64,000 nucleotides of DNA from Hyphomicrobiales bacterium (GTDB lineage Bacteria > Pseudomonadota > Alphaproteobacteria > Rhizobiales > Methyloligellaceae). The notes beneath the pieces were generated by a model, which saw only the letters and a program-made list of their open reading frames with translations, had not been told where the DNA came from and searched no databases. The position numbers and the translations under genes are program-made. The stretch spans positions 1-64,000 of the forward strand of contig JANQLP010000241.1 in the NCBI GenBank assembly GCA_028280515.1, written 5' to 3'. Positions 1 through 64,000 of the stretch are shown here, piece after piece (positions within the stretch are counted from its first letter, which is position 1; each line of letters opens with the position of its first letter).

Positions 1-194
1 GTCGGGCCGGTGTAGTGGTAAACTGGGGCATAGGCGGGTTTGCGCGGGTGATAGGCATAGCCGTCCTTGTAGGACTGATAGTCGTACCCCTTGCCGTGAT
101 CGCGATAATCGGGATCGCCGCCAGCCGAAGCAGGCGCCGCCAGCAGCAGCGCGGCAAGCGCGCCGGCGGTGCAGAAGACAGTCAGGTTTTTCAT
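1..194 (-). CDS. Secreted small protein, N-terminal part (runs off window)
   Basis: The reading frame starts at an ATG at 194 with a GGAGG ribosome binding site 6 bases upstream and is still open at base 1. The first 21 or so residues are a clear Sec signal peptide: Lys near the start, an Ala/Leu-rich core and an APASA cleavage site. The visible mature part is rich in Tyr, Asp, Gly and His (DYRDHGKGYDY and similar). I do not recognise the family. It is probably a small periplasmic or exported protein; the C-terminus lies outside the window. Confidence 0.7.
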   Translation of the reverse strand, partial: MKNLTVFCTAGALAALLLAAPASAGGDPDYRDHGKGYDYQSYKDGYAYHPRKPAYAPVYHYTGP

Positions 195-320
195 GTCGAT
201 CCTCCCAAGAGAGCTCAAAAATCGTGCGGCCTGCTCAACGGGCAGAGAGTAGGTTCCAAAGCGAACCGGGCTCAATTCCTGCTTCACGGCATGATTAATC
301 CGGTTGCGCGCATTCACCCG

Positions 321-1457
321 CTATCCAAACAGCCGCAGGACGCCGGCTTCCGACCGCTGGGTGATGGAGAAACTCGCCGCCGCGAGACTGGTGCGCGTCT
401 CAAGGGCAAGCAGGTTGGCCCCCTCCTCGTTGGAATCGGCCAAGGTCAGCTTCGCCGCGCCGCTCTGCAGCGTGTTGCGGAGCCTGGCGTTGAAATCGTT
501 GCGGATGTCGATCACCGACAGTTCCGTGGCCAACCGTGAGGAAAGCACGCGCAGGGATCCGAGCGCACCCTTCAAATCGGCCCGCGCCGCCGAGATGTCG
601 GCATCGGATTGAAAGCCGTTGGCCGCGGGGGAGATGCCGAGACCGGCCACGTCGAAATTGACGCCCTGAAGCGTCAAGGAGGACGATCCGTCTTTATTGA
701 ACTGCACGACGGGCGAGTCGCCGGTCAGCAGGTTGACGCCGAGGAACGATGAATCGCCTGCCAACTGGTCGATCTGCGTCAACACCGCGTCGAATTCCGC
801 CGCCTTGGCGGCGCGCGCCGGGCTCGTTCCCGTGCTCTGGTCGAATGTATCTGCCGAAATACCGAGCCCGGCAAGCGGTGTGCCCGAAACTTCGCTCAGA
901 ACGAGGTTTTCGCCATTGGTTGAGGATATCTGCAGTTCGCCGCCGCTGGTGAGACGTGCCGACACGTTATCGACGGCGTTGAGCCGTGCCAGAAGGTCAT
1001 CCGGCGTATCGCCGCTGTTGACGGTCACGGTCGCCGCCGCGTCGGTGCCGATCTGAACGGAGAACTGGTCGCCGTCCGAGACGCCGGCAAGGTTCGTCAC
1101 GTCCGACTGTGCCGCGACATCGACGCTGCCGGTTGCCGTGGGATCGGGTGCGGGGAGCGCGGCGGCGGCATTGACGATGCCCTCGGCGACTTGAACGAGA
1201 CGTTGCAGCGCCCGGCCGCCAGCCTCGGCGGCCTTGACTGCGCCGATCTTGGTGCTGACCGCGTCCATGGCGCGATTCAGATTCCCTGCACGATAGTTGA
1301 ATGCCTTGGCTGTGAAGAAGGCCGTCGGATCGTCGCTCGCCCGGTTGATTTTCAGCCCCGTGGCGAGACGTTCCGATGTCCGGCCGAACAGGTCGTTGAA
1401 CGACTTCAGCCGCTGAATACCCGTTCGTGCGCTGTTGGACAGAAACGACGTGTCCAT
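321..1457 (-). CDS. Flagellin
   Basis: 378 residues. Flagellin forms the extracellular flagellar filament. The N-terminal helix has the conserved ERLATGLKINRASDDP core with following Ala-rich heptads, and the C-terminal coil (IDIRNDFNARL..LTLADSNEEGANLLALETR..) also matches, ending in a short GVLRLFG tail. The central domain is short and variable, so it is of the compact alphaproteobacterial type. I take the ATG at 1457 as the start because GGAGG precedes it and homologues begin close to this point; an upstream in-frame extension to 1532 has no supporting features. No other flagellar gene is in the window, so it is an isolated flagellin locus here. Confidence 0.88.
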   Translation of the reverse strand: MDTSFLSNSARTGIQRLKSFNDLFGRTSERLATGLKINRASDDPTAFFTAKAFNYRAGNLNRAMDAVSTKIGAVKAAEAGGRALQRLVQVAEGIVNAAAALPAPDPTATGSVDVAAQSDVTNLAGVSDGDQFSVQIGTDAAATVTVNSGDTPDDLLARLNAVDNVSARLTSGGELQISSTNGENLVLSEVSGTPLAGLGISADTFDQSTGTSPARAAKAAEFDAVLTQIDQLAGDSSFLGVNLLTGDSPVVQFNKDGSSSLTLQGVNFDVAGLGISPAANGFQSDADISAARADLKGALGSLRVLSSRLATELSVIDIRNDFNARLRNTLQSGAAKLTLADSNEEGANLLALETRTSLAAASFSITQRSEAGVLRLFG

Positions 1458-1830
1458 GCGTCCCTCCGGCACATATGGGCCGTACCGGCACGGGCGGGTC
1501 TGCCCGGTCGCCCGGCACCAGCCCCATTCCACGGCGCGTTATACCAGACGCGCCTTAGCGCGCCGTCAAAGCCGCGGCGCAAATACGAGTAGAATTTTCG
1601 ATCAATTTTAAGGACTTGCGCCAAACGCCCTGGCACACACCAGGGCGGCCTCTTCAAGCGCAAAAGCGGCGTGCGGACCGCCCTGCACAACGCGTCCTTT
1701 CCTAGCGCTCGGCCCTGAATCCGACTAATCTCCGAGATCAGCGCGGGCATGTGGGGGCGAAGCCGCGCGCGGGGCTTCGTGCCGCGATCCGATCTCTCAG
1801 CGCTCCACGCAGATCTGAAAAGAAGCACGC
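1458..1830. other. Intergenic region between divergent flagellin and TerB genes
   Basis: This 373-base gap separates two divergent genes and must hold both promoters. It has an AT-richer patch around 1590-1615. I see no convincing small gene, RNA or strong hairpin with a T tract. Confidence 0.4.
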
Positions 1831-2457
1831 ATGTTCGATTCACATTTGTTTCCGCTCATCGCCGCCTGCGTCATCGTCGCGGCGATCCTGATTCCGTGTA
1901 TCGCGTTGTTCATTGTCTACCGGCGTTACAAGAAGCTGGCCAAGACACTCCCCAGTCCGTTCACGATCCAGCAGACCGGCGAGGAAACGCTCGTTGAGCG
2001 CCAGCAGGCGCTTACCTCCAACCTGCTGGAAGGATGGTCGAAACTGCCCGCCGAGGAGGTCGAAGTCAGCCGCCATGCGCTGTGGACGGCGATGCTGCTG
2101 GAAGCCTCGTCCGACGGCAGCATCGATCACCGCGAGATGAAGTTCGTGTCCGACCTGTTCGGCCGGATGTCCGGCGAGGAGATGAACTTCCACCCTGTCA
2201 TTCATGCCGCGGAACTGGTCGAACGTGACAAGAAAGCCGCTTTAGGGGAGATCGCCAAGGCACGCGGCGTCAGCGAGACGTCGAAGGAGCATATTCTCGC
2301 CGGCGCCTTTCTCGTCACCATTTGTGACCATGCCCTGACCGAGGCCGAGACATCGTGCCTGGGCGACATCGCCAAGGCGCTCGGCCTCTCGCAACGCGAA
2401 CGCAAGGCCATGTTCGCCGGCATCACCGAGCGGTTCGGGCTGGAGAAGGCCACGTAA
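1831..2457 (+). CDS. Membrane-anchored TerB-like protein
   Basis: 208 residues. Residues about 6-28 form one hydrophobic membrane segment followed by a basic stretch (YRRYKKLAK), so the rest should be cytoplasmic. Residues about 70-205 are an all-helical TerB-like domain: WTAMLLEASSDGSIDHREMKFV, then a second half with TICDHALTEAETSCLGDIAKALGLS, showing the repeated acidic Asp/Glu motif of the family. TerB-like domains are found in tellurite and stress response systems; the precise role is unknown. A vWA-family gene starts 17 bases after the stop, so the two are probably co-transcribed. Confidence 0.75.
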   Translation: MFDSHLFPLIAACVIVAAILIPCIALFIVYRRYKKLAKTLPSPFTIQQTGEETLVERQQALTSNLLEGWSKLPAEEVEVSRHALWTAMLLEASSDGSIDHREMKFVSDLFGRMSGEEMNFHPVIHAAELVERDKKAALGEIAKARGVSETSKEHILAGAFLVTICDHALTEAETSCLGDIAKALGLSQRERKAMFAGITERFGLEKAT

Positions 2458-2474
2458 GGAGCCAGGGCAAGTCT

Positions 2475-3212
2475 ATGCGCGCACTCCGGAAACTCGCATG
2501 GATTGGCTGTGTGTTGGCAAGCCTATGCGCTCCGATCGTGGTTCCGGCAGATGCGCGTGAACAGGTGGATGTGGAACTCGTGTTCCTCGCGGATGCGTCC
2601 CTTTCCATCGACGATGCGGAAATCGAGTTCCAGCGTCAGGGCTATGCGGACGCCATGCGGCATCCCGAGGTGCTGTCGGCCATCGCGCGGGGTGCCCTGG
2701 GGAAGATTGCCGTCACCTTCATCGAGTGGGCCGACCACCGCTCGCAGGACCCGGTCGTACCGTGGATGGTGGTTGACGGGGCAGCGAGCGCGGACGTTTT
2801 CGCGCGCACCCTCATGGCGCGTGAGCGCGTGACCTACGGCATGAACGCCATCGGCGCGGCACTCGCCGAAGGAACCCGCCAGATCACGCAGAACGACTAT
2901 GACGGCCTGCGCAAGATCATCGACTTTTCCGCCGACAGCGCCAACAACTGGTCCGGCATTCCGATCGAGGACGGCCGCGCACAGGCCCTCGCCGCCGGCA
3001 TCACCATCAACGGGCTGGCCGTCCTGTGCCGCGCCGACGACTGCAGCGGACGCCCTGTCGCCTACGATCTGGAAGAGGCGTTCACGAAACGCATCATCGG
3101 CGGCCCGGGCAGCTTCGTCATAACCGCCGACAGTGCGACGCGCTTCGCCGAAGCCGTCCGCCGCAAGCTCATTCTGGAACTCGCACGGGTCCCGGACCGG
3201 CCGAAAGGCTAG
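2475..3212 (+). CDS. Secreted DUF1194 (von Willebrand A-like) protein
   Basis: 245 residues. The ATG at 2475 starts a signal peptide (RKLAWIGCVLASLCAPIVVPADA). The mature part begins with VDVELVFLADASLSID, a vWA-type metal site related to DxSxS, and continues through DUF1194 signatures (ITFIEWA-like strand, VVPWMVV, DFSADSANN, ITINGLAVL, IIGGPGSFV). It should be periplasmic; the ligand is unknown. AAGGAG lies about 13 bases upstream, at the end of the TerB gene, so the pair is likely translated from one message. The stop codon falls inside the left arm of the inverted-repeat element at 3208-3489. A second DUF1194 protein lies at 12124-12876. Confidence 0.8.
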   Translation: MRALRKLAWIGCVLASLCAPIVVPADAREQVDVELVFLADASLSIDDAEIEFQRQGYADAMRHPEVLSAIARGALGKIAVTFIEWADHRSQDPVVPWMVVDGAASADVFARTLMARERVTYGMNAIGAALAEGTRQITQNDYDGLRKIIDFSADSANNWSGIPIEDGRAQALAAGITINGLAVLCRADDCSGRPVAYDLEEAFTKRIIGGPGSFVITADSATRFAEAVRRKLILELARVPDRPKG

Positions 3213-3489
3213 AGCCTATTCGGTCAAATCGGAGCCATTCTGACGGAGCGATTTTGCGACAGGATCAAGTAAAGGCTCGTGGCGCGTACCCGGGCGTACA
3301 GGCGAGGGCCTTTGCGCCGGGATTGGCGCAAAACCGCCCGTCCCGAAAAGGGTTTCCGATTGGCCGACGCCCGCCGGCGAAACGGCCTTGCCCGATACGC
3401 TAGCATCGCGCCGCGCCCGTTTCGGCGACGGATCGCACACGCCAATCGAGAAACAGAATTGACTCGGATTTGACCGAATAGGCTCTAGC
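3208..3489. repeat. 282 bp element bounded by 23 bp perfect inverted repeats
   Basis: Bases 3208-3230 and 3467-3489 are perfect reverse complements (core AGAGCCTATTCGGTCAAATC), and the similarity continues imperfectly about ten bases inward. The interior is GC-rich and has no convincing gene; it also has smaller inverted words (GATTGGCG at about 3321 and its complement near 3440). The element fills the gap between two convergent genes and its left arm contains the stop codon of the vWA gene. It could be a MITE-like element or a very long bidirectional terminator structure. No other copy of the arm occurs in the window. Confidence 0.7.
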
Positions 3490-3494
3490 TCCGC

Positions 3495-4031
3495 TCAATG
3501 CACCGCAACGCAGGTGCACTTGACCAGCCGGCACACCTGTTGCGACACGCTTCCGAACGCCACCGCCTCGATCTGGCGCAGGCCGCGGGTGCCCATGACA
3601 ATGGTGTCCACGCCCTCCGTGTCGGCCGCCGACGCGATCGCCTCCGCCGCCGTGCCATCGCCAAGGGGCAGAGCCTGCGCCGTTACGCCGCGCGCCGACG
3701 CGCGGATCGTCGCCCGGTTGAGCACGTGCTCGCCGATTGACCGCAGCAGGTCCTCACTCACCGGACGATCCGGCGCACCGCGCTCGGCCATCAGCTCTTC
3801 CGCCGAATGGGGTGTTTCCGGTTCCCCGGCAAGCGCGGCAAGCTCCTCCGCCACGTGCTCGTCGGCAACCGCCAGTTCAGGCAGACGCAGAAGCTCATCA
3901 GGCTCCTTGTCCCGCAGCAGAACGTGCAGGACCTTGATGTCGGCGCCACGCATTTCCGCCAGATCGAGGGCGAGGTCGAGCGCCTTTTCCGCGGGAACGG
4001 ATCCGTCTGTCGGCACAAGAATGGTGTTCAT
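3495..4031 (-). CDS. Universal stress protein, UspA family
   Basis: 178 residues, one Usp domain. The N-terminus MNTILVPTDGS and the C-terminal ATP-binding signature G-2x-G-9x-G-S (MGTRGLRQIEAVAFGS) are both intact, which suggests an ATP-binding type. An insertion of about 30 residues rich in Glu and Ala lies in the middle. Usp proteins are cytoplasmic stress and low-oxygen survival factors. The gene has an FNR/FixK-type box at 4093-4106, centred 68 bases upstream of the start codon, which suggests induction under low oxygen. Confidence 0.88.
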   Translation of the reverse strand: MNTILVPTDGSVPAEKALDLALDLAEMRGADIKVLHVLLRDKEPDELLRLPELAVADEHVAEELAALAGEPETPHSAEELMAERGAPDRPVSEDLLRSIGEHVLNRATIRASARGVTAQALPLGDGTAAEAIASAADTEGVDTIVMGTRGLRQIEAVAFGSVSQQVCRLVKCTCVAVH

Positions 4032-4064
4032 GTCACAATTCCCCGATTGCTCTGAAAGCCTGGC

Positions 4065-4106
4065 ATATTCCGACGATTAAAGGCCAATTTCCTTGATGTA
4101 CGTCAA
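4065..4106 (-). promoter_or_regulatory. FNR/FixK-type box and -10 for uspA
   Basis: Bases 4093-4106 read TTGATGTACGTCAA, matching TTGA-N6-TCAA. On the minus strand exactly 22 bases separate the box from GAATAT (4065-4070), which fits a class II arrangement with the box centred near -41.5. The same spacing, including a GGAA directly after the box, recurs at 18011-18052. Confidence 0.7.
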
Positions 4107-4151
4107 GCAGTTGGCGGGAACCCGGCCCTGTCGAGCGGTTCGCGTTCAGGC

Positions 4152-4553
4152 TCAGAATTCCGCCTCGAGAACACGGCCCGGACCAAAGCGGTTTTCGCCT
4201 TCGGTTCCCGGCTGAACCATCCAGTAGATCAACACGAGCAGGCCGATAACGGGGATGAACACGATCAGGACCCACCACCCCGACCGGTCGATGTCATGCA
4301 ACCGCCTGACCGTCACCGCAAGGCCCGGCAAAAGCAGTCCGAGGCCGACAATCAGGCTGAGCGGTTGCCCGGAGCCCTCACCAAACGGCGGCAGTCCCAA
4401 GGCTGGCGCGATCACATAAGCATCGATCATGTTGGTGATCAGGCTCACCACCGTTGCGAACAGCACCCACCACCAGTACTCGGGGCGCGCGGCGCGACCG
4501 GAAAAGGTCGTATATTTCGAGAAGCATGTCCTGACTGCATCCGCGAATGTCAT
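4152..4553 (-). CDS. DUF805 family inner membrane protein
   Basis: 133 residues. It has the DUF805 signature: an N-terminal MTFADAV..CF.KY, then FSGRAARPEYWWW at the first membrane helix, and RRLHDIDRSGWW between the second and third helices. Three to four membrane segments are visible. Function is unknown. I prefer the ATG at 4553 because GGGGA lies about 5 bases upstream and the family begins at this motif; an ATG two codons earlier (4559) is possible. Confidence 0.82.
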   Translation of the reverse strand: MTFADAVRTCFSKYTTFSGRAARPEYWWWVLFATVVSLITNMIDAYVIAPALGLPPFGEGSGQPLSLIVGLGLLLPGLAVTVRRLHDIDRSGWWVLIVFIPVIGLLVLIYWMVQPGTEGENRFGPGRVLEAEF

Positions 4554-4625
4554 GGCCATCCCCAAACTGCCTATGGCCGCAGGTTACCATCTGCAAGTGA
4601 GGCTGTCCCAGCCGACGTAAGGCTA

Positions 4626-5153
4626 TCACGCCTTGTCGCGCTCGATGGCGTCACGGATGAAGGCGTGCGCCTCCTCCGCCTCACCCCAGCGCACGACCTT
4701 GACCCACTTGTCCTTCTCCAGATCCTTGTAGTGCTCGAAAAAGTGGCCGATCTGGTTGATCAGGATTTCCGGCAAGTCACGGTAGGAGGAGATATCGCGA
4801 TAAAAGGGCGAAAGGTCATCGTGCGGCACGGCGAGGATCTTCTCGTCGAGCCCCTTTTCGTCCTGCATGACGAGCACACCGATGGGCCGTGAACGCAGGA
4901 TCGCCCCCGGCATGACGGGGACCTGACCGACGACAAGGATGTCGACCGGATCACCGTCCTCCGACAGGGTATGCGGCAGGAACCCGTAGTTGGCCGGGTA
5001 GTGCATCGGCGTGTGCAGGAAGCGGTCGACGACCATCGCGCCTGATTCCTTGTCGAGCTCGTACTTGATCGGCACGCCGCCGTGCGGAATTTCGATGATC
5101 GCGTTGACATCGTACGGCGCGTTCTGGCCGACGGGAATGGCTTCTATGCGCAT
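4626..5153 (-). CDS. ppa: Inorganic pyrophosphatase
   Basis: 175 residues, the normal length for a family I soluble pyrophosphatase. It hydrolyses pyrophosphate to phosphate in the cytoplasm and so drives biosynthetic reactions. The signature DGDPVDILV with its metal-binding Asp residues is intact, as are IEIPHGG..KYELDKESG and the YPANYGFLP strand. It lies 45 bases downstream of lysS on the same strand, so the two may share a transcript. Confidence 0.96.
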   Translation of the reverse strand: MRIEAIPVGQNAPYDVNAIIEIPHGGVPIKYELDKESGAMVVDRFLHTPMHYPANYGFLPHTLSEDGDPVDILVVGQVPVMPGAILRSRPIGVLVMQDEKGLDEKILAVPHDDLSPFYRDISSYRDLPEILINQIGHFFEHYKDLEKDKWVKVVRWGEAEEAHAFIRDAIERDKA

Positions 5154-5198
5154 TTGCGCCCCCCTTCGCTCACATGGCCTCGCGCAACCCTAGCACGA

Positions 5199-6809
5199 TC
5201 ACGCGGCGCTAAGGTCTTCGCCCTTGAGCACGCGTTCGATCAGGGTGCGGGTCTCCTTCACCCCGTAAAGTTCCACGAAGTTGCCGAACCGCGGTCCCTG
5301 AGACTGGCCGAGCAGAACCTCGTAAAGCGCCTTGAACCAGTCACGCAGGTTTTCGAAGTCATGCGCCTTGCCGACTTCGTAGACCACATTCTGGATGTCC
5401 TCGCCGCTCGCCCCCTCCGGCACGCGGGCAAGCCGGGCGTCGAGATCGGACAGGGCCGCCCGCTCCACGTCGTTTGGCGTGCGATACTTCTTCGCGGGCC
5501 TGACGAAATCATGGAAATACCTGATGGCGTACCCCACCAGATGGTCCAGCAAGGGATGCTCCTCCGGCGTCGCGCCCGGCGCATAACGCTGAATGAAGCC
5601 CCACAGCACCTGCGGCTCCTCGGAGTTCGACGCGCTGACGAGATTAAGCAACAGATTGAAGCTGATCGGCAGTTCGGCCCGCGGCGGCTTTCCGGAATGG
5701 ATGTGCCACACGGGGTTTGCCAACTGTTTGTCCTGATCCTGGTCGGGATAGCTTGAGAGATGCGCCAGATACTCGTCGACCGCCTTGGGAATCACGTCGA
5801 AATACAGGCGCTTCGCCTTGCGCGGGCTCTGGAACATGTACAGCGCCAGGCTTTCCGGCGAGGCATAGGTGAGCCACTCGTCGATCGTCAGGCCGTTGCC
5901 CTTGGACTTGGAGATTTTCTGCGCATTCTCATCGAGAAACAGCTCATAAGAGAACCCTTCGGGCGGAACGGTTCCGAGGATGCGCGCGATCGCACCCGAC
6001 AAGCGGACGCTGTCTATCAGGTCCTTCCCGGCCATTTCATAGTCCACGCCAAGCGCGACCCAGCGCATGGCCCAGTCCGCCTTCCACTGGCACTTGACCG
6101 CACCGCCGGTGACCGGCGTGGTCATTTCCTCAGACGTTTCCGGATCGACATAGGTCACGGTACCCGCCTTCGGGTCACGCGCGATCATGGGCACCTGCAG
6201 GACGCGCCCTGTGCGCGGACACAGCGGAAGAAACGGCGAGTAGGTCTTGCGCCGTTCCTCGCCGAGCGTCGGCAGGATCACGTTCATCACCTTGTCGTAG
6301 TTCTCGAGAATCTTCAGCAGGGTCTCGTCGAACAGCCCGGACCGGTAGCACTCCGTCGCCGAGAAGAATTCGTAGTCGAACCCGAACGTGTCGAGAAACG
6401 CCTTCAGGCGGTTGTTGTTGTGGGCGCCGAAGCTGGTGTCGGTCTGAAACGGATCGGGCACCGAGGTGAGCGGCTTGTCGAGGTGCGGCGCGATCATGTG
6501 CCCGTTCGGGATGTTGTCAGGCACCTTGCGCAGGCCGTCCATGTCGTCGGAGAAACAGATGAGCCGCGTCGGCCATTCGTCCCCGGTCAGCACGCGAAAC
6601 GCGTATCGGACCATGGTCGTGCGCGCGACCTCGCCGAACGTGCCGATATGCGGAAGGCCGGAAGGACCGTACCCCGTCTCGAACATCACGGTTTCCGGGC
6701 GGTTCGGCAGCTTTTCGAGGCGCGCAAGCAGTTTGCGGGCCTCGTCGAACGGCCATGCCTTGCTGTCCCTGGCAAGGTCTGCGGACTTCTGGTTGAAAAC
6801 GTCACCCAT
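5199..6809 (-). CDS. lysS: Lysyl-tRNA synthetase, class I
   Basis: 536 residues. It charges tRNA-Lys. This is the class I (archaeal-type) enzyme that replaces class II LysRS in many alphaproteobacteria: the HIGH-type motif appears as [15 protein letters not shown] near residue 45-60 and the KMSKS-type motif as KISKSKGNG. The ATG at 6809 (MGDVFNQ) matches the start of homologues. A TTG 13 codons upstream would extend the frame but has no support. Confidence 0.95.
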
Positions 6810-6985
6810 GATGGGGGCGAACCTATGCGTGTGGCCGGTATGCGTCAATCTTCAGACGGGCCATCGCCGGTTGACGCATGGGGCAATTACGGCACATACA
6901 AACCTTGACCAATCCGACGCAATCTCTACATCTGCTCGCTCAAGGAAACATATCTCGCAAAAGCCGCACTCCGGGAGCCTCGCTC

Positions 6986-7396
6986 ATGCCGAACCTGAAC
7001 CACCACGAAGCGCTCATTTACGTCATGGTCGCAATGGCGGCGGTCGACCGTCATATGACCGATTCCGAATTCACCCGTATCGGACAGATGGTGTCGCATC
7101 TTCCGATCTTCTCCGACTACGAAGCCGACAACCTGATGGAAACCGCGAAAAACTGCGGCGAGATGCTGTCGAGCTCGAACGGCCTCGATGAGACCCTTGC
7201 GCGGATCGGCACATCGGTTCCGGAAAAGCTCCGTGAAACCGCCTACGCCCTTGCCGTCGAAGTGGCCGCGGCCGATCTCAAGGTCACGCAGGAAGAGTTG
7301 CGGCTGCTCGCGCTGATCGGCGAAACACTGAAGCTCGACAAGTTGATCATGGCTGGCATCGAACGCGGCGCCCGCGCCCGGCACGCGACCCTGTAA
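6986..7396 (+). CDS. Cytoplasmic TerB-like protein
   Basis: 136 residues, all of it a TerB-like helical domain: ALIYVMVAMAAVDRHMTDSEF at the first acidic site and EVAAADLKVTQEELRLLALIG at the second. There is no signal peptide or membrane segment. GGGAG lies about 10 bases before the ATG at 6986. It resembles the C-terminal domain of the membrane TerB protein at 1831-2457. The function is not known. The next gene starts 63 bases downstream. Confidence 0.8.
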   Translation: MPNLNHHEALIYVMVAMAAVDRHMTDSEFTRIGQMVSHLPIFSDYEADNLMETAKNCGEMLSSSNGLDETLARIGTSVPEKLRETAYALAVEVAAADLKVTQEELRLLALIGETLKLDKLIMAGIERGARARHATL

Positions 7397-7459
7397 GGCC
7401 AAGCCGACGGCAAAAAAACGACAATAAAAACAACAAGGCCGGACCGAGGAAAAAACACA

Positions 7460-8332
7460 ATGTCGCGGAAAGTTGTCATCACCTGCGCGCTTACGGGCTC
7501 GCAGGACACCTGTGCAAAGAACCCTGCCATACCCGCATCGCCTGAGGAGATCGCAACCTCGGCGATCGACGCCGCGAATGCGGGGGCGTCGGTCGCACAC
7601 ATCCACGTGCGGGACCCGGAAACCAAGCTTGCCAGCATGGAGGAGCACCTGTATGCGGAGACGGTTGACCGCATCAAGGCGTCCGGCAGCAACATCATCA
7701 TCAATCTGACCACCGGGCCGGGCGCCCGGTTCGTTCCCGGCAAGGACGACCCGGCCGTTCCTGATCCCTCCACCACGCTGAAGAGCCCGGCGGAGCGCGT
7801 GAAACACATTCTGTCGATCAAACCGCCGGTCTGCACACTGGACGTGGCGTCGTTCAATTTCGGCGAGCAGGTGTTCGTCAACACGCCCGAGCATCTGCGC
7901 GAGATGGGCGACATGATCACCGCCGCCGGCGTCAAGCCCGAGCTGGAGGCCTTCGACACCGGCCATATCGTTCTGGCAAACCGCCTGATTGCGGAGGGTC
8001 ATCTCAAAGAGCCGCCGCTGTTCCAGCTTTGCCTCGGCATTTCCTACGCCGCCCCGGCAACGCCTGAATCGCTCCTGCATATGCGCGACATGCTGCCCCC
8101 GAACGCGGTCTGGTCGGCGTTCGGCATTTCGCAGCACCAGTTCCCCATCGTCGCCGCGACGGTCATCTCCGGCGGACATGTGCGCGTTGGCCTGGAGGAC
8201 AATCTGTACATGGAGCGGGGGGTTCTGGCCCCGTCCAACGCGGCATTGGTGGAGCGGGCGGCACGGATCATCCGGGAAATCGGCGCCGAGGTCGCCACGC
8301 CGGACGAGGCACGCGAGATCTTCGGCGTCTGA
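7460..8332 (+). CDS. Beta-keto acid cleavage enzyme (BKACE, DUF849)
   Basis: 290 residues. The family condenses a beta-keto acid with acetyl-CoA to give acetoacetate and a new CoA ester; substrates include 3-keto-5-aminohexanoate and dehydrocarnitine. The N-terminal strand ITCALTGS, the zinc-binding AHIHVRDP (His47, His49), the NLTTGPGAR loop and the GGHVRVGLEDN motif are all present. The substrate cannot be fixed from sequence. No other genes of lysine fermentation or carnitine use lie beside it. The convergent AraC-family gene starts 97 bases beyond its stop. Confidence 0.9.
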   Translation: MSRKVVITCALTGSQDTCAKNPAIPASPEEIATSAIDAANAGASVAHIHVRDPETKLASMEEHLYAETVDRIKASGSNIIINLTTGPGARFVPGKDDPAVPDPSTTLKSPAERVKHILSIKPPVCTLDVASFNFGEQVFVNTPEHLREMGDMITAAGVKPELEAFDTGHIVLANRLIAEGHLKEPPLFQLCLGISYAAPATPESLLHMRDMLPPNAVWSAFGISQHQFPIVAATVISGGHVRVGLEDNLYMERGVLAPSNAALVERAARIIREIGAEVATPDEAREIFGV

Positions 8333-8429
8333 CCGGCCACTGACGGCCCTGGCACGACCGGCAAATCCACTCGGCAGCGCCGTTTCTTTTGCGACCCTTT
8401 CAGAATGCGGATCCTTCGGCGGGTGCCGC

Positions 8430-9248
8430 TCACCGGGCAAGTTTCGCGGGCGTGACGCCGAAGGCCTTGCGAAACGCGGCTGTAAACGCACTGGCGCTCT
8501 CATAGCCGTTGGCATGCGCGACCCGCCCGATCGGCTCGCCGCGCACGATCGCCTCCATGGCGTTGTGGAAGCGCACGCGCTGGCGCCATTGCGCAAAAGT
8601 CAGCCCGACTTCGTTGGCGAAAAGCCGCGACAGGGTCCGCGCGCTGGCACCGGCTACCTCGGCCCATTGGTCGAGCGTTTCGCTTCGCGAGGGATCGTCC
8701 AGCAATTCCTTGCAAAGCCGCTTGAGACGGTCATCACGCGGCATCGGAATGACCAGCTGAAGACGCCGCGCACGTGCCAGTTCATCGAGTATGAGCGACG
8801 CCAGCCAGCCGCCGCGCCCGTGCTCGTCATAGAGCAGCGGCTCGTCGAGAAGCGCCAGAATGAGTGCACGCAGCAGCGGAGAGATGTCCAGGACCACCGG
8901 CGTTTCGGGAAGTTCGAAATGTGAGCCGGGACGGATGTAGAGGGTGCGCATCTCCACATTGCCCCTGAGGGCCACGCCATGTTCGAGACCGGCGGGGACG
9001 TAGAGTGCACGATGCGGCGGCACGATCCAGGCTTCCCGCGCCGTCGCGACGCGCATCACACCTTCAATAGCATATAGAACCTGGTCGCGCTCATGGGCAT
9101 GCGGCGGGATCGTCTCACCGGCGGAAAAGCTCTTGGCCATGGCGGCGATGGCGCGCGGCACAGCCTGGTAATCATCGGGGTCCGTGCTGCGGACATACAG
9201 GCCATCTGGCAGGTCGTCCGGCAGGTCGTCTGGTCCACTACTCGACAT
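8430..9248 (-). CDS. AraC family transcription regulator with cupin sensor
   Basis: 272 residues. Residues about 25-120 form a cupin-like sensor (PPHAHERDQVLYAIEGVMRV..PPHRALYVPAGLEHGV), and the last 100 are an AraC HTH pair (LDQWAEVAGASARTLSRLFANEVG..F..WRQRVRFHNAMEAI..GYESASAFTAAFRKAFGVTPAKL). A short tandem repeat gives DDLPDDLPDG at the N-terminus. It is divergent from the MFS gene at 9645 across a 396-base gap and is the likely regulator of that gene. ATG at 9248 is used. Confidence 0.9.
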   Translation of the reverse strand: MSSSGPDDLPDDLPDGLYVRSTDPDDYQAVPRAIAAMAKSFSAGETIPPHAHERDQVLYAIEGVMRVATAREAWIVPPHRALYVPAGLEHGVALRGNVEMRTLYIRPGSHFELPETPVVLDISPLLRALILALLDEPLLYDEHGRGGWLASLILDELARARRLQLVIPMPRDDRLKRLCKELLDDPSRSETLDQWAEVAGASARTLSRLFANEVGLTFAQWRQRVRFHNAMEAIVRGEPIGRVAHANGYESASAFTAAFRKAFGVTPAKLAR

Positions 9249-9644
9249 CAATCAAAATAGTATCGAAAAACTGACAAGTGATCAAACCGTGCCCGGCAGA
9301 AATCCGAGGTTTCGTCCCGTCGTTCCGGTTCGGGCCGCAGTTCGGCGCGTGCACATCTGGAGGCAACCGACGGGTTCGGTGCCACGGATCACGCCAGCGC
9401 TCGCGACCGTCACCTGCTCAACACCATAGGAGCACAATGGCGCGATGTCGTGACGGGACGGCCGCACAACAGTGCACGTTCTCCACAGCTTTCAGGGCAG
9501 AAATCCGCGGGCGCAGATCAGTCCCTTGCGGACAGGCAAACCCGGGTGTCTGAAAATCGACAGCTTTTGGCATGACATCGTTAGTTCGCCAGACCTAAAA
9601 TTCCCTTCGAAATCAACAGAATCAAAGTCTGAAGGACCCCGGGC
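9249..9644. promoter_or_regulatory. Divergent control region, araC-type gene / MFS gene
   Basis: No gene is visible in this 396-base gap. A 12-base direct repeat GGCAGAAATCCG occurs at 9295-9306 and 9496-9507, about 200 bases apart. Direct repeats are the usual binding-site form for AraC family proteins, so these are candidate sites for the neighbouring regulator, but that is an inference. Confidence 0.35.
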
Positions 9645-10850
9645 ATGTCGCAGCAGCGCATCCACTTCGCGTTTTTGAATATCGGGCATTTTCTCGATCA
9701 CTTCTTCATGCTCGTGTTCGCGACGGTGGCGGCCCTGACCCTGACGCGGGAGTGGGGGTTGTCCTACGCGCAACTCATCCCTTACGCGACGCCCGGATTC
9801 ATCGCCTTTGGCGTTTGCGCCATCCCCGCCGGCTGGCTCGCCGACAAATGGAGCCGCCGCGGCATGATGGCCGTGTTCTTCATCGGCATCGGTGTGTGTT
9901 CGATCCTGACCGCCCTGGCCGAGACGCCGATGCAGATCGGCCTGGCGCTATTTGCCATGGGCGTGTTCGCGGCCATTTATCACCCGGTCGGAATTCCGCT
10001 CGTTATCGAAGACCGTGACAGGACCGGTCTGCCGATCGCCATCAATGGCGTTTACGGCAATCTGGGTGTTGCCAGCGCCGCGCTGATCACCGGGTTTATG
10101 ATCGATTATACCGGATGGCGTTCCGCGTTCGTCTGGCCCGGAGTGGTCTCGATCCTTGTGGGTATCGCCTATATCTGGCTTATCGGCATTGCGCCGGAAC
10201 GAAACCGGGCGGCCCCGAAGAAGAAGTCGGGCGGGTCGGTCGCATCGAGCTATCAGGGCATGCCGCTGGTACGGATCTTCGCCATTATCCTCTTCACCAC
10301 GGCGCTTGGCGGCATCGTCTTCCAGTCCACGACATTCGCCCTGCCCAAGGTTTTCGACGAGCGGCTCGGCGAGCTGGCGTTATCGGCGACCCTTGTCGGC
10401 TGGTATGCGTTCCTGGTCTTCTCGCTCGCCGCATTGGCCCAACTTGTGGTCGGATACCTGCTTGACCGGCATTCGGCGCGTTCGGTCTTCCTGGGCGTCG
10501 CCGCGTTGCAGGCCATTTTCTTCGCCTTGATGCCGGGGCTGCACAACTGGGCGGCCTTGATCGTCTCCGTCGCCTTTATGCTGGCCGCGTTCGGGCAAAT
10601 CCCGATCAACGACGTGCTCGTCGGCCGGATTGCCGCCAGCGAATGGCGCAGCCGTGTCTTCGCTTTCCGCTATATCGTCACCTTTTCCGCCCTGTCGGCA
10701 TCCATCCCCATGATCGCCTGGATTCACGCCAACTGGGGCTTTGACCGTCTGTTCATGCTGCTTGCAGTCTTGGCGACATTCATTCTTCTCGCGGTGCTGT
10801 TTCTTCCACGTGCCATTCCGGCACGAACGCAGGCCGCGGCTGCCGAATAG
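9645..10850 (+). CDS. MFS transporter
   Basis: 401 residues with about 12 hydrophobic segments. The loop after helix 2 has the MFS motif A form (GWLADKWSRRGMM), and the second half repeats it more weakly (GYLLDRHSARSV). The opening FLNIGHFLDHFFMLVF resembles the fosmidomycin-resistance-like branch of MFS, whose members export or take up varied small molecules. It is divergent from an AraC regulator, a typical inducible transporter arrangement. The substrate is unknown. Confidence 0.87.
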   Translation: MSQQRIHFAFLNIGHFLDHFFMLVFATVAALTLTREWGLSYAQLIPYATPGFIAFGVCAIPAGWLADKWSRRGMMAVFFIGIGVCSILTALAETPMQIGLALFAMGVFAAIYHPVGIPLVIEDRDRTGLPIAINGVYGNLGVASAALITGFMIDYTGWRSAFVWPGVVSILVGIAYIWLIGIAPERNRAAPKKKSGGSVASSYQGMPLVRIFAIILFTTALGGIVFQSTTFALPKVFDERLGELALSATLVGWYAFLVFSLAALAQLVVGYLLDRHSARSVFLGVAALQAIFFALMPGLHNWAALIVSVAFMLAAFGQIPINDVLVGRIAASEWRSRVFAFRYIVTFSALSASIPMIAWIHANWGFDRLFMLLAVLATFILLAVLFLPRAIPARTQAAAAE

Positions 10851-10986
10851 ACGGCTCCGCAACTTACCAAAACGTAATGAAAATGCCGGGTCCCGGCGCA
10901 ACGGATTGACGTGCACTGGCCCGTTTCACGTCCACATGGGAAACGGGTTGTCCGGTTCTCGCGGCAACTTTCAAGGAGAATATTTT

Positions 10987-11856
10987 ATGCGTAAACGCAA
11001 AACACTCGCATTGATGGCGGGCGCGGCCGCCGTCGCGGGCGTCGCCGGCCTCTCAACCCTCGCAGTCGCGGACTCTCGCGGCTCCTATGGCGGCGGCTAC
11101 CACGGCGCCGGAAAGCACGGCAAAGCAAAGCACGCCGGCTGGCACAAGCGTGGCAAGCACGGCGGCAAGGCCATGTACCGCACCATCGCCCGCTTCGACG
11201 CCAATGACGACGGCAAGCTGACCCAGGAAGAGGTCGACACGACCCGCAAGGACCTGCACGCCAAGCACGACGCCGACAAGGACGGAAAGCTCAGCCTTGA
11301 AGAGTTCGAGACGCTTTGGGTGGATTTCACCAACCGGCGCATGGTGCGCGCCTTCCAGCGCATCGACACGGACGGTGACGCCGTGATCACGCTCGAAGAG
11401 TATCAGGCGCCGATGAAGAACATCGTCGCGCGGCGGGACCGTAATGACGACAAGGTTCTCGATGCCGAGGACCGTCGCGGTAAGAAGGGTCGTGGTAAGG
11501 GTTCGGGCTGGTTGATGAAGCGCTACGACGCCAACAACGACGGCAAGCTGACCCAGGAGGAGATCGACACGACGCGCAAGGACATCTTCGCCAAGCACGA
11601 CGCGAACAAGGACGGCAAGCTGGACCTGGCTGAGTTCAAGGCCCGTTGGGTCGAGTTCACCGATCGGCGCAAGGTCCGCGGCTTCCAGCGCATCGATACC
11701 GACGGCGATGCCGGCATCACGGTTGAGGAATACCTGGAACCGTTCTCATCGGTGGTGGCGCGCATGGATCGCAACGAAGACGGCGTGCTCGACATGAAAG
11801 ACAGAAAGCGCGGCCGGCACAAAGGTTCTGGTGCTGATAACAGTGATCGGCGTTAG
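10987..11856 (+). CDS. Secreted EF-hand protein with eight calcium loops
   Basis: 289 residues. A signal peptide (about 1-29) precedes a Gly/His/Lys-rich linker (about 30-62). Eight EF-hand loops of the DxNxDG type start near residues 71, 95, 127, 151, 181, 205, 237 and 261. The second four sit exactly 110 residues after the first four, and flanking text repeats too (KLTQEE.DTTRKD, RIDTDGDA), so the gene arose by duplication of a four-loop unit. It is expected to bind calcium in the periplasm or outside. AAGGAG lies 8 bases before the ATG. A strong terminator follows at 11935. Confidence 0.88.
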   Translation: MRKRKTLALMAGAAAVAGVAGLSTLAVADSRGSYGGGYHGAGKHGKAKHAGWHKRGKHGGKAMYRTIARFDANDDGKLTQEEVDTTRKDLHAKHDADKDGKLSLEEFETLWVDFTNRRMVRAFQRIDTDGDAVITLEEYQAPMKNIVARRDRNDDKVLDAEDRRGKKGRGKGSGWLMKRYDANNDGKLTQEEIDTTRKDIFAKHDANKDGKLDLAEFKARWVEFTDRRKVRGFQRIDTDGDAGITVEEYLEPFSSVVARMDRNEDGVLDMKDRKRGRHKGSGADNSDRR

Positions 11857-11934
11857 AACTCCGGCGGCACGGGCCCCCGTGGTGGCATGGGACCACGTGG
11901 CGGCTGACCGGCTGCTCCCCAGCAGCTGACCTGA

Positions 11935-11971
11935 CGGCGGTGCCCAGCCTCCGGGCACCGCCGAACTTTTT
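11935..11971 (+). terminator. Rho-independent terminator after EF-hand gene
   Basis: An 11 bp perfect stem (CGGCGGTGCCC at 11935-11945 with its complement at 11953-11963) with a 7-base loop, followed by AACTTTTTC. It ends transcription of the EF-hand gene. Confidence 0.88.
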
Positions 11972-11988
11972 CACAGAACGCCTCTTCT

Positions 11989-12125
11989 AGAGCAAAATCC
12001 GATTAGGTTGACTCACCCTGTTTCAACCTAATCGGATAACTTTGCTCTATATCTTAAAGTGTTTGAGCATCTTTATGCGTTCAGATATCGCGACGAAACG
12101 CATCAATCTGAACGCATGATGCTCT
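11989..12125. repeat. Rhizobial-type palindromic intergenic repeat, two hairpins
   Basis: The first hairpin spans 11989-12048: AGAGCAAA..CCGATTAGGTTGA pairs with its complement ending TTTGCTCT. The second spans about 12065-12124: GAGCAT..ATGCGTTCAGAT (12075-12086) pairs with ATCTGAACGCAT (12106-12117) and ATGCTC. Palindromes beginning AGAGCA and ending TGCTCT are common in intergenic DNA of Hyphomicrobiales; their role is not established. They sit between a plus-strand terminator and the stop codon of the minus-strand DUF1194 gene. Confidence 0.75.
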
Positions 12126-12876
12126 ATGGCCGGACCGTCAGCATTTGCGGCTCGGGCCCGGCAGCGATATTGACGGAGATCTCCCGCAGCAGCTTGTTGC
12201 GCATGCCCACCACAATGTCCGTGTAGTCGGCAACGGTCATGACAAACGCCCCGGCACCGCCGATGACGTGTTCGAAATAATAATGATGCAGGAACGGCTC
12301 ATCGGTCAGGATGGTCAGGCCGTTCACCGTTATCCCCTCGTTCGTGACCATGTCCCGCACCAGTTCAGGCGGAATGCCCGAGTTGTTCGCACCGTCGCCC
12401 GACACGTCGATCGACTTGCGCCGCCCTTCATAGACGTTTCGCCGGATCAACCGTTCGCTGAATCTGAGAACCCCGCCGATCCCGGTGCTGTCGCCGAAAC
12501 TGCGTTCCTCGCTCGCCGCAATCGCATCTGAAAAGGCGTGCGCCGTCACCTGATCCTTGAGCACGGACCAGGGCACCACCTGACGTTGTTCGTTGACCGA
12601 ACTCCAGTGCACGACCGTCACGGCGATGCCGCCCGACGGGCTGGTGCCGATAATCGCGGCGATAACGGCAGGATCCCGGAACGCCTTCACCAATCCTTCG
12701 ATCTGTAACTTGTATTCCCTGCTGTCGACACTTCCGGACGTGTCAATTGCCAGGACGAGTTCCAGATCGACAGGGATCGCACCTTGCGCGTAGGCACGCT
12801 GATCCGAACCGAACACTCCGCTCCAGAGCGCGGCCAGATAGAACCAGACCCCGATATGCCGAAACATGAGCTGCAT
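12124..12876 (-). CDS. Secreted DUF1194 (vWA-like) protein
   Basis: 250 residues. A hydrophobic signal (HIGVWFYLAALWSGVF..AYAQG) precedes VDLELVLAIDTSGSVD, here with a full DxSxS metal site, followed by VTVVHWSS, VVPWSVL, SIDVSGDGANN, GITVNGLTIL and HVIGGAGAFVM. It is a paralogue of the protein at 2475-3212, which has a less canonical metal motif. I use the ATG at 12876, just after GGAGGAAG; a second ATG three codons on (12867) is almost as good. It is not next to a TerB gene, unlike the first copy. Confidence 0.82.
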   Translation of the reverse strand: MQLMFRHIGVWFYLAALWSGVFGSDQRAYAQGAIPVDLELVLAIDTSGSVDSREYKLQIEGLVKAFRDPAVIAAIIGTSPSGGIAVTVVHWSSVNEQRQVVPWSVLKDQVTAHAFSDAIAASEERSFGDSTGIGGVLRFSERLIRRNVYEGRRKSIDVSGDGANNSGIPPELVRDMVTNEGITVNGLTILTDEPFLHHYYFEHVIGGAGAFVMTVADYTDIVVGMRNKLLREISVNIAAGPEPQMLTVRP

Positions 12877-13007
12877 CTTCCTCCAACGAAAGCTTATCGG
12901 TTCGGAGCCCGTCCGGCAAAGTGGTTGGGTTGAACTCGCCGTGAGCCCTATGACTCGCATGCAGATCTCAGCGCCGTTTGGCTTTGCCGCGATCCGGCCC
13001 AAGCACC

Positions 13008-13652
13008 TCATCGGGCAGTTTTCAGATGCTTCGCCCACGCGGCAATGGCGTCGCACGCCGCATTCCGGTTCTGCTCTGCCGAAAGTCCCGTTTTCTTTCG
13101 CGGCACGAGGTTGTGATCGCCGTCTTCGGCCCAGTGGACCGTAACCGATTGCGGCAAGCTGTAGCCGGGTACGTCTGTTGACCCGCCAAAAGGATCGCGG
13201 GTGCCCTGCGCGATCAGCACAGGGATCGTCAGATTCATCAGATGTGCGGTTCGCAGTTTCTCCGGGCGTCCGGGCGGGTGAAACGGGTATCCGAGGCACA
13301 GCAGCCCGGCGGCGCGTTCTGCGTCGAACTCATCCTGTGCAATCAGGCTCGCAACGCGTCCGCCGAGCGACTTTCCGCCGATGATCAATCGGCCCGTGGA
13401 GCCGAGCGCACCGATGGCTTGCATATATTCCTCGATCAACCGCTCCGCACGCGGCGGCGGCCGTTTGCTCCCTCCATGCCGACGCCCCGCCATATAGGCG
13501 AACTCGAACCTGGCAACCGCGAAACCCCGCGCAGCCAGGCCTTGCGCAAACCCGGTCATGAACGGTGTGTCCATGGCCGCCCCGGCGCCATGCGCCAGAA
13601 GCACATGCGTGGACGCATCCGGTGCACCATCTCTCAGGAAGTTGACCGCCAT
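13008..13652 (-). CDS. Small alpha/beta hydrolase (KANL3/TEX30-like)
   Basis: 214 residues. It has a single hydrolase domain: HVLLAHGAGAAMDTPFM near the start (the HGxG oxyanion strand), a nucleophile elbow GGKSLGGRVAS with the predicted catalytic Ser, an Asp after the sixth strand (AQGTRDPFG) and a His in DGDHNLVPRK. The family is widespread and its substrates are unknown. The ATG at 13652 lies inside a 19-base palindrome. It is divergent from the sterol desaturase family gene, with 52 bases between them. Confidence 0.82.
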   Translation of the reverse strand: MAVNFLRDGAPDASTHVLLAHGAGAAMDTPFMTGFAQGLAARGFAVARFEFAYMAGRRHGGSKRPPPRAERLIEEYMQAIGALGSTGRLIIGGKSLGGRVASLIAQDEFDAERAAGLLCLGYPFHPPGRPEKLRTAHLMNLTIPVLIAQGTRDPFGGSTDVPGYSLPQSVTVHWAEDGDHNLVPRKKTGLSAEQNRNAACDAIAAWAKHLKTAR

Positions 13653-13669
13653 GAGATAATATATCTCAT
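13651..13669. promoter_or_regulatory. 19 bp palindrome over the hydrolase start codon
   Basis: Bases 13651-13669 read ATGAGATAATATATCTCAT, a perfect 8-3-8 inverted repeat. It covers the initiation codon of the minus-strand hydrolase and occupies a third of the 52-base gap to the divergent desaturase gene. Its AT-rich centre could also serve as a -10 region. It looks like an operator or a translation-masking hairpin. Confidence 0.5.
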
Positions 13670-13704
13670 CCAAGGGACGGCGCTGCCACGTTATATAGGC
13701 GCTC

Positions 13705-14571
13705 ATGGACACACTGGCTTCATATGGCATCAGCGAGACCGCACTCCGGCTCGGCGCATTCCTGGGCATCCTGTTGATCATGGCCCTGCTGGAGCTGGTG
13801 ATCCCCAGACGCATGCCCCGTGAGACAAAATGGCGGCGCTGGATCACCAACCTGACCATCGCGGGCATAGATGCGGCAGTCGTGCGGCTGATGGCGCTGC
13901 TAGCCGTTCCGGTGGCCGCCGTGGCTGCCGCCGTATGGGCGCAGGCCAACGGTTGGGGCTTGCTGAACTGGCTGAACGGCCCGGAATGGATTGCCCTGCC
14001 GGTCGCCATCGTCGTGCTCGACCTGGCGATTTACGCGCAGCACGTGGCCTCTCACAAGTTCCCGATCCTCTGGCGATTGCACAAGGTCCACCATACGGAC
14101 GTCGAGTTCGATGTTACGACGGCGGTGCGTTTCCATCCGATCGAGATCGCGCTGTCGATGTTGTGGAAGATCGCGGTCGTCCTGGCGCTCGGCGCCTCCC
14201 CATGGGCCGTGATCCTGTTCGAGGTCATCCTCAACGGATGCGCGATGTTCAATCACGCCAATATCACGTTGCCCGGCTGGCTCGACCGCATCGTCCGGCT
14301 GGTTCTGGTCACACCGGACATGCATCGCGTGCATCATTCGGTTTACCGCAGCGAACACGACACAAACTACGGTTTCAGCCTGTCGATCTGGGACAAGCTG
14401 TTCGGCACCTACAAGGCACAGCCGCACGATGGTCACGTGGACATGGTCATCGGCCAGAAGAGTCACCTTAATGACAATCCGACCAGGCTGGGCTGGAGCC
14501 TTCGCCTGCCGTTCCGTCGTCCGAGCGGCACCAACTACGACATCGATCAGAAGAAGCTGAGCGGGAAGTAA
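13705..14571 (+). CDS. Sterol desaturase / fatty acid hydroxylase family protein
   Basis: 288 residues, integral membrane protein with about four to five helices. The di-iron His boxes of the superfamily are all visible: QHVASH (about residues 112-117), HKVHH (about 128-132) and HRVHHS followed by EHDTNYG near 210-225. Members use oxygen to hydroxylate or desaturate membrane lipids, sterols or carotenoids; the substrate here is unknown. The last 25 bases overlap the end of the convergent gene. Confidence 0.9.
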   Translation: MDTLASYGISETALRLGAFLGILLIMALLELVIPRRMPRETKWRRWITNLTIAGIDAAVVRLMALLAVPVAAVAAAVWAQANGWGLLNWLNGPEWIALPVAIVVLDLAIYAQHVASHKFPILWRLHKVHHTDVEFDVTTAVRFHPIEIALSMLWKIAVVLALGASPWAVILFEVILNGCAMFNHANITLPGWLDRIVRLVLVTPDMHRVHHSVYRSEHDTNYGFSLSIWDKLFGTYKAQPHDGHVDMVIGQKSHLNDNPTRLGWSLRLPFRRPSGTNYDIDQKKLSGK

Positions 14572-15413
14572 CGCAGGTGCAGTTCTTCGAACTGGCCTTC
14601 GCTGCGGACAAGAAACAGGCCGTAGTTGAGGGCGTCGCGCAATTTGCGGTTGCCCTTGCGAACGGCAATACCAATGCCCTCGCCGAAATACTTGCTTTCG
14701 GTGAACGGTCCGCCACGAAACTCGCAACACCCGTTTGAGTCCGTCCCGTTCAGCCAGAACATCAGTGAAACGCCGTCGCCGAAGAGCATATCCACGCGGC
14801 CATTGCGCAGCGCAGCCTTCGCGTCATCCATCGTAGCGTGCCGCACTATGTCCGAGGCCGCAAAGAAATCACGAAGGTAGGCCTCATGCGCAGTTTGCCC
14901 GACAACGCCTATTCGCTTGCCGGTGAGCTTCTCCGGCGTTACCGCCTTCATCGGACTCGACTTAAGCATCACGAACCGGGCCGGCGTGTGATAATAGCTG
15001 TCGGTGAAATCCGCCTGTTGCAGAGCTCTTTCGCTGACGCGCATCGAAGCGATGACCGCGTCCGCCTCACCCTCCCGCAGCGCCTCGAGCAGCCGGTTCC
15101 ACGGCAACTGCCGGATCGAGCATTCGACCGAAAGCTCATCGCACAGGGCACGCGCGAGATCGACGTTGAAGCCGGTCAGCTCTCCCTCCTCGTCGAGATA
15201 GTTGAACGGCGGGTAGTCGTTGTCTGTCACAAAGCGGATCTGCTCCAGGTCCAGCAGGTCGGGCTTGGGAACGCGCAGCGTCGGCTCCTGAACCTCTACC
15301 TCTACCGCCGGCTCATCCTCCGAAGCCTGTTCCTGCCCGACGAGCGCTCCCATCGGTACAAGCAGCAGTGCCAGTACGGCCAGGAACGTGCGCATCTGTT
15401 TCGAGGCGATCAT
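14547..15413 (-). CDS. Periplasmic solute-binding protein, family 3 (amino-acid type)
   Basis: 288 residues. After a signal sequence (TFLAVLALLLVPMGALVG) and an acidic Glu-rich linker, residues about 55-285 form an SBP_bac_3 domain: IRFVTDNDYPPFNYLDEEGELTGFNVDLARALC, ADAVIASMRVSERALQQADFT, and GKRIGVVGQTAHEAYL. No ABC permease or ATPase lies nearby, so it is an orphan binding protein or a signalling sensor. It contains a CC pair (GCCEF). The ATG at 15413 is chosen; another at 15395 would still leave the signal peptide. Confidence 0.83.
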   Translation of the reverse strand: MIASKQMRTFLAVLALLLVPMGALVGQEQASEDEPAVEVEVQEPTLRVPKPDLLDLEQIRFVTDNDYPPFNYLDEEGELTGFNVDLARALCDELSVECSIRQLPWNRLLEALREGEADAVIASMRVSERALQQADFTDSYYHTPARFVMLKSSPMKAVTPEKLTGKRIGVVGQTAHEAYLRDFFAASDIVRHATMDDAKAALRNGRVDMLFGDGVSLMFWLNGTDSNGCCEFRGGPFTESKYFGEGIGIAVRKGNRKLRDALNYGLFLVRSEGQFEELHLRYFPLSFF

Positions 15414-15544
15414 GATTGGCGCATCATACCCGCGCACTATCGCCCCGCAAGAGGGCGCGCGTGCCGGAGACTGTTCCTAGCCCTTTGTTAACCTTCCTCC
15501 TGCAGGGTCGATTGAGATCAGGTTCCGCCGCGTAAACTGGCCCG

Positions 15545-16108
15545 ATGTCCTCGACCAAGATCGACTTTGCCCGCCTGCGGGTTCTCGTTGTGGAGAACCA
15601 TGCGCTCATGCGCCGTTTGCTCGGAGAAATGCTATGGGGCTTCGGCGTCCATCACATCCGCTTCGCGCGCGATGTGCCCGACTCGATCGAGTTCATCTAT
15701 GGTGAGCCCTTCGATCTTGTGATTCTTGACTTTTTTCTGGGTGAACTGGACGGGGCAGACTTTGCGAAGTTCGTGCGCTTCGATGACAACTGCATAAACC
15801 GCCAGGTCCCGATCCTGCTGATAACCGCCACGCCCGATCACCGGCAGGTTTCGAAGGTCCTCGATTCCGGCATTGATGCCATGCTGGCAAAACCGATTGC
15901 CGCGAAAGGCCTTTTTGACCGCATTCACGCGATCCTGGCAAACCCGCAACCCTTCGTGATCACGAACGAATATGTCGGTCCCGCGCGCCGGCGCAGTCGC
16001 CCCACCGTTGCCCGCCGCCCCGGCGCGGCCACTTTCAAGGCGCACGCGCTCGCCAACGCACGGCGCGAACGGTCGAAATCCGCCATCGAAGACGGCTTTC
16101 TGTTCTGA
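15545..16108 (+). CDS. REC-domain response regulator without output domain
   Basis: 187 residues. Residues 10-135 are a receiver domain: VLVVEN (Glu17, with Asn where a second acid is usual), phosphoacceptor Asp62 in LVILDFFLG, Thr94 in LLITAT and Lys116 in LAKPI. The remaining 50 residues are basic and have no recognised DNA-binding or enzyme domain. It probably works as a phosphate relay or through protein contacts. No histidine kinase is in the window. Confidence 0.85.
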   Translation: MSSTKIDFARLRVLVVENHALMRRLLGEMLWGFGVHHIRFARDVPDSIEFIYGEPFDLVILDFFLGELDGADFAKFVRFDDNCINRQVPILLITATPDHRQVSKVLDSGIDAMLAKPIAAKGLFDRIHAILANPQPFVITNEYVGPARRRSRPTVARRPGAATFKAHALANARRERSKSAIEDGFLF

Positions 16109-16127
16109 GGCTCCCCAAGAGGTCGGC

Positions 16128-16577
16128 TCAGACGGGTTGGGACGCCATCCGTTCCTCAAACAGGGCCCGCACGTCATCTGGCGGGACGACGCTTTCACGT
16201 CTTTGGGTATTGAAGAAGCAGTTTACGCTTCCCGCGGTCGCCACACATTTGTCGCCGGTGAAAAGTCCATAGGACGTGGTGAATGATTTCGTGCCGACCC
16301 GTTCCAGGCGTCCGCCGACGTCGACAATACCCGGGTAGGTGAACTCACCCTTGTAGTCGATCTCGAGATGAACCAGCGCGAAATCGAGTTCCGGATACTT
16401 GTCCTGCAAAAGGAACGGCCGGATGAGCATGGTGCGGCTCGCCTCCACATAGGCGGCGACGGACACATTGTTCACATGTCCCAGCGGGTCCTGATCGGAA
16501 AAGCGAATGGTCACCGCAGTCCAGTGATCGAAGGTCTCCCGGCAGGTGAGATCAATCGGTCGGACGGTCTCGTTCAT
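16128..16577 (-). CDS. Acyl-CoA thioesterase, hotdog fold
   Basis: 149 residues, one 4HBT-type hotdog domain. The active-site motif appears as IRFSDQDPLGHVNNVSVAAYVEASR, with the catalytic Asp and the GHVNN turn, and the second half has the usual FALVHLEIDYKGEF strand. It hydrolyses acyl-CoA thioesters in the cytoplasm; the acyl chain is not predictable. I use the ATG at 16577 (MNETVRP) because the extension further upstream is low in motif content. Confidence 0.87.
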   Translation of the reverse strand: MNETVRPIDLTCRETFDHWTAVTIRFSDQDPLGHVNNVSVAAYVEASRTMLIRPFLLQDKYPELDFALVHLEIDYKGEFTYPGIVDVGGRLERVGTKSFTTSYGLFTGDKCVATAGSVNCFFNTQRRESVVPPDDVRALFEERMASQPV

Positions 16578-16647
16578 CGTGGTCCCAGCTCCCGGGCCGA
16601 ACGACCCGGTTGCGCCAAAACGCATCCGGGCGACCAACCTGTTCGTA

Positions 16648-16722
16648 TGGAGCGGGTGAAGGGAATCGAACCCTCGACACCGAGCTTGGGAAGCTCGTGC
16701 TCTACCACTGAGCTACACCCGC
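16648..16722 (-). tRNA. tRNA-Gly (CCC)
   Basis: Read on the minus strand this is a complete cloverleaf: acceptor GCGGGTG pairing with CACCCGC, D arm GCTC/GAGC, anticodon stem CGAGC/GCTCG with loop TTCCCAA (anticodon CCC) and a T arm with loop TTCGATT. The 3' CCA is encoded (16648-16650). It lies between the thioesterase gene and the radical SAM gene. Confidence 0.95.
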
Positions 16723-16876
16723 GAACCTTGTGTGTTCCGGTTTTATCACGAGCCTATAAAAGCGGAAAGCCGCAGGATTATTGGCGAGAAAAGAGTAATA
16801 AAGTTGTGATCATCGGCGAGCTATCAATATGTTAGCGTCCGCCGCGCCGTACAAAAGGAGCTCATCTCACGCCGCC

Positions 16877-17875
16877 ATGACAGATATGTCCTTCGAAACA
16901 GAGGCACGAACGCTTGTTCGGTCGCGAGGCAAATTCACGGACCCGGATTTCACCGCGGACGGCCAGGCGCGCGCGCAGGTAGCGCTCGAGCAGCTCGAGA
17001 CCCTGTGGATCAACACCGGCACGCTCTGCAATATCGAATGTGCGAACTGCTATATCGAGTCGAGCCCGGAAAACGACCGGCTCGTCTACATGCGCGCCGA
17101 CGAAACCGCCACATTTTTGGATGAGATCGCGGCGCTGGACCTGGGAACCCACGAGATCGGCTTTACCGGCGGCGAGCCTTTCATGAACCCGGACATGCTG
17201 GCGATGGCGAAGGACGCCCTCGCCCGCGGCCACGAGGTTCTGATCCTGACCAATGCGATGCAACCGATGCAGCGCAAACACATCAAGGCGGGACTGTTGG
17301 AGTTGCTGGAGGCCTATGGTTCGAAGCTGACGTTGCGTGTCAGTCTGGACCATTACACACGCGAGTTGCACGAGACGGAGCGCGGCCCGCGCACGTGGGA
17401 CAGGGCGCTCGACGGTGTGGACTGGCTGTCGGAGAACGGGTTCCGCATCGCGATCGCCGGCAGAACGTGCTGGAACGAAAACGAGGAAGACGCGCGCGAG
17501 GGTTATGCGAGACTCATTGCGCAGCGCGGCTGGCGCCTCGACGCGCAAGATCGCGGTAACGTCATGCTGTTCCCCGAAATGGACGCAACGCTCGACGTTC
17601 CGGAGGTCACGGGCGCTTGCTGGCGCCTTCTCGGGGTCGAACCGTCCGACGTGATGTGCGCGAGCAGCCGAATGGTCGTCAAACGGAAAGGCGAGGACCG
17701 ACCGACCGTGCTGCCCTGCACGCTCCTGCCCTATGACCGGGCCTTCGACATGGGGTCGACGCTGAAAGAGGCCGCCGGCGCGCACGGCGGCATGTTCAAC
17801 CGGGGTGCGGTCAAACTGTGCCACCCGCATTGTTCACGGTTCTGCGTTCTCGGCGGCGGCAGCTGTTCGGCGTGA
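16877..17875 (+). CDS. Radical SAM protein with Cys-rich C-terminus
   Basis: 332 residues. The radical SAM cluster motif CNIECANC (Cys51, Cys55, Cys58) is followed by the GGEP motif (EIGFTGGEPFMNP) and the usual half-barrel strands. The C-terminal 120 residues add about eight Cys: GACWRLL, VMCASS, LPCTLL, and a final CHPHCSRFCVLGGGSC, which looks like a SPASM-type auxiliary Fe-S domain. SPASM enzymes usually modify peptides or act as maturases, but I see no precursor peptide gene beside it. AAGGAG lies 16 bases before this ATG. The substrate is unknown. The CD-NTase-like gene follows 281 bases later on the same strand. Confidence 0.85.
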   Translation: MTDMSFETEARTLVRSRGKFTDPDFTADGQARAQVALEQLETLWINTGTLCNIECANCYIESSPENDRLVYMRADETATFLDEIAALDLGTHEIGFTGGEPFMNPDMLAMAKDALARGHEVLILTNAMQPMQRKHIKAGLLELLEAYGSKLTLRVSLDHYTRELHETERGPRTWDRALDGVDWLSENGFRIAIAGRTCWNENEEDAREGYARLIAQRGWRLDAQDRGNVMLFPEMDATLDVPEVTGACWRLLGVEPSDVMCASSRMVVKRKGEDRPTVLPCTLLPYDRAFDMGSTLKEAAGAHGGMFNRGAVKLCHPHCSRFCVLGGGSCSA

Positions 17876-17882
17876 GCCTGCG

Positions 17883-17978
17883 TTACGGCGAGCGGTAGCT
17901 CACATAGGCGAGCACCAGCGCGAAGATTATAAACGCAACGACCACCGTTCCCAGAAAAAGGGTTTCGCCCTCAGTCAT
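17883..17978 (-). CDS. 31-residue single-pass membrane protein
   Basis: A 31-residue frame starting MTEGETLFLG, then one strongly hydrophobic helix (TVVVAFIIFALVLAYV) and a short basic end (SYRSP). It is too short for usual gene finders. It ends only 7 bases from the stop of the radical SAM gene, on the other strand. Support comes from its promoter: a perfect FNR/FixK box is centred 67 bases upstream of the start with a -10 at the expected spacing, giving a leader of about 25 bases. Tiny membrane proteins of this form often bind and tune respiratory oxidases or other membrane complexes; the partner here is unknown. Confidence 0.65.
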   Translation of the reverse strand: MTEGETLFLGTVVVAFIIFALVLAYVSYRSP

Positions 17979-18010
17979 CTTTCAAAGCCCTCTATAAACT
18001 TGCGGAATAA

Positions 18011-18052
18011 AATATTCGCGAGGCCGGATGAGGCTTCCTTGATCTGGATCAA
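18011..18052 (-). promoter_or_regulatory. FNR/FixK box and -10 for the 31-residue membrane protein
   Basis: Bases 18039-18052 read TTGATCTGGATCAA, a perfect match to TTGAT-N4-ATCAA. On the minus strand 22 bases separate it from AATATT (18011-18016), as needed for class II activation. Read the other way there is no -10 at that spacing, so the box most likely serves the small protein and not the CD-NTase-like gene. Confidence 0.8.
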
Positions 18053-18156
18053 CGGTTGTATAGTGTCGATTCATCATGACTTCGTTTTATCTGCGTCGAG
18101 TGCTGAGCGTGCGCTGAACAGGGTCGGGACAGGGCCCGCTGTGGCCAGGAGGCTCC

Positions 18157-19068
18157 TTGCCGGCAGACGTGAAGACAGGTGCGCCCGAAGCGCCGGGCGG
18201 CAGGACCGAGAGAACCGTAGACGACGGGTTCTTGGAGTTCGCCACATCGCTTTCACCGAAATACACCGAGTCCGCCGCTGCGGAAGCCAATCTCACGGCG
18301 ATCGAGCGCTGCCTCAAGTCGGAATTCGACATGCAGTATCTGGCGCCTTACGGGTCGACCGGACATGGCACGCATGTGAACGGCTGCAGCGCCTCCGATT
18401 GTTTCGCGGTTATCCCGACCGAAAAGCTCTTCGAGGATTCCCTCAAGTCGCTGGATGAAGTTCACGCGGTTCTCAAGAACCAGTTCCCCGACACTTCGAT
18501 CGCCAATGGGCGTCCCGTCATCATCATACCCTTCGGTGAGAAACTGAGCGAACGCCATCATATCGTTCCCGCTTTCGTGCAGCCGTCCGAAAGCGAGTTC
18601 GATATCTACGCCATCCCGGCACCGCGCGGGCGATGGGTGCGCATCAGTCCGGGCGCGCACAGCGCCTGGTTGAATGCGCTCGACCGGGACCTGAATTCAA
18701 ACCTCAAGCCGTTCGTGCGAATGGTGAAGGCGTGGAGCTATTTCAACGATCAGCCGATCTGGTCGTATTACCTTGAGCTCTGTGTGGCGGATTTCTTCAA
18801 GAACGACGCCGCGATCGTCTATTCGATCGATTTGAACAGTTTTTTCAATTATTTAAGCGGAAGACGCCTCGCTGCCTTCGAGGGAGCCGCCGGGTGCAGC
18901 GAACCTGTCTATGGCACCAGCATCGCCGGCAAGGAACGCGCACAGAAAGCCATCGCCGAGGCTGTCGAGTTCTCCAACAATGCGCGGACATGCGAGGTCC
19001 GAGGCCAGGTTGCCGATGCCTTTTACTGGTGGCGCAAAATGTTCGAGTGGCGGTTCGCATCCTGGTAA
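18157..19068 (+). CDS. CD-NTase/SMODS-like nucleotidyltransferase, degenerate catalytic site
   Basis: 303 residues. The order of motifs is that of CD-NTase (SMODS) enzymes: helix ESAAAEANLTAIERCLK, the polymerase-beta turn YGSTGHGTHVNGCSASD, the HHIVPAF strand, the IPAPRGRWVRISPGAH loop, and LKPFVRMVKAWSYFN in the C-terminal helical half. The active site is altered: the first Asp of the usual SDxD is Ala79, Asp81 remains, and the third acid of the usual DVVPAF is His135. Cyclic nucleotide synthesis is therefore doubtful. Start is a TTG with AGGAGG 4 bases upstream. No CBASS effector (nuclease, phospholipase, TIR, SAVED, E1/E2) lies nearby. It could be a nucleotide-binding sensor or a relic. 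Confidence 0.72.
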   Translation: MPADVKTGAPEAPGGRTERTVDDGFLEFATSLSPKYTESAAAEANLTAIERCLKSEFDMQYLAPYGSTGHGTHVNGCSASDCFAVIPTEKLFEDSLKSLDEVHAVLKNQFPDTSIANGRPVIIIPFGEKLSERHHIVPAFVQPSESEFDIYAIPAPRGRWVRISPGAHSAWLNALDRDLNSNLKPFVRMVKAWSYFNDQPIWSYYLELCVADFFKNDAAIVYSIDLNSFFNYLSGRRLAAFEGAAGCSEPVYGTSIAGKERAQKAIAEAVEFSNNARTCEVRGQVADAFYWWRKMFEWRFASW

Positions 19069-19210
19069 GCCGGAAAGTGCGTTCCATATCGCAACGGCAA
19101 AACTGATACACCCTTTCCGTTGATTGCGGGACCGGCCATTCCCGCTATGGTCTGCGGAACACGTCAGACGCATTCCAAACCAAAAAAAGACAGATCGGGA
19201 GGACACGACG

Positions 19211-19963
19211 GTGGAAACCAAACCGCTTGCCGGCAAGACGGCGCTTGTGACCGGTGCGGCACGCAACATCGGACGCGCGATCGCCCTCTCTCTCGCCGAC
19301 GCCGGAGCCAACATCATCGTCAACACCTTGCAGGACCGCTCAGCTGCGGACGCCGTCGCCAAAGAGGTCACAGAATATGGAGCGGAGAGCCTCGTTTGCG
19401 TGGCGGACGTGACCGACCGGAAGGCGGTTCTCGCCATGGCCGAGGCCGGGCGGGATAAGTTCGGTGCCGTCGACATTCTCATCTCCAACGCATCCGCCCG
19501 GGGTCAGGTCGATTTCCTCGACATGACTTACGAGGATTGGCGGCGCGTGATCGATATCTCCCTGGACGGCGCCTTTCATTGCGCGCAGGCGACATTGCCG
19601 ATGATGGTCGAACGCGGCTGGGGGCGAATCGTCACCCTCGGCGGAATTGCCTGGCATGTCGGCTTCTCACGCCGCGCCAACAATCTGACAGGCAAGGCCG
19701 GCCTCACAGGCTTCACACGCGCGCTTGCCGCCGAGTTCGGCGACCGCGGCATTACCGCGAACGTCGTTTCACCCGGGGCCGTCGACACGGTCCGTCCGGC
19801 TTCGGCGGGTGCCGCACCGCCCCGCGAGACGCCGCCGCCCGTGCCGCGCAAGGCAAAAGTCGAGGAGATAGCCGCCGCGGCGCGTTTCCTGTGCCTGCCC
19901 GAGCAGGCCTATGTCACGGGGCAGATCATCCATGTGAACGGCGGCGCCTATATGGGCTCGTAG
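19211..19963 (+). CDS. SDR family oxidoreductase homologue lacking catalytic Ser and Tyr
   Basis: 250 residues in a FabG-like Rossmann fold: TGAARNIGRAIA (Gly-rich nucleotide loop), VADVTD, SNASARG (NNAG-like) and VSPGAVDT. The usual catalytic Ser strand reads VTLGGIA (Gly144-Gly145 where Ser is expected) and the YxxxK motif reads NLTGK (Asn158, Lys162). It thus lacks both catalytic Ser and Tyr and may bind NAD(P) without normal carbonyl reduction. Start is a GTG at 19211 with GGGAGG 8 bases upstream. It is convergent with the asparaginase gene. Confidence 0.85.
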   Translation: METKPLAGKTALVTGAARNIGRAIALSLADAGANIIVNTLQDRSAADAVAKEVTEYGAESLVCVADVTDRKAVLAMAEAGRDKFGAVDILISNASARGQVDFLDMTYEDWRRVIDISLDGAFHCAQATLPMMVERGWGRIVTLGGIAWHVGFSRRANNLTGKAGLTGFTRALAAEFGDRGITANVVSPGAVDTVRPASAGAAPPRETPPPVPRKAKVEEIAAAARFLCLPEQAYVTGQIIHVNGGAYMGS

Positions 19964-19984
19964 CGGACGGCCACGCGAAGGATT

Positions 19985-20989
19985 TCAATAGACGTCGAAC
20001 AGGTCCTGGAGCCGGTCGGAATCGCGCGTCACGGTGAGACCGATCATTGCCAGAACGCGCGCCTTCTGCGGGATCAGGTTATCGGCCGCCACGATCGAGC
20101 GGTCTTTCATGACCGCGCGCCGCAGCGCCCGGCCGCTCCCCGACCTCGTACTCTGCACGATAATGACGCCCCGCGACCGCGCTTCGTCGATGGCGTCGTT
20201 CTGGTCGGGTGTCATAACGCCCGGCGCAACGCTTGCCATCACGACCGCCGCCGCGCCGGCGTCCGCGCACGCACGGATGGACGCGCCGTCCGCGCCGGCA
20301 TAGGTCATGCAGATGTCGACCCGCGGCAGGTCCTCAAGCCCGCTCATATCGAACTCAACACCGGGCGCATGCCGCCGCGCCGGTCGGCGGTAGATGGCGA
20401 TGCGCCCATCGGCGTCGACATAGCCGAGAACGCCGAGGTCGCGGCTCTGAAAGGTCTGCAATCTGTTGGTCGATGTCTTCGTCACGTCGCGCGCACCGTG
20501 AATTTCTTCATTGAAAACAACGAGAACGCCAAGCCCCTGCGATTCTTCCGCGGCCGCGACGCGCACGGCGCACAGCAGATTCGGACCCGCGTCGCTGCCG
20601 AGTGCATTGAGTGGACGCTGCGCACCGGTCACAACGACGGTCTGTGGGACCTTGAGTGTCAGATTGAGGAAATAGGCGGTTTCTTCAAGCGTAGCCGTGC
20701 CGTGCGTGATCACGAAACCGTCCGGCGCATTGGGGCCTGCCGCGATGTCGTGGATCAGTCTGACGAGATCAAGCCAGTCCGCCGCCGAGACCGCCGAACT
20801 CGGCAACAATCGGAACGCAACCGGGTCGATTTCGGCGAATTCCGAGAGCTCCGGGAACCGCCCGACGATTTCGTCGATTTCCCGGCGGGTGCCGAAGTCC
20901 ATATACTCGTAGAGATCGAGACTGTGCCGTCCATCGACGGAAATGGTGCCGCCGGTGCCGATGACCGCAACTCGCGGACGCGTGCTCAC
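19985..20989 (-). CDS. Asparaginase
   Basis: 334 residues. It hydrolyses L-asparagine to aspartate and ammonia. Both catalytic Thr signatures are present: VIGTGGTIS at the N-terminus and GFVITHGTATLEETAYFL near residue 90-105, with the VVVTGAQRPLNALGSD block between the two. There is no signal peptide, so a cytoplasmic enzyme is likely. It starts with GTG at 20989, overlapping the end of the dCTP deaminase gene by 4 bases (GTGA), which points to translational coupling. Confidence 0.9.
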   Translation of the reverse strand: MSTRPRVAVIGTGGTISVDGRHSLDLYEYMDFGTRREIDEIVGRFPELSEFAEIDPVAFRLLPSSAVSAADWLDLVRLIHDIAAGPNAPDGFVITHGTATLEETAYFLNLTLKVPQTVVVTGAQRPLNALGSDAGPNLLCAVRVAAAEESQGLGVLVVFNEEIHGARDVTKTSTNRLQTFQSRDLGVLGYVDADGRIAIYRRPARRHAPGVEFDMSGLEDLPRVDICMTYAGADGASIRACADAGAAAVVMASVAPGVMTPDQNDAIDEARSRGVIIVQSTRSGSGRALRRAVMKDRSIVAADNLIPQKARVLAMIGLTVTRDSDRLQDLFDVY

Positions 20990-22065
20990 TTGAAGTGCTT
21001 GGACAGTTTGAGGCCCTGCGCCTGATAGTGCGAGCCGATATCCTGCCCGTAAACCTGTGACGGCGTCTCGGTCAGGGGCTCGTAGATCAGCCGGCCGATG
21101 ATCTGTCCGTCCTCGAGAATGAACGGCACCTTGTGGCTGCGCACCTCAAGCACCGCCTTCGACCCCTCACCCCCCGCGCCGGAAAAGCCGAACCCCGGAT
21201 CGAAGAAACCCGCATAGTGGACACGGAACTCGCCGACGAGCGGGTTGAACGGGATCATTTCCGCCGCATGCGTCGGCGGAACGGTCACGGCTTCTTTCGA
21301 GGCAAGGATATAGAACTGATCCGGATCGAGGATCAGCCCTGTTCGGCCGCCCGCGTGAATCGGCTCCCAGAAATCACTGGTGTCATACGCGCCCGGCGCA
21401 TCCACATCGACCACGCCCGTATGCCGTTTTGCGCGATAGCCGATGAATCCGGTGTCCGGATCGCCCGCCAGGTCGACGGAGAGGTCGACGCCGCCGGCAT
21501 GTTCCGGAGCCGAACCCGTTTGCGACACGCCTCCTTCGCGAAATCTCACCTGCGACAGGCGTGAACCCGTCCGTACCAGCACCGGAAACGTCTGCGGGCA
21601 GATCTCGGCATAGAGCGGCCCGGCATAACCCGCATCGACCTGGTCGAAAGCCTGCGCCCTGTCGGCGATGACGCGCGTGAAGACATCGAGCCGCCCAGTT
21701 GAGCTCTTCGGGTTGCAGGCCGCGCTGAGGCCGTCAGGCAGCTTCAGCGCCTCCAGCAGCGGCACGAGATACACACATCCCACCTCCAGAACCGCGCCAT
21801 CCTTCAGGTCGATCTCGTGGAGGGCGAGCGAGCGGAGTTTTTCGCTGACTGCCATTTCCGGTCCGGGCAGGAAGCTCGCACGGATCCGGAAGGCCTTCTC
21901 GCCAAGCCGAAGGTCGAGGCTCGCGGGCTGTATCTGTCCGTCAACGACGGGCATCGCAAGATCGATACCGCCATCCGCGATCAATGCCTCGATCGCCTGG
22001 CATGGCAGAATGCAGCCCGCCGACGGCAATGCTTCGGATGTCGGATGTTGGTCGGCGAGAGCCAT
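20986..22065 (-). CDS. dcd: 2'-deoxycytidine 5'-triphosphate deaminase
   Basis: 359 residues, the long alphaproteobacterial form with two dUTPase-fold halves (most dCTP deaminases are about 190). It deaminates dCTP to dUTP for thymidylate synthesis. Visible are IQPASLDLRLGEKAFRIR, the CNPKSSTGRLDVFTRVIAD block with the phosphate-binding Ser residues, a second half with GHIGYR-like FIGYRAKRH, and EVRSHKVPFILEDGQIIGRLIYEPL. GGAGGAGA stands before the ATG at 22065. It is the first gene of a pair with asparaginase. Confidence 0.88.
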   Translation of the reverse strand: MALADQHPTSEALPSAGCILPCQAIEALIADGGIDLAMPVVDGQIQPASLDLRLGEKAFRIRASFLPGPEMAVSEKLRSLALHEIDLKDGAVLEVGCVYLVPLLEALKLPDGLSAACNPKSSTGRLDVFTRVIADRAQAFDQVDAGYAGPLYAEICPQTFPVLVRTGSRLSQVRFREGGVSQTGSAPEHAGGVDLSVDLAGDPDTGFIGYRAKRHTGVVDVDAPGAYDTSDFWEPIHAGGRTGLILDPDQFYILASKEAVTVPPTHAAEMIPFNPLVGEFRVHYAGFFDPGFGFSGAGGEGSKAVLEVRSHKVPFILEDGQIIGRLIYEPLTETPSQVYGQDIGSHYQAQGLKLSKHFK

Positions 22066-22106
22066 GGCCCAGTCTCCTCCTGCAATTCGTGTAGACCAAC
22101 ACTCCC

Positions 22107-22135
22107 TTGACGCCAAGGCCGCTTATCTGCTTAAT
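22107..22135 (+). promoter_or_regulatory. Promoter of the metZ transcript
   Basis: A -35 TTGACG (22107-22112) and -10 CTTAAT (22130-22135) are separated by 17 bases. Transcription would start near 22142, at the 5' edge of the SAM-II aptamer. Confidence 0.6.
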
Positions 22136-22141
22136 CCACAC

Positions 22142-22200
22142 CTCACCGTGGTGATTTGGGCCGGCCGGCTTGCAGCCACGCTAAACAACTCGCTAAAAGG
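22142..22200 (+). ncRNA. SAM-II riboswitch aptamer
   Basis: The conserved SAM-II core is present in order: CGTGGTGATTTG, then CCGGCTTGCAGCCACG, CTAAACAA and CGCTAAA. The P1 stem pairs CGTGG (22147-22151) with CCACG (22176-22180), and the later CGCTAAA supplies the pseudoknot strand. SAM-II aptamers bind S-adenosylmethionine and repress methionine synthesis genes in alphaproteobacteria, which fits the sulfhydrylase gene downstream. Confidence 0.94.
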
Positions 22201-22214
22201 CCGTGTACGCGACA

Positions 22215-22249
22215 CCCGGTCCTTTGCGAGAGCATGGCCGGGATTTTTT
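22215..22249 (+). terminator. Intrinsic terminator in the SAM-II leader
   Basis: A 7 bp stem (CCCGGTC at 22215-22221 with GGCCGGG at 22236-22242, one G-T pair) is followed by six T residues (22244-22249), 40 bases before the start codon. It suggests that this SAM-II switch acts by transcription attenuation. Confidence 0.72.
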
Positions 22250-22289
22250 GTGCGCGAAAACGCGTCATGCGTATCGAACGGAGCAGAAA

Positions 22290-23492
22290 ATGGCTGAAAA
22301 ACAGGAACATACCGACCGCAGCAAGGCATGGAAGCCAGCCACGACACTGGTACACGGCGGAACCATGCGAAGCCAGTTCGGGGAAATGTCGGAAGCCATG
22401 TATCTGACGTCGGGATACGCCTACGACAGCGCCGAACAGGCCGAAGCCCGGTTCAAGGGCGACCTGGAAGGCTTCGTTTACACGCGATATTCCAACCCGA
22501 CGGTGCACATGTTCGAGCAGCGCATGTGCGCGCTCGAGGGCGCGGACGCCGCCCGCGGCACGGCGAGCGGCATGGCCGCGGTCACAGCGGCCCTGATGTC
22601 CCACCTCAAGGCCGGCGATCATGTGGTGGCAGGACGCGTGCTGTTCGGCTCGTGTCTGTATGTGATCGAAAACCTGCTGCCGAAGTTCGGCGTCGAGACG
22701 ACCCTTGTCGACGGCCGCGATCTGGCCGCCTGGGAGGCTGCCATCCGGCCCAATACGCGCGCCGTGTTCTTCGAGACCCCCACCAACCCGACGCTGGAAC
22801 TGGTGGATATCGAAGCTGTCTGCAAGCTGGCGAATGAGGCCGGAGCGCTCGTCTTCATCGACAATGTGTTTGCCACCCCCATGCTGCAACGGCCGATGGA
22901 GCTCGGCGCCGACGTGGTTGTCTATTCGGCGACCAAGCACATTGACGGTCAGGGGCGCTGCATGGGCGGCATCGTCCTCGGAAGCACCGACTATATCGAA
23001 GACACGCTGCACGACTTCTACAAGCACACCGGACCGTCCATGAGCCCGTTCAACGCATGGGTCATGCTGAAAGGGCTCGAGACCCTGCCGGTCCGGGTCG
23101 AACGGTCTTGCAGCAGCGCAGCACGGATTGCCGATTTTCTGGCCGATCATCCCAAGACCGCCCGCGTCTTCTATCCCGGCCGCAAGGACCACCCGCAGTA
23201 TGACATCGCCAAAAAGCAGATGGCGGCCGGCGGCCCGCTGGTGGCGATTGAACTCGATGGCGGCAAGGACGCCGCCTTCCGGTTCATGAACGGGCTTGAG
23301 ATCTTCAAGATCACCAACAATCTCGGCGATGCCAAGAGCCTCGTCACGCATCCGGCAACGACGACGCACCAGCGCCTGGGGCCCGAGGGCCGCGCCGAGA
23401 TCGGCATCACAGACGGATCGCTGCGCCTGTCGATCGGGCTTGAGGATCCGGACGATCTTCTCACCGATATCGACCGGGCGCTCTCGGCCTAG
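22290..23492 (+). CDS. metZ: O-succinylhomoserine sulfhydrylase
   Basis: 400 residues, Cys/Met metabolism PLP family. It makes homocysteine directly from O-succinylhomoserine and sulfide. The PLP lysine motif is VVYSATKHIDGQGRCMGG; other landmarks are GFVYTRYSNPTVHMFEQR, ARGTASGMAAVTAALM, FFETPTNPTLELVDI and the C-terminal SLVTHPATTTHQRL and LRLSIGLEDPDDLL. The SAM-II riboswitch upstream supports a role in methionine synthesis. GGAG lies just before the ATG at 22290. Confidence 0.93.
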   Translation: MAEKQEHTDRSKAWKPATTLVHGGTMRSQFGEMSEAMYLTSGYAYDSAEQAEARFKGDLEGFVYTRYSNPTVHMFEQRMCALEGADAARGTASGMAAVTAALMSHLKAGDHVVAGRVLFGSCLYVIENLLPKFGVETTLVDGRDLAAWEAAIRPNTRAVFFETPTNPTLELVDIEAVCKLANEAGALVFIDNVFATPMLQRPMELGADVVVYSATKHIDGQGRCMGGIVLGSTDYIEDTLHDFYKHTGPSMSPFNAWVMLKGLETLPVRVERSCSSAARIADFLADHPKTARVFYPGRKDHPQYDIAKKQMAAGGPLVAIELDGGKDAAFRFMNGLEIFKITNNLGDAKSLVTHPATTTHQRLGPEGRAEIGITDGSLRLSIGLEDPDDLLTDIDRALSA

Positions 23493-23555
23493 GATATCGC
23501 GCACGGATTGGCATAGACTCCTCTCGCGGATCGAATCGGTCCGGTGGGGGATTCC

Positions 23556-25004
23556 ATGGTTGAACTCAGGCCCATTCTGCTTGTCGTCGGCGTTCTGCTG
23601 GCGACGCTCGGCTGCGCCATGATGATCCCCGCGCTCTACGATCTGGCGGTCGGCAACGACGACTGGCAGATCTTTGCCGCATCGTCCACGCTGACGCTTT
23701 TCGTGGGCATCGGCCTCGCCTTCGCCAACCGCGGCCGGACCGAGAGCTTCTCCATCAAGCAGGCGTTCCTGCTCACCAACATCTCGTGGATCGCATTGAC
23801 CGCGTTCGGTGCGTTTCCGTTCGCCTGGTCGCAGCTCGACGTCAGCTATACCGACGCGTTCTTCGAATCCATGTCCGGGATCACCACCACCGGTGCAACT
23901 ATCCTGACCGATCTGAACAACGCACCGCCGGGCATCCTGCTGTGGCGCGGCCTGCTGCAATGGCTTGGCGGGCTCGGCATCATCGTCATGGCGATTTCGA
24001 TCCTGCCGATCCTCCAGGTCGGCGGCATGCAGTTGTTCCGCGTCGAGGGATTTGAAACCGAAGGCAAGCTGATGCCGCGCGCCACCCAGATCGCCGGATC
24101 GCTGACCACCCTCTATGTCGTCATCACCGCCGTTTGCGCGATCGCCTATCACGTGGCCGGGATGACGATTTTCGACGCCGTCGTGCACTCGATGACGACC
24201 ATTGCAACGGGCGGCTACTCCACCCGCGACGCCTCGATCGCGTACTTCTCCTCGCCTGCGATCGAGGTCGTGGCCATCGTCTTCATGATCGTCGGTTCGC
24301 TGCCGTTCGTGCTCTATCTGAAGGAAATCAGGGGCGGACGCGGGGCAGTCTTCTCCGATTCCCAGGTGCGCTGGTTCTTTGGCACCGTCGCCATCTTCGT
24401 TCTGCTCGCGATCATGGCCTACCAGCCCAGTCAGCCTGAGCCGGCCGAAACCCGGTACATCACGATCGTCTTCAACGTGGTTTCGATCATGACCGGAACC
24501 GGCTACGCGACGACCGCTTACGACACGTGGAGCAGTATGGCGATCGTGATGTTCTTCGTGCTCATGTTCATCGGCGGCTGCTCCGGCTCCACGTCCTGCG
24601 GCATCAAGATCTTCCGGTTTCAGGTGATCTTCGAGATGATCCGCTGCCGGTTGCAGTCGGTGATCTACCCGCAGGGCGTGTTCATCGAGCGCTACAACGG
24701 CGCGCCGATTCCCGACACCGTCACGAGCGCGGTTATGGGGTTCTTTTTTCTCTTTATGCTGTGTTTTGCGGTGATTGCGACGCTGTTGTCGCTGCTGGGC
24801 CTGGACACGGTGACGGCGCTCTCCGCCGCAGCCTCCGCGATTGCCAATGTCGGGCCGGGACTCGGGCAGATCGTCGGCCCGGTCGGCAACTACGCCGCGC
24901 TCCCCGATGCCGCAAAATGGATTCTGTGCGTCGGCATGCTGCTCGGCCGGCTGGAAATCCTGACGGTTCTCGTATTGCTCATGCCGACTTTCTGGCGGGC
25001 GTAA
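23556..25004 (+). CDS. trkH: Trk potassium uptake protein TrkH
   Basis: 482 residues with about ten membrane segments. Four P-loop filter regions typical of TrkH/KtrB are visible: FFESMSGITTTGATIL, VVHSMTTIATGGYSTRD, VFNVVSIMTGTGYATTAYDTW with the following FIGGCSGSTSCGIKIFR, and ASAIANVGPGLGQIVGP. It forms the K+-conducting subunit and needs a cytoplasmic TrkA, which is not in the window. The ATG at 23556 has GGGGG a few bases upstream. Its last 26 bases overlap the convergent RND gene. Confidence 0.93.
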   Translation: MVELRPILLVVGVLLATLGCAMMIPALYDLAVGNDDWQIFAASSTLTLFVGIGLAFANRGRTESFSIKQAFLLTNISWIALTAFGAFPFAWSQLDVSYTDAFFESMSGITTTGATILTDLNNAPPGILLWRGLLQWLGGLGIIVMAISILPILQVGGMQLFRVEGFETEGKLMPRATQIAGSLTTLYVVITAVCAIAYHVAGMTIFDAVVHSMTTIATGGYSTRDASIAYFSSPAIEVVAIVFMIVGSLPFVLYLKEIRGGRGAVFSDSQVRWFFGTVAIFVLLAIMAYQPSQPEPAETRYITIVFNVVSIMTGTGYATTAYDTWSSMAIVMFFVLMFIGGCSGSTSCGIKIFRFQVIFEMIRCRLQSVIYPQGVFIERYNGAPIPDTVTSAVMGFFFLFMLCFAVIATLLSLLGLDTVTALSAAASAIANVGPGLGQIVGPVGNYAALPDAAKWILCVGMLLGRLEILTVLVLLMPTFWRA

Positions 25005-28000
25005 ATCCGAACCACGCCAGCACGCCGCGTGTCATGCGGCCGATGTCCCCGCCGATACCGATCAGGCTCGGCACGAGGATCAGCACCAGAACCGTGGCGG
25101 CGGCGAGGCCGAACACCATGGTTACGGCCATGGGGATCAGGAACTGGGCCTGACGGCTCGTTTCGAACAACAACGGCGTCAGACCGCCGATCGTCGTCAG
25201 CGAGGTCAGAAGTACCGCCCTGAGGCGGTCCTGTGACGCACCGATCGAGGCCTCCTCAAGCGTGTTGCCGTCCTTCAGGCGGCGCATCACCTGGGTCACC
25301 AGAATGATGGAGTCGTTGACGAGAATTCCGGAAAGGCCGAGCAGACCGATCATCGAGATGATCGTCAGCGGATAACCCATGACCATATGGCCGAGGATCG
25401 CGCCGACCACGCCGAACGGAATGATCGCCATGACCGCGAAGGGCTTCGCGTAACTGCCGAACACCCACGCAAGAATGATATAGATGATGATCAGCGAGAG
25501 CATCGCGCCAAGCTGCAGATCGGCAAAGGACTCTTCCTGTTCCTCGGCGCGGCCTTTGAATTCGTATCGAAGTTTGTGCTTCTCGGCAAGCGAAGGAAGA
25601 AAACCCTCATCCAGCTTTGCAAGCACATCGGTCACCGAGGTGACCTCTCCGTCGATGGTGCCTGTAACCGCAACCGTGCGGCGGCCTTCGGAGCGCTGAA
25701 TCACCGAGAAACCGGACTTTTCACGAATCTCGACCACTTCGCTCAACGGCACACGGTCACCCTCGGGACTGCGCAGGTAAAGCTGCTGCAGGGCGTAAGG
25801 ACCGGGGACTTCCTGCAATCGTTTTACCCTCACCGTGATCTCTTCGTCACCGCGCGCGAAGCGTGTGGCGATGGCACCCTCGAAGGCGTTGCGCACCTGG
25901 ACGCCGACATTCTCCGATGTGAATCCGAGCGCCGACCCGCGCGGCGTGACATCGAGAATAAGCTCCTGACGGCCATAGGGGAGGTCGTCATTCACCGCAC
26001 TGACACCGGGAAACGCGGAGAGTTCATTTCTCAATTCGAGTGCCGCCGCCTTCAGGTCCGCCACCGGTGCGTCCTGCAAGCGGATGTCGATATCGCGGCC
26101 GGGCGGTCCACCGCGCCGCTCGGTTATGGTGACCTCTTCCACGCCGGGAACACTGGGCAGGTTTTGGCGCCACTCCTTGATCACGTTTCGCGTCGGCAGA
26201 GTGCGCTCCTCGCTGGGAGTCAACTGGACTTCCACCTTCGCCAGGTTTTCGCCGCGTGACCGCCCGCTGACGCCCAGCGTTGTGAATGCGTTCACCACCA
26301 GCGGCTCCTTGTCCCCGCCGAGCTTGTCCTCCGCCGTGTAGAGCGCCTGCTCGATGCTGTTCAAGGCGTCCCGCTGCTCTTCGCGCGGCGTGCCGGCGCC
26401 GAACACGATCGCTGCGGTGATGTTCTCCGACTCCGGCGACGGGAAGAAATGAAACTTCACCCGCCCGCCGGCGATCAGTCCAATGCTCAGGATCAGCATG
26501 GCGACCATGAAGGCAACGGTTGTGTAGCGCCATTCATAGGCCGTGGTCACGATGCGCCGAAAAACGCCGTCTCGGAACCCGTTCAGCATGGCGTCAAACG
26601 CCTTGCGGAACCTGTTGCCGCCGCGGTCGATCTTGCCGAAGCCGTGTCTGAGATGGCCAGGCAGAATGAGGAAACACTCGATCAGGCTGGCAACCAGCAC
26701 GGCGAAGACCACCAGTGGAATCGCCGCCATGATGTCGCCGATCTGGTCGCGGATCAGAAAGATCGGGAAGAAGGCGGCCTGCGTCGTCAACGTGGCGGCA
26801 ACGACCGGCAGAAGCATCCGGGTCGCACCCCGTTCCGCCGCCTCGATACGGCTGTCCCCCATGGCCTGCCGTGTGGCGGTGTGTTCGCCGACGACGATCG
26901 CGTCGTCGACAATGATGCCGAGCATCATGATGAGCGCAAACATGGAGATCATGTTGATGCTCTGACCGCTCACATACATCACCGCCAGCGTCGCCATCAA
27001 CGCAACCGGAATGCCGGCGGCGACCCAGAACGCCACCCGGGCATCGAGAAAAATGAACAGGATGATGAGAACGAGCACCAGTCCCTGCAGGCCGTTCTTC
27101 AACAGAATACCGATGCGCTGTTGCACGAAACGGCCGCGCACATCGTAGACCGACACGTCGAGATCCTGCGGCAGTTCAGCCCGCACCTCGTCCATGTACG
27201 TCGTCAGAACATTCATGGTCTCGAGCGTATCGGCGGCAAGCGCCCTTTGAACGTTCAGTTCAATCGCCTGACTGTCTTCCTGTTGCCCGATGCTCTGATC
27301 ACGTTCGAACTCGGTTGCAATGTTGGCGATCTCGTCAAGGCGGATCTTCTCGCCCGTCAGCTCCGACCTGACCTCTATTTCGGAGATCGCCTCAGGCGTC
27401 TTGCGGTCCGCGCGGGAGCGCAACTGCATTTCGACGTCACCCTCCAGAATGCCGGACGGCAGGTCTTGCGTCTCCTCGCGAATGCGCGTGGCGATATCGC
27501 CCAGCGAAAGTTCAAGCCGACGCAACTCACGTTCGCGGACCTCGACCCAGATTTCCTCGTCGCGTGCACCGCTCAACGTCACCTTGTCGATGCCTGCATC
27601 GAGCAGTCCGTCACGGATCTCCTTGGCGTAATATTTCAGCTCTTTTTCGGAATAGGGTCCGGACACGGCGATCTTCGCTACGGGTTCGAAAAACGTGACC
27701 CGGGAAATCTCCGGCTCCTCGGAGTCTTCCGGCAGCGTCGTCACGCCGTCGACGGCCTGCTGGACGTCGGACTGCGCCTTCTGCATGTCCGCACCGGCCT
27801 TGAATTCAAGTGTAAGGACGCCGCCGCCTTCACGCGCAACCGAACGCAGCTCATCGACATCGTCGAGAAACCTCAATTCGGGTTCGACGGCATCGAGGAT
27901 GTTCTCCTCCACGTCCTCCGCGCTCGCGCCCGGCCACGAGATCGAGACGTTGATCACCGGAATCTCGATGGTCGGGAAGAACTGGGTATTGAGTTTCGTG

Positions 28001-28110
28001 AGAGCAAAGAAACCGATGGCGATCATCGCCGCCATCAGGAGATTCGATGCCGTGGGGTGATGCACGAAGAGCCGTATCAGCCCGTGCGCCGACGTTCTCT
28101 CCGCATCCAA
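24979..28110 (-). CDS. RND efflux permease, AcrB/HAE1-like
   Basis: About 1043 residues, full length for an RND pump. It has an N-terminal helix (LLMAAMIAIGFFALTKLNTQFFPTI), two large periplasmic loops and two sets of membrane helices. The proton relay region reads IIVDDAIVVGEHTATRQ and the second half contains GILVNDSIILVTQVMRRLK. It exports small molecules using the proton gradient, with the adaptor encoded just upstream. I use the TTG at 28110, after GAGGAG and 4 bases past the adaptor stop; a GTG at 28149 has no ribosome site. No outer membrane factor gene is present. Confidence 0.92.
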   Translation of the reverse strand: MDAERTSAHGLIRLFVHHPTASNLLMAAMIAIGFFALTKLNTQFFPTIEIPVINVSISWPGASAEDVEENILDAVEPELRFLDDVDELRSVAREGGGVLTLEFKAGADMQKAQSDVQQAVDGVTTLPEDSEEPEISRVTFFEPVAKIAVSGPYSEKELKYYAKEIRDGLLDAGIDKVTLSGARDEEIWVEVRERELRRLELSLGDIATRIREETQDLPSGILEGDVEMQLRSRADRKTPEAISEIEVRSELTGEKIRLDEIANIATEFERDQSIGQQEDSQAIELNVQRALAADTLETMNVLTTYMDEVRAELPQDLDVSVYDVRGRFVQQRIGILLKNGLQGLVLVLIILFIFLDARVAFWVAAGIPVALMATLAVMYVSGQSINMISMFALIMMLGIIVDDAIVVGEHTATRQAMGDSRIEAAERGATRMLLPVVAATLTTQAAFFPIFLIRDQIGDIMAAIPLVVFAVLVASLIECFLILPGHLRHGFGKIDRGGNRFRKAFDAMLNGFRDGVFRRIVTTAYEWRYTTVAFMVAMLILSIGLIAGGRVKFHFFPSPESENITAAIVFGAGTPREEQRDALNSIEQALYTAEDKLGGDKEPLVVNAFTTLGVSGRSRGENLAKVEVQLTPSEERTLPTRNVIKEWRQNLPSVPGVEEVTITERRGGPPGRDIDIRLQDAPVADLKAAALELRNELSAFPGVSAVNDDLPYGRQELILDVTPRGSALGFTSENVGVQVRNAFEGAIATRFARGDEEITVRVKRLQEVPGPYALQQLYLRSPEGDRVPLSEVVEIREKSGFSVIQRSEGRRTVAVTGTIDGEVTSVTDVLAKLDEGFLPSLAEKHKLRYEFKGRAEEQEESFADLQLGAMLSLIIIYIILAWVFGSYAKPFAVMAIIPFGVVGAILGHMVMGYPLTIISMIGLLGLSGILVNDSIILVTQVMRRLKDGNTLEEASIGASQDRLRAVLLTSLTTIGGLTPLLFETSRQAQFLIPMAVTMVFGLAAATVLVLILVPSLIGIGGDIGRMTRGVLAWFGFTPARKSA

Positions 28111-28114
28111 GGGA

Positions 28115-29461
28115 TCAGCGCTCCTCGACGCGCAGCCCGTCTTTTGCACCCGACAGGCGTGTGATGATCACTTTTTCGCCCGGGCCGATCTGTCCGCGCA
28201 CAAGAATCTTGTCCTTTGCCGCACCGACGAGTTCGACATCGCGGGATTTCAGCCGACCGTCGTTGATGACGAATATCCGCTCATTTCCGTAAAGCGCCGT
28301 CGGCGGCAGGCGTGAGACCCGCTCGTATGAGCGATCCGGCATGCGCACCTCGACGAAGGCACCGGGACGAATGGCGGTTGGCTGATTGGGATCGTCAAGC
28401 CGTGCGAAGATCTCGACACCGCCCTTCTCGGCGGCGATTTCCGCCCCGACGCGCTCAATGTGCGCCGGATATGTGATCGGCGTATCGCCCACATGCCAGA
28501 GTACTTCCACCGGCCTGCCGATGAGCGTCTTTTCGCTGGATACGATCCTGCCGTACTGACGGTCGGAGAGCGTAAAGCGTACATCGACCCAGTTCCTGTC
28601 GATCAAAGTCGCCACCTGATCGTTTGCGCCGACGATCCGTCCCTTTTCCGCGGTCACGTTCGTCACATAGGCATCGAACGGGGCTTCAAGGACCGTATCC
28701 TCGAGATTGCGCTTGGCCTGCCGGACCTTCCATTCAAGCTGCCTGATCACGGCGCGCTGTTGCGCCGCCTTCGCCTGCTGAATTTCCAGATTGTTCACGC
28801 GCTGCTCCAGCCCCTGCATGCGTTCGGAAACAATCAGGCGCCGGTCATCGGCCGTCTTTTCCGACACCGTCCCCCGTTCAGCAAGCGGGACGGCACGTTC
28901 CAGGTCGCGCTGCGCGATTTCAAGCTGGGTTCGGGCATGGTTGAGGGCGTCGCGTTCATTCTCGATCGCGGCTTCGAATTCGCGGACCTTGGCCTTTGCT
29001 TCGGCAAGCTTCGCTTCGGCCTCGTCGAGTGCGCCTTCATATTCGAACGGATCCAGGCGCAACAGAACGGCGTCCTTCTTGACGACGGCGCCCTCACGCA
29101 TCTGCGGTCCGGTCTCGAGTACTTCACCGGCAACCAGCGCACGTAAATCCACCCGGCGCCCGGCCACTGTTTGGCCGTACAGTTTCAGATAGGGTTGATA
29201 GGTGCCGACATCGGCCGTGATGGCCCTCACGGGCCAGATCTTCTCCTGCACGGGCCGCTGCGGAACACTCGGTTTGGTGGCTTCCAGTCCGACGAACGAA
29301 ATGATCCCGATCGCCAGAACGCAGATCGGGGTGAGTACTTTTGCTGACTGGATCAGAACCCGGCGCACGCGGGATTTCTGCCGCACCGGCCCGGCCGATG
29401 GCGACGCATCCGATGCCGCCCGGCGACGCGCGCGCGATTTTTTTGTTCCAGCAGGTGCCAT
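28115..29461 (-). CDS. RND efflux periplasmic adaptor (membrane fusion protein)
   Basis: 448 residues. A basic Arg/Lys-rich cytoplasmic start (about 1-35) precedes one membrane helix (VLTPICVLAIGIISFVGL). Then come the beta-barrel and lipoyl strands (VDLRALVAGEVLE..GAVVKKDAVLLRLDPFEYEGAL), a long coiled coil (about 145-240) and the return lipoyl strand (LEDTVLEAPFDAYV..KGRIVGANDQV). It bridges the inner membrane pump to an outer membrane channel. Immediately upstream of the RND gene in one operon. Confidence 0.9.
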   Translation of the reverse strand: MAPAGTKKSRARRRAASDASPSAGPVRQKSRVRRVLIQSAKVLTPICVLAIGIISFVGLEATKPSVPQRPVQEKIWPVRAITADVGTYQPYLKLYGQTVAGRRVDLRALVAGEVLETGPQMREGAVVKKDAVLLRLDPFEYEGALDEAEAKLAEAKAKVREFEAAIENERDALNHARTQLEIAQRDLERAVPLAERGTVSEKTADDRRLIVSERMQGLEQRVNNLEIQQAKAAQQRAVIRQLEWKVRQAKRNLEDTVLEAPFDAYVTNVTAEKGRIVGANDQVATLIDRNWVDVRFTLSDRQYGRIVSSEKTLIGRPVEVLWHVGDTPITYPAHIERVGAEIAAEKGGVEIFARLDDPNQPTAIRPGAFVEVRMPDRSYERVSRLPPTALYGNERIFVINDGRLKSRDVELVGAAKDKILVRGQIGPGEKVIITRLSGAKDGLRVEER

Positions 29462-29695
29462 GTTCCCAGATGTCGCTACGTCGCTCGTTTGAGCGATGAC
29501 TCTCCATTATACGCGATTTTCGCGCCGATTCCGGCGCCCGCGCCCAAATATCCGTCCGAGCGTTAAATTCAGCGGTTTTTCGCCATATGGCGCACAGAAA
29601 ATACGGCTTCATCAGAGATTTGGTTCACCTCTCCTCTTGCGCAACCGCGGCATCCCGGCCATTTTCGGCTCCTGCATGTGAACCGGAGATTTTTG

Positions 29696-30859
29696 GTGGC
29701 CGCCCAAGTTCTGACCGCAGCAGAAATGCTCGAAAAGCTCGTGGCGTTCGATACGACGAGCGCCAGGACGAACATTCCCCTTATTGAGTTTGTCGAAGCG
29801 TATCTCTCCTCGCACGGCGTCGAATCGCACCGCGTACCGACGCAGGACGGGCAAAAATCGAGCCTGCACGCCGTCATCGGACCGAAGGACGTTCCGGGCT
29901 TCGGGCTGTCGGGCCACACCGATGTCGTCCCGGTGGAGGGCCAGGACTGGACGTCGGACCCCTTTACGCTGACCAAACGCGGCAGCCGCCTGTTTGGACG
30001 CGGCACGTGCGACATGAAAGGGTTCGTGGCGTGCATTCTCGCCCACGTCCCCGCATTCAAGGCGCGTGACCTGAAGACCCCCATTCACCTGCTGCTGTCG
30101 TATGACGAGGAGGTCGGCTGCAAGGGCGTGCGTCCGATGATCTCGGAGCTGGGATCGCGGCTGCCCGCCCCGCGCGCCGTGTTCGTCGGCGAGCCGACAT
30201 CCATGCGGGTTGTGGATGCACACAAGAGCGTGCATGCCTTTGAAACCGTGGTCACAGGGCGGGAGTCTCACTCAAGCAAGCCGCACCTCGGCGCTAACGC
30301 GATCATGGCGGCCGGCGAGCTGATCTCGGAGTTGACGCGCATCGATCTGGAGATGCAGGCGCGCGGCGACGGCCCACGCTTCGATCCGCCCTATACCAAT
30401 GTCGCCGTCACTGTCATTGAAGGGGGCACCGCGCGAAACATCACCGCGCGGGAATGCAAGTTCACCTGGATGTTCAGAACCGTTCCGGCAACGGAGCCCG
30501 AAGAGATCATCGACCGGTTCGATACCTTCGCGCAGAACCAGGTCTTGCCGCTTCTGAAGAAAACCTACGACGGCGCGTCGATCGTCACCACGCGCACAAG
30601 CGACGTACCCTCGTTGAACGCACCCGAGGGCTCCGAAGCTGTTTCCCTCGCCCTCAACCTTGCCGGTCAGAATGAGCGCTTCGCTGTATCCTACGGCACG
30701 GAAGGTGGCCTGTTCGAGCGCGCCGGATTTCCATCCGTTGTGATCGGCCCCGGGAACATTGAACAGGCCCACGCGGCCGACGAGTTCATCGAGGAGAGCG
30801 AGCTCGAGAAATGCAGCACGTTTCTCGACAGACTGGCCGACCATGCAGAGACATCGTGA
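29696..30859 (+). CDS. Acetylornithine deacetylase-like M20 peptidase
   Basis: 387 residues. The metal-binding motifs of the ArgE/DapE branch are intact: [13 protein letters not shown] (His, Asp), [21 protein letters not shown] and VGEPTS. The lid domain motif [12 protein letters not shown] is also present. The likely reaction is removal of an acetyl group from N-acetylornithine, but it sits with a hydroxyacid dehydrogenase and not with argD/argF at 34-36 kb, so another acyl-amino acid is possible. The GTG at 29696 is chosen because GGAG lies 8 bases upstream. Confidence 0.87.
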
Positions 30860-30867
30860 GGCCGTGC

Positions 30868-31842
30868 GTGAAGATCGCCATTCTCGACGACTATTTCGAC
30901 ACCATCCGCAACCTCAAATGCTTTGAGAAGCTGAACGGCCACGACGTCACGGTCTGGAACGATCACGTTCAAGATGACGATATGCTGGCGGATCGTCTGG
31001 CCGAAGCCGAGGCGCTGGTCCTGATCCGCGAGCGCACCCAAATCCGGGCGCCGCTGATCGAGCGTCTGCCGAACCTCAAGCTGATAAGCCAGCGCAGCGT
31101 TTATCCTCATATCGACGTGGAGGCGTGCACCCGGCAGGGCGTGATCCTGTCCTCAAGCCAGCATGCGGGATCGCCTTCCTATGCGACGGCCGAGTTGACC
31201 TGGGGTCTGATTCTCGCGGCCATGCGCCAGATCCCTCAGCAAATGGAATCCCTGAAGGCCGGGAACTGGCAGATGGGAGTGGGCCGAACGCTGCGCGGTC
31301 GCACGCTCGGCATCTTCGGGTATGGCCGCATCGGCAAGGCGGTCGCCGACTATGGCAGAGCCTTCGGCATGAACGTCGTGATCTGGGCCAGCGAAGCCTC
31401 ACGCGAGCGTGCCCGCGAGGATGGCGAAACCGTCGCGGAGAGCAAGCAGGCGTTCTTCTCCGAATGCGATATCATCTCGCTGCATCTGCGCCTGTACGAT
31501 ACCACGCGCGGCATCGTCACAGCCGGCGATCTGGCGCAGATGAAGCCGGACTCCGTGCTCGTGAACACCAGCCGCGCGCCACTCATCGAAGAAGGTGCCC
31601 TGGTCGCGGCGCTGCGCGCGGGCCGCCCCGGCATGGCGGCCGTCGATGTGTACGAGCAGGAGCCCGTACGCGATACGGCTCACCCCCTGTTTTCCTTGCC
31701 AAACGTCATCTGCACACCGCACATCGGATATGTGACCGAAGATGAATGGGAGATACAATTCAGTGAGATCTTCGATCAGATTCTCGCCTATGACGAGGGC
31801 AATCCGATCAACGTCATCAACACCGAGGTCCTGAAGGCGTGA
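30868..31842 (+). CDS. D-2-hydroxyacid dehydrogenase family protein
   Basis: 324 residues. NAD-dependent enzyme of the PGDH/D-lactate type. The nucleotide loop is [24 protein letters not shown], the catalytic Arg region is [16 protein letters not shown], the Glu/Asp pair lies in [10 protein letters not shown] and the catalytic His in [15 protein letters not shown]. The physiological substrate is unknown. The GTG at 30868 has GAGG 6 bases upstream; it begins 8 bases after the deacetylase stop, so the two genes are one unit. Confidence 0.9.
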
Positions 31843-31849
31843 GCTCTCA

Positions 31850-33136
31850 TCAGCGCCGGCGCGCGGCTTTCTTGCGATCGGCTGATGCGTCCGATTCCTT
31901 CTTTTCACGCCCGAACCGTTCGCATTGCGCCAGTCGCCTTTCTTCGTCGCCGATGTAATCCCGGGTCATCGGAACGGCGTCCTGCCGGTGCGCGAGCTGG
32001 ATCTGGAAGACCACAAGGCCTTGGTACTGGAATGACGCTTCCGAGCCGGCGAGATAGAACTCCCACATCCGGCAAAACCGTTCACCCTTGAGGCGAACAG
32101 CCTCGTCCCAGTGATCGCAGAACCGCCTGCGCCAATGCCTCAGTGTCTCCGCATAGTGCAAGCGCAGAACCTCAATGTCGCACACCACGAGGCCGGAGGC
32201 CTCGATATGCGGCATGATCTCGCTCAAGGCCGGCAGGGATCCGCCGGGAAAGATGTAGCGCTTGATAAATGCGTTGGTCGGCGCCGGCCCGGGTGCCCGG
32301 CCGATCGTATGCAACATCGCCACGCCATCGTTTTTCAACAGATCGCTCAAGCGTCGGAAGAAGGTGCGGTAGTGATGAACACCCACATGCTCGAACATGC
32401 CGACGGACACAATCTGGTCGAACTGCCCCTTGGTCTCGCGATAGTCCTCAAGCCTGAAGGTGACACGGTCGGGTTGCGGCCCCTTCAGAGCTCGATCGCG
32501 GGCGATCTTGAGCTGCTCACGGCTGAGCGTAATGCCAGTAACATCGGCGCCCGACACACGCGCCAGATAGATTCCCAATCCGCCCCAGCCGCAACCGATA
32601 TCAAGGACCTTGTCACGAGACCGGATCAAAAGCTTGGCAGCCAGATGACGCTTCTTCACAAGCTGCGCCGTGTCGAGGTCCGTCTCAGGCGTTGGGAAGT
32701 AGGCGCAGGAATACTGCTGGTCGGCATCGAGAAACAGACGATAGATCTCAGGTTCGATGTCGTAGTGCGCGGCGGCGTTGCGCCGGGCACGCGCAATCGG
32801 GTTGAACTGATCGACGCGGCGTATCAGCCACCGGGGAATTTCGAACGCCCACGTCCACCGCGGCAGCGGCGCTTCCTCCGCGTTGCTGAGCAGAATTGCG
32901 ATGAACCGGTAGAGCCCGCCTTCTTCGACTACGAGCCGCCCATCCATGTAGGCCTCGCCGATGGCGAGCCAGGGATCGACGGCAATCTTGATTTCGGTCC
33001 AGCGGTCAGTAACGCGGACCGCACATCGCTCTCCCGTTCCGTCGCCGAAACGGCGCACCTCGCCGCGGCTATCGGTGATCGCAAGATCACCCTTCCTTAT
33101 GACAATCTCAAATGCGTATCTGAATGGACCAAACAT
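31850..33136 (-). CDS. cfa: Cyclopropane-fatty-acyl-phospholipid synthase
   Basis: 428 residues. It transfers a methylene group from SAM to cis double bonds of membrane phospholipid acyl chains. The family landmarks are [37 protein letters not shown], the SAM site [35 protein letters not shown] and the C-terminal [17 protein letters not shown] 100-residue N-terminal domain is present and the C-terminus ends in a charged Lys/Arg tail. Expression often rises with acid, salt or entry to stationary phase. Confidence 0.94.
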
Positions 33137-33180
33137 CGTTCTGCACCTTGCAGACGCCGCAAGTTACAAAGCCGTCCAAG

Positions 33181-33208
33181 ACTATAGCCTAACACCGAAT
33201 TGTGTCAT
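33181..33208 (-). promoter_or_regulatory. Promoter of cfa
   Basis: On the minus strand ATGACA (-35, 33203-33208) and TATAGT (-10, 33181-33186) are 16 bases apart, placing the start of transcription about 40 bases before the cfa ATG. Confidence 0.55.
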
Positions 33209-33246
33209 TTGATCCAGTTCATATGAAAAAAAATTACCGCGTGCAC

Positions 33247-33262
33247 TTGCCAGTATTGGCAA
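33247..33262. promoter_or_regulatory. Palindrome TTGCCA-N4-TGGCAA upstream of cfa
   Basis: A perfect 6-4-6 inverted repeat, TTGCCAGTATTGGCAA, lies about 40 bases upstream of the cfa -35 box. It resembles a dimeric regulator site, but I cannot name the regulator. Confidence 0.4.
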
Positions 33263-33326
33263 CCGCCCCATGTGTTGCAGGCACAAATGACCGATTGGAG
33301 CGGTATTTTTCGGGAAATCTGGGTTT

Positions 33327-34307
33327 TTAGTTGGATGCTCTCGGCGTCTGCTCAAAGTCCGCAGGGTCGAAATCATACGTAGCGTTGCAGAACTGGCAGG
33401 TTACGCGAATACGGCCGTCTTCAGCCATGTCGTCACGCTCGGCGGCGCTGAAACTGTTCAACATGGACTTCACGCGTTCCGGCGAGCAACCGCACTGGAA
33501 AGCGAGCGATCGTGGCTCGAACACGCGCACATGCTCATCGTGGAACAGACGGTAGATCAGCCGTTCCGGGGCCAGCAACGGGTCAACAAGCTCCTGATCC
33601 TGAACCGTCTCCGCAAGGATGACCGCCCGGTTCCAGCCATCTTCATCCGAGACCTTCTCCGGCACGCCATGGCCGCCCTCGCGCGTCAGATGCTGAACCA
33701 TGAGGCCCCCGGCGCGCCAGCTCCAGTTATCCTGTTTGTCTCCCCCACCCGACGCATCGGCGCTGTAATGGCGCGCAACCGCGACCCGGATGAACGTCGG
33801 CAACTGCTCGGATTGGCGGAAATAGGCGTCGGCCGCCTCGTTCAGATTGCCGCCTTCGAGTGCCACGACCCCCTGGTAATTGTCCATGCCGGGACCGCGT
33901 TCGATGGTCATGGCCAGATGCCCCTTGCCGAGCAGATCGCCGGGCGCAATTTCACCCTTTGCCGCCAGTGCGGCCACGGCCTCGGCGTCGAAGCCCGCGT
34001 AACCGCGCAAGGTCCCGGACGATCCGTAGTCGACGACGAGCAGATTGACCGGGCCGTCGGTCTTGGTCTGGAACGTGAACTTGCCTTCGAATTTGAGGGA
34101 TGCGCCAAGCAAGGCGGTCAGAGCCACCGCTTCGCCGAGAAGCTTGCACACGGGCTCCGGATAATCATGCCCGCGCAGGATCTCGTCGACCGCTAGGCCG
34201 AGACGTGCAAGGCGGCCACTCACACCGGCCCGGTCCGCCTGGAACGGCAGAACCAGGTCATCCGCGGCGACCGAATCCGCAGGCGGGCGTGTCTGCGCTG
34301 CTTCCAT
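33327..34307 (-). CDS. hslO: Hsp33 redox-regulated chaperone
   Basis: 326 residues. A cytoplasmic holdase switched on by oxidation. The C-terminal redox zinc centre is complete: CGC (Cys272, Cys274), 29 residues, then CQFC (Cys304, Cys307). The N-terminal domain has VDEILRGHDYPEPVCKLLGEAVALTALL and the central GGLMVQHL. It starts 6 bases after the argF stop, as the last gene of the argD-argF-hslO run that is common in Hyphomicrobiales. Confidence 0.96.
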   Translation of the reverse strand: MEAAQTRPPADSVAADDLVLPFQADRAGVSGRLARLGLAVDEILRGHDYPEPVCKLLGEAVALTALLGASLKFEGKFTFQTKTDGPVNLLVVDYGSSGTLRGYAGFDAEAVAALAAKGEIAPGDLLGKGHLAMTIERGPGMDNYQGVVALEGGNLNEAADAYFRQSEQLPTFIRVAVARHYSADASGGGDKQDNWSWRAGGLMVQHLTREGGHGVPEKVSDEDGWNRAVILAETVQDQELVDPLLAPERLIYRLFHDEHVRVFEPRSLAFQCGCSPERVKSMLNSFSAAERDDMAEDGRIRVTCQFCNATYDFDPADFEQTPRASN

Positions 34308-34313
34308 GTTCGA

Positions 34314-35228
34314 TCACATCACTCCGAAGCACCAGGCGAGGATCGCCTTTTGTGCATGCAGCCGGTTCTCCGCTTCGTCGAATACCACGGATTGCGGCCC
34401 GTCGATCACCTCCGCGGTCACTTCATCACCCCTGTGCGCCGGCAGGCAATGCATGAAGATCGCATCCTTGTCCGCGTGTGCCATCAGATTCCGATCCACC
34501 TGAAACGGTGTAAGCAACTCCTTGCGCTTCACCGCGTCCTTGTCGCCCATCGAGACCCACACATCCGTCACCACCGCGTCCGCGTCCTCCGCCGCCTCCG
34601 CAGGCGACTGCGTGACATCCACCTTGCCGCCTTCCTTCTGCACCCAGTCGAGAAGTCCCGGATCAGGTGCGAGTTCGCGCGGGCAGGCAATTCGCAAACC
34701 GAACCTGAACCGGACCGCGGCCTGCATCCACGAGTTGGCGACATTGTTGGCATCTCCGATCCACGCCACCGTCCGCCCGGCGATGGACCCCCGCGCTTCC
34801 TCAAACGTCATGACGTCCGCCATGATCTGGCAGGGATGGGACCAGTCGGTCAGCCCGTTGATCACCGGCACGGTTGCAAACTCGGCGAGCTCCGTCACTT
34901 TCGAGTGCGCATCGGTCCGCACCATGATCCCGTCCACGTAACGCGACAGGACCCGCGCCGTATCGGCGACGGTTTCGCCACGTCCGAGCTGGGTCTCGCC
35001 GCTGTTGAGGACCAGTGTCTGGCCGCCGAGCTGACGCATCGCCACGTCGAACGACACGCGCGTGCGCGTGGACGGCTTGTCGAACATGAGCGCGAGAACC
35101 GACGTCGGCGGCAAGTCCACCGGCTTTTCACCGGTGCGCCGCTCCTTGAGCGCGCGCGCATTGTCGATGAGCCGCTGCAACGTCTCCGTGTCGAGCGCGT
35201 CGATATCCAGAAAGTGCCGGACCGTCAT
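34314..35228 (-). CDS. argF: Ornithine carbamoyltransferase
   Basis: 304 residues. It makes citrulline from ornithine and carbamoyl phosphate in arginine synthesis. The carbamoyl phosphate site is [16 protein letters not shown], the ornithine loop is DVWVSMGDK and the [11 protein letters not shown] motif is intact. I use the ATG at 35228 (MTVRHFLDI), which leaves 4 bases after the argD stop. Confidence 0.96.
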
Positions 35229-35232
35229 ATAT

Positions 35233-36426
35233 TCAGGCTCCGGCCTGCTCGGCTGCCGTCGCAGACACTTTTTCACACGCCGCCTCAAGCCGCTCGCACG
35301 CCATATCGATTTGCTCCGGTTCGACCGTCAACGGCGGCAGCATGCGGACGACATTGTCACCCGCAGGTACGGTCAGCAATTGCTGCTCGAACAAGGCATC
35401 GATGAGTTTCTGGCTGGGCACCTTGCACTTGATGCCGAGCATGAGGCCCTCGCCTCGGATCGTCTCGATTACGTCCGGATGGCCGTCGCATATGCCTGCA
35501 AGCTTCTGCTTGAGCCGCGTGCCCATGTCGCGGACATGATCCAGAAACCCGGGCGCAAGCACCACGTCGAGCACGGCATTGCCGACGGCCATGGCCAGCG
35601 GATTGCCGCCGAACGTGGAGCCGTGCGTTCCGGCGGTCAGTCCAACCGCGGCCTCTTTGGTCGCGAGACACGCGCCCATGGGAAACCCCCCGCCGATTCC
35701 CTTCGCGACCGCCATGATATCCGGCGTGGTTCCCGACCATTCGTGTGCGAACAGCTTGCCGGTTCGCCCGATGCCCGTCTGGACCTCGTCGAAAATGATC
35801 AGCAGTCCGTTTTCGTCGGCCAGTTCCCGCAAATCACGGAAGAACTTCCACGGCACGGTCAGGATGCCGCCTTCGCCGAGCAGCGGCTCTATGGCAATGG
35901 CCGCAGTTTCGTCGGTTATGGCGGCCCGTACGGCATCGAGATCGTGGAGCGGCACCTGATCGAAGCCTTCCACCTGCGGCCCGAACCCGTCCAGATGCTT
36001 GGCCTGACCGCCCGCAGCGATGGTCGCCAGCGTGCGGCCGTGAAAGGCGCCCTCGAATGTGATGATCCGGTAGCGTTTGTCGTTGCCGTGGGCGGCATGG
36101 TATTTCCGCGCCATCTTGATCGCGCATTCCATCGCCTCGGCGCCGGAGTTGGCGAAAAACGCCTGATCCGCAAACGTCAACGCCGCGAGGCGGTCCGCAA
36201 GCCGTTCCTGACCCGGAATATGATACAGGTTCGACGTGTGCCACAGCTTGTGCGCCTGTTCGGACAGGACTTCGACCAGCGCGGGATGGCAATGTCCCAG
36301 AGACACGACCGCAACGCCGGCGCCGAAATCAAGGAATTTCTCACCATCGGCGGTCTCGAGGAACACGCCCTCGCCCTTTACAAAGGCCAGATCGGCACGC
36401 GCGTAGGTGGGGATGACAGCGCTCAT
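35233..36426 (-). CDS. argD: Acetylornithine/succinyldiaminopimelate aminotransferase
   Basis: 397 residues, class III PLP aminotransferase. It converts N-acetylglutamate semialdehyde to N-acetylornithine, and often also serves lysine synthesis. Landmarks are [55 protein letters not shown], the PLP-Lys region [15 protein letters not shown] and [16 protein letters not shown]. First gene of argD-argF-hslO. A promoter and a hairpin with a T tract lie immediately upstream, so the operon may be attenuated. Confidence 0.94.
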
Positions 36427-36453
36427 GACAGTTCACTTTGCGTTTGCGGAACC

Positions 36454-36479
36454 AAAAAAGCCGCCACAGCGGTGGCGGC
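36454..36479 (-). terminator. Hairpin with T tract at the 5' end of the argD transcript
   Basis: On the minus strand an 8 bp perfect stem GCCGCCAC / GTGGCGGC (36460-36467 with 36472-36479) with a 4-base loop is followed by six T residues (36454-36459), 28 bases before the argD ATG. It has the form of an intrinsic terminator. No gene upstream on this strand could need it, so it probably regulates argD or protects the 5' end of the mRNA. Confidence 0.75.
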
Positions 36480-36493
36480 ATCGCTACATGGCG

Positions 36494-36521
36494 ATACTAA
36501 GCCAACGCCGCGCCCTGTCAA
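36494..36521 (-). promoter_or_regulatory. Promoter of argD-argF-hslO
   Basis: On the minus strand a perfect -35 TTGACA (36516-36521) and a -10 TAGTAT (36494-36499) are 16 bases apart. Transcription would begin near 36487, only about 8 bases before the hairpin at 36454-36479. Confidence 0.68.
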
Positions 36522-36822
36522 TTCGGCCACACCTGCCGGACTTTATGCAGAATTCGTCCACCAGCCCCTTCTTTTCTGGGGAAAGTCGTGGCAGAATCCA
36601 AACAATCGGTGGAAAAGCCGGGCCCAGAACGGGCGGGCGCTTGCCGGACTTTTTCCCGATGGTGTACCTTTACGTTTCGTCGGCCACACGATCTCAGGGA
36701 TCGATCACCGGTCGGCGGTGACCTCACGTAAGAGTTGGCGTTGAAGCCGGGCCGCCCTTCTGCGGCAGCGGAAGGAGTACGAGTCCGATAACAGGCAACC
36801 ACGAAGAAGGAGGCATGGCCCC
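36522..36822. other. Intergenic region upstream of gcrA
   Basis: I see no gene here. It contains two GANTC sites (GAATC at 36594, GAGTC at 36781), the target of the CcrM methylase that GcrA responds to, and an inverted pair TCACCG / CGGTGA around 36705-36722. Two GANTC sites in 300 bases are not more than chance would give. Confidence 0.35.
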
Positions 36823-37332
36823 ATGGCGTGGACTGATGATCGCGTCGAACTACTAAAAAAACTTTGGGCAGAGGGACTTAGCGCCAGCCAGATCGCCAAC
36901 CGGCTTGGTGGTGTCACGCGCAATGCGGTCATCGGCAAGGTTCATCGCCTTGGGCTGTCCGGCCGCACGACCACATCGCGGGCGAAGGCGCCCCGCACGC
37001 GGCGCAGAGCAAGCCATGCGCAGAACAGACCCGCGCGGCCGCAATTACGAAGCCACGGCAACCTTGCCCTGAAGCCCGCCTATGATGTCGATGCAGAGGA
37101 AGAAGTGGAACTCGTGCCGGCAACGATCCAGGAACTCGTGATACCGGTCGAAGAACGCGCCAGCATCCTTACGCTCGACGAAACAAAATGCAGATGGCCG
37201 ATCGGAGACCCGGGCGACGAGGACTTCCATTTCTGCGGCCGGAATTGTGTGGTCGGCACTCCTTACTGCGAGTTCCATTCGCGCATTGCCTATCAACCCG
37301 CGCAATCGCGCCGCAAGACGGCGCGCGGCTGA
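36823..37332 (+). CDS. gcrA: GcrA cell cycle regulator
   Basis: 169 residues. GcrA binds sigma-70 RNA polymerase and promoters with methylated GANTC sites and drives S-phase genes in alphaproteobacteria. The N-terminal helix-turn-helix MAWTDDRVELLKKLWAEGLSASQIANRLGGVTRNAVIGKVHRLGL-type segment is unmistakable. A basic linker follows, then the C-terminal sigma-binding part with CRWPIGDPGDEDFHFCG and YCEFHSRIAYQP. GAAGGAGG stands 5-9 bases before the ATG. Confidence 0.97.
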   Translation: MAWTDDRVELLKKLWAEGLSASQIANRLGGVTRNAVIGKVHRLGLSGRTTTSRAKAPRTRRRASHAQNRPARPQLRSHGNLALKPAYDVDAEEEVELVPATIQELVIPVEERASILTLDETKCRWPIGDPGDEDFHFCGRNCVVGTPYCEFHSRIAYQPAQSRRKTARG

Positions 37333-37488
37333 ACGCGAGCTTTGACCCGGGCGAGACCTGGGGGGACATGAAACTGGCGCATCCGGCCTTGACCCGGGGG
37401 CGCCATTTTCTTTTCCGGTGATGCCACAGGCTGTTCATACATGCGCGCTTCGGCATAAGATCGGCTGTCCGACCGGGGAGCGCGTATC

Positions 37489-38364
37489 GTGAGTGACACA
37501 TCCACAATTCCACAGCCGGCTATCGATTACGATTCACTTGATCTCGACGACCCGTCCCTGCCCCCCGCCATCGAGGCCGCGGCCTTCGCAAGCGGCGGGT
37601 ACCCCTACACCGACCGGATGCCGCGCAAGGCCTATGACGGTGAGTTGCGCCTGCTCCAGATCGAGCTTCTGAAGCTGCAAAGCTGGGCGCAGGAAACCGG
37701 CGAGCGCGTCGTGATCGTGTTTGAGGGCCGCGATGCCGCGGGCAAGGGCGGGAACATAAAACGCTTCATGCAACACCTCAATCCGCGCCATGCTCGTGTC
37801 GTCGCATTGACCAAACCAACGGAAGCGGAACGCGGTCAATGGTATTTCCAGCGCTACGTGGCACATCTGCCAACCTCAGGAGACATCGCGTTGTTCGACC
37901 GATCCTGGTACAACCGCGCCGGCGTCGAGCCGGTCATGGGGTTTTGCACGGCCGAGCAGAGCGAGAAATTCCTCGAAGAGGTACCGGAATTCGAGTCCGC
38001 GCTCGTGCGGGACGGGATCAGGCTGTTCAAGTTCTGGCTGACCGTAGGCCGCGCCATGCAGTGGAGACGTTTTCACGCCCGGCGGCATGATCCGCTCAAG
38101 TCCTGGAAACTCTCATCCATCGACTATGCGTCGATCCCCAAGTGGGACGCCTACACCGCCGCACGCGATGCCATGTTCAAACGTTCCCACACCGACGCGG
38201 CGCCCTGGACCGTCATCCGTGCCAACGACAAGCGCCGCGCCCGGTTGAGCACCATCCGCACGGTGCTCACCGCTCTTGACTACACGGGAAAAGATGCAAA
38301 TGTCGTCGCCAACCCCGACCCCAAGATCGCCGGATCCGACGACCGGTTCTTCGCAGACGCCTGA
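37489..38364 (+). CDS. ppk2: Polyphosphate kinase 2
   Basis: 291 residues, a single PPK2 domain. It moves phosphate between polyphosphate and nucleotides. Walker A is [10 protein letters not shown] (about residues 79-88), Walker B is [17 protein letters not shown] (from about 136), and the lid region has [10 protein letters not shown] and [12 protein letters not shown] at 37489 with GGGGAG 8 bases upstream is the start. The next gene begins 8 bases after its stop. Confidence 0.94.
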
Positions 38365-38372
38365 GCACTCCC

Positions 38373-39617
38373 ATGTCCCCAAACACCTACCCTTCCGTGA
38401 ACGCCGAACGGCTGTGGCAGCGCCACATGGATATGGCGAAGATCGGCGGCACGCCGGGTGGTGGCGTGCACCGCCTCGCCCTCACATCTGAAGACATCGA
38501 GGCCCATGTTCTGCTGGTGCAGTGGGCGGAAGCGCGGGGCTTTTCCGTGGCACTCGATCCCATGGGCAACATGTTCCTGCGCCGTGAAGGCAGTGATCCC
38601 TCCCTGCCGCCGGTCTCCAGCGGCTCGCACACCGATACCCAGCCCAATGGCGGGCGTTTCGACGGTATTACCGGTGTCCTGACCGCGTTCGAGGCGCTGG
38701 AGACGATCAACGAGGCCGGCATCGAAACCCGCTATCCACTCGAAGTTGCCATCTGGAACAACGAGGAAGGCGCGCGCTTCACGCCGGCGTGCATGGGATC
38801 AGCCGCCTATGTCGGGTTCACAGACCTCGACGACATGCTCTCCCGCAAGGATCAGCAAGACACCACGATGGGCACTTGCGTGGAGGAGCTGGCCAAGGCC
38901 CTCCCGCAGGCACAGCCCCGCGACCTTGGCACGCCGATCGCGTTCTTCATCGAGTCGCATATCGAACAAGGCGTTAAGCTCGAAACAAGCGGCAACGTCA
39001 TCGGTGCCGTCACAGGGATGCAAGGATACCGCCGTTTCGAGATCGAAGTCATCGGCGAGGACGCCCATTCGGGGACGACACCCCGGTCACGGCGCAAGGA
39101 TGCGTTCGTGGCCGCGACGGACATGACCCGCGCGATGCGCGAGGTGTTATGGGATGACGAGGATGAGATGCGGTACACGATCGGACGGTTCGACGTGCTG
39201 CCCGGCGGCGTCTCTGTGGTGCCGGGGCAAGTGAACTTCTACGTCGACCTGCGTTACCACGACAAGGCAACGCTCGACCGTCTGGCTGATGAAATCCCTG
39301 AAATCTGCAAATCCCACGCGGATCCGTGCGAGATGCGGATCGTCGACACGCCGTCGGTTGACCCGATGGTGTTCCCGGAAGACGTGGTCACGAGCATCGA
39401 GGCCGCGGCGGAGCGGCACGGCTACGGCCATGAGCGCATGTACTCCTATGCCGGACACGACGCACGCCATGTTGCGCGTATCTGTCCGGCCGGCATGGTG
39501 TTCATCCCCTGCTGGAAGGGAATCAGCCACAATGAGGCCGAACGCGCCGAGCCCGAACATGTGGCGGCGGCAGCGCAGGTGATCTCGGACATATTGATTG
39601 ACCGCGCCGCCGCGTAA
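38373..39617 (+). CDS. M20 Zn hydrolase, N-carbamoyl-amino-acid amidohydrolase type
   Basis: 414 residues. The hydantoinase/carbamoylase branch of M20 cleaves N-carbamoyl amino acids, ureidoglycine or allantoate. Metal ligands appear in SSGSHTDTQPNGGRFDG, NNEEGARF, FIESHIEQG and, at the end, WKGISHNEAERAEPEHV. The dimer-domain motif GEDAHSGTTPRSRRKDA is present. With the aminotransferase and ppk2 genes around it, it may belong to a nitrogen-compound catabolic unit; the exact substrate is unknown. Confidence 0.88.
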   Translation: MSPNTYPSVNAERLWQRHMDMAKIGGTPGGGVHRLALTSEDIEAHVLLVQWAEARGFSVALDPMGNMFLRREGSDPSLPPVSSGSHTDTQPNGGRFDGITGVLTAFEALETINEAGIETRYPLEVAIWNNEEGARFTPACMGSAAYVGFTDLDDMLSRKDQQDTTMGTCVEELAKALPQAQPRDLGTPIAFFIESHIEQGVKLETSGNVIGAVTGMQGYRRFEIEVIGEDAHSGTTPRSRRKDAFVAATDMTRAMREVLWDDEDEMRYTIGRFDVLPGGVSVVPGQVNFYVDLRYHDKATLDRLADEIPEICKSHADPCEMRIVDTPSVDPMVFPEDVVTSIEAAAERHGYGHERMYSYAGHDARHVARICPAGMVFIPCWKGISHNEAERAEPEHVAAAAQVISDILIDRAAA

Positions 39618-39676
39618 GTTCAAACAGTTCCCGGCTCAGGCAACAGTTGGCCGAACCGTTGAAAGAGTGCACCCCG

Positions 39677-41014
39677 ATGACCTCACACATCCTGCATCGC
39701 CAGACCAAAAGGCCGATGCCGACCGTTACACGCGGTGAAGGCGTCTACCTGTTCGACGCGGAAGGAAAGCGCTATCTTGATGGCTCCGGCGGCGCCGCCG
39801 TTTCGTGCCTCGGGCACGGACACCCTCGCGTGGTTCACGCCATCAAGGACCAGGTCGACAAGGTCGCCTTTGCCCATACGAGTTTCTTCACCAATGCACC
39901 GGCCGAAGAGCTTGCGGCGTTTCTCTCTGAACGTGCACCGGGAGCGTTTGGACGGGTGGCCTTCGTCGCGGGCGGGTCGGAAGCGATGGAAGCCGCGCTC
40001 AAGATCGCCCGGCAGGCCCACATCGAGCGCGGCGAAGACAAGCGCACGCATTTCATTGCCCGCCGCCAGTCCTATCACGGCGCAACGCTCGGCGCGATGA
40101 GCGTGGGATATCACGCGCAGCGGCGCGAACCCTTCCTCGCCATGCTCACGAAAAACACGAGCCACATTTCGCCCGCCTACGCCTATCGCCACCAGAAGAC
40201 GGACGAGAGCCCGGAGGATTACGGCCTGCGGGCGGCGCGCGAGCTGGACGATGAAATCCGGCGTGTCGGCGCGGAAAACGTGGCGGCCTTCGTGGCCGAA
40301 ACCGTCTCGGGATCGAGTATCGGCGTCGTGCCCCCGCCCCCCGGTTACTTCCGGGAGATCCGCCGCATCTGCGATGAGCACGGCGTTATGCTGATCCTGG
40401 ACGAGGTGATGTGCGGCATGGGGCGCACGGGCACGCTTTTCGCATGCGAACAGGACGGCGTCGAACCGGACATGGTGGCGGTCGCCAAGGGTCTTGGAGC
40501 CGGTTATCAGCCGATCGGCGCGACACTTGTTGCCTCGAAATATGCCGATGCCATCGTCGGCGGCAGCGGCACGCTCAAACACACCCATACCTATATGGCG
40601 CACCCGACTGCGTGCGCCGCGGCGCTGGCCGTTCAGAAGGTGATCGAGGACGAGGATCTTCTGCCACAGGTGCGTGCCAGAGGTGTAACGGCGATGAAGC
40701 TGCTGCACGAGAAGCTGGGCCAGCACGCGCATGTGGGCGATATTCGCGGGCGCGGTCTCTTCATCGGCATCGAGCTGGTGGAGGACCGTGGATCGAAGGA
40801 ACCGTTTGCGCCTGAGCTGAATGTCGCGGGCCGGGTCAAACAAACCGCGTTCGACAATGGCCTGATCTGCTACCCGAACGCCACAAGCGCGGATGGCAAG
40901 CGCGGCGACCATGTTCTGCTGGCCCCGCCCTTCATCATTTCGGAGAGCGAACTGGACGAACTGACCGACAAGCTGGCCCGGAGCCTCGATGCGGTCACTT
41001 CGGCGTTGCACTGA
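39677..41014 (+). CDS. Class III PLP aminotransferase (aspartate aminotransferase family)
   Basis: 445 residues. Omega-aminotransferase fold: YLFDAEGKRYLDGSGGAAVSCLGHGHP at the start, VAGGSEAMEAALKIARQ, RRQSYHGATLGAMSVG, MLILDEVMCGMGRTG and the PLP-Lys segment MVAVAKGLGAGYQPIGATL. Members act on beta-alanine, taurine, GABA or related amines. It follows the M20 hydrolase on the same strand with a 59-base gap. The ATG at 39677 (MTSHILHRQ) is chosen. Confidence 0.9.
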   Translation: MTSHILHRQTKRPMPTVTRGEGVYLFDAEGKRYLDGSGGAAVSCLGHGHPRVVHAIKDQVDKVAFAHTSFFTNAPAEELAAFLSERAPGAFGRVAFVAGGSEAMEAALKIARQAHIERGEDKRTHFIARRQSYHGATLGAMSVGYHAQRREPFLAMLTKNTSHISPAYAYRHQKTDESPEDYGLRAARELDDEIRRVGAENVAAFVAETVSGSSIGVVPPPPGYFREIRRICDEHGVMLILDEVMCGMGRTGTLFACEQDGVEPDMVAVAKGLGAGYQPIGATLVASKYADAIVGGSGTLKHTHTYMAHPTACAAALAVQKVIEDEDLLPQVRARGVTAMKLLHEKLGQHAHVGDIRGRGLFIGIELVEDRGSKEPFAPELNVAGRVKQTAFDNGLICYPNATSADGKRGDHVLLAPPFIISESELDELTDKLARSLDAVTSALH

Positions 41015-41045
41015 ACCGCAGCCGCCCGAAATCCGTACGGGAAGA

Positions 41046-41597
41046 ATGGACGAGCGTGAGAAAGTATATTGGCGGACCAAGCCGAGAGGACGCCCGTCCC
41101 ATCGGGAGATCGTCCAACCGGGTCCTGGCCAGGAATCGGTGTGGGACTACCCGCGCCCGCCACACGTTGCGCGCATCAGCAAGCCGGGAGAAGTTCGGCT
41201 CAACGGCCATGTTGTCGCCGCCAGCACCCGGCTCCTGAAGGTCATGGAAACCGCCTCCCCGCCGACCTATTACTTCCCGCCTGAAGACGTCGATCTGTCA
41301 TGTCTCATCGAAAGCGAGCGCCGGACATTCTGCGAATGGAAGGGGCAAGCCACCTATTGGCACGTGGCGGTCGACGGCATTCGCATCGACAACGCGGCCT
41401 GGTCCTATCCCGATCCGGCGCCGGACGCCGGCGAGTGCGCGCAACTGCGCGGGCATTTCGCATTCTACCCGCGCGAGCTTGAATGCAGCCTCGCAGGCGA
41501 ACGGATCGATCCCCAGCAGGGCGATTTCTACGGCGGATGGATCACTTCCGAGATCACCGGCCCCTTCAAGGGCGCGCCCGGTACACGGGGCTGGTAA
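41046..41597 (+). CDS. DUF427 family protein
   Basis: 183 residues. The DUF427 core is clear: VRVRLNGHVVAAS-type strand (EVRLNGHVVAASTR), TYYFPPEDVDLSCL, FCEWKGQATYW and NAAWSYPDP, then a C-terminal YPRELECSLAGERIDPQQGDFYGGW. These small beta-rich proteins have no agreed activity. It lies 31 bases after the aminotransferase gene and probably shares its transcript. Confidence 0.85.
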   Translation: MDEREKVYWRTKPRGRPSHREIVQPGPGQESVWDYPRPPHVARISKPGEVRLNGHVVAASTRLLKVMETASPPTYYFPPEDVDLSCLIESERRTFCEWKGQATYWHVAVDGIRIDNAAWSYPDPAPDAGECAQLRGHFAFYPRELECSLAGERIDPQQGDFYGGWITSEITGPFKGAPGTRGW

Positions 41598-41602
41598 AGA
41601 AA

Positions 41603-41633
41603 CGGCCCCGCGCCACTCCCTGACGCGAGGCCG
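41603..41633. terminator. Bidirectional terminator between DUF427 and TRAP genes
   Basis: A 13-position stem with two mismatches (41603-41615 with 41621-41633, loop CTCCC) lies between two converging genes. On the minus strand it is followed by TTTCTTT, on the plus strand by CTGATTTC, so it works best for the TRAP operon. Confidence 0.7.
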
Positions 41634-41652
41634 CTGATTTCATTCGCAAAAA

Positions 41653-44277
41653 TCAGGCCTGCGCGGCCTCTTCCCTACGCTGCCTGTTCCGCTGCATGAA
41701 GATGATCAGGCCGAGCAGAAGAAGTGCCGGCAGATAGAAAACCTCTTTCGGCATGCGTTCGGCCGGGACCAGGACTTCGCGCAGCTCCCAGTCGAAATCG
41801 ATCTTCTGTTTCTCCGCGTAGCTGCCGAACTCCACATTGTCGACCAGCGTTTTGCCGTCCTCAGTGCGGAATTCGAGTCCCGATGTCGTCTTGAGCCGTT
41901 CGGCACCCTCGCCGGCAGGTCCGAGCGGCAGCTCCACCGTCTTCTCCACCTGCTTGCCGGAGATATTCTCACCGGCGACGACGACGCGCAGTTTGCCGTC
42001 AGGCGGTGCCTCGCCGGCAATCTTGACAATGTCAGCGGGCGGCGCGTCGACGAACGGCGGATCCACCTGATCAAGCCAGAAGCCCGGCCGGAACAGGGTG
42101 AAGGCGATCAGCAGCAACGCCAGGCTCTCCCACGCGCGGTTGCGCACGAGGAAATATTGCTGCGTCGCCGCCGCGAAAAGGAGCATCGCGATCACCGCAA
42201 CAATGAAGACGAAGATCGCCTTGGCCACCGTGACATCGATGAGCAGCAGCTCCGTGTTGAACAGGAACAGGAACGGCAGGATCGCCGTCCGGATGTCGTA
42301 CATGAAGCCCTGTATGCCCGTCCTGATCGGATCACCGCGCGATATGGCCGCCGCCGCGAACGCCGCGAGGCCCACCGGTGGCGTATCGTCGGCAAGGATA
42401 CCGAAATAGAAGACGAACATGTGCACGGCAATCAGCGGGACTATCAGGCCGGATTGCGCGCCCACGGTCACGATCACCGGTGCCATGAGCGACGACACGA
42501 CGATGTAGTTGGCCGTCGTCGGCAGGCCCATACCAAGAATGAGGCTCAGGAGCGCGACGAAGAACAGCATCAGCATCAGGTTGCCGCCGGAGATGAACTC
42601 GACGAACTCGCCCATCACCTGATGGGCACCCGTCAGCGAGATCGTGCCGACGATAATGCCCGCCGTACCGGTCGCGACCGCAATGCCGATCATGTTCCGG
42701 GCACCGGCAATGAAGCCGTCGATCATCTGGTCGAAGCCGTGCTTGACGCCGGCCATGAGCTGGTCGCCCTTGCCTCTGAACACCGCCTTGATCGAATGCT
42801 GGGTCAGCACGATCAGGATCATCGACAGCGTCGCCCAGTAGGCCGAAAGACCCGGCGAGAACCGCTCGATCATCAGGCACCAGATCAACACGATCAGCGG
42901 CAACAGGAAGTAGTAGCCCGTGCGCGCCGTCGGCCCCACCGCCGGCAGTGTCGTCAGCGGCGCATTCGGATCGTCGACCTCAAGGTCGGGAACCTTCGAC
43001 GCGTACCAGGCGAGGAACAGATAGGCGAGGATGAACCAGACGGTCACCGCGTAGAAGGTGGCGTCGCCGAACACGTCCTTGGTCCAGCCGAGGCCGTAAT
43101 AGATGATCGCGGCAAGCGCGACGACGGCGACGAAGCCGCCGAGTGCGTTGGTCAGCTTCCTGACCAGGGTGTTGATCGGCCCGGACCGTTCCATGCCCTT
43201 CAGTCCGAGCTTGAGGGCTTCAAGATGAACGATATAGACGAGCGCGATATAGGAGATGACCGCCGGCAGGAACGCATGGCGCACAACATCGAGATAGCTG
43301 ACGCCGACATATTCCACCATGAGGAACGCCGCCGCACCCATAACCGGTGGTGTCAGCTGTCCGTTGGTCGACGACGCGACCTCGACGGCACCGGCCTTCT
43401 CCGCCGGAAAGCCGACACGCTTCATCAGCGGTATGGTGAACGTGCCCGTGGTCACCGTGTTGGCGATCGACGAGCCTGAGATCAGGCCGGTCATCGCCGA
43501 GGAGACGACCGCGGCCTTGGCCGGACCGCCGCGCAGATGACCGAGCAAAGAGAACGAGACCTTGATGAAGTAGTTGCCTGCACCCGCCTTGTCGAGTAAC
43601 GACCCGAACAGGACGAACAGGAAGACCATGGACGTGGACACGCCGAGCGCGACGCCGAACACGCCTTCGGTCTGCATCCAGTAATGCCACAGCGCCTTGC
43701 CGAGCGATGCCCCTTTCCACTGGATGACCTCCGGAATGAAATCCCGGTCGCCAAAGAAGGTGTACATCATGAACACAGAGGCAACGATCACCAGCGGCAG
43801 GCCCAGCGACCTGTATGTCGCGGTCAGGATCACAACGAGACCGATGATCGACATCACCTTGTCGGTGGTGATCGGTAAACCTGCGCGGTCGGCAATGCTG
43901 TCGCTTGCAAAGATCAGATACAGACACGCCGCCACGCCCGCGAGACCCAGCACCCAGTCATACCAGGGGATGTGATCGCGCGGACTCGACTTGAACAGCG
44001 GGAACGCCGTCGCCGCGAGGAACATCGCGAACGCCAGATGAATGGAGCGGCCCTGATCGGAATTCAGTGTGAAGTTGATGCCCGTCAGCTCGGTGAGCAG
44101 GAACGGGAAATTCGAGGCGTAGTAGATCTGGAAGAGCGACCACAGCAGGGCGACCCCTGTGATCATCTTGCCTTGCCAGTTTGCTGGATTACGTGCGCCG
44201 GTATCTATCTCGGCGACCATCTGGGCCGCAGCATCCATGTCCGGCGCCGCCGCGGCAGTCTTGCTTTTGTCGGCCAT
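41653..44277 (-). CDS. TRAP transporter fused permease (4TM-12TM)
   Basis: 874 residues with about 18 membrane segments, the DctQ and DctM parts fused as is usual for TAXI-TRAP systems. Signature stretches include SMVFLFVLFGSLLDKAGAGNYFIKVSFSLLG-type helices, the SGSSIANTVTTGTFTIPLMKRVGFPAEKAGAVE block, STNGQLTPPVMGAAAFLM and GMGLPTTANYIVVSSLMAPV. The C-terminal 150 residues form an extra soluble part of the DUF3394 kind, then a final helix. It imports a carboxylate-like solute using the sodium or proton gradient. GGAGGGG precedes the ATG at 44277. Confidence 0.93.
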   Translation of the reverse strand: MADKSKTAAAAPDMDAAAQMVAEIDTGARNPANWQGKMITGVALLWSLFQIYYASNFPFLLTELTGINFTLNSDQGRSIHLAFAMFLAATAFPLFKSSPRDHIPWYDWVLGLAGVAACLYLIFASDSIADRAGLPITTDKVMSIIGLVVILTATYRSLGLPLVIVASVFMMYTFFGDRDFIPEVIQWKGASLGKALWHYWMQTEGVFGVALGVSTSMVFLFVLFGSLLDKAGAGNYFIKVSFSLLGHLRGGPAKAAVVSSAMTGLISGSSIANTVTTGTFTIPLMKRVGFPAEKAGAVEVASSTNGQLTPPVMGAAAFLMVEYVGVSYLDVVRHAFLPAVISYIALVYIVHLEALKLGLKGMERSGPINTLVRKLTNALGGFVAVVALAAIIYYGLGWTKDVFGDATFYAVTVWFILAYLFLAWYASKVPDLEVDDPNAPLTTLPAVGPTARTGYYFLLPLIVLIWCLMIERFSPGLSAYWATLSMILIVLTQHSIKAVFRGKGDQLMAGVKHGFDQMIDGFIAGARNMIGIAVATGTAGIIVGTISLTGAHQVMGEFVEFISGGNLMLMLFFVALLSLILGMGLPTTANYIVVSSLMAPVIVTVGAQSGLIVPLIAVHMFVFYFGILADDTPPVGLAAFAAAAISRGDPIRTGIQGFMYDIRTAILPFLFLFNTELLLIDVTVAKAIFVFIVAVIAMLLFAAATQQYFLVRNRAWESLALLLIAFTLFRPGFWLDQVDPPFVDAPPADIVKIAGEAPPDGKLRVVVAGENISGKQVEKTVELPLGPAGEGAERLKTTSGLEFRTEDGKTLVDNVEFGSYAEKQKIDFDWELREVLVPAERMPKEVFYLPALLLLGLIIFMQRNRQRREEAAQA

Positions 44278-44325
44278 CAAACCCCCTCCCAACCCCAAAC
44301 GGGGTGACTCTCCGGCTCAGTGCAA

Positions 44326-44353
44326 AATGGAGGGGCAGTTCTGCCCCTCCATT
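44326..44353 (-). terminator. Intercistronic hairpin between TAXI and TRAP permease genes
   Basis: Bases 44326-44338 (AATGGAGGGGCAG) and 44341-44353 are perfect complements around two central bases, a 13 bp palindrome. It sits between the binding-protein gene and the permease gene. A short TTTTGC run follows on the minus strand. It probably acts as a partial terminator or mRNA stabiliser to raise binding-protein output. Confidence 0.72.
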
Positions 44354-44369
44354 GTTATTTGGTCTCCGG

Positions 44370-45353
44370 TTACATCAGGCCAAGCTCTTTGTAAGCCTTG
44401 ACCGCACCGGGATGCAGAGGAGCGGACAAACCGTCCTTTGTCATCTCTTTCGGATCGAGGTTCTTGAATGCCGGATGAAGCTTCTTGAAATCGTCCAGGT
44501 TGGTCATGACGGCCTTAACGACTTCATAGACGACTTCGTCCGGAACCTTGGCGCTGGTCACGAAGGTGGCACCCACGCCATAGGTGTTGATGTCCTTGTC
44601 GTTACCCGCGTACATGCCGCCGGGGATCTTCGCCTTACGGTAGTAGGGCTTGTCCGCGACAAGCTTGTCGATTGCGGGGCCCGACACATCGACGATCAGC
44701 GCATCGCACGATGCAACCGCTTCCTTGGTCGACGCGGAGGGATGACCAACGAGCCAGAAGTAGGCGTCGATCTTGTTGTCACAGAGGGCCTGGGACATCT
44801 CGGCCGACTTCAACTCGGAGGCGAGCTTGAGGTCGGAGCGCTTCCAACCAAGCGCACCTTCAAGAACTTCCCAAGTGCCGCGGGTACCCGATCCCGGGTT
44901 GCCGATATTGAGGCGCTTGTTCTTGGCGTCGGTCAGCGTCTTGATGCCGGCGTCGCGACGCGCCAGAACCGTGACGGGCTCGGGGTGAACCGAAAAGACC
45001 GCCCGAAGATCCTTGAACGCACCCTTGTCCTTGAACTTCGAGGTGCCGTTGTAGGCGTGATATTGCCAGTCGGACTGGGCAACGCCGAATTCCAGCTCGC
45101 CAGCGCGAATGGTGTTGATGTTGTAAATCGATCCACCCGTCGACTCGACCGAGCAACGGATCTTATGCTTCTTGCGGTTCTTGTTGACCAAACGGCAGAT
45201 GGCACCGCCGGTCGGATAATACACGCCCGTTACGCCGCCGGTTCCAATACTCACGAACTTGGTCTCGGCCTTGGCGTCTGCGGTCACGAGCGTACCTCCC
45301 AGAGCGAGTACTCCGGCGAGTGCCACTACTCTACCTTTTGCGGTAAATGGCAT
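44370..45353 (-). CDS. TAXI family TRAP solute-binding protein
   Basis: 327 residues. A signal peptide ([21 protein letters not shown]) leads into the TAXI fold: [25 protein letters not shown], then [43 protein letters not shown] and [19 protein letters not shown]. It captures the periplasmic substrate, perhaps a dicarboxylate or glutamate-like acid, for the permease gene downstream. GGGAGGA precedes the ATG at 45353. A TTGACA at 45490-45495 (minus strand) could be its -35 box. Confidence 0.92.
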
Positions 45354-45520
45354 ACTGTCCTCCCTATACCAAATCAGACTTCTCCGTCCCGCTGACATGA
45401 ACACAGTTGTAGGCGCGCGCTCAATGCAACGGTGGGGCCTATTATTAACGGAAACGCACAGAAGATGTAACCGACGGAAGTATAACTCCTGTCAATAGTA
45501 AAGCCCGCAAATCCGCGCTT

Positions 45521-45901
45521 TTACGGTGCCGTCAAGGGCTCCCGCGCCAGATTCTTCTCATCAAGTTCGTCCAGATAATCCTGCCAGCGATCCTCGTACG
45601 ACGCGCCAAGCTCCAGCAGGTAATCCCATGAGTAGAGCCCGGTATCATGACCGTCGTCGAACACGATCCTGACCGCATAGTTGCCGATAGGTTCGAGTGC
45701 CTTGACCCGCACATTTTTCTTGCCCGGCACGGTAACGCGCTGATCCGGGCTGTGGCCCTGAACCTCGGCGCTCGGACTGAGGACACGCAGGAACTCTGCG
45801 GCATAGGAGAACTTGCGGCCGTCATCGAAGGCGACGTTCAACGTGTCCTTTTCCGGGTTCAGGCGGATTTCGGTGGGCCAGAGGGAATTTTGATGAGTCA
45901 T
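45521..45901 (-). CDS. DUF971 family protein
   Basis: 126 residues. It matches the domain also found at the N-terminus of gamma-butyrobetaine hydroxylase: WPTEIRLNPEKDTLNVAFDDGRKFSYAAEFLRVLSPSAE-type strands, VRVKALEPIGNYAVRIVFDDGHDTGLYSWDYL at the end. Standalone copies are linked with Fe-S protein assembly or transport genes in some genomes; the function is unproven. It stands alone here, transcribed away from the protease gene at 46048. Confidence 0.87.
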   Translation of the reverse strand: MTHQNSLWPTEIRLNPEKDTLNVAFDDGRKFSYAAEFLRVLSPSAEVQGHSPDQRVTVPGKKNVRVKALEPIGNYAVRIVFDDGHDTGLYSWDYLLELGASYEDRWQDYLDELDEKNLAREPLTAP

Positions 45902-46047
45902 GACAGCTTTTCAGGCGTTACAATTGCGGATTATTGTTGATCAGTCGGTTGCTCGCTTCCAGCCGACGTTAGTGGCCCTGCGGGGGGAATGCAATCGTGG
46001 CCGCGCGTAGCGTGAGACCATTTCCGAAAACGACGACACCGCACACT

Positions 46048-46950
46048 ATGAATCTGCTGAGAGTCCTCATTCCGATCCTTTTTCTGTTTGCCCTTGGCAG
46101 CGCTCCCGCGCCTGCGTCGCAGATAGAACCGGAGTTACCGCCCGGCAAGGACCCCGGCGGCATCGCGGTGGCGATCATCGATTCCGGCGTCAACTACACG
46201 CTTCAGAGTATCGCAGGCCGACTTGCCCGCGACGAGAACGGCAAGTGCCTCGGCTACGACTTTCACGACAACGACAGGAAACCGTTCGACCTTGTGCCGG
46301 GACAGAAGCCCGGCAGCGGACGCCACCACGGAACACGCGTCGCGGGGATCTTCCTGCGCGAGGCGCCGCAGGCCCGCCTCATCCCCTACCGCTACCGCGC
46401 CCACTCGTTCGAGACCTTTGCGAAGATTGTCGATGCCATCGCCGAAAGCCCGGCGCGCATCGTGATCATGTCCCTCGGCGGGTACCAGAGAAAGGACTGG
46501 GAGAGGTTCCGGAAATCAGCGAAGGCCAATCCGGATATCCTGTTCATCATTTCCGCAGGGAACGATGGACGAAACGTAGACGAAAAGCCGATCTACCCAT
46601 CAGGGTTCAAACTCGACAATGCTGTGGTCGTCGCCTCGACCGATTCCTTCGGGCGCCTGCCGCTCGCGTCCAACTGGGGACCCGAAACCGTCGATGTTTC
46701 CACACCCGGCGAAGGCATCGAGACCTTCGATCACACCGGCGCCACAACCTATGTGTCGGGATCCAGTTTCGCCGTTCCGCGCATCGCCGCTCTTGCGGCC
46801 CGGTTCAAGGCCATCAATCCCGACTGGAGCGCGCAGGACATCAAGTCCGCGATCGTCGCTCTTGCCGGCCCCTCACCCGGCGACCGGACAAAGCGTACCA
46901 AATATGGCTGGATCGCGAATCCGGCATTAGCCGGCCCGGCAACTCAGTAG
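46048..46950 (+). CDS. Secreted subtilisin-like (S8) serine protease
   Basis: 300 residues. A signal peptide (LLRVLIPILFLFALGSAPAPA) is followed by a peptidase S8 domain with its full triad: Asp45 in VAIIDSGVN, His94 in GRHHGTRVAG and Ser240 in YVSGSSFAVPRIAALA, plus the oxyanion Asn in SAGNDG. There is no long pro-domain, so it may be constitutively folded in the periplasm. It converges on the trypsin-like gene, 8 bases away. Confidence 0.9.
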   Translation: MNLLRVLIPILFLFALGSAPAPASQIEPELPPGKDPGGIAVAIIDSGVNYTLQSIAGRLARDENGKCLGYDFHDNDRKPFDLVPGQKPGSGRHHGTRVAGIFLREAPQARLIPYRYRAHSFETFAKIVDAIAESPARIVIMSLGGYQRKDWERFRKSAKANPDILFIISAGNDGRNVDEKPIYPSGFKLDNAVVVASTDSFGRLPLASNWGPETVDVSTPGEGIETFDHTGATTYVSGSSFAVPRIAALAARFKAINPDWSAQDIKSAIVALAGPSPGDRTKRTKYGWIANPALAGPATQ

Positions 46951-46958
46951 CCCGGCGT

Positions 46959-48092
46959 TCAGCGCGCCGGGGACTTGAGGAAATTCTTCGCCGCCTCAAG
47001 CTGGTTCGGCGCATGCTTGGCGATGAGCCCCAGCGCTTCGTCCACCATCTCCTGATCATCCGTCACCTTGCCCACGTGGAGCGCGACGGGGTGCAGCATC
47101 CGCTCTTCCGGAATCACATCGAGAAGCCATTGCACATGCGGCTTGGCGTCGTTCAGCCTGCGCGCGAAACGCAGGGCAATGACGAGACCGAGCCGCGAAT
47201 TGATGGCATTCGGATCCTTCTCCACGGAGCGCTCGAACAGCTCCACTGCCGCGTCCAGCTGGCGTTGGCGGGCGAGTGTTTGCGCCGCAAGGTCGTAAAG
47301 CTGGCGGTTCTCGCTCGCCGCGCATGTGGACTTGATCGTGTCCGCGAGCTTTTCCGGAATCGTTGCCCGGATGCGTTGAGCCTTCTCGAGCGCAAGCGTG
47401 CACTCGCGCAGGTTCTTGCCGATCTCCGCGCTTCTGGCCGCCTGCTTCGGGCCGCTCTGCGCGCGCAAAGCCTCGATCTGCCGTGACGGCACCGCCTCGA
47501 ACCGCCCCTCGCCGCCCGAGGCCGCGATGGCCACCAGCTTGCCATCCTTGTCGACAACGGCGCCGCCGCTGTTGCCCGGCTGGCTGTAGGCCGAGTGATG
47601 CAGGCGGGCATAGGGCTTGTCGCCCGCCGGCGGCAGAAGCGTCTTGCCTTTCGGGTACACCTTCACACGGCGTTCGGAGATGTCCTGACCGACGGTCCAG
47701 AGGTCGCCGGACGGGTCGCCGCCCATCTGCAGGACGGGCCCGTCGGGCAGCTCCGCGCGCACCAGGATCAGATCACCGCGGAAGGCCGCCGGTTCCACCC
47801 TGCCTTTCACCCGCCTGCCATCGGGCAGGACGATCTCGACCTCGCTCTTGTCCGCAACGATATGCCGGTTGGTGACGAGCACGTCCGGGCCGATGCGAAC
47901 CGCGCTGCCGATGGGATCGAATGCGGATATCCCGAAAACGGAGGCGCGGGCGGCACAGACCGGCTCGGGCATCTTGCAAGCGTCCTGCGCGACAGCCGCA
48001 GGCGACCCGGCAAGAAATCCCGCGATCAGTGCAGCCGCCGCCACAGGTGACAGCTTCGGGCCCAAACGAGTAACATCGCCGCGCAACATCAT
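46959..48092 (-). CDS. Secreted trypsin-like protease with C-terminal TPR helices
   Basis: 377 residues. After a signal peptide (VAAAALIAGFLAGSPAAVAQ), residues about 50-190 are a trypsin-fold domain with His77 (VLVTNRHIVA), Asp107 (FRGDLILVRAE) and Ser175 (QPGNSGGAVVDKDG). The rest is helical and TPR-like (LYDLAAQTLARQRQLDAAVELFERSVEKDPNAI), a likely protein-binding arm. The start codon is 19 bases from that of the divergent DUF3144-type gene. It may take part in quality control of exported proteins of the neighbouring formate dehydrogenase locus, but that is inferred from position only. Confidence 0.85.
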   Translation of the reverse strand: MMLRGDVTRLGPKLSPVAAAALIAGFLAGSPAAVAQDACKMPEPVCAARASVFGISAFDPIGSAVRIGPDVLVTNRHIVADKSEVEIVLPDGRRVKGRVEPAAFRGDLILVRAELPDGPVLQMGGDPSGDLWTVGQDISERRVKVYPKGKTLLPPAGDKPYARLHHSAYSQPGNSGGAVVDKDGKLVAIAASGGEGRFEAVPSRQIEALRAQSGPKQAARSAEIGKNLRECTLALEKAQRIRATIPEKLADTIKSTCAASENRQLYDLAAQTLARQRQLDAAVELFERSVEKDPNAINSRLGLVIALRFARRLNDAKPHVQWLLDVIPEERMLHPVALHVGKVTDDQEMVDEALGLIAKHAPNQLEAAKNFLKSPAR

Positions 48093-48111
48093 CACAACCG
48101 GAGCGCCGACC

Positions 48112-48426
48112 TTGGACGAACCCAAAACAGACAAACGATCGCGCAACGAGCGCCGCGTCGCCCGCAAGGAAGGCGAACTCGACACCACGGCATTTCTCAA
48201 GCTTGCGGACAAGTTCATCGACCTTGCCAATCGCGAGAACCGGAACGTGCAGGCGACCCAACTACACATGGCATTCCTCTTTGCTGCGGCACGGTACAAT
48301 GCCTACGTCGCGAAAACCGTCGCCAATGTGGATGAGCACGAGAAATTCGTGGACCATATGGTCAATCAGTACCGCGAAATGCTGCGCCAGCATCTGGCCG
48401 ACGAAACGCTCGAACCGCAACGTTAG
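48112..48426 (+). CDS. DUF3144-type small protein
   Basis: 104 residues, highly charged and helical, without a signal peptide. The core FLKLADKFIDLANRENRNVQATQLHMAFLFAAARYNAYV and the later VDHMVNQYREMLRQHL fit the DUF3144 pattern as I remember it. The start is a TTG at 48112 with CGGAG 8 bases upstream; no ATG lies in the frame before the conserved part. The gene is divergent from the trypsin-like protease with only 19 bases between start codons, so control regions overlap the coding ends. Confidence 0.68.
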   Translation: MDEPKTDKRSRNERRVARKEGELDTTAFLKLADKFIDLANRENRNVQATQLHMAFLFAAARYNAYVAKTVANVDEHEKFVDHMVNQYREMLRQHLADETLEPQR

Positions 48427-48443
48427 AGTTGTCGCGCACCGAC

Positions 48444-49640
48444 TCAAATGCGCCGCTCCAGCGTGTTCGCAATGTCCATATGGCCGGCCATCCGCGCGGC
48501 TTCGCCGGCGGTCCAGCCATCATTGGCCTTGATGGTCGGGTCGGCGCCACGCTCGACAAGAAACTCGACCATCCCCTTCAGCCCGTTGTTGGCCGCCCAC
48601 ATCAGAGCGGTCGACCCGTCGTCCGGATTGCGGCCGTTTATATCCGCGCCTTTGTCCAGCAGGGCGCGCACGATCTCGTCATGGCCACCGCGCGCGGCGA
48701 GCATCAAAGGACGGCGTCCGTCCGCGGCCACGCGGTTCGGGTCGGCACCCGCATCGAGCAGCAGGCGCGTCGTCTCATGCAGTCCAGCGCGCACCGCTTG
48801 CGTCAGAGCGGTAAACTTGCCGGAGCCGCCTTCCGCTTTGGCGCCGGCCTTCAACAGCCGCCGCACGGGAGCAGGATGCTCGCGACCGGCGGCGACGATG
48901 AGCGCGGTGCGTCCGTCCCTCGTCTCCGCATCGACGGCGACGTTCTCCGAAAGAATGAGCGAAACCTTGGCGACCTGTCCGGAATCCACCGCGGACATGA
49001 GCGGCGTGTAACCATCCGCCGCCCGCTGCTCCGGGTCGGCCCCCGCCACCAGAAGCTCGGCGGCCATCTCCGCGGACCGATGTTTAGTGCTCGAGAGCGC
49101 GTGATGCAGCGCCGAAAGGCCGCGCTTCGTGTCGACCGTTTTCACATCCGCGCCTGCAGCCAGTAAGGCCGTGACACTGTCCGGCCGGTCGCTCTTTGCC
49201 GCCACGATCAGCGGCGTCTGCCCGTTTCGCTTCTCGGCGACGTCAACCTTGGCCCCTGCCTTGAGGAGTTGCTGGACCGTGCGGTCCTGGTCGTGCATCG
49301 CGGCTTCCATCAGCGGCGTCCAGCCGGTTTCGTTGGCCTGGTTGACGTCCGCGCCCCGCGCCAGCAGCAGATCGATGATTTCGGTGCGTCCGCTCGACGC
49401 CGCGACGAGCAGCGCGGTGTAGCCATTGCGTGTCGCCGCGTTGGGATCGACGCCCTTGTTGAGCAGAGTGACGATCACATCGAGCCGATTGGCCTCGGCA
49501 CCGGCCATCAGCATCTCGACATCGCTCAGGACACGCCCCTGCGCTTCGTTCCGCAAGTCCTGAGCGACAGACCCGTGGGCAGCGCTCAGAACCACGAACG
49601 CCGTCAACAACAGCGCAATGAAAGCTCTAGGCTGTCTCAT
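48444..49640 (-). CDS. Secreted ankyrin-repeat protein
   Basis: 398 residues. A signal peptide (AFIALLLTAFVVLSAAHGSVAQ) is followed by ten or so ankyrin repeats covering nearly the whole mature chain (for example NGYTALLVAASSGRTEIIDLLLARGADVN, DGRRPLMLAARGGHDEIVRALLDKGADIN). Such a solenoid binds other proteins; here it would do so in the periplasm. The start codon lies 14 bases inside the end of the DUF3306 gene, so the two are translationally coupled, which ties it to the formate dehydrogenase accessory set. Confidence 0.88.
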   Translation of the reverse strand: MRQPRAFIALLLTAFVVLSAAHGSVAQDLRNEAQGRVLSDVEMLMAGAEANRLDVIVTLLNKGVDPNAATRNGYTALLVAASSGRTEIIDLLLARGADVNQANETGWTPLMEAAMHDQDRTVQQLLKAGAKVDVAEKRNGQTPLIVAAKSDRPDSVTALLAAGADVKTVDTKRGLSALHHALSSTKHRSAEMAAELLVAGADPEQRAADGYTPLMSAVDSGQVAKVSLILSENVAVDAETRDGRTALIVAAGREHPAPVRRLLKAGAKAEGGSGKFTALTQAVRAGLHETTRLLLDAGADPNRVAADGRRPLMLAARGGHDEIVRALLDKGADINGRNPDDGSTALMWAANNGLKGMVEFLVERGADPTIKANDGWTAGEAARMAGHMDIANTLERRI

Positions 49641-50361
49641 CTTTCGCATCGGAATCTGCGGTGTCGGGACCATCGTCGCTCTCATCCTGCGCAAACCGTG
49701 TCTCGTCATCGAGAACATCGTCGTCCTCCATGTCCTCGACATCCATGTCGTCCGCTTCTGAGAGGTCCGCATCCTGCGCCTCTTCGTCCGGTGCGTCGGT
49801 CCCGACGGTGCGGGCTTCCTCGCTGTAGCTGGCGAGGCGTTCTTCCTCGGTAAGGTAACCCGAACCGACCTTGTAGCTGCTTGAAAACGCCTTCACCACC
49901 ATGGCCGCGTCGGTAAAATCCTCGTCATAATCATTCAGACCATCGATGTTGGCGAGAACCGGATTCGACTGCCACAGCATGCGCAAGGCGCGCCGGCGCA
50001 CGGCTTCCGGAACCCCCTTCTTCATGAACTGGGTGTAGTCGGAACCGTAGTTCAGCGACTCGAAATCGAAGTTCTCCCAGTCGGGCGCGTCCTTGGGCGC
50101 ATCGGCGGGTTCAATCTCGTCTCCGGCGGGCTCGTCAATGTTTGCCAGTGGTTGATCGTGTTTCGGCAGCGCCGCCTGCTGCAAAGATGCATCGCTATCC
50201 GCCTCGCTGACGGATGCGGTTTCCTTCGGCTTCGGCGGATCCGTGCGCATACGCCCCGGCTTGTGCTGCGGTTCCGGCTGCTTCTTCTGCAGTCCGCCAT
50301 CGCGCGCCTCGACCTTCCGCCGCGACCAGCGGGAGAGAAAATCGTCGTCGCGCTCACTCAT
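49627..50361 (-). CDS. DUF3306 family protein
   Basis: 244 residues. Starts SERDDDFLSRWSRRKVEAR, the standard DUF3306 opening, has a long acidic/polar linker, then the conserved WENFDFESLNYGSDYTQFMKKGVPEAVRRRALRMLWQSNPVLANIDGLNDYDEDF-type core, and ends in a strongly acidic Asp/Glu tail. DUF3306 genes are found beside DUF3305 and formate dehydrogenase genes in proteobacteria; the role is unknown. It overlaps DUF3305 by 8 bases and the ankyrin gene by 14. Confidence 0.87.
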   Translation of the reverse strand: MSERDDDFLSRWSRRKVEARDGGLQKKQPEPQHKPGRMRTDPPKPKETASVSEADSDASLQQAALPKHDQPLANIDEPAGDEIEPADAPKDAPDWENFDFESLNYGSDYTQFMKKGVPEAVRRRALRMLWQSNPVLANIDGLNDYDEDFTDAAMVVKAFSSSYKVGSGYLTEEERLASYSEEARTVGTDAPDEEAQDADLSEADDMDVEDMEDDDVLDDETRFAQDESDDGPDTADSDAKDETA

Positions 50362-50896
50362 GGCCGTTTCCCCGCCCCATTCGTTTCCGCAACTCGACAA
50401 TGGGCTCCTGCCCGAACTTGTGCTCCTCGATCTTGACCTCGGAGCGCTTGCGCTTCTTGAACTTCTCATCGACGTGATGCTCGTCGACGAATTGACTGAC
50501 AAACGCGAACACAGATTCCGGCATCTCGACAGGCTCGACGATCTGCTCGCCGGAATCCAGATAATCCGCGGCCTCGTATGGTGAGGCGGTCACGAGATGC
50601 ACCTCGTAGGGAAAGTCGCTCTCGTCGTCTTCATCGCTCAGCACCACGTAGAGAACCGGCTCACGTCCCTCAAGATTGAACTTGTAGGACTCGGTCTCCT
50701 TGCGATGGAGCTCGAGCGGGACGGTCTGCGCATGATAATGCACCCAGCCCTCGCCACGCCGCAACTCGGTCCAGTCGTCGACGTCAGGGGCACCGGGCAA
50801 GACGCCGACAGGGCGCCAGACATGGTCTTCCCATTTGTTGTCGATGTCTTCGCGCGCGATGACCACGCCGACCTTTATCGAAACCGCTGACGGCAT
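50354..50896 (-). CDS. DUF3305 family protein
   Basis: 180 residues. The typical DUF3305 opening SIKVGVVIAREDIDNKWEDHVWRPVGVLPG is followed by LHRKETESYKFNLEGREPVLYVVL and VTASPYEAADYLDSGEQIVEPVEMPESV. It is cytoplasmic and ends in a Lys/Arg-rich tail. I use the ATG at 50896 (MPSAVSIK), where homologues begin. It is the first gene of DUF3305-DUF3306-ankyrin, divergent from the large ferredoxin gene across an AT-rich gap. Confidence 0.86.
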   Translation of the reverse strand: MPSAVSIKVGVVIAREDIDNKWEDHVWRPVGVLPGAPDVDDWTELRRGEGWVHYHAQTVPLELHRKETESYKFNLEGREPVLYVVLSDEDDESDFPYEVHLVTASPYEAADYLDSGEQIVEPVEMPESVFAFVSQFVDEHHVDEKFKKRKRSEVKIEEHKFGQEPIVELRKRMGRGNGHE

Positions 50897-50963
50897 TTCC
50901 GGATCGTTTCCCAACTCGTTTCGCACAGGCCGAAAAAACACCCGCGCCGGGCTGCCTGTAGCA

Positions 50964-51054
50964 GCGCGCGAAAAAATATAATACCATGAAACTGAATTCG
51001 CATCTGATTTGGAAACAATTTCCATTTTATTTATTTTCTTAAACAAATCAGATG
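50964..51054. promoter_or_regulatory. AT-rich divergent control region with nested inverted repeats
   Basis: CATCTGATTTG (51001-51011) and CAAATCAGATG (51044-51054) are perfect 11-base complements 32 bases apart. Inside lies GGAAACAATTTCC (51011-51023), a 5-3-5 inverted repeat, and upstream an AAAAAATATAATA run with a TATAAT. The region between the divergent DUF3305 and ferredoxin genes is far more AT-rich than its surroundings, so it probably carries both promoters and one or more operators. Confidence 0.5.
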
Positions 51055-51073
51055 TTTAGGGAAAAAGTGGACA

Positions 51074-53131
51074 ATGAATTTCAAACTGGATGATCGCCGG
51101 CTTCTGGTCTGCGACTGCGAGAAGAGCATGGCCCTGGACGGGGATGCTCTGAAACGCTGCATCGGCGGCAACGGCGAACTTTCCGTCTACTCAAATTTGT
51201 GCCGGGCGCAGCTTGAGTCTTTCGCAACCGCACTCGAGTCGGGCGAGCCGTTGATGGTGGCCTGCACCCAGGAAGCGCCCCTGTTTCGTGAGCTCGCGGA
51301 CGAAAAAGGTGGCGCGGATATCGTGTTCGCCAACATCCGCGAGCGCGCCGGGTGGAGCGATGCGAACAAGGCGGCTTTGCCGAAGATGGCGGCGCTTCTC
51401 GCCGAGGCCGCATACGCCCCCGCATCCACCGGCACCACGCCGATCGTGTCGGAGGGTGTCTGCCTCGTATATGGCGCGGGTCAGGCGGCGATGGACGTGG
51501 CGGAGCAACTCGCCGGTCGGCTCAATGTCTCGCTCATGCTCACCGACGCGTCCGATGTCATTCCGCCGAGCACCGTCAACGTGCCGATCTACAAGGGGAA
51601 GATCACCACGGCACGCGGCTCGCTCGGATCGTTCGAGATCACCGTCGACGGTTACGCGCCTGTCAGCCCGTCTTCGAAGGACCAGCTGAACTTCCTGATG
51701 GAACGCAACGGCGCAAGCTCCACATGCGATCTGATCTTCGACATGTCCGGAGGCACACCGTTATTCTCCGCGGCAGCGCGGCGCGACGGCTATTTCCATG
51801 TCGATCCCGACCACCCGGCCGGGGTCGCCAAGGCGATGTTCGAGATTTCCGATCTGGTCGGTGAGTTCGAGAAACCGCTCTACGTCTCCTACGACGTCGA
51901 TATCTGCGCCCATTCCAGGAGCGGGAAAGTCGGCTGCAGCAACTGCCTCGACAATTGCCCGGTCTCCGCGATCGCGCCGGACGGAGATGGCGTGCGCATC
52001 GACCATTTGATCTGCGGCGGGTGCGGCAACTGCAGCGCGACATGCCCCACGGGCGCCGTCAGCTATGCCTTTCCGCAGCGCACAGACGTCATTGCGCGCA
52101 TACAAATTCTCGCAGACGCCTATATGGAGGCGGGCGGCAAGGACCCCGTGTTGCTGCTCCACGACGAAACGCACGGCGCCGGGCTCATTTCCGCTATGGC
52201 GCGTTTCGGCAAGGGGCTCCCGGCCAACGTCCTGCCCCTCTCGCTCTATTCGGTGACCCAGCTCGGCCATGACGCACTGCTTGCGGCAATCGTGTCCGGG
52301 TTCGGCCGCGTGGTGGTTCTCGGGCCGCCGCAGCGCCAGGAAGAACTGACTGCGCTCGAAGAACAGCGTGCCTTGTCCAACACGTTTCTCACGGGCCTGG
52401 GGTACGGCGACGAGGAACGGATCGTACTCCTCATCGAACAGGATCCCGATGCCGTGGAGAGCGCGCTCCGCGACATGCCGAAACTGAACGGCGTTGCAAG
52501 GTCGGCGTTCACCGCGCTCGGCGGCAAGCGTGAAATTGCGCGAACGGTCCTCGGCAAACTGAACGAGAGCGCACCCGCGCCCGCTGAAATCCTGGCGCTT
52601 CCGGACGCCGCGCCTTATGGGCGCATCCAGATCGATGTCGATGGCTGCACCCTGTGCCTGGCGTGCGTCGGCGCGTGTCCGGCAGACGCGCTCGCGGACA
52701 GCCCCGATCATCCGCAGGTGCGGTTCACCGAAGCGGCGTGTGTGCAGTGCGGACTTTGCGCAACCACCTGCCCGGAAAGCGTGATCACACTGCAACCCCG
52801 GTACAACTTCACCGGTGGGGCTCTCTCGTCGGACATTCTGAACGAGGATGAACCCTTCGCGTGCATCTCCTGCGGCAAACTGTTCGGCACCAAGGCCGCC
52901 ATCGAACGGGTGTCCGAGTCGCTCGGGGGCAAGCACTGGATGTTCCAGGAGTCGGATCAGATCAAGCTCATCCAGATGTGCGACGACTGCCGCGTCATCG
53001 CCATTTCCGAAAAAGGCAACGATCCCTTCGCGAAGGGGACACCGCCCAGGGTCCGCACGACGGACGATTATCTGGCAGCGGAGGAGAAAGCCCGGGCAAC
53101 GGGCAAATCGCTGGACGACTTCCTCGATTAG
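51074..53131 (+). CDS. Large 4Fe-4S ferredoxin-type protein of the formate dehydrogenase locus
   Basis: 685 residues, no signal peptide. Four CxxCxxCxxxCP-type motifs occur as two pairs: CSNCLDNCPVSAI and CGGCGNCSATCPTGAV (about residues 293-330), and CTLCLACVGACPADAL and CVQCGLCATTCPESV (about 525-575). Two further Cys pairs (CISCGK, CDDCR) near the C-terminus could bind another metal. The stretches between are Rossmann-like but not recognised. It could carry electrons to or from formate dehydrogenase, or serve in its assembly. Divergent from DUF3305. Confidence 0.83.
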   Translation: MNFKLDDRRLLVCDCEKSMALDGDALKRCIGGNGELSVYSNLCRAQLESFATALESGEPLMVACTQEAPLFRELADEKGGADIVFANIRERAGWSDANKAALPKMAALLAEAAYAPASTGTTPIVSEGVCLVYGAGQAAMDVAEQLAGRLNVSLMLTDASDVIPPSTVNVPIYKGKITTARGSLGSFEITVDGYAPVSPSSKDQLNFLMERNGASSTCDLIFDMSGGTPLFSAAARRDGYFHVDPDHPAGVAKAMFEISDLVGEFEKPLYVSYDVDICAHSRSGKVGCSNCLDNCPVSAIAPDGDGVRIDHLICGGCGNCSATCPTGAVSYAFPQRTDVIARIQILADAYMEAGGKDPVLLLHDETHGAGLISAMARFGKGLPANVLPLSLYSVTQLGHDALLAAIVSGFGRVVVLGPPQRQEELTALEEQRALSNTFLTGLGYGDEERIVLLIEQDPDAVESALRDMPKLNGVARSAFTALGGKREIARTVLGKLNESAPAPAEILALPDAAPYGRIQIDVDGCTLCLACVGACPADALADSPDHPQVRFTEAACVQCGLCATTCPESVITLQPRYNFTGGALSSDILNEDEPFACISCGKLFGTKAAIERVSESLGGKHWMFQESDQIKLIQMCDDCRVIAISEKGNDPFAKGTPPRVRTTDDYLAAEEKARATGKSLDDFLD

Positions 53132-53151
53132 GCTGCGTCTCGACCGACCGG

Positions 53152-53592
53152 TCAGGTTCGCGTGGCGTTCGTTCCGGCCAACCCGCCCGGCACCGACACC
53201 AACGCAAGCCAGGCAAGCACGGCCAGTCCCTGGCCGAGCCTTTGTGAGACCAGCAGAGCCACCAGTACGACAACCACGCCCGCCACAATCGTCGCCGGCC
53301 AGCCCGGCAGGCCGATATGACGGATGCGCTTTGCGCAGATGTTCAACTCGGCGAACAGAAATGCCAGCCCGACCATCCAGATCACGAGGATGAACGGGAG
53401 CCCAAGGTCATCGCGCAGGTGGGTCTGCGTATCCTCGGGCCCGGGGCCGGCGAGATGATCAGCAACGCCGAGGCCGAAACCGGCCAACAGGCCAGCCGTC
53501 ACGAGCAGCACGACGAGCAATAACCAGCAAGCGAGGAAACCGAGCCGACCGAGGCGGTCATCCGTTAGTCCGCCAAAATAGATATTGAGCAT
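53152..53592 (-). CDS. Membrane protein, probably a divergent DUF805 relative
   Basis: 146 residues with four hydrophobic segments. The opening YFGGLTDDRLGRLGF and the segment ICAKRIRHIGLPGWPATI resemble the FxGRxxR and RRLHDIGxxGW signatures of DUF805, also seen at 4152-4553, but in weakened form. No function is known. It converges on the ferredoxin gene. Confidence 0.6.
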   Translation of the reverse strand: MLNIYFGGLTDDRLGRLGFLACWLLLVVLLVTAGLLAGFGLGVADHLAGPGPEDTQTHLRDDLGLPFILVIWMVGLAFLFAELNICAKRIRHIGLPGWPATIVAGVVVVLVALLVSQRLGQGLAVLAWLALVSVPGGLAGTNATRT

Positions 53593-53889
53593 GCGGCCTC
53601 CCGGACGCCTTCATCCTGCGCGCGCCATACGCTTCCATTGGAAAGCGCAAAGGTATCATGACGTTACGTCGCTTCACCAGTCACCACAGGCTGCCGGAAC
53701 GGATGGCCGCGCCTTCCGGATGCGTATGTTCATCTCAAAGCGCGCTCACATCTTGTTCAGCCGCCAGATCGCAACTTTTTCGCCTTGCGCCGCGTTTCTG
53801 GGTTCGAGCGTGCAAAACACGCAGATGAACGCCGGCAGGCTTCCTCCCGAGCCTTGGTCCGGCAAGACGGAACGAATGGAGTGAACGAT

Positions 53890-54015
53890 ATGAAAACGAC
53901 AATTGGTGCCCTTGCTGTTGCGGTTGCTCTCTTTGCCGGTATTGGCGGCGCGAGCGCAATGCCGACCCACGACACGCCGTTTGATTTCGAAACGGTCTTC
54001 GAGCCGAAGAACTAG
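53890..54015 (+). CDS. 41-residue secreted peptide
   Basis: A signal peptide (TIGALAVAVALFAGIGGASA) leads to a mature part of only about 18 residues (MPTHDTPFDFETVFEPKN). GGAG lies 7 bases before the ATG and a strong terminator follows 30 bases after the stop, so a complete small transcription unit is present. No family is recognised. The 297 bases before it (53593-53889) show nothing else I can support. Confidence 0.6.
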   Translation: MKTTIGALAVAVALFAGIGGASAMPTHDTPFDFETVFEPKN

Positions 54016-54043
54016 CAATACTAAAGATCGATCGATCCTTGAG

Positions 54044-54071
54044 GCGGGCTCATACTAGCCCGCTTCATTTT
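54044..54071 (+). terminator. Terminator after the 41-residue peptide gene
   Basis: A 7 bp stem GCGGGCT / AGCCCGC (54044-54050 with 54057-54063) and 6-base loop are followed by TTCATTTTTT. It lies between the small plus-strand gene and the end of the minus-strand formate dehydrogenase accessory run. Confidence 0.82.
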
Positions 54072-54094
54072 TTGCCGCAGCGGGCCTTCCAGGG

Positions 54095-55108
54095 TCACGC
54101 CTCCTGTGGAAGCGGCATGTTGGTCAGCAGGTTCTGCGGCTTCATCTTGACGACTTTGTCTTCAGACATGGCAAGCCCGAGATAGATCGGCTTGCCGCGC
54201 ATCGTATCGATTAACGCGTTTTCGTCCTGCACCCACATCCGGAACAACGCCACGATCCGCTGGCTGTCGTCTTCGGAGAGTTCCCGCCCCTCGTAAAGGG
54301 CATTGAGGATCTGGGTCGCCTCCCTGTCGAGGCCGATATGCCACGTCCACTGCTCATCCTGTATGGACTGACGCGGTTCCACGCGCACATCGAGATTCAG
54401 GAAATGGCGCGTCCACGCTTCGATGACGCGGGCGAACGCATCGAGTGCCGGCTGGGTGAAGCGAAAGTCGACGACCATGTCGAACCGGTCCGAACGCTCC
54501 CAGTACTGGTTCTTGTTGTCCTCATCCAGCACATCGAGTTCGACCTTGCGTAGAGGCGTGTCGCTCTCGACGAGAAGCTGCCCAAGGCCGCCGAGACCGC
54601 CGCCCGCCGCATGCATAGAGACGATTTCTTCATCCGCCAGCATGATCATGCCGTCGTCGGTGCTGACACTCTGATCCCGGAAAAACACCTCTGCCGCCCG
54701 CAATCTGATCGGATCACCGCAGTCCCTGAGCACATTGCGGACGATGAGATGGACCATCTGGTCGATAAACACCGGGGGTACATTCACCTGCTCGGTTCGC
54801 ATCATTCTCAGATAAGCGCCCTCGATGGTTCCCGCCGCTCTGAGGTGCTCGCGAAAGCCCAGAACCACTTCATAGTTGTAGGCGGCGTCCTGATCGCTGA
54901 GTTTCTCGAGTCGGCTCTTCGGTACGTCGAGGAACGGGTCCGCCATCAGGTCCTCGAAGAGCTTCACTTCTTCACCGCAGGACGTATCGATGGGATGAAC
55001 CTCCGGGCGTGTGTAGTAGGCGCGCAGAAAATCCGGCGTCACCGCGAGCCAACCCTCCTCGTTGACATCAACCAGGTGCATGCCGGCCGATTTCCAGAAG
55101 TCATTCAT
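54095..55108 (-). CDS. DUF6352-type protein of the formate dehydrogenase locus
   Basis: 337 residues, cytoplasmic, mixed composition. It begins NDFWKSAGMHLVDVNEEGWLAVTPDFLRAYYTRPEVHPI-like and I recall this as DUF6352. Nothing indicates a catalytic site. The start codon lies 8 bases inside the end of the DUF6505-type gene, so the two are coupled. It is the last gene of the minus-strand formate dehydrogenase run. Confidence 0.7.
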   Translation of the reverse strand: MNDFWKSAGMHLVDVNEEGWLAVTPDFLRAYYTRPEVHPIDTSCGEEVKLFEDLMADPFLDVPKSRLEKLSDQDAAYNYEVVLGFREHLRAAGTIEGAYLRMMRTEQVNVPPVFIDQMVHLIVRNVLRDCGDPIRLRAAEVFFRDQSVSTDDGMIMLADEEIVSMHAAGGGLGGLGQLLVESDTPLRKVELDVLDEDNKNQYWERSDRFDMVVDFRFTQPALDAFARVIEAWTRHFLNLDVRVEPRQSIQDEQWTWHIGLDREATQILNALYEGRELSEDDSQRIVALFRMWVQDENALIDTMRGKPIYLGLAMSEDKVVKMKPQNLLTNMPLPQEA

Positions 55109-55589
55109 CGTCTTCGACCACGTTCCAGATCCGCGTGTGCATGGGGCGCGCATCCGGCGCTTTGATGGTGCGGAATTCTTCCTTGATTTGGCCATCCTCG
55201 GCAAAGCGGCGCTGTACCGTGAAGATGGTGTTGATCAGCGAGTCCTTGCACAGATCGAGAACGAACCGCGCCTCCTCGCGCGCCGCCGGCAGCGCCGCCT
55301 CCTCGTCCGGTGCGCCGTAGCTCTCGACGAAATGCCGCGCAAGCCGCCGTTCCACTTCCACAAGATCCTCTTCACCGAGCTCGGCAACGGATGCAAACGT
55401 CGATCGGCCGAAACTCTCGAGCGACAGGAACCCGTTGGCGAACGCCTGCTTGGCTTTCCCCGTCACGCTCTCCGGCTCGCGCGCGGCAAACTCGAACGCA
55501 CCGGACACGGCCCACTCGTCCGGCACCGCGGCGCGGTCGAAGACGTTCTCGTCCGAAGGGTCGAAACGTATGGTCCTCAAGAACTTCAT
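55101..55589 (-). CDS. DUF6505-type protein
   Basis: 162 residues, no signal peptide or membrane segment. The opening MKFLRTIRFDPSDENVF and the segment EWAVSGAFEFA fit DUF6505 as I recall it. A helical middle part with charged residues follows, ending in TRIWNVVEDDE. It overlaps the DUF6352-type gene by 8 bases and follows the biotin/lipoate ligase homologue by 18. Function unknown; the coupling suggests that it works with its neighbour. Confidence 0.7.
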   Translation of the reverse strand: MKFLRTIRFDPSDENVFDRAAVPDEWAVSGAFEFAAREPESVTGKAKQAFANGFLSLESFGRSTFASVAELGEEDLVEVERRLARHFVESYGAPDEEAALPAAREEARFVLDLCKDSLINTIFTVQRRFAEDGQIKEEFRTIKAPDARPMHTRIWNVVEDDE

Positions 55590-55607
55590 GTCCCCCGAAT
55601 CCGGCGC

Positions 55608-56354
55608 TTACCCCTGAGGAAACTCGAAGACATCGAGCAACATGGCGGCGCGCGTGCTTCCGTCCGACTGGACAAGCAGGTTGCCGCTGTCGTCCAGACC
55701 CTGCATCAACCCGCCGATGGTCTCGCCCCGAGCCGTCACATTGATATGCGCATCACGTTCCTGGGCGCGAAACAGCCATGAGCCATGAACGGATTTGAAC
55801 CCGTCCTCGTTCCAGTCGTTAAGCCAGGTCAGGAAGTGCCGGCAGTAGGACTCGATGACGTCTGTGCGTGTGAGCTCAGCGCACCCCTCCTCCGAAAGCC
55901 AGGTCTGATCGGGCACGTCGCCGGGCTCGGGCTCATTGTCCTCCCGGCGATGGCGCAGCCACAAGCCGATGACCATCCAGTCCGGCACCGATGCCGGTTT
56001 GCGCTTTCCGCTTGCGGCACCGCGTATGTTCCCGGCAAGTGCGCCGTTGACACGGATATCGCCAGGCCAGGTGAAGGTGACACCGACCTGCGGCGGGGTA
56101 ATCGCCCCGAGACAGTCGCCGATTGCCACCATCGACACGGGCAGCATCTGCACGGCCGTCTCCAGCGCGACGTCCGGTTCGAGGACGATGGCGAGGTCAA
56201 CCCGCGACGCATGGCGGCTCCAGACCACGTCACCGGCGCCAAGTTCGCCGGCGCCGGCGCGCTCACACGCCGTCTTGAACGCGCTCTCGGTGCCCGCCAC
56301 CTCGTGTCCTTTGAGCAATGGCGGGAATGTCGGGTCGGGCTGGTGCATGGGCAT
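55608..56354 (-). CDS. Biotin/lipoate ligase-fold protein with altered catalytic site
   Basis: 248 residues. The fold of biotin/lipoate protein ligases is suggested by GDVVWSRHASRVDLAIVLEP, MVAIGDCLGAITPP and GVTFTWPGDIRVNGALAGNIRG. In active enzymes this last block reads WPND....K.aG, with a catalytic Lys; here the Asn is Gly98 and the Lys position is Ala105. A C-terminal 70-residue domain (INVTARGETIGGLMQGLDDSGNLLV) resembles the small BirA C-terminal barrel. It may bind a cofactor or peptide without adenylation. It sits in the formate dehydrogenase accessory run. Confidence 0.78.
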   Translation of the reverse strand: MPMHQPDPTFPPLLKGHEVAGTESAFKTACERAGAGELGAGDVVWSRHASRVDLAIVLEPDVALETAVQMLPVSMVAIGDCLGAITPPQVGVTFTWPGDIRVNGALAGNIRGAASGKRKPASVPDWMVIGLWLRHRREDNEPEPGDVPDQTWLSEEGCAELTRTDVIESYCRHFLTWLNDWNEDGFKSVHGSWLFRAQERDAHINVTARGETIGGLMQGLDDSGNLLVQSDGSTRAAMLLDVFEFPQG

Positions 56355-56384
56355 TGATGTCGGCGGTTGCGGTCGACCCGGGCG

Positions 56385-56579
56385 TCAGCCCGTTTCGATT
56401 TCGCCCTCGACGGTATGGTTCAAATCAGTCCCGTCGACGGTGAGAACCATCTTGACCTTGATGTTGCCATTGGTCGCCACACCGCCTTCACGCACGACCT
56501 TTTCGATCTGCTGTTGCGATGTGACGCCGACCTGCTTGAGGAACTTCCTCAACGACATGTTGAACCGTTCTTCGTCCAT
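56385..56579 (-). CDS. DUF6494-type small protein
   Basis: 64 residues: MDEERFNMSLRKFLKQVGVTSQQQIEKVV-like helical part, then REGGVATNGNIKVKMVLTVDGTDLNHTVEGEIETG, a beta half. I recall this as DUF6494. No signal peptide. It lies between the S1C protease and the ligase homologue on the same strand, with gaps of 39 and 30 bases, so it belongs to the same unit. Role unknown. Confidence 0.72.
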   Translation of the reverse strand: MDEERFNMSLRKFLKQVGVTSQQQIEKVVREGGVATNGNIKVKMVLTVDGTDLNHTVEGEIETG

Positions 56580-56618
56580 AAGTCTCTTCTCCCACTTCGG
56601 CGGTCAGACAAGCGCCGC

Positions 56619-57593
56619 CTATTTCACCAATCGGAGCTTTTGAGCCGCTCCGCGTCGCAAAATTTCGATCTCCAGTTCATCCGCCCGCAGCAGGAGCGAC
56701 ATGGCGCTCACGAAGTCCGCAGGCTTGCGCACCCGCCGGCCTCCGGCGCGCACAATGATGTCGCCTTCCGCAAGGCCGGCGCGTTCGGCCAGTGATCCGG
56801 GCCGCATGGATACGACGCGTGCGCCGAGCATGCCGGTCTCGCCAGTCGCAGGCACGCGTTCCAGCCGCATGCCGCTGATCGGGCGCATTACGCGGCCGCG
56901 ATCGCGAAGCTGGCGTGCCACGTCCTGCGTCAGCGGCGCCGAAACAGCGAAATTGACGCCGATATTCGCGTCGGACTTTTTGGTGAAGATCGCCGACAAC
57001 AGCCCGACAAACTCCCCCTTGTCCGTGACCAGAGCACCGCCCGACGCCCCCGGATTGACCGCAGCATCGGTCTGTACAAAATCCTCCACGCGATTGAAAC
57101 CTATTCCGGCGCGATTCAGGCCGGACACCACACCGCATGTTACGGACAGCCCAAGTCCGAACGCATTGCCGATGGCGCACACTCTGTCTCCCAGTCCGGG
57201 GGTCTCGGGCTTCATCGCGATGGGGCGAAGCGCGGTATCGATCGACAAGGTCGCGATGTCCGTTGCCCGATCCCGTCCGCCGAGGCGCGCCTTGAGGATA
57301 CGCCCGTCGCGGGTGCGCACGTAGATGGCGCGGGCCTTGTCGACCACATGGAGTGCGGTGACGATCGTCTTCCCGTCGAGTACGACCACGCCGCTGCCTT
57401 CGGGCTCCTCGATGCGCCTGAGGTCAGGCGGCCACTCCGGCAACACGCTCACAACCGACTGCATCGCCGCATCGAGCGGCTGTGCTGCAGCCGAATGCAG
57501 CGCGCCCACCCCCAACACAAAGGCGACCGCCGTGGCAATCGCAAGCTGGCGTGAATGAGCAAGCGGGCGGCGGCTACAGGCGGACGTTGCCAC
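56619..57593 (-). CDS. S1C trypsin-like protease with PDZ domain (DegP-like)
   Basis: 324 residues, exported (signal about 16-37). The protease domain has His82 (TIVTALHVV), Asp112 (RATDIATL) and Ser184 (NPGASGGALV, with Ala where Asn is usual). Residues about 230-320 form a PDZ domain (GARVVSMRPGSLAERAGLAEGDIIVRAGGRRV). It probably degrades or chaperones misfolded periplasmic protein. Start is GTG at 57593, 20 bases inside the end of the 42-residue gene, so translation is coupled to it. Confidence 0.88.
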   Translation of the reverse strand: MATSACSRRPLAHSRQLAIATAVAFVLGVGALHSAAAQPLDAAMQSVVSVLPEWPPDLRRIEEPEGSGVVVLDGKTIVTALHVVDKARAIYVRTRDGRILKARLGGRDRATDIATLSIDTALRPIAMKPETPGLGDRVCAIGNAFGLGLSVTCGVVSGLNRAGIGFNRVEDFVQTDAAVNPGASGGALVTDKGEFVGLLSAIFTKKSDANIGVNFAVSAPLTQDVARQLRDRGRVMRPISGMRLERVPATGETGMLGARVVSMRPGSLAERAGLAEGDIIVRAGGRRVRKPADFVSAMSLLLRADELEIEILRRGAAQKLRLVK

Positions 57594-57702
57594 TCTGCGA
57601 CGAGTAAACGCTTCCAGCCGACATATCGATGGAATTGAGGCCGACGGCCGCGGCGGCCGTAATCACCACCAGCGCCGCCATTCCCATCCAAAAGGCCTTC
57701 AT
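57574..57702 (-). CDS. 42-residue membrane or exported peptide in the formate dehydrogenase run
   Basis: A short frame with AAGGAG 7 bases before its ATG at 57702. It starts MKAFWMGMAALVVITAAAAVG, one hydrophobic segment, and ends with a polar tail (NSIDMSAGSVYSSQSGNVRL). The upstream stop (57704) and downstream GTG (57593) touch or overlap it, so it fits exactly in the operon. No family is recognised. Confidence 0.65.
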   Translation of the reverse strand: MKAFWMGMAALVVITAAAAVGLNSIDMSAGSVYSSQSGNVRL

Positions 57703-57703
57703 G

Positions 57704-59251
57704 TCACTGCTCCTTGGAACCTTCGTTTTTCGTTTTGCCCTTTTCCGCACCCTTGCGGGCCTTCGCCGGATCGCCGTCCTCGGTCGCGACCTTGAGGTAG
57801 GCGATCAGCGCCTTGCGCTTTTTCGGATCGGCAATCTTCTGCAACGGCATCTTGCTGCCTGGCGTGTAATGGTCGGGTCCGAGTCCGAACAGAAGGCCGA
57901 TCGTTTCCTCGCTCCAGACTATATCAGAATGTTTCAGAGCATCCGAGTACGGATAGTCCGGCAGTGAGCCCGCCCTGCGGCCGAAAACCTTGTAAAGCGT
58001 CGGGCCGGCGCGATTTCCACCGTCGGACGTCAGGGTATGGCACAACGAGCATTTCCGCGCGAACTGCCGTTCACCGACATCCGCCGTGGTATTGACTTCA
58101 AACCGCCGCGGAAACGGTCCGGAAATCGCCTCGAAAGATTTGCGCGGGCTTACCTGCCAGCGGGTCACGAAGTCATCCTTTCCGCCGTAATAGAGCGATG
58201 CGCCGATTTCGCCGAAATCCATCGCCCAGATCGGGCCGCGCGGGTCTTCATACACCTCGATTTCCGCCCAGTCGCCGATGCGGACCACACGGATGATGCC
58301 GACCACGTCGCCACCGTTTTTCTGAAATCCCGAAAGCGCCAAAAGGCCGGGTTTGTCCTGAACCGCTGCCGCCAGATACGGACCCTGAATGCCCTTGAAT
58401 TCGTGGATACGCTCGCCCGTCGTCCCGTCGATCACGAGCGCCTTGCCATTCAATGCGCCCAACACCAGCTGATCGTGTCCGGGAAGGCGTTGCAGCGTGT
58501 TGATGCCGAACCCGTGCCGATAGAGCACGCGCTTGAGCTCACCGCTGTCGCTGGCCCAGGTTCGCACGGTGCCGTCATAGCCTGCCGAGAAAACGACCTT
58601 CCCATCCTGCGAGAAGGCTACGCCGTTGACCGGCCCCTTGTGCCCTTCAAGCACCGGGCCGGGCTTGAGCGTCTTCAAATTCCACAATCTGATGGTTCGG
58701 TCGGAACTCGACGATGCCGCCCACTGCCCGTCCGGGGAAAGTGCAAGGGCACTGACCTCGGCGGAATGGCCCTTGAACGTGTGAATGGCCTTGCCAGTGG
58801 CGAGGTCCCAGACCCAGATCTCCCCGCCGCCCGCGGAAAGCGCGCGCTCCGCGCCGGGCAGGAACGCGACCGCCTTGACCCACCCGTCATGATTGTCAAA
58901 CCGGTGCAGCTCTTTCGGCACGTCCCCGCTGATATCCCACAGCATCATCGAATAGTCGAAACTGCCGGTGAGCGCGCGTGTCTTGTCGGAACTGAGCCGG
59001 ATCGCGTGGACGGGGCCGCCATGACCGACGAGATTCCCGTCTACCGGCCCCTTCGCCGATCCCTCCGGAGCCGTCGCCCGTTCTTTGCCCGACGTTGCCG
59101 AAGCACCATCGGCGGCATGCGTGCGATCGAGCGGTACGAGTGCAATCGACGGTGCGAGGAATAAGCCGATTGCCAGCACCAAGCCGCGGACGCCCGTGCG
59201 CGACCGCACTGTGTGCGCTCGTTCCCGAGATACCGAAAAAATGGTTGTCAT
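57704..59251 (-). CDS. WD40 beta-propeller fused to cytochrome c
   Basis: 515 residues, exported (hydrophobic segment VLAIGLFLAPSIALV). Residues about 75-390 contain WD40 blades (GHGGPVHAIRLSSDKTRALTGSFDYSMMLWDI and later repeats). Residues about 395-490 are a class I cytochrome c with heme motif CSLCH and a Met ligand region GSKMPLQKI. A Lys/Glu-rich tail ends the chain. It would carry electrons in the periplasm next to the formate dehydrogenase cytochrome b gene. The ATG at 59251 is chosen. Confidence 0.88.
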   Translation of the reverse strand: MTTIFSVSRERAHTVRSRTGVRGLVLAIGLFLAPSIALVPLDRTHAADGASATSGKERATAPEGSAKGPVDGNLVGHGGPVHAIRLSSDKTRALTGSFDYSMMLWDISGDVPKELHRFDNHDGWVKAVAFLPGAERALSAGGGEIWVWDLATGKAIHTFKGHSAEVSALALSPDGQWAASSSSDRTIRLWNLKTLKPGPVLEGHKGPVNGVAFSQDGKVVFSAGYDGTVRTWASDSGELKRVLYRHGFGINTLQRLPGHDQLVLGALNGKALVIDGTTGERIHEFKGIQGPYLAAAVQDKPGLLALSGFQKNGGDVVGIIRVVRIGDWAEIEVYEDPRGPIWAMDFGEIGASLYYGGKDDFVTRWQVSPRKSFEAISGPFPRRFEVNTTADVGERQFARKCSLCHTLTSDGGNRAGPTLYKVFGRRAGSLPDYPYSDALKHSDIVWSEETIGLLFGLGPDHYTPGSKMPLQKIADPKKRKALIAYLKVATEDGDPAKARKGAEKGKTKNEGSKEQ

Positions 59252-59323
59252 GATGGGTCCGGACAGGCAGCGAAGCCGTGCAAGCAAGAGCCGGTCGGTA
59301 CCCGCCTGCACGTGCGATTGACT

Positions 59324-60496
59324 CTACTCTGCAGGTGCGGCGGCCTTTGCCCCGCCTTTGCGGCGTCCTTTACCGCGCGCCTTGCCGCGAGACTGGATCG
59401 CTTCTTTCGCCCAGATGGAATGGTGTTCCTTGGCCCAGTTCTCGTCGACCTCGCCGGTTCCCATCGCATCGAACGCGCCTTCCATACCGATCGAGCCGAT
59501 ATAGATGTGCGCGATCACAACGACGATCAGCACCAGTGCAACGATGGTGTGCCAGGCGGTCGCAAGCTGCATTTCATGTAACGGCGTCAAGTCGGTCGGC
59601 AGGCCGAGACCGAACACGTTCAGGATGGCGAACGCCCCGGCAAACATCGATGTCTGGAACGGGAACAACATCGCGATGCCCGTCAGCGAGAGCAGGGTGC
59701 CGCCGAGAATGACCAGCCAGAACAGGATTTTCTGTCCCGCATTGAACTTCTTGGACGGCGGATGGCTGCCTTTCACGAACATGCCGCCGCCACGCGCCAG
59801 CCATTGCAGGTCATACTTGTTCGGAAAGTTCTCCTTGATCCAGAGAACGAAGATCATCACGAGCGAGACCATGAAGGCAAAGGCGACGTAGTTGTGGGAC
59901 CACTTGCTGACACGGGCGATTTCCGCGAACACCGCCGGTCCGAGAACCGGCAGTATGAAGTACTTCCCGTAGGTGATGATGAGACCTGAGATCGCCAGGA
60001 TGATGAATGAGACCGCGAGCAACCAGTGGCCCATCCGCTCGATATCGCGGAACCGCGTGATGGTCCGTCCGCTCATGCCGTGATCGACCATGATCCGGCC
60101 ACGCGCCAGATAGAACAAGGTGAGCAGGATCACCATTCCGGCAAGACCGATGACGCCCCAGGTGGCAATCGGCCCGTTCTTGAAGGCGCGCCAGTTATCA
60201 CCCTCGGATTGCACGAGCTGGCCGGCCTGTTTGTCGGGAATAGAGACCGTGCCCTGAATGCCCTTGCGCACCGCGCGCCAGGTCTCGGAATCGGAGAGGT
60301 TCCCCATCGATCCGCCAGGCACTTCACCGCCTTGCGGTGCACCGGAGCCGACGGCGTTAGCCGGCGGACGCACGCTGCTTTGGGCGTGGGATTGTTGCGG
60401 ATCAGCGATTTCCAGGGCAAATGTCGTGCCGACAGCAATCATTGCCAGCACAGCGAGCTGCACCACCCACCATCTGCATCTTGAAACCGCTTTCAT
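59324..60496 (-). CDS. fdhC: Formate dehydrogenase cytochrome b (gamma) subunit
   Basis: 390 residues. A signal-like N-terminus and a 70-residue periplasmic part precede four to five membrane helices of the FdnI/FdoI type: RFRDIERMGHWLLAVSFIILAISGLIITYG, SKWSHNYVAFAFMVSLVMIFVLWIKENF, FWLVILGGTLLSLTGIAML and LATAWHTIVALVLIVVVIAHIYIGSIG, with the His residues that hold two b hemes. It passes electrons from the iron-sulfur subunit to quinone. The end is Lys/Arg/Ala-rich. Confidence 0.92.
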   Translation of the reverse strand: MKAVSRCRWWVVQLAVLAMIAVGTTFALEIADPQQSHAQSSVRPPANAVGSGAPQGGEVPGGSMGNLSDSETWRAVRKGIQGTVSIPDKQAGQLVQSEGDNWRAFKNGPIATWGVIGLAGMVILLTLFYLARGRIMVDHGMSGRTITRFRDIERMGHWLLAVSFIILAISGLIITYGKYFILPVLGPAVFAEIARVSKWSHNYVAFAFMVSLVMIFVLWIKENFPNKYDLQWLARGGGMFVKGSHPPSKKFNAGQKILFWLVILGGTLLSLTGIAMLFPFQTSMFAGAFAILNVFGLGLPTDLTPLHEMQLATAWHTIVALVLIVVVIAHIYIGSIGMEGAFDAMGTGEVDENWAKEHHSIWAKEAIQSRGKARGKGRRKGGAKAAAPAE

Positions 60497-60518
60497 TTTT
60501 CTATCCTCCCATTTTTCC

Positions 60519-60695
60519 CTATTCCGCGATGCGTTTGCTGCGCTGACGCAGGGCGTCGACCTGTTCTTTGTTCAGCTTGGTGTCGGCCTTGCCGCCATAC
60601 TCACCCGGAGTATAGCTCAAGGGTCGATTTGTGTCCTTGCAACCGGCGGCGGCCAGAACACCTGCGAAGGCGATGCCGTAGAAAATCGTTCGCAT
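60519..60695 (-). CDS. Small lipoprotein of the formate dehydrogenase operon
   Basis: 58 residues. A lipoprotein signal with lipobox LAAAGC (Cys19 as the lipid site) and a mature part of 40 residues (KDTNRPLSYTPGEYGGKADTKLNKEQVDALRQR). AAGGAG lies 6 bases before the ATG at 60695. It lies between the FdhB and FdhC genes on the same strand, 22 bases from FdhC. It may help anchor or assemble the complex; no family is recognised. Confidence 0.75.
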   Translation of the reverse strand: MRTIFYGIAFAGVLAAAGCKDTNRPLSYTPGEYGGKADTKLNKEQVDALRQRSKRIAE

Positions 60696-60856
60696 CGGTT
60701 TCTCCTTAGTCCCGGGACAATCCCAATCAGATGGCTGATTGTTCGTCATCCTGCACTATCGGGGCAGGTCTTCTGGTTACCGATTAAACCCAGATGAAAA
60801 AATCAGCAAAGTCAGACTTGAATATGAGTTCTTGGCAATACGCATGATGGGCGAAA

Positions 60857-60880
60857 GGGGCGGCTCCTGGGAGCCGCCCC
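60857..60880 (-). terminator. Strong hairpin between fdhB and the lipoprotein gene
   Basis: A 10 bp GC-rich perfect stem (60857-60866 with 60871-60880, 4-base loop) 18 bases after the fdhB stop. On the minus strand it is followed only by TTTCGCC, so it is a weak or partial terminator and could set fdhAB above the rest. Confidence 0.6.
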
Positions 60881-60897
60881 CTTGTTGCTTGTGCGTG

Positions 60898-61491
60898 TCA
60901 GGCGCCCTGGCCGGGGTATGCGCGTCCCCAACCCCAGGCACCGGAGCCGAAGCCGCGCGCGACCACGCGCTCACGATAGATGTCGGACACGACATCGCCG
61001 TCACCGGCAAGCAGGGCCTTGGTCGAGCACATCTCGGCGCAAAGCGGCAGCTTGCCTTCCGCAAGGCGGTTGCGGCCGTACTTCTTGAACTCGTCATCGG
61101 ACTTGTTGGCCTCCGGTCCGCCGGCGCAGAAGGTACATTTGTCCATCTTGCCGCGTGAACCGAAATTGCCGACCTGCGGGAATTGCGGCGCGCCGAACGG
61201 GCACGCATAGAAGCAATAACCACAGCCGATGCACAGGTCCTTGGAGTGCAGCACGACACCTTCGTCGGTCTCGTAGAAGCAATCCACAGGGCACACCGCC
61301 ATGCAGGGCGCATCCGAACAATGCATGCAAGCGACCGAGATCGATCTCTCGCCCGGCTTGCCGTCATTGATCGTCACGACCCGGCGGCGATTGATGCCCC
61401 AAGGGACCTCGTTCTCGTTCTTGCACGCCGTGACACACGCGTTGCACTCGATGCAGCGTTCCGCATCACAAAGGAATTTCATCCTAGCCAT
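60898..61491 (-). CDS. fdhB: Formate dehydrogenase iron-sulfur (beta) subunit, short FDH3 type
   Basis: 197 residues with four Cys clusters of the dmsB/FdnH kind: CIECNACVTACKNEN, CMHCSDAPCMAVCPVDCF, CIGCGYCFYACPFGAP and a fourth formed by CTFC and CAEMC. It carries electrons from the molybdenum or tungsten subunit to cytochrome b. It lacks the C-terminal membrane anchor of E. coli FdnH (about 290 residues), as in the FDH3 group. AAGGAG precedes the ATG at 61491, 12 bases from the fdhA stop. Confidence 0.93.
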   Translation of the reverse strand: MARMKFLCDAERCIECNACVTACKNENEVPWGINRRRVVTINDGKPGERSISVACMHCSDAPCMAVCPVDCFYETDEGVVLHSKDLCIGCGYCFYACPFGAPQFPQVGNFGSRGKMDKCTFCAGGPEANKSDDEFKKYGRNRLAEGKLPLCAEMCSTKALLAGDGDVVSDIYRERVVARGFGSGAWGWGRAYPGQGA

Positions 61492-61503
61492 CGCGTGTAC
61501 TCC

Positions 61504-64000
61504 TTATGCCTTGGTGACCTTGCAGAGAGACACTTTCGTCTCCTGCATGTTGGTCACGGAGTCATATCCGTAGGTGAAGGCCGTGTTACAGGCCTCGCCG
61601 AGCACATATGGATCGGCGCCTTCCGGATACTTGCTCCTCAGGTCTCTGCCTTGGAAATGGCCACCATAGTGGAACGGCATGAACACAACGCCCCTGCCGA
61701 CACGTTCGGTTACCATGGCCATCACCTTGACCTTCGCCTTCTCGGCACCCTCGACCCACACCATCTGGCCATCCTTGATGCCCAGATCGTTTGCGTCTGC
61801 CGGATTGATTTCAACAAACATGTCTTGCTGAAGTTCCGCCAGCCACGGGTTGGAGCGAGTTTCGTCACCGCCGCCCTCATATTCGACGAGGCGCCCCGAC
61901 GTCATGATGAGCGGATAATCTTTCGTGAAATCCTGCTCCTGGATCGAGGCATAGCGGGTCGGAAGGCGATACATCTGCCGGTCGGAGTACGTGGCGTACT
62001 TGTCCAGCAGATCACGCCGGTTGGTGTACAACGGCTCGCGATGGAGCGGCACCGGATCCGGGAAGTTCCAGACCACGGTCCGTGCCTTTGCGTTGCCGAA
62101 AGGCGCACAACCATGCTTGATCGCGACGCGCTGGATACCGCCCGAGAGGTCGGTCTTCCAATTGGTCTTGTCGCCGGCGATCTTCTCAATGGTCGCTTTC
62201 TCTTCCGCCGTGAGGTCGCTGTCCCAGCCAAGCTTCTTGAGCATGGCCATGGTGAACTCCGGATGCCCATCCTTGATCTCGTTACCGACCGGATAGGACA
62301 CGCCTTCGTTCCCGCCTTCGGCAAGCAGATTGCCTCCGCCCCACTTGTCCGGTGCTTTGACACCGAAACGGGCGCGGAAGTTCAAGCCGCCTTCGGCGAC
62401 AGGCTTCGACGGATCGTACAGGTTTGGTGTGCCCGGGTGCTTCATCTCTGCAGTACCCCAGCACGGCCATGGCAGACCATAAAAGTCACCATCGGCAGGC
62501 CCACCGTTCGCGAGGAGGGTGGTCTTGTCGAAGGTATGCTGGTTGGCCATGTGCAATTTCAACCGGTCCGGAGACTGGCCGGTGTACCCGATCGTCCACA
62601 TGCCCTTGTTGAATTCAAGGGTCGTGTCCTCGACATTCGGCTCGTCATTCTCGACCTTGATGTTCTTGAACATCTCTTTCTCGAAGCCGAACTTCTTGGC
62701 GAGTTTGTAAATGATCGTCTGATCGGGCAGGCTTTCGAAGAGCGGATCAACCACCTTCTCACGCCATTGCAGCGAACGGTTTGACGCGGTCACCGACCCG
62801 TAGGTCTCGTATTGCGTCGTGGCCGGCAGCAGATACACACCGTCGGTGCGATCGTGCATGACGGCACTGACCGTCGGGAAGGGATCGATGACGACGAGAA
62901 GATCAAGCTTCTCGAACGCCTTCTTCATCTCGATACCACGCGTCTGTGAGTTCGGCGCATGTCCCCAGAACACCATGGCCCGGAGATTGTCCGGCTGGTC
63001 CATCTTGCTCTTGTCTTCGAGGACACCGTCGACCCAGCGCGATACCGGGATACCCTTCGACTGCATCAGTTTTTCAGATGCGAAACGGCCCTTGAGATAG
63101 TCATAGTCGACATCCCAAACGCGCGCCCAGTGCATCCACGAGCCCTTCTTCAGGCCGTAGTAGCCCGGAAGAGTGTGCGAAAGCACGCCGAAGTCGGTCG
63201 CACCCTGCACATTGTCGTGGCCGCGGAAGATATTGGCGCCACCACCCGTCCGGCCGATATTGCCAAGCGCCAGCTGCAGGATGCAGTAGGCACGGGTGTT
63301 GTTGTTGCCGTTCGTGTGCTGCGTGCCGCCCATGCACCAGACGATCGTACCTGGCTTATTGGTGGCAAGCGTGCGGGCCACACGGCGAAGCTGCGAACCT
63401 GGCGTTCCGGTCACCCGTTCGGTCTCTTCCGGCGTCCATTTCTTCACTTCGTCGCGGATGTACTCCATGCCCCAGACACGCTGGCGGATGTACTCCTTGT
63501 CTTCCCAGCCATTCTCGAAGATGTGCCAGAGAATGCCCCAGATAAGGGCGACATCCGTGCCCGGACGGAAGCGAACATACTCCGTCGCGTGCGCCGCGGT
63601 CCGCGTGAAGCGCGGATCGCACACAATCAGGGCCGCGTTGTTCTGCTCCTTCGCCTTCAGCAAGTGCATCACGGCGACGGGATGAGCTTCGGTCGGGTTG
63701 GAGCCGACGAGGATCATCGCCTTTGAGTTGTGGATGTCGTTGTAGGAGTTCGTCATCGCACCGTAGCCCCAGGTGTTGGCAACACCCGCGACCGTAGTCG
63801 AGTGACAGATCCGAGCCTGATGGTCTCCGTTGTTGGAGCCCCAGAAGGCATAGAACTTACGGAAAAGGTAAGCCTGTTCGTTCGAGTGTTTCGCCGAACC
63901 GAGCCAGTAGACCGAGTCGGGACCGGACTCCTTGCGGATGGCGAGCATCTTGTCGCCAACCTCGTTGATCGCCTGATCCCAGCTGATCTTCTTCCATTTT
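61504..64000 (-). CDS. fdhA: Formate dehydrogenase catalytic (alpha) subunit, Cys type, N-terminus outside window
   Basis: About 831 residues are visible; the frame is open at base 64000, so the signal peptide and N-terminal Fe-S motif are missing. Molybdopterin oxidoreductase of the FdnG/FdoG group: HQARICHSTTVAGVANTWGYG places Cys where E. coli has selenocysteine, followed by NSYNDIHNSKAMILVGSNPTEAHPV, MGGTQHTNGNNNTRAYCILQLALGNIG and a C-terminal molydopterin-binding domain. It oxidises formate to CO2 at a Mo/W bis-MGD centre, probably in the periplasm. Confidence 0.95.
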   Translation of the reverse strand, partial: KWKKISWDQAINEVGDKMLAIRKESGPDSVYWLGSAKHSNEQAYLFRKFYAFWGSNNGDHQARICHSTTVAGVANTWGYGAMTNSYNDIHNSKAMILVGSNPTEAHPVAVMHLLKAKEQNNAALIVCDPRFTRTAAHATEYVRFRPGTDVALIWGILWHIFENGWEDKEYIRQRVWGMEYIRDEVKKWTPEETERVTGTPGSQLRRVARTLATNKPGTIVWCMGGTQHTNGNNNTRAYCILQLALGNIGRTGGGANIFRGHDNVQGATDFGVLSHTLPGYYGLKKGSWMHWARVWDVDYDYLKGRFASEKLMQSKGIPVSRWVDGVLEDKSKMDQPDNLRAMVFWGHAPNSQTRGIEMKKAFEKLDLLVVIDPFPTVSAVMHDRTDGVYLLPATTQYETYGSVTASNRSLQWREKVVDPLFESLPDQTIIYKLAKKFGFEKEMFKNIKVENDEPNVEDTTLEFNKGMWTIGYTGQSPDRLKLHMANQHTFDKTTLLANGGPADGDFYGLPWPCWGTAEMKHPGTPNLYDPSKPVAEGGLNFRARFGVKAPDKWGGGNLLAEGGNEGVSYPVGNEIKDGHPEFTMAMLKKLGWDSDLTAEEKATIEKIAGDKTNWKTDLSGGIQRVAIKHGCAPFGNAKARTVVWNFPDPVPLHREPLYTNRRDLLDKYATYSDRQMYRLPTRYASIQEQDFTKDYPLIMTSGRLVEYEGGGDETRSNPWLAELQQDMFVEINPADANDLGIKDGQMVWVEGAEKAKVKVMAMVTERVGRGVVFMPFHYGGHFQGRDLRSKYPEGADPYVLGEACNTAFTYGYDSVTNMQETKVSLCKVTKA

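Follow-up and report, generated by a model that had tools for sequence, protein, structure and literature searches.

Why should a structure with the appearance of an intrinsic terminator stand between a promoter and the first gene that it serves? The question is posed by argD in a Hyphomicrobiales contig, of which we analysed a stretch of 64,000 nucleotides (the window). Here argD, for acetylornithine transaminase (35233–36426, minus strand; NF002325, E = 1.5e-189), is followed on the same strand by argF, for ornithine carbamoyltransferase (34314–35288), and hslO, for Hsp33 (33327–34307), both identified by family search; judged from spacing, hslO probably forms one operon with argD and argF. 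On the other side of argD, and outside the element discussed below, lies the divergent gene gcrA (36823–37332, plus strand), whose match to the NCBIfam model sig70cofacGcrA scores 179 bits, below the model cut-off of 280, yet spans residues 1–165 of 169. The initial annotation had stated that no upstream gene on the argD strand needs a terminator, and the orientation of gcrA bears this out.

Layout of the argD leader in the window

The argD promoter (36521–36494, minus strand) is near-consensus, with a 16-nt spacer between the −35 element TTGACA (36516–36521) and the −10 element TAGTAT (36494–36499). It was the one site returned by a promoter scan of 2.2 kb (shuffle mean, 0.4). Taken from the position of the −10 element, transcription is predicted to start at 36487 (±2). 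Eight nucleotides downstream of this point begins the stem-loop GCCGCCAC-CGCT-GTGGCGGC (36460–36479, minus strand), recovered by both hairpin scan and folding and consisting of a GC-rich 8-bp stem and a 4-nt loop. Directly 3′ of the hairpin is the run TTTTTT (36459–36454), part of the T-rich tail TTTTTTGGTT (36450–36459) read from the sequence. The scans and the fold thereby confirm an earlier description of a consensus promoter, an 8-bp GC hairpin about 8 bases past the start and six T residues ahead of argD.

A GC-rich stem with a T-rich tract directly after it is the sequence pattern of an intrinsic terminator, and both are present at argD, with a predicted termination point about 33–34 nt into the transcript. 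The argD ATG (36426, minus strand) is separated from the T run by 27 nt, which cannot hold a promoter, so argD mRNA in the window must cross the terminator. The scan listed eight terminator-like sites (shuffle mean, 2.0), among which the argD hairpin has the most pairs, and the argD element was the sole promoter-plus-terminator combination that our own scanner found on either strand of the window. Taken as RNA, the 36 nt from the predicted start onwards have a folding energy of −16.5 kcal/mol (z = −2.4), which 3 of 200 shuffles equalled or bettered, and longer pieces of the leader fold no better than expected (z = −0.9 and −0.4). On a d'Aubenton-Carafa-type terminator score, d, in our own version, the element reaches 31. 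From its sequence and that of its relatives, we consider it probable, with considerable room for doubt, that this is a promoter-proximal intrinsic terminator acting as an attenuator of argD–argF–hslO and specific to argD.

Conservation in the genus and across Hyphomicrobiales

When the leader is aligned with those of its relatives, promoter, hairpin and T tract are retained in all eight genus genomes. Column identity is 1.0 for the −35 element (identical in 8/8) and 0.94 for the −10 element; the hairpin arms stand at 0.91 and 0.97 and the T tract at 0.96, with lower values in the flanks (0.59 between −10 and stem, 0.64 in the remaining leader). Within the genus, conservation of the hairpin arms and T tract is thus about on a par with that of the −35 and −10 boxes, whereas the flanking sequence varies. 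The intergenic region between gcrA and argD (36530–36810) also appears strongly conserved, far past the argD promoter, in seven of the eight genus genomes (L087 differs), with blocks such as TCTTACGTGAGGTCAC and GGATTCTG. In S. meliloti, argD is likewise divergent from gcrA, and CtrA sites there are discussed in PMC3616915.

The wider comparison covered 177 argD upstream regions: 80 named loci (the top-ranked 80 of 585 relatives, a few of which may not belong to the order), 89 other order genomes (drawn from 115 with a match, the remaining 26 being left out) and the 8 genus genomes, with two identical pairs among them (L017/L124 and L067/L144). The scan rule called for a stem of at least 6 bp with at least 5 GC pairs and a T-rich tail, and for a promoter with at least 8 of 12 matches ending no more than 25 nt before. 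Hairpin and T-rich tail were present in 160 of the 177 regions, and the promoter as well in 146, compared with 19 and 1 of 177 antisense regions and 57 and 3 of 885 dinucleotide shuffles; 133 of the 177 regions passed a stricter promoter rule (9 of 12 matches, 2–20 nt before the stem). The corresponding counts were 72 and 69 for the 80 named loci (best 80 of 585 relatives), 88 and 77 for the order sample together with the genus (97 genomes), and 39 and 36 for the 45 families that these represent. The element is therefore conserved across most of the order Hyphomicrobiales, beyond chance. By eye, several of the 17 regions that fail the scan (L021, L112, L113, L114 and L153) have a long-loop or shorter-stem form; no version of the hairpin was seen by eye in others, such as L195, L198 and L200, which counts against attenuation.

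The distance from −10 element to stem is held across leaders (median, 11.5 nt; s.d., 3.6; range, 0–19), whereas that from stem to protein-match start runs from 45 to 218 nt (s.d., 44) and loop size from 4 to 16 nt. This pattern ties the hairpin to the start of transcription, and the varied loop and coding-start spacing indicate that selection is neither on translation nor on a fixed DNA dyad. In Phyllobacterium and relatives (L018, L027, L029, L036, L041, L064 and L074) the loop is unusually long, at 15–16 nt, and near-constant (AATGGCATTG).

An intrinsic-terminator-like structure within a divergent intergenic region might equally be an ordinary terminator of upstream transcription, or an insulator between the divergent genes. 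We hold this to be highly improbable, because the element follows the promoter at a constrained distance and because a gcrA relative is upstream and divergent in 72 of the 80 named loci (best 80 of 585 relatives), 79 of which have an argF relative downstream on the argD strand. In Methylobacterium gcrA was not found beside argD; in the single locus whose open reading frames were inspected by eye (L013), the gene upstream also looks divergent.

The GCCGCC/GGCGGC arms are kept in sequence, beyond what pairing demands, as would suit an operator bound by an argD repressor. Loops of 4 to 16 nt, however, are ill-suited to a dimeric operator of fixed spacing, the T tract is one-sided, arms that have shifted or been replaced still pair (for example, GCCACC/GGTGGC and GCTGCC/GGCAGC) and no ArgR was found in 121 order genomes, leaving an operator only a slender chance. 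Among 43 sequences selected for having the hairpin, paired changes amounted to 5 double-change cells, spread over 3 of 6 pairs (mean of 0.5 cells in shuffles), which is modest evidence, since the stem varies little in sequence.

The tails of the 146 cases are 73% T over 10 nt, compared with 23% T and 26% A in the 5′ flank, and such one-sided T-richness, on the 3′ side only, is as expected of a directional terminator. The score d exceeds 0 in 112 of 160 leaders (median, 10), as against 44 of 327 terminator-like sites (median, −39) in 800 kb of reference sequence, a sample rather than whole genomes that took 400 kb from Mesorhizobium amorphae (G128) and as much from order genome G057. Several features count against attenuation: d is at or below 0 in the other 48 of 160 leaders, the tails are frequently interrupted (T5 in 91 and T6 in 48 of 143) and the predicted RNA at the eighth tail base is short (median, 33 nt; range, 22–48). 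The predicted start moreover falls inside the stem in 12 of 146 cases, for which either the start rule or the hairpin must be wrong.

Specificity to argD and argD leaders outside the order

Promoter and hairpin are rarely found together away from argD. The 80 named loci (best 80 of 585 relatives) supply 481 kb of sequence surrounding argD, in which the combination, here with a promoter of 9 of 12 matches lying 2–20 nt upstream of the stem, was seen 67 times at argD itself and at two other sites. One of the two (L045) lies some 260 nt ahead of the argD match and is probably the argD element itself. Only 2 of the 327 terminator-like sites in the 800-kb sample lie behind a promoter-like sequence, and both are unconvincing.

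This scarcity bears on the main rival, a 5′-protecting hairpin, which the initial annotation had offered as an alternative. Its stem would block 5′-end-dependent decay (RppH, RNase E) with scant termination, and its U-rich stretch would be a landing site for ribosomes or Hfq. Stem-loops of the ompA type, which stabilize an mRNA from its extreme 5′ end, resemble the argD element, whose hairpin would lie at the predicted 5′ end of the mRNA; the stem begins 0–12 nt past that point in 134 of 146 cases. Rhizobium loci carry GNRA loops on CCGCC/GGCGG stems, favouring stability, and the T tract is interrupted in many leaders. Unlike those stem-loops, the argD element adds a conserved T tract and often several unpaired 5′ nucleotides, which should weaken protection of the 5′ end by the stem. 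About 4 or more such nucleotides precede the stem in 88 of 146 cases, the T tract is conserved in the genus as well as the stem, and the near-absence of such hairpins behind other promoter-like sites in 800 kb is odd for a general stabilizer. Protection thus fits less well than attenuation and we regard it as unlikely, though a competitor to be taken seriously.

For a covariance model, R1, we took 43 of the 94 non-redundant leaders, chosen by eye with odd stems excluded, so that its members, being hand-picked, match by construction. Scoring 150 of the 1,755–13,792 first-look candidates per genome, R1 placed the argD leader at the top in 9 of 10 genomes, with E values from 9e-8 to 0.24. The last of these values belongs to Aestuariivirga (G133), where the runner-up had E = 0.37; in Rhodomicrobium (G134) argD came second (E = 0.82), and the best non-argD match across the 10 genomes had E = 0.054. 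As candidates for copies of the element elsewhere, 13 other R1 matches were judged by eye to be ordinary terminators or chance, save one attenuator-like leader.

An amino-acid operon with a terminator in its leader also recalls the classical ribosome-mediated attenuator, here with an arginine leader peptide, of which Mesorhizobium amorphae has an apparent example before a DAHP-synthase-like gene. The median distance of 11.5 nt between −10 end and stem allows no leader peptide at argD unless the true start is well upstream; an ATG stands just upstream of the stem in only 2 of 8 genus members, and this start codon is not conserved. We give this explanation next to no credence. The M. amorphae leader itself (L213, 1417–1577) has a 23-residue open reading frame (MINLTAKYWYFSS...) at 1417, a terminator hairpin at 1513–1530 and the DAHP-synthase-like gene, recognized by eye, at 1577, and looks like a classical attenuator of aromatic amino-acid synthesis.

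Outside the order, hairpin and T-rich tail were present in 29 of 88 class-level regions, 16 of them with the promoter, compared with 4 and 0 of 89 antisense regions; the set comprised 89 places from 98 genomes with a match, L247 (same order) being left out of the 88 and 8 genomes excluded. In many of these non-order alphaproteobacteria, the argD region reads TTGAC-17-GATACT with a conserved C-GCTTTTC after it (for example, L259, L264, L269, L271 and L276). A CTTT run just past the −10 element occurs there in 31 of 52 regions with a recognizable promoter, compared with 10 of 92 within the 177 order-level regions, 2 of 46 promoter-like sites in two order genomes and 5 of 51 in two genomes of the non-order group. 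Going by these sequences, C-GCTTTTC may be a T run at the start site that takes part in regulation.

Probable attenuation and possible arginine control without ArgR

The initial annotation had set the argD leader apart from the usual control by ArgR, and this view is supported: none of 121 order genomes matches the ArgR DNA-binding family at E = 0.001, in a search whose control was positive in 9 of 14 genomes, 8 of them over the cut-off. Repression through ArgR and ARG boxes acts on the same pathway as the argD element would, but no ArgR match was obtained in 121 of 121 order genomes. A passage of a regulon comparison places ArgR with those regulators that are conserved among gammaproteobacteria but that the other classes lack (PMC5343134).

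The trp, pyr, T-box and riboswitch leaders are attenuators that work through intrinsic terminators, and they likewise have a GC hairpin and T tract between the promoter and the first biosynthetic gene. Unlike them, the argD leader has no leader peptide, aptamer or antiterminator that we could find, and RNA polymerase would meet its terminator almost at once (median predicted RNA, 33 nt). Rfam 15 covariance models returned only two chance-level matches in 36000–37000 (E = 5.8 and 7.8), hence no credible match to a riboswitch or other known RNA family. No alternative fold emerged in the window leader: at 36, 64 and 88 nt, minimum-energy and centroid folds alike retain the hairpin. Leader attenuation does occur in the same order, in the S. 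meliloti DUF1127 mRNA, where according to an excerpt of PMC12218461 it depends on a translated uORF, for which the argD leader has no room.

A minimal attenuator for an arginine operon, as first proposed from the window, remains the best fit, now with conservation through most of the order behind it. RNA polymerase would begin at about 36487, the hairpin would fold while the T tract is being transcribed and some polymerases would release an RNA of about 34 nt, argD being reached by read-through only. Termination would then be partial, and some factor or condition (elongation speed, NTP level or an RNA-binding antiterminator) would shift the read-through. Since neither an antiterminator fold nor a sensor was found, fixed damping is also conceivable beside regulation. 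A sensor-free attenuator that reads UTP supply, with low UTP slowing polymerase in the T tract and causing termination, strikes us as very unlikely. If it were true, low UTP would mean less ArgD and ArgF, sparing carbamoyl phosphate for pyrimidines, and the early T run (C-GCTTTTC) at the argD start in other alphaproteobacteria would serve the same purpose.

Our search of open-access papers, supplements excluded, found no description of this argD leader element. The main text of PMC3616915 names argD once and does not speak of attenuation, and its tables might hold a mapped S. meliloti argD start; argD is absent from the main text of PMC12403871, and the excerpted text of PMC7268258 treats the ArgD and ArgF enzymes and does not cover the leader. 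S. meliloti sRNAs, given as 50–348 nt in the portion of PMC2873474 consulted, include 379 mRNA leader transcripts, and the predicted argD RNA, at about 33 nt, would be too short for that range.

For arginine control without ArgR in alphaproteobacteria, an order-wide, argD-specific terminator-like element offers a small and mutable target, and it would show the minimum transcript length usable for intrinsic termination in nature. A hairpin and T residues at the start site may be the way in which Hyphomicrobiales throttle arginine synthesis without ArgR.
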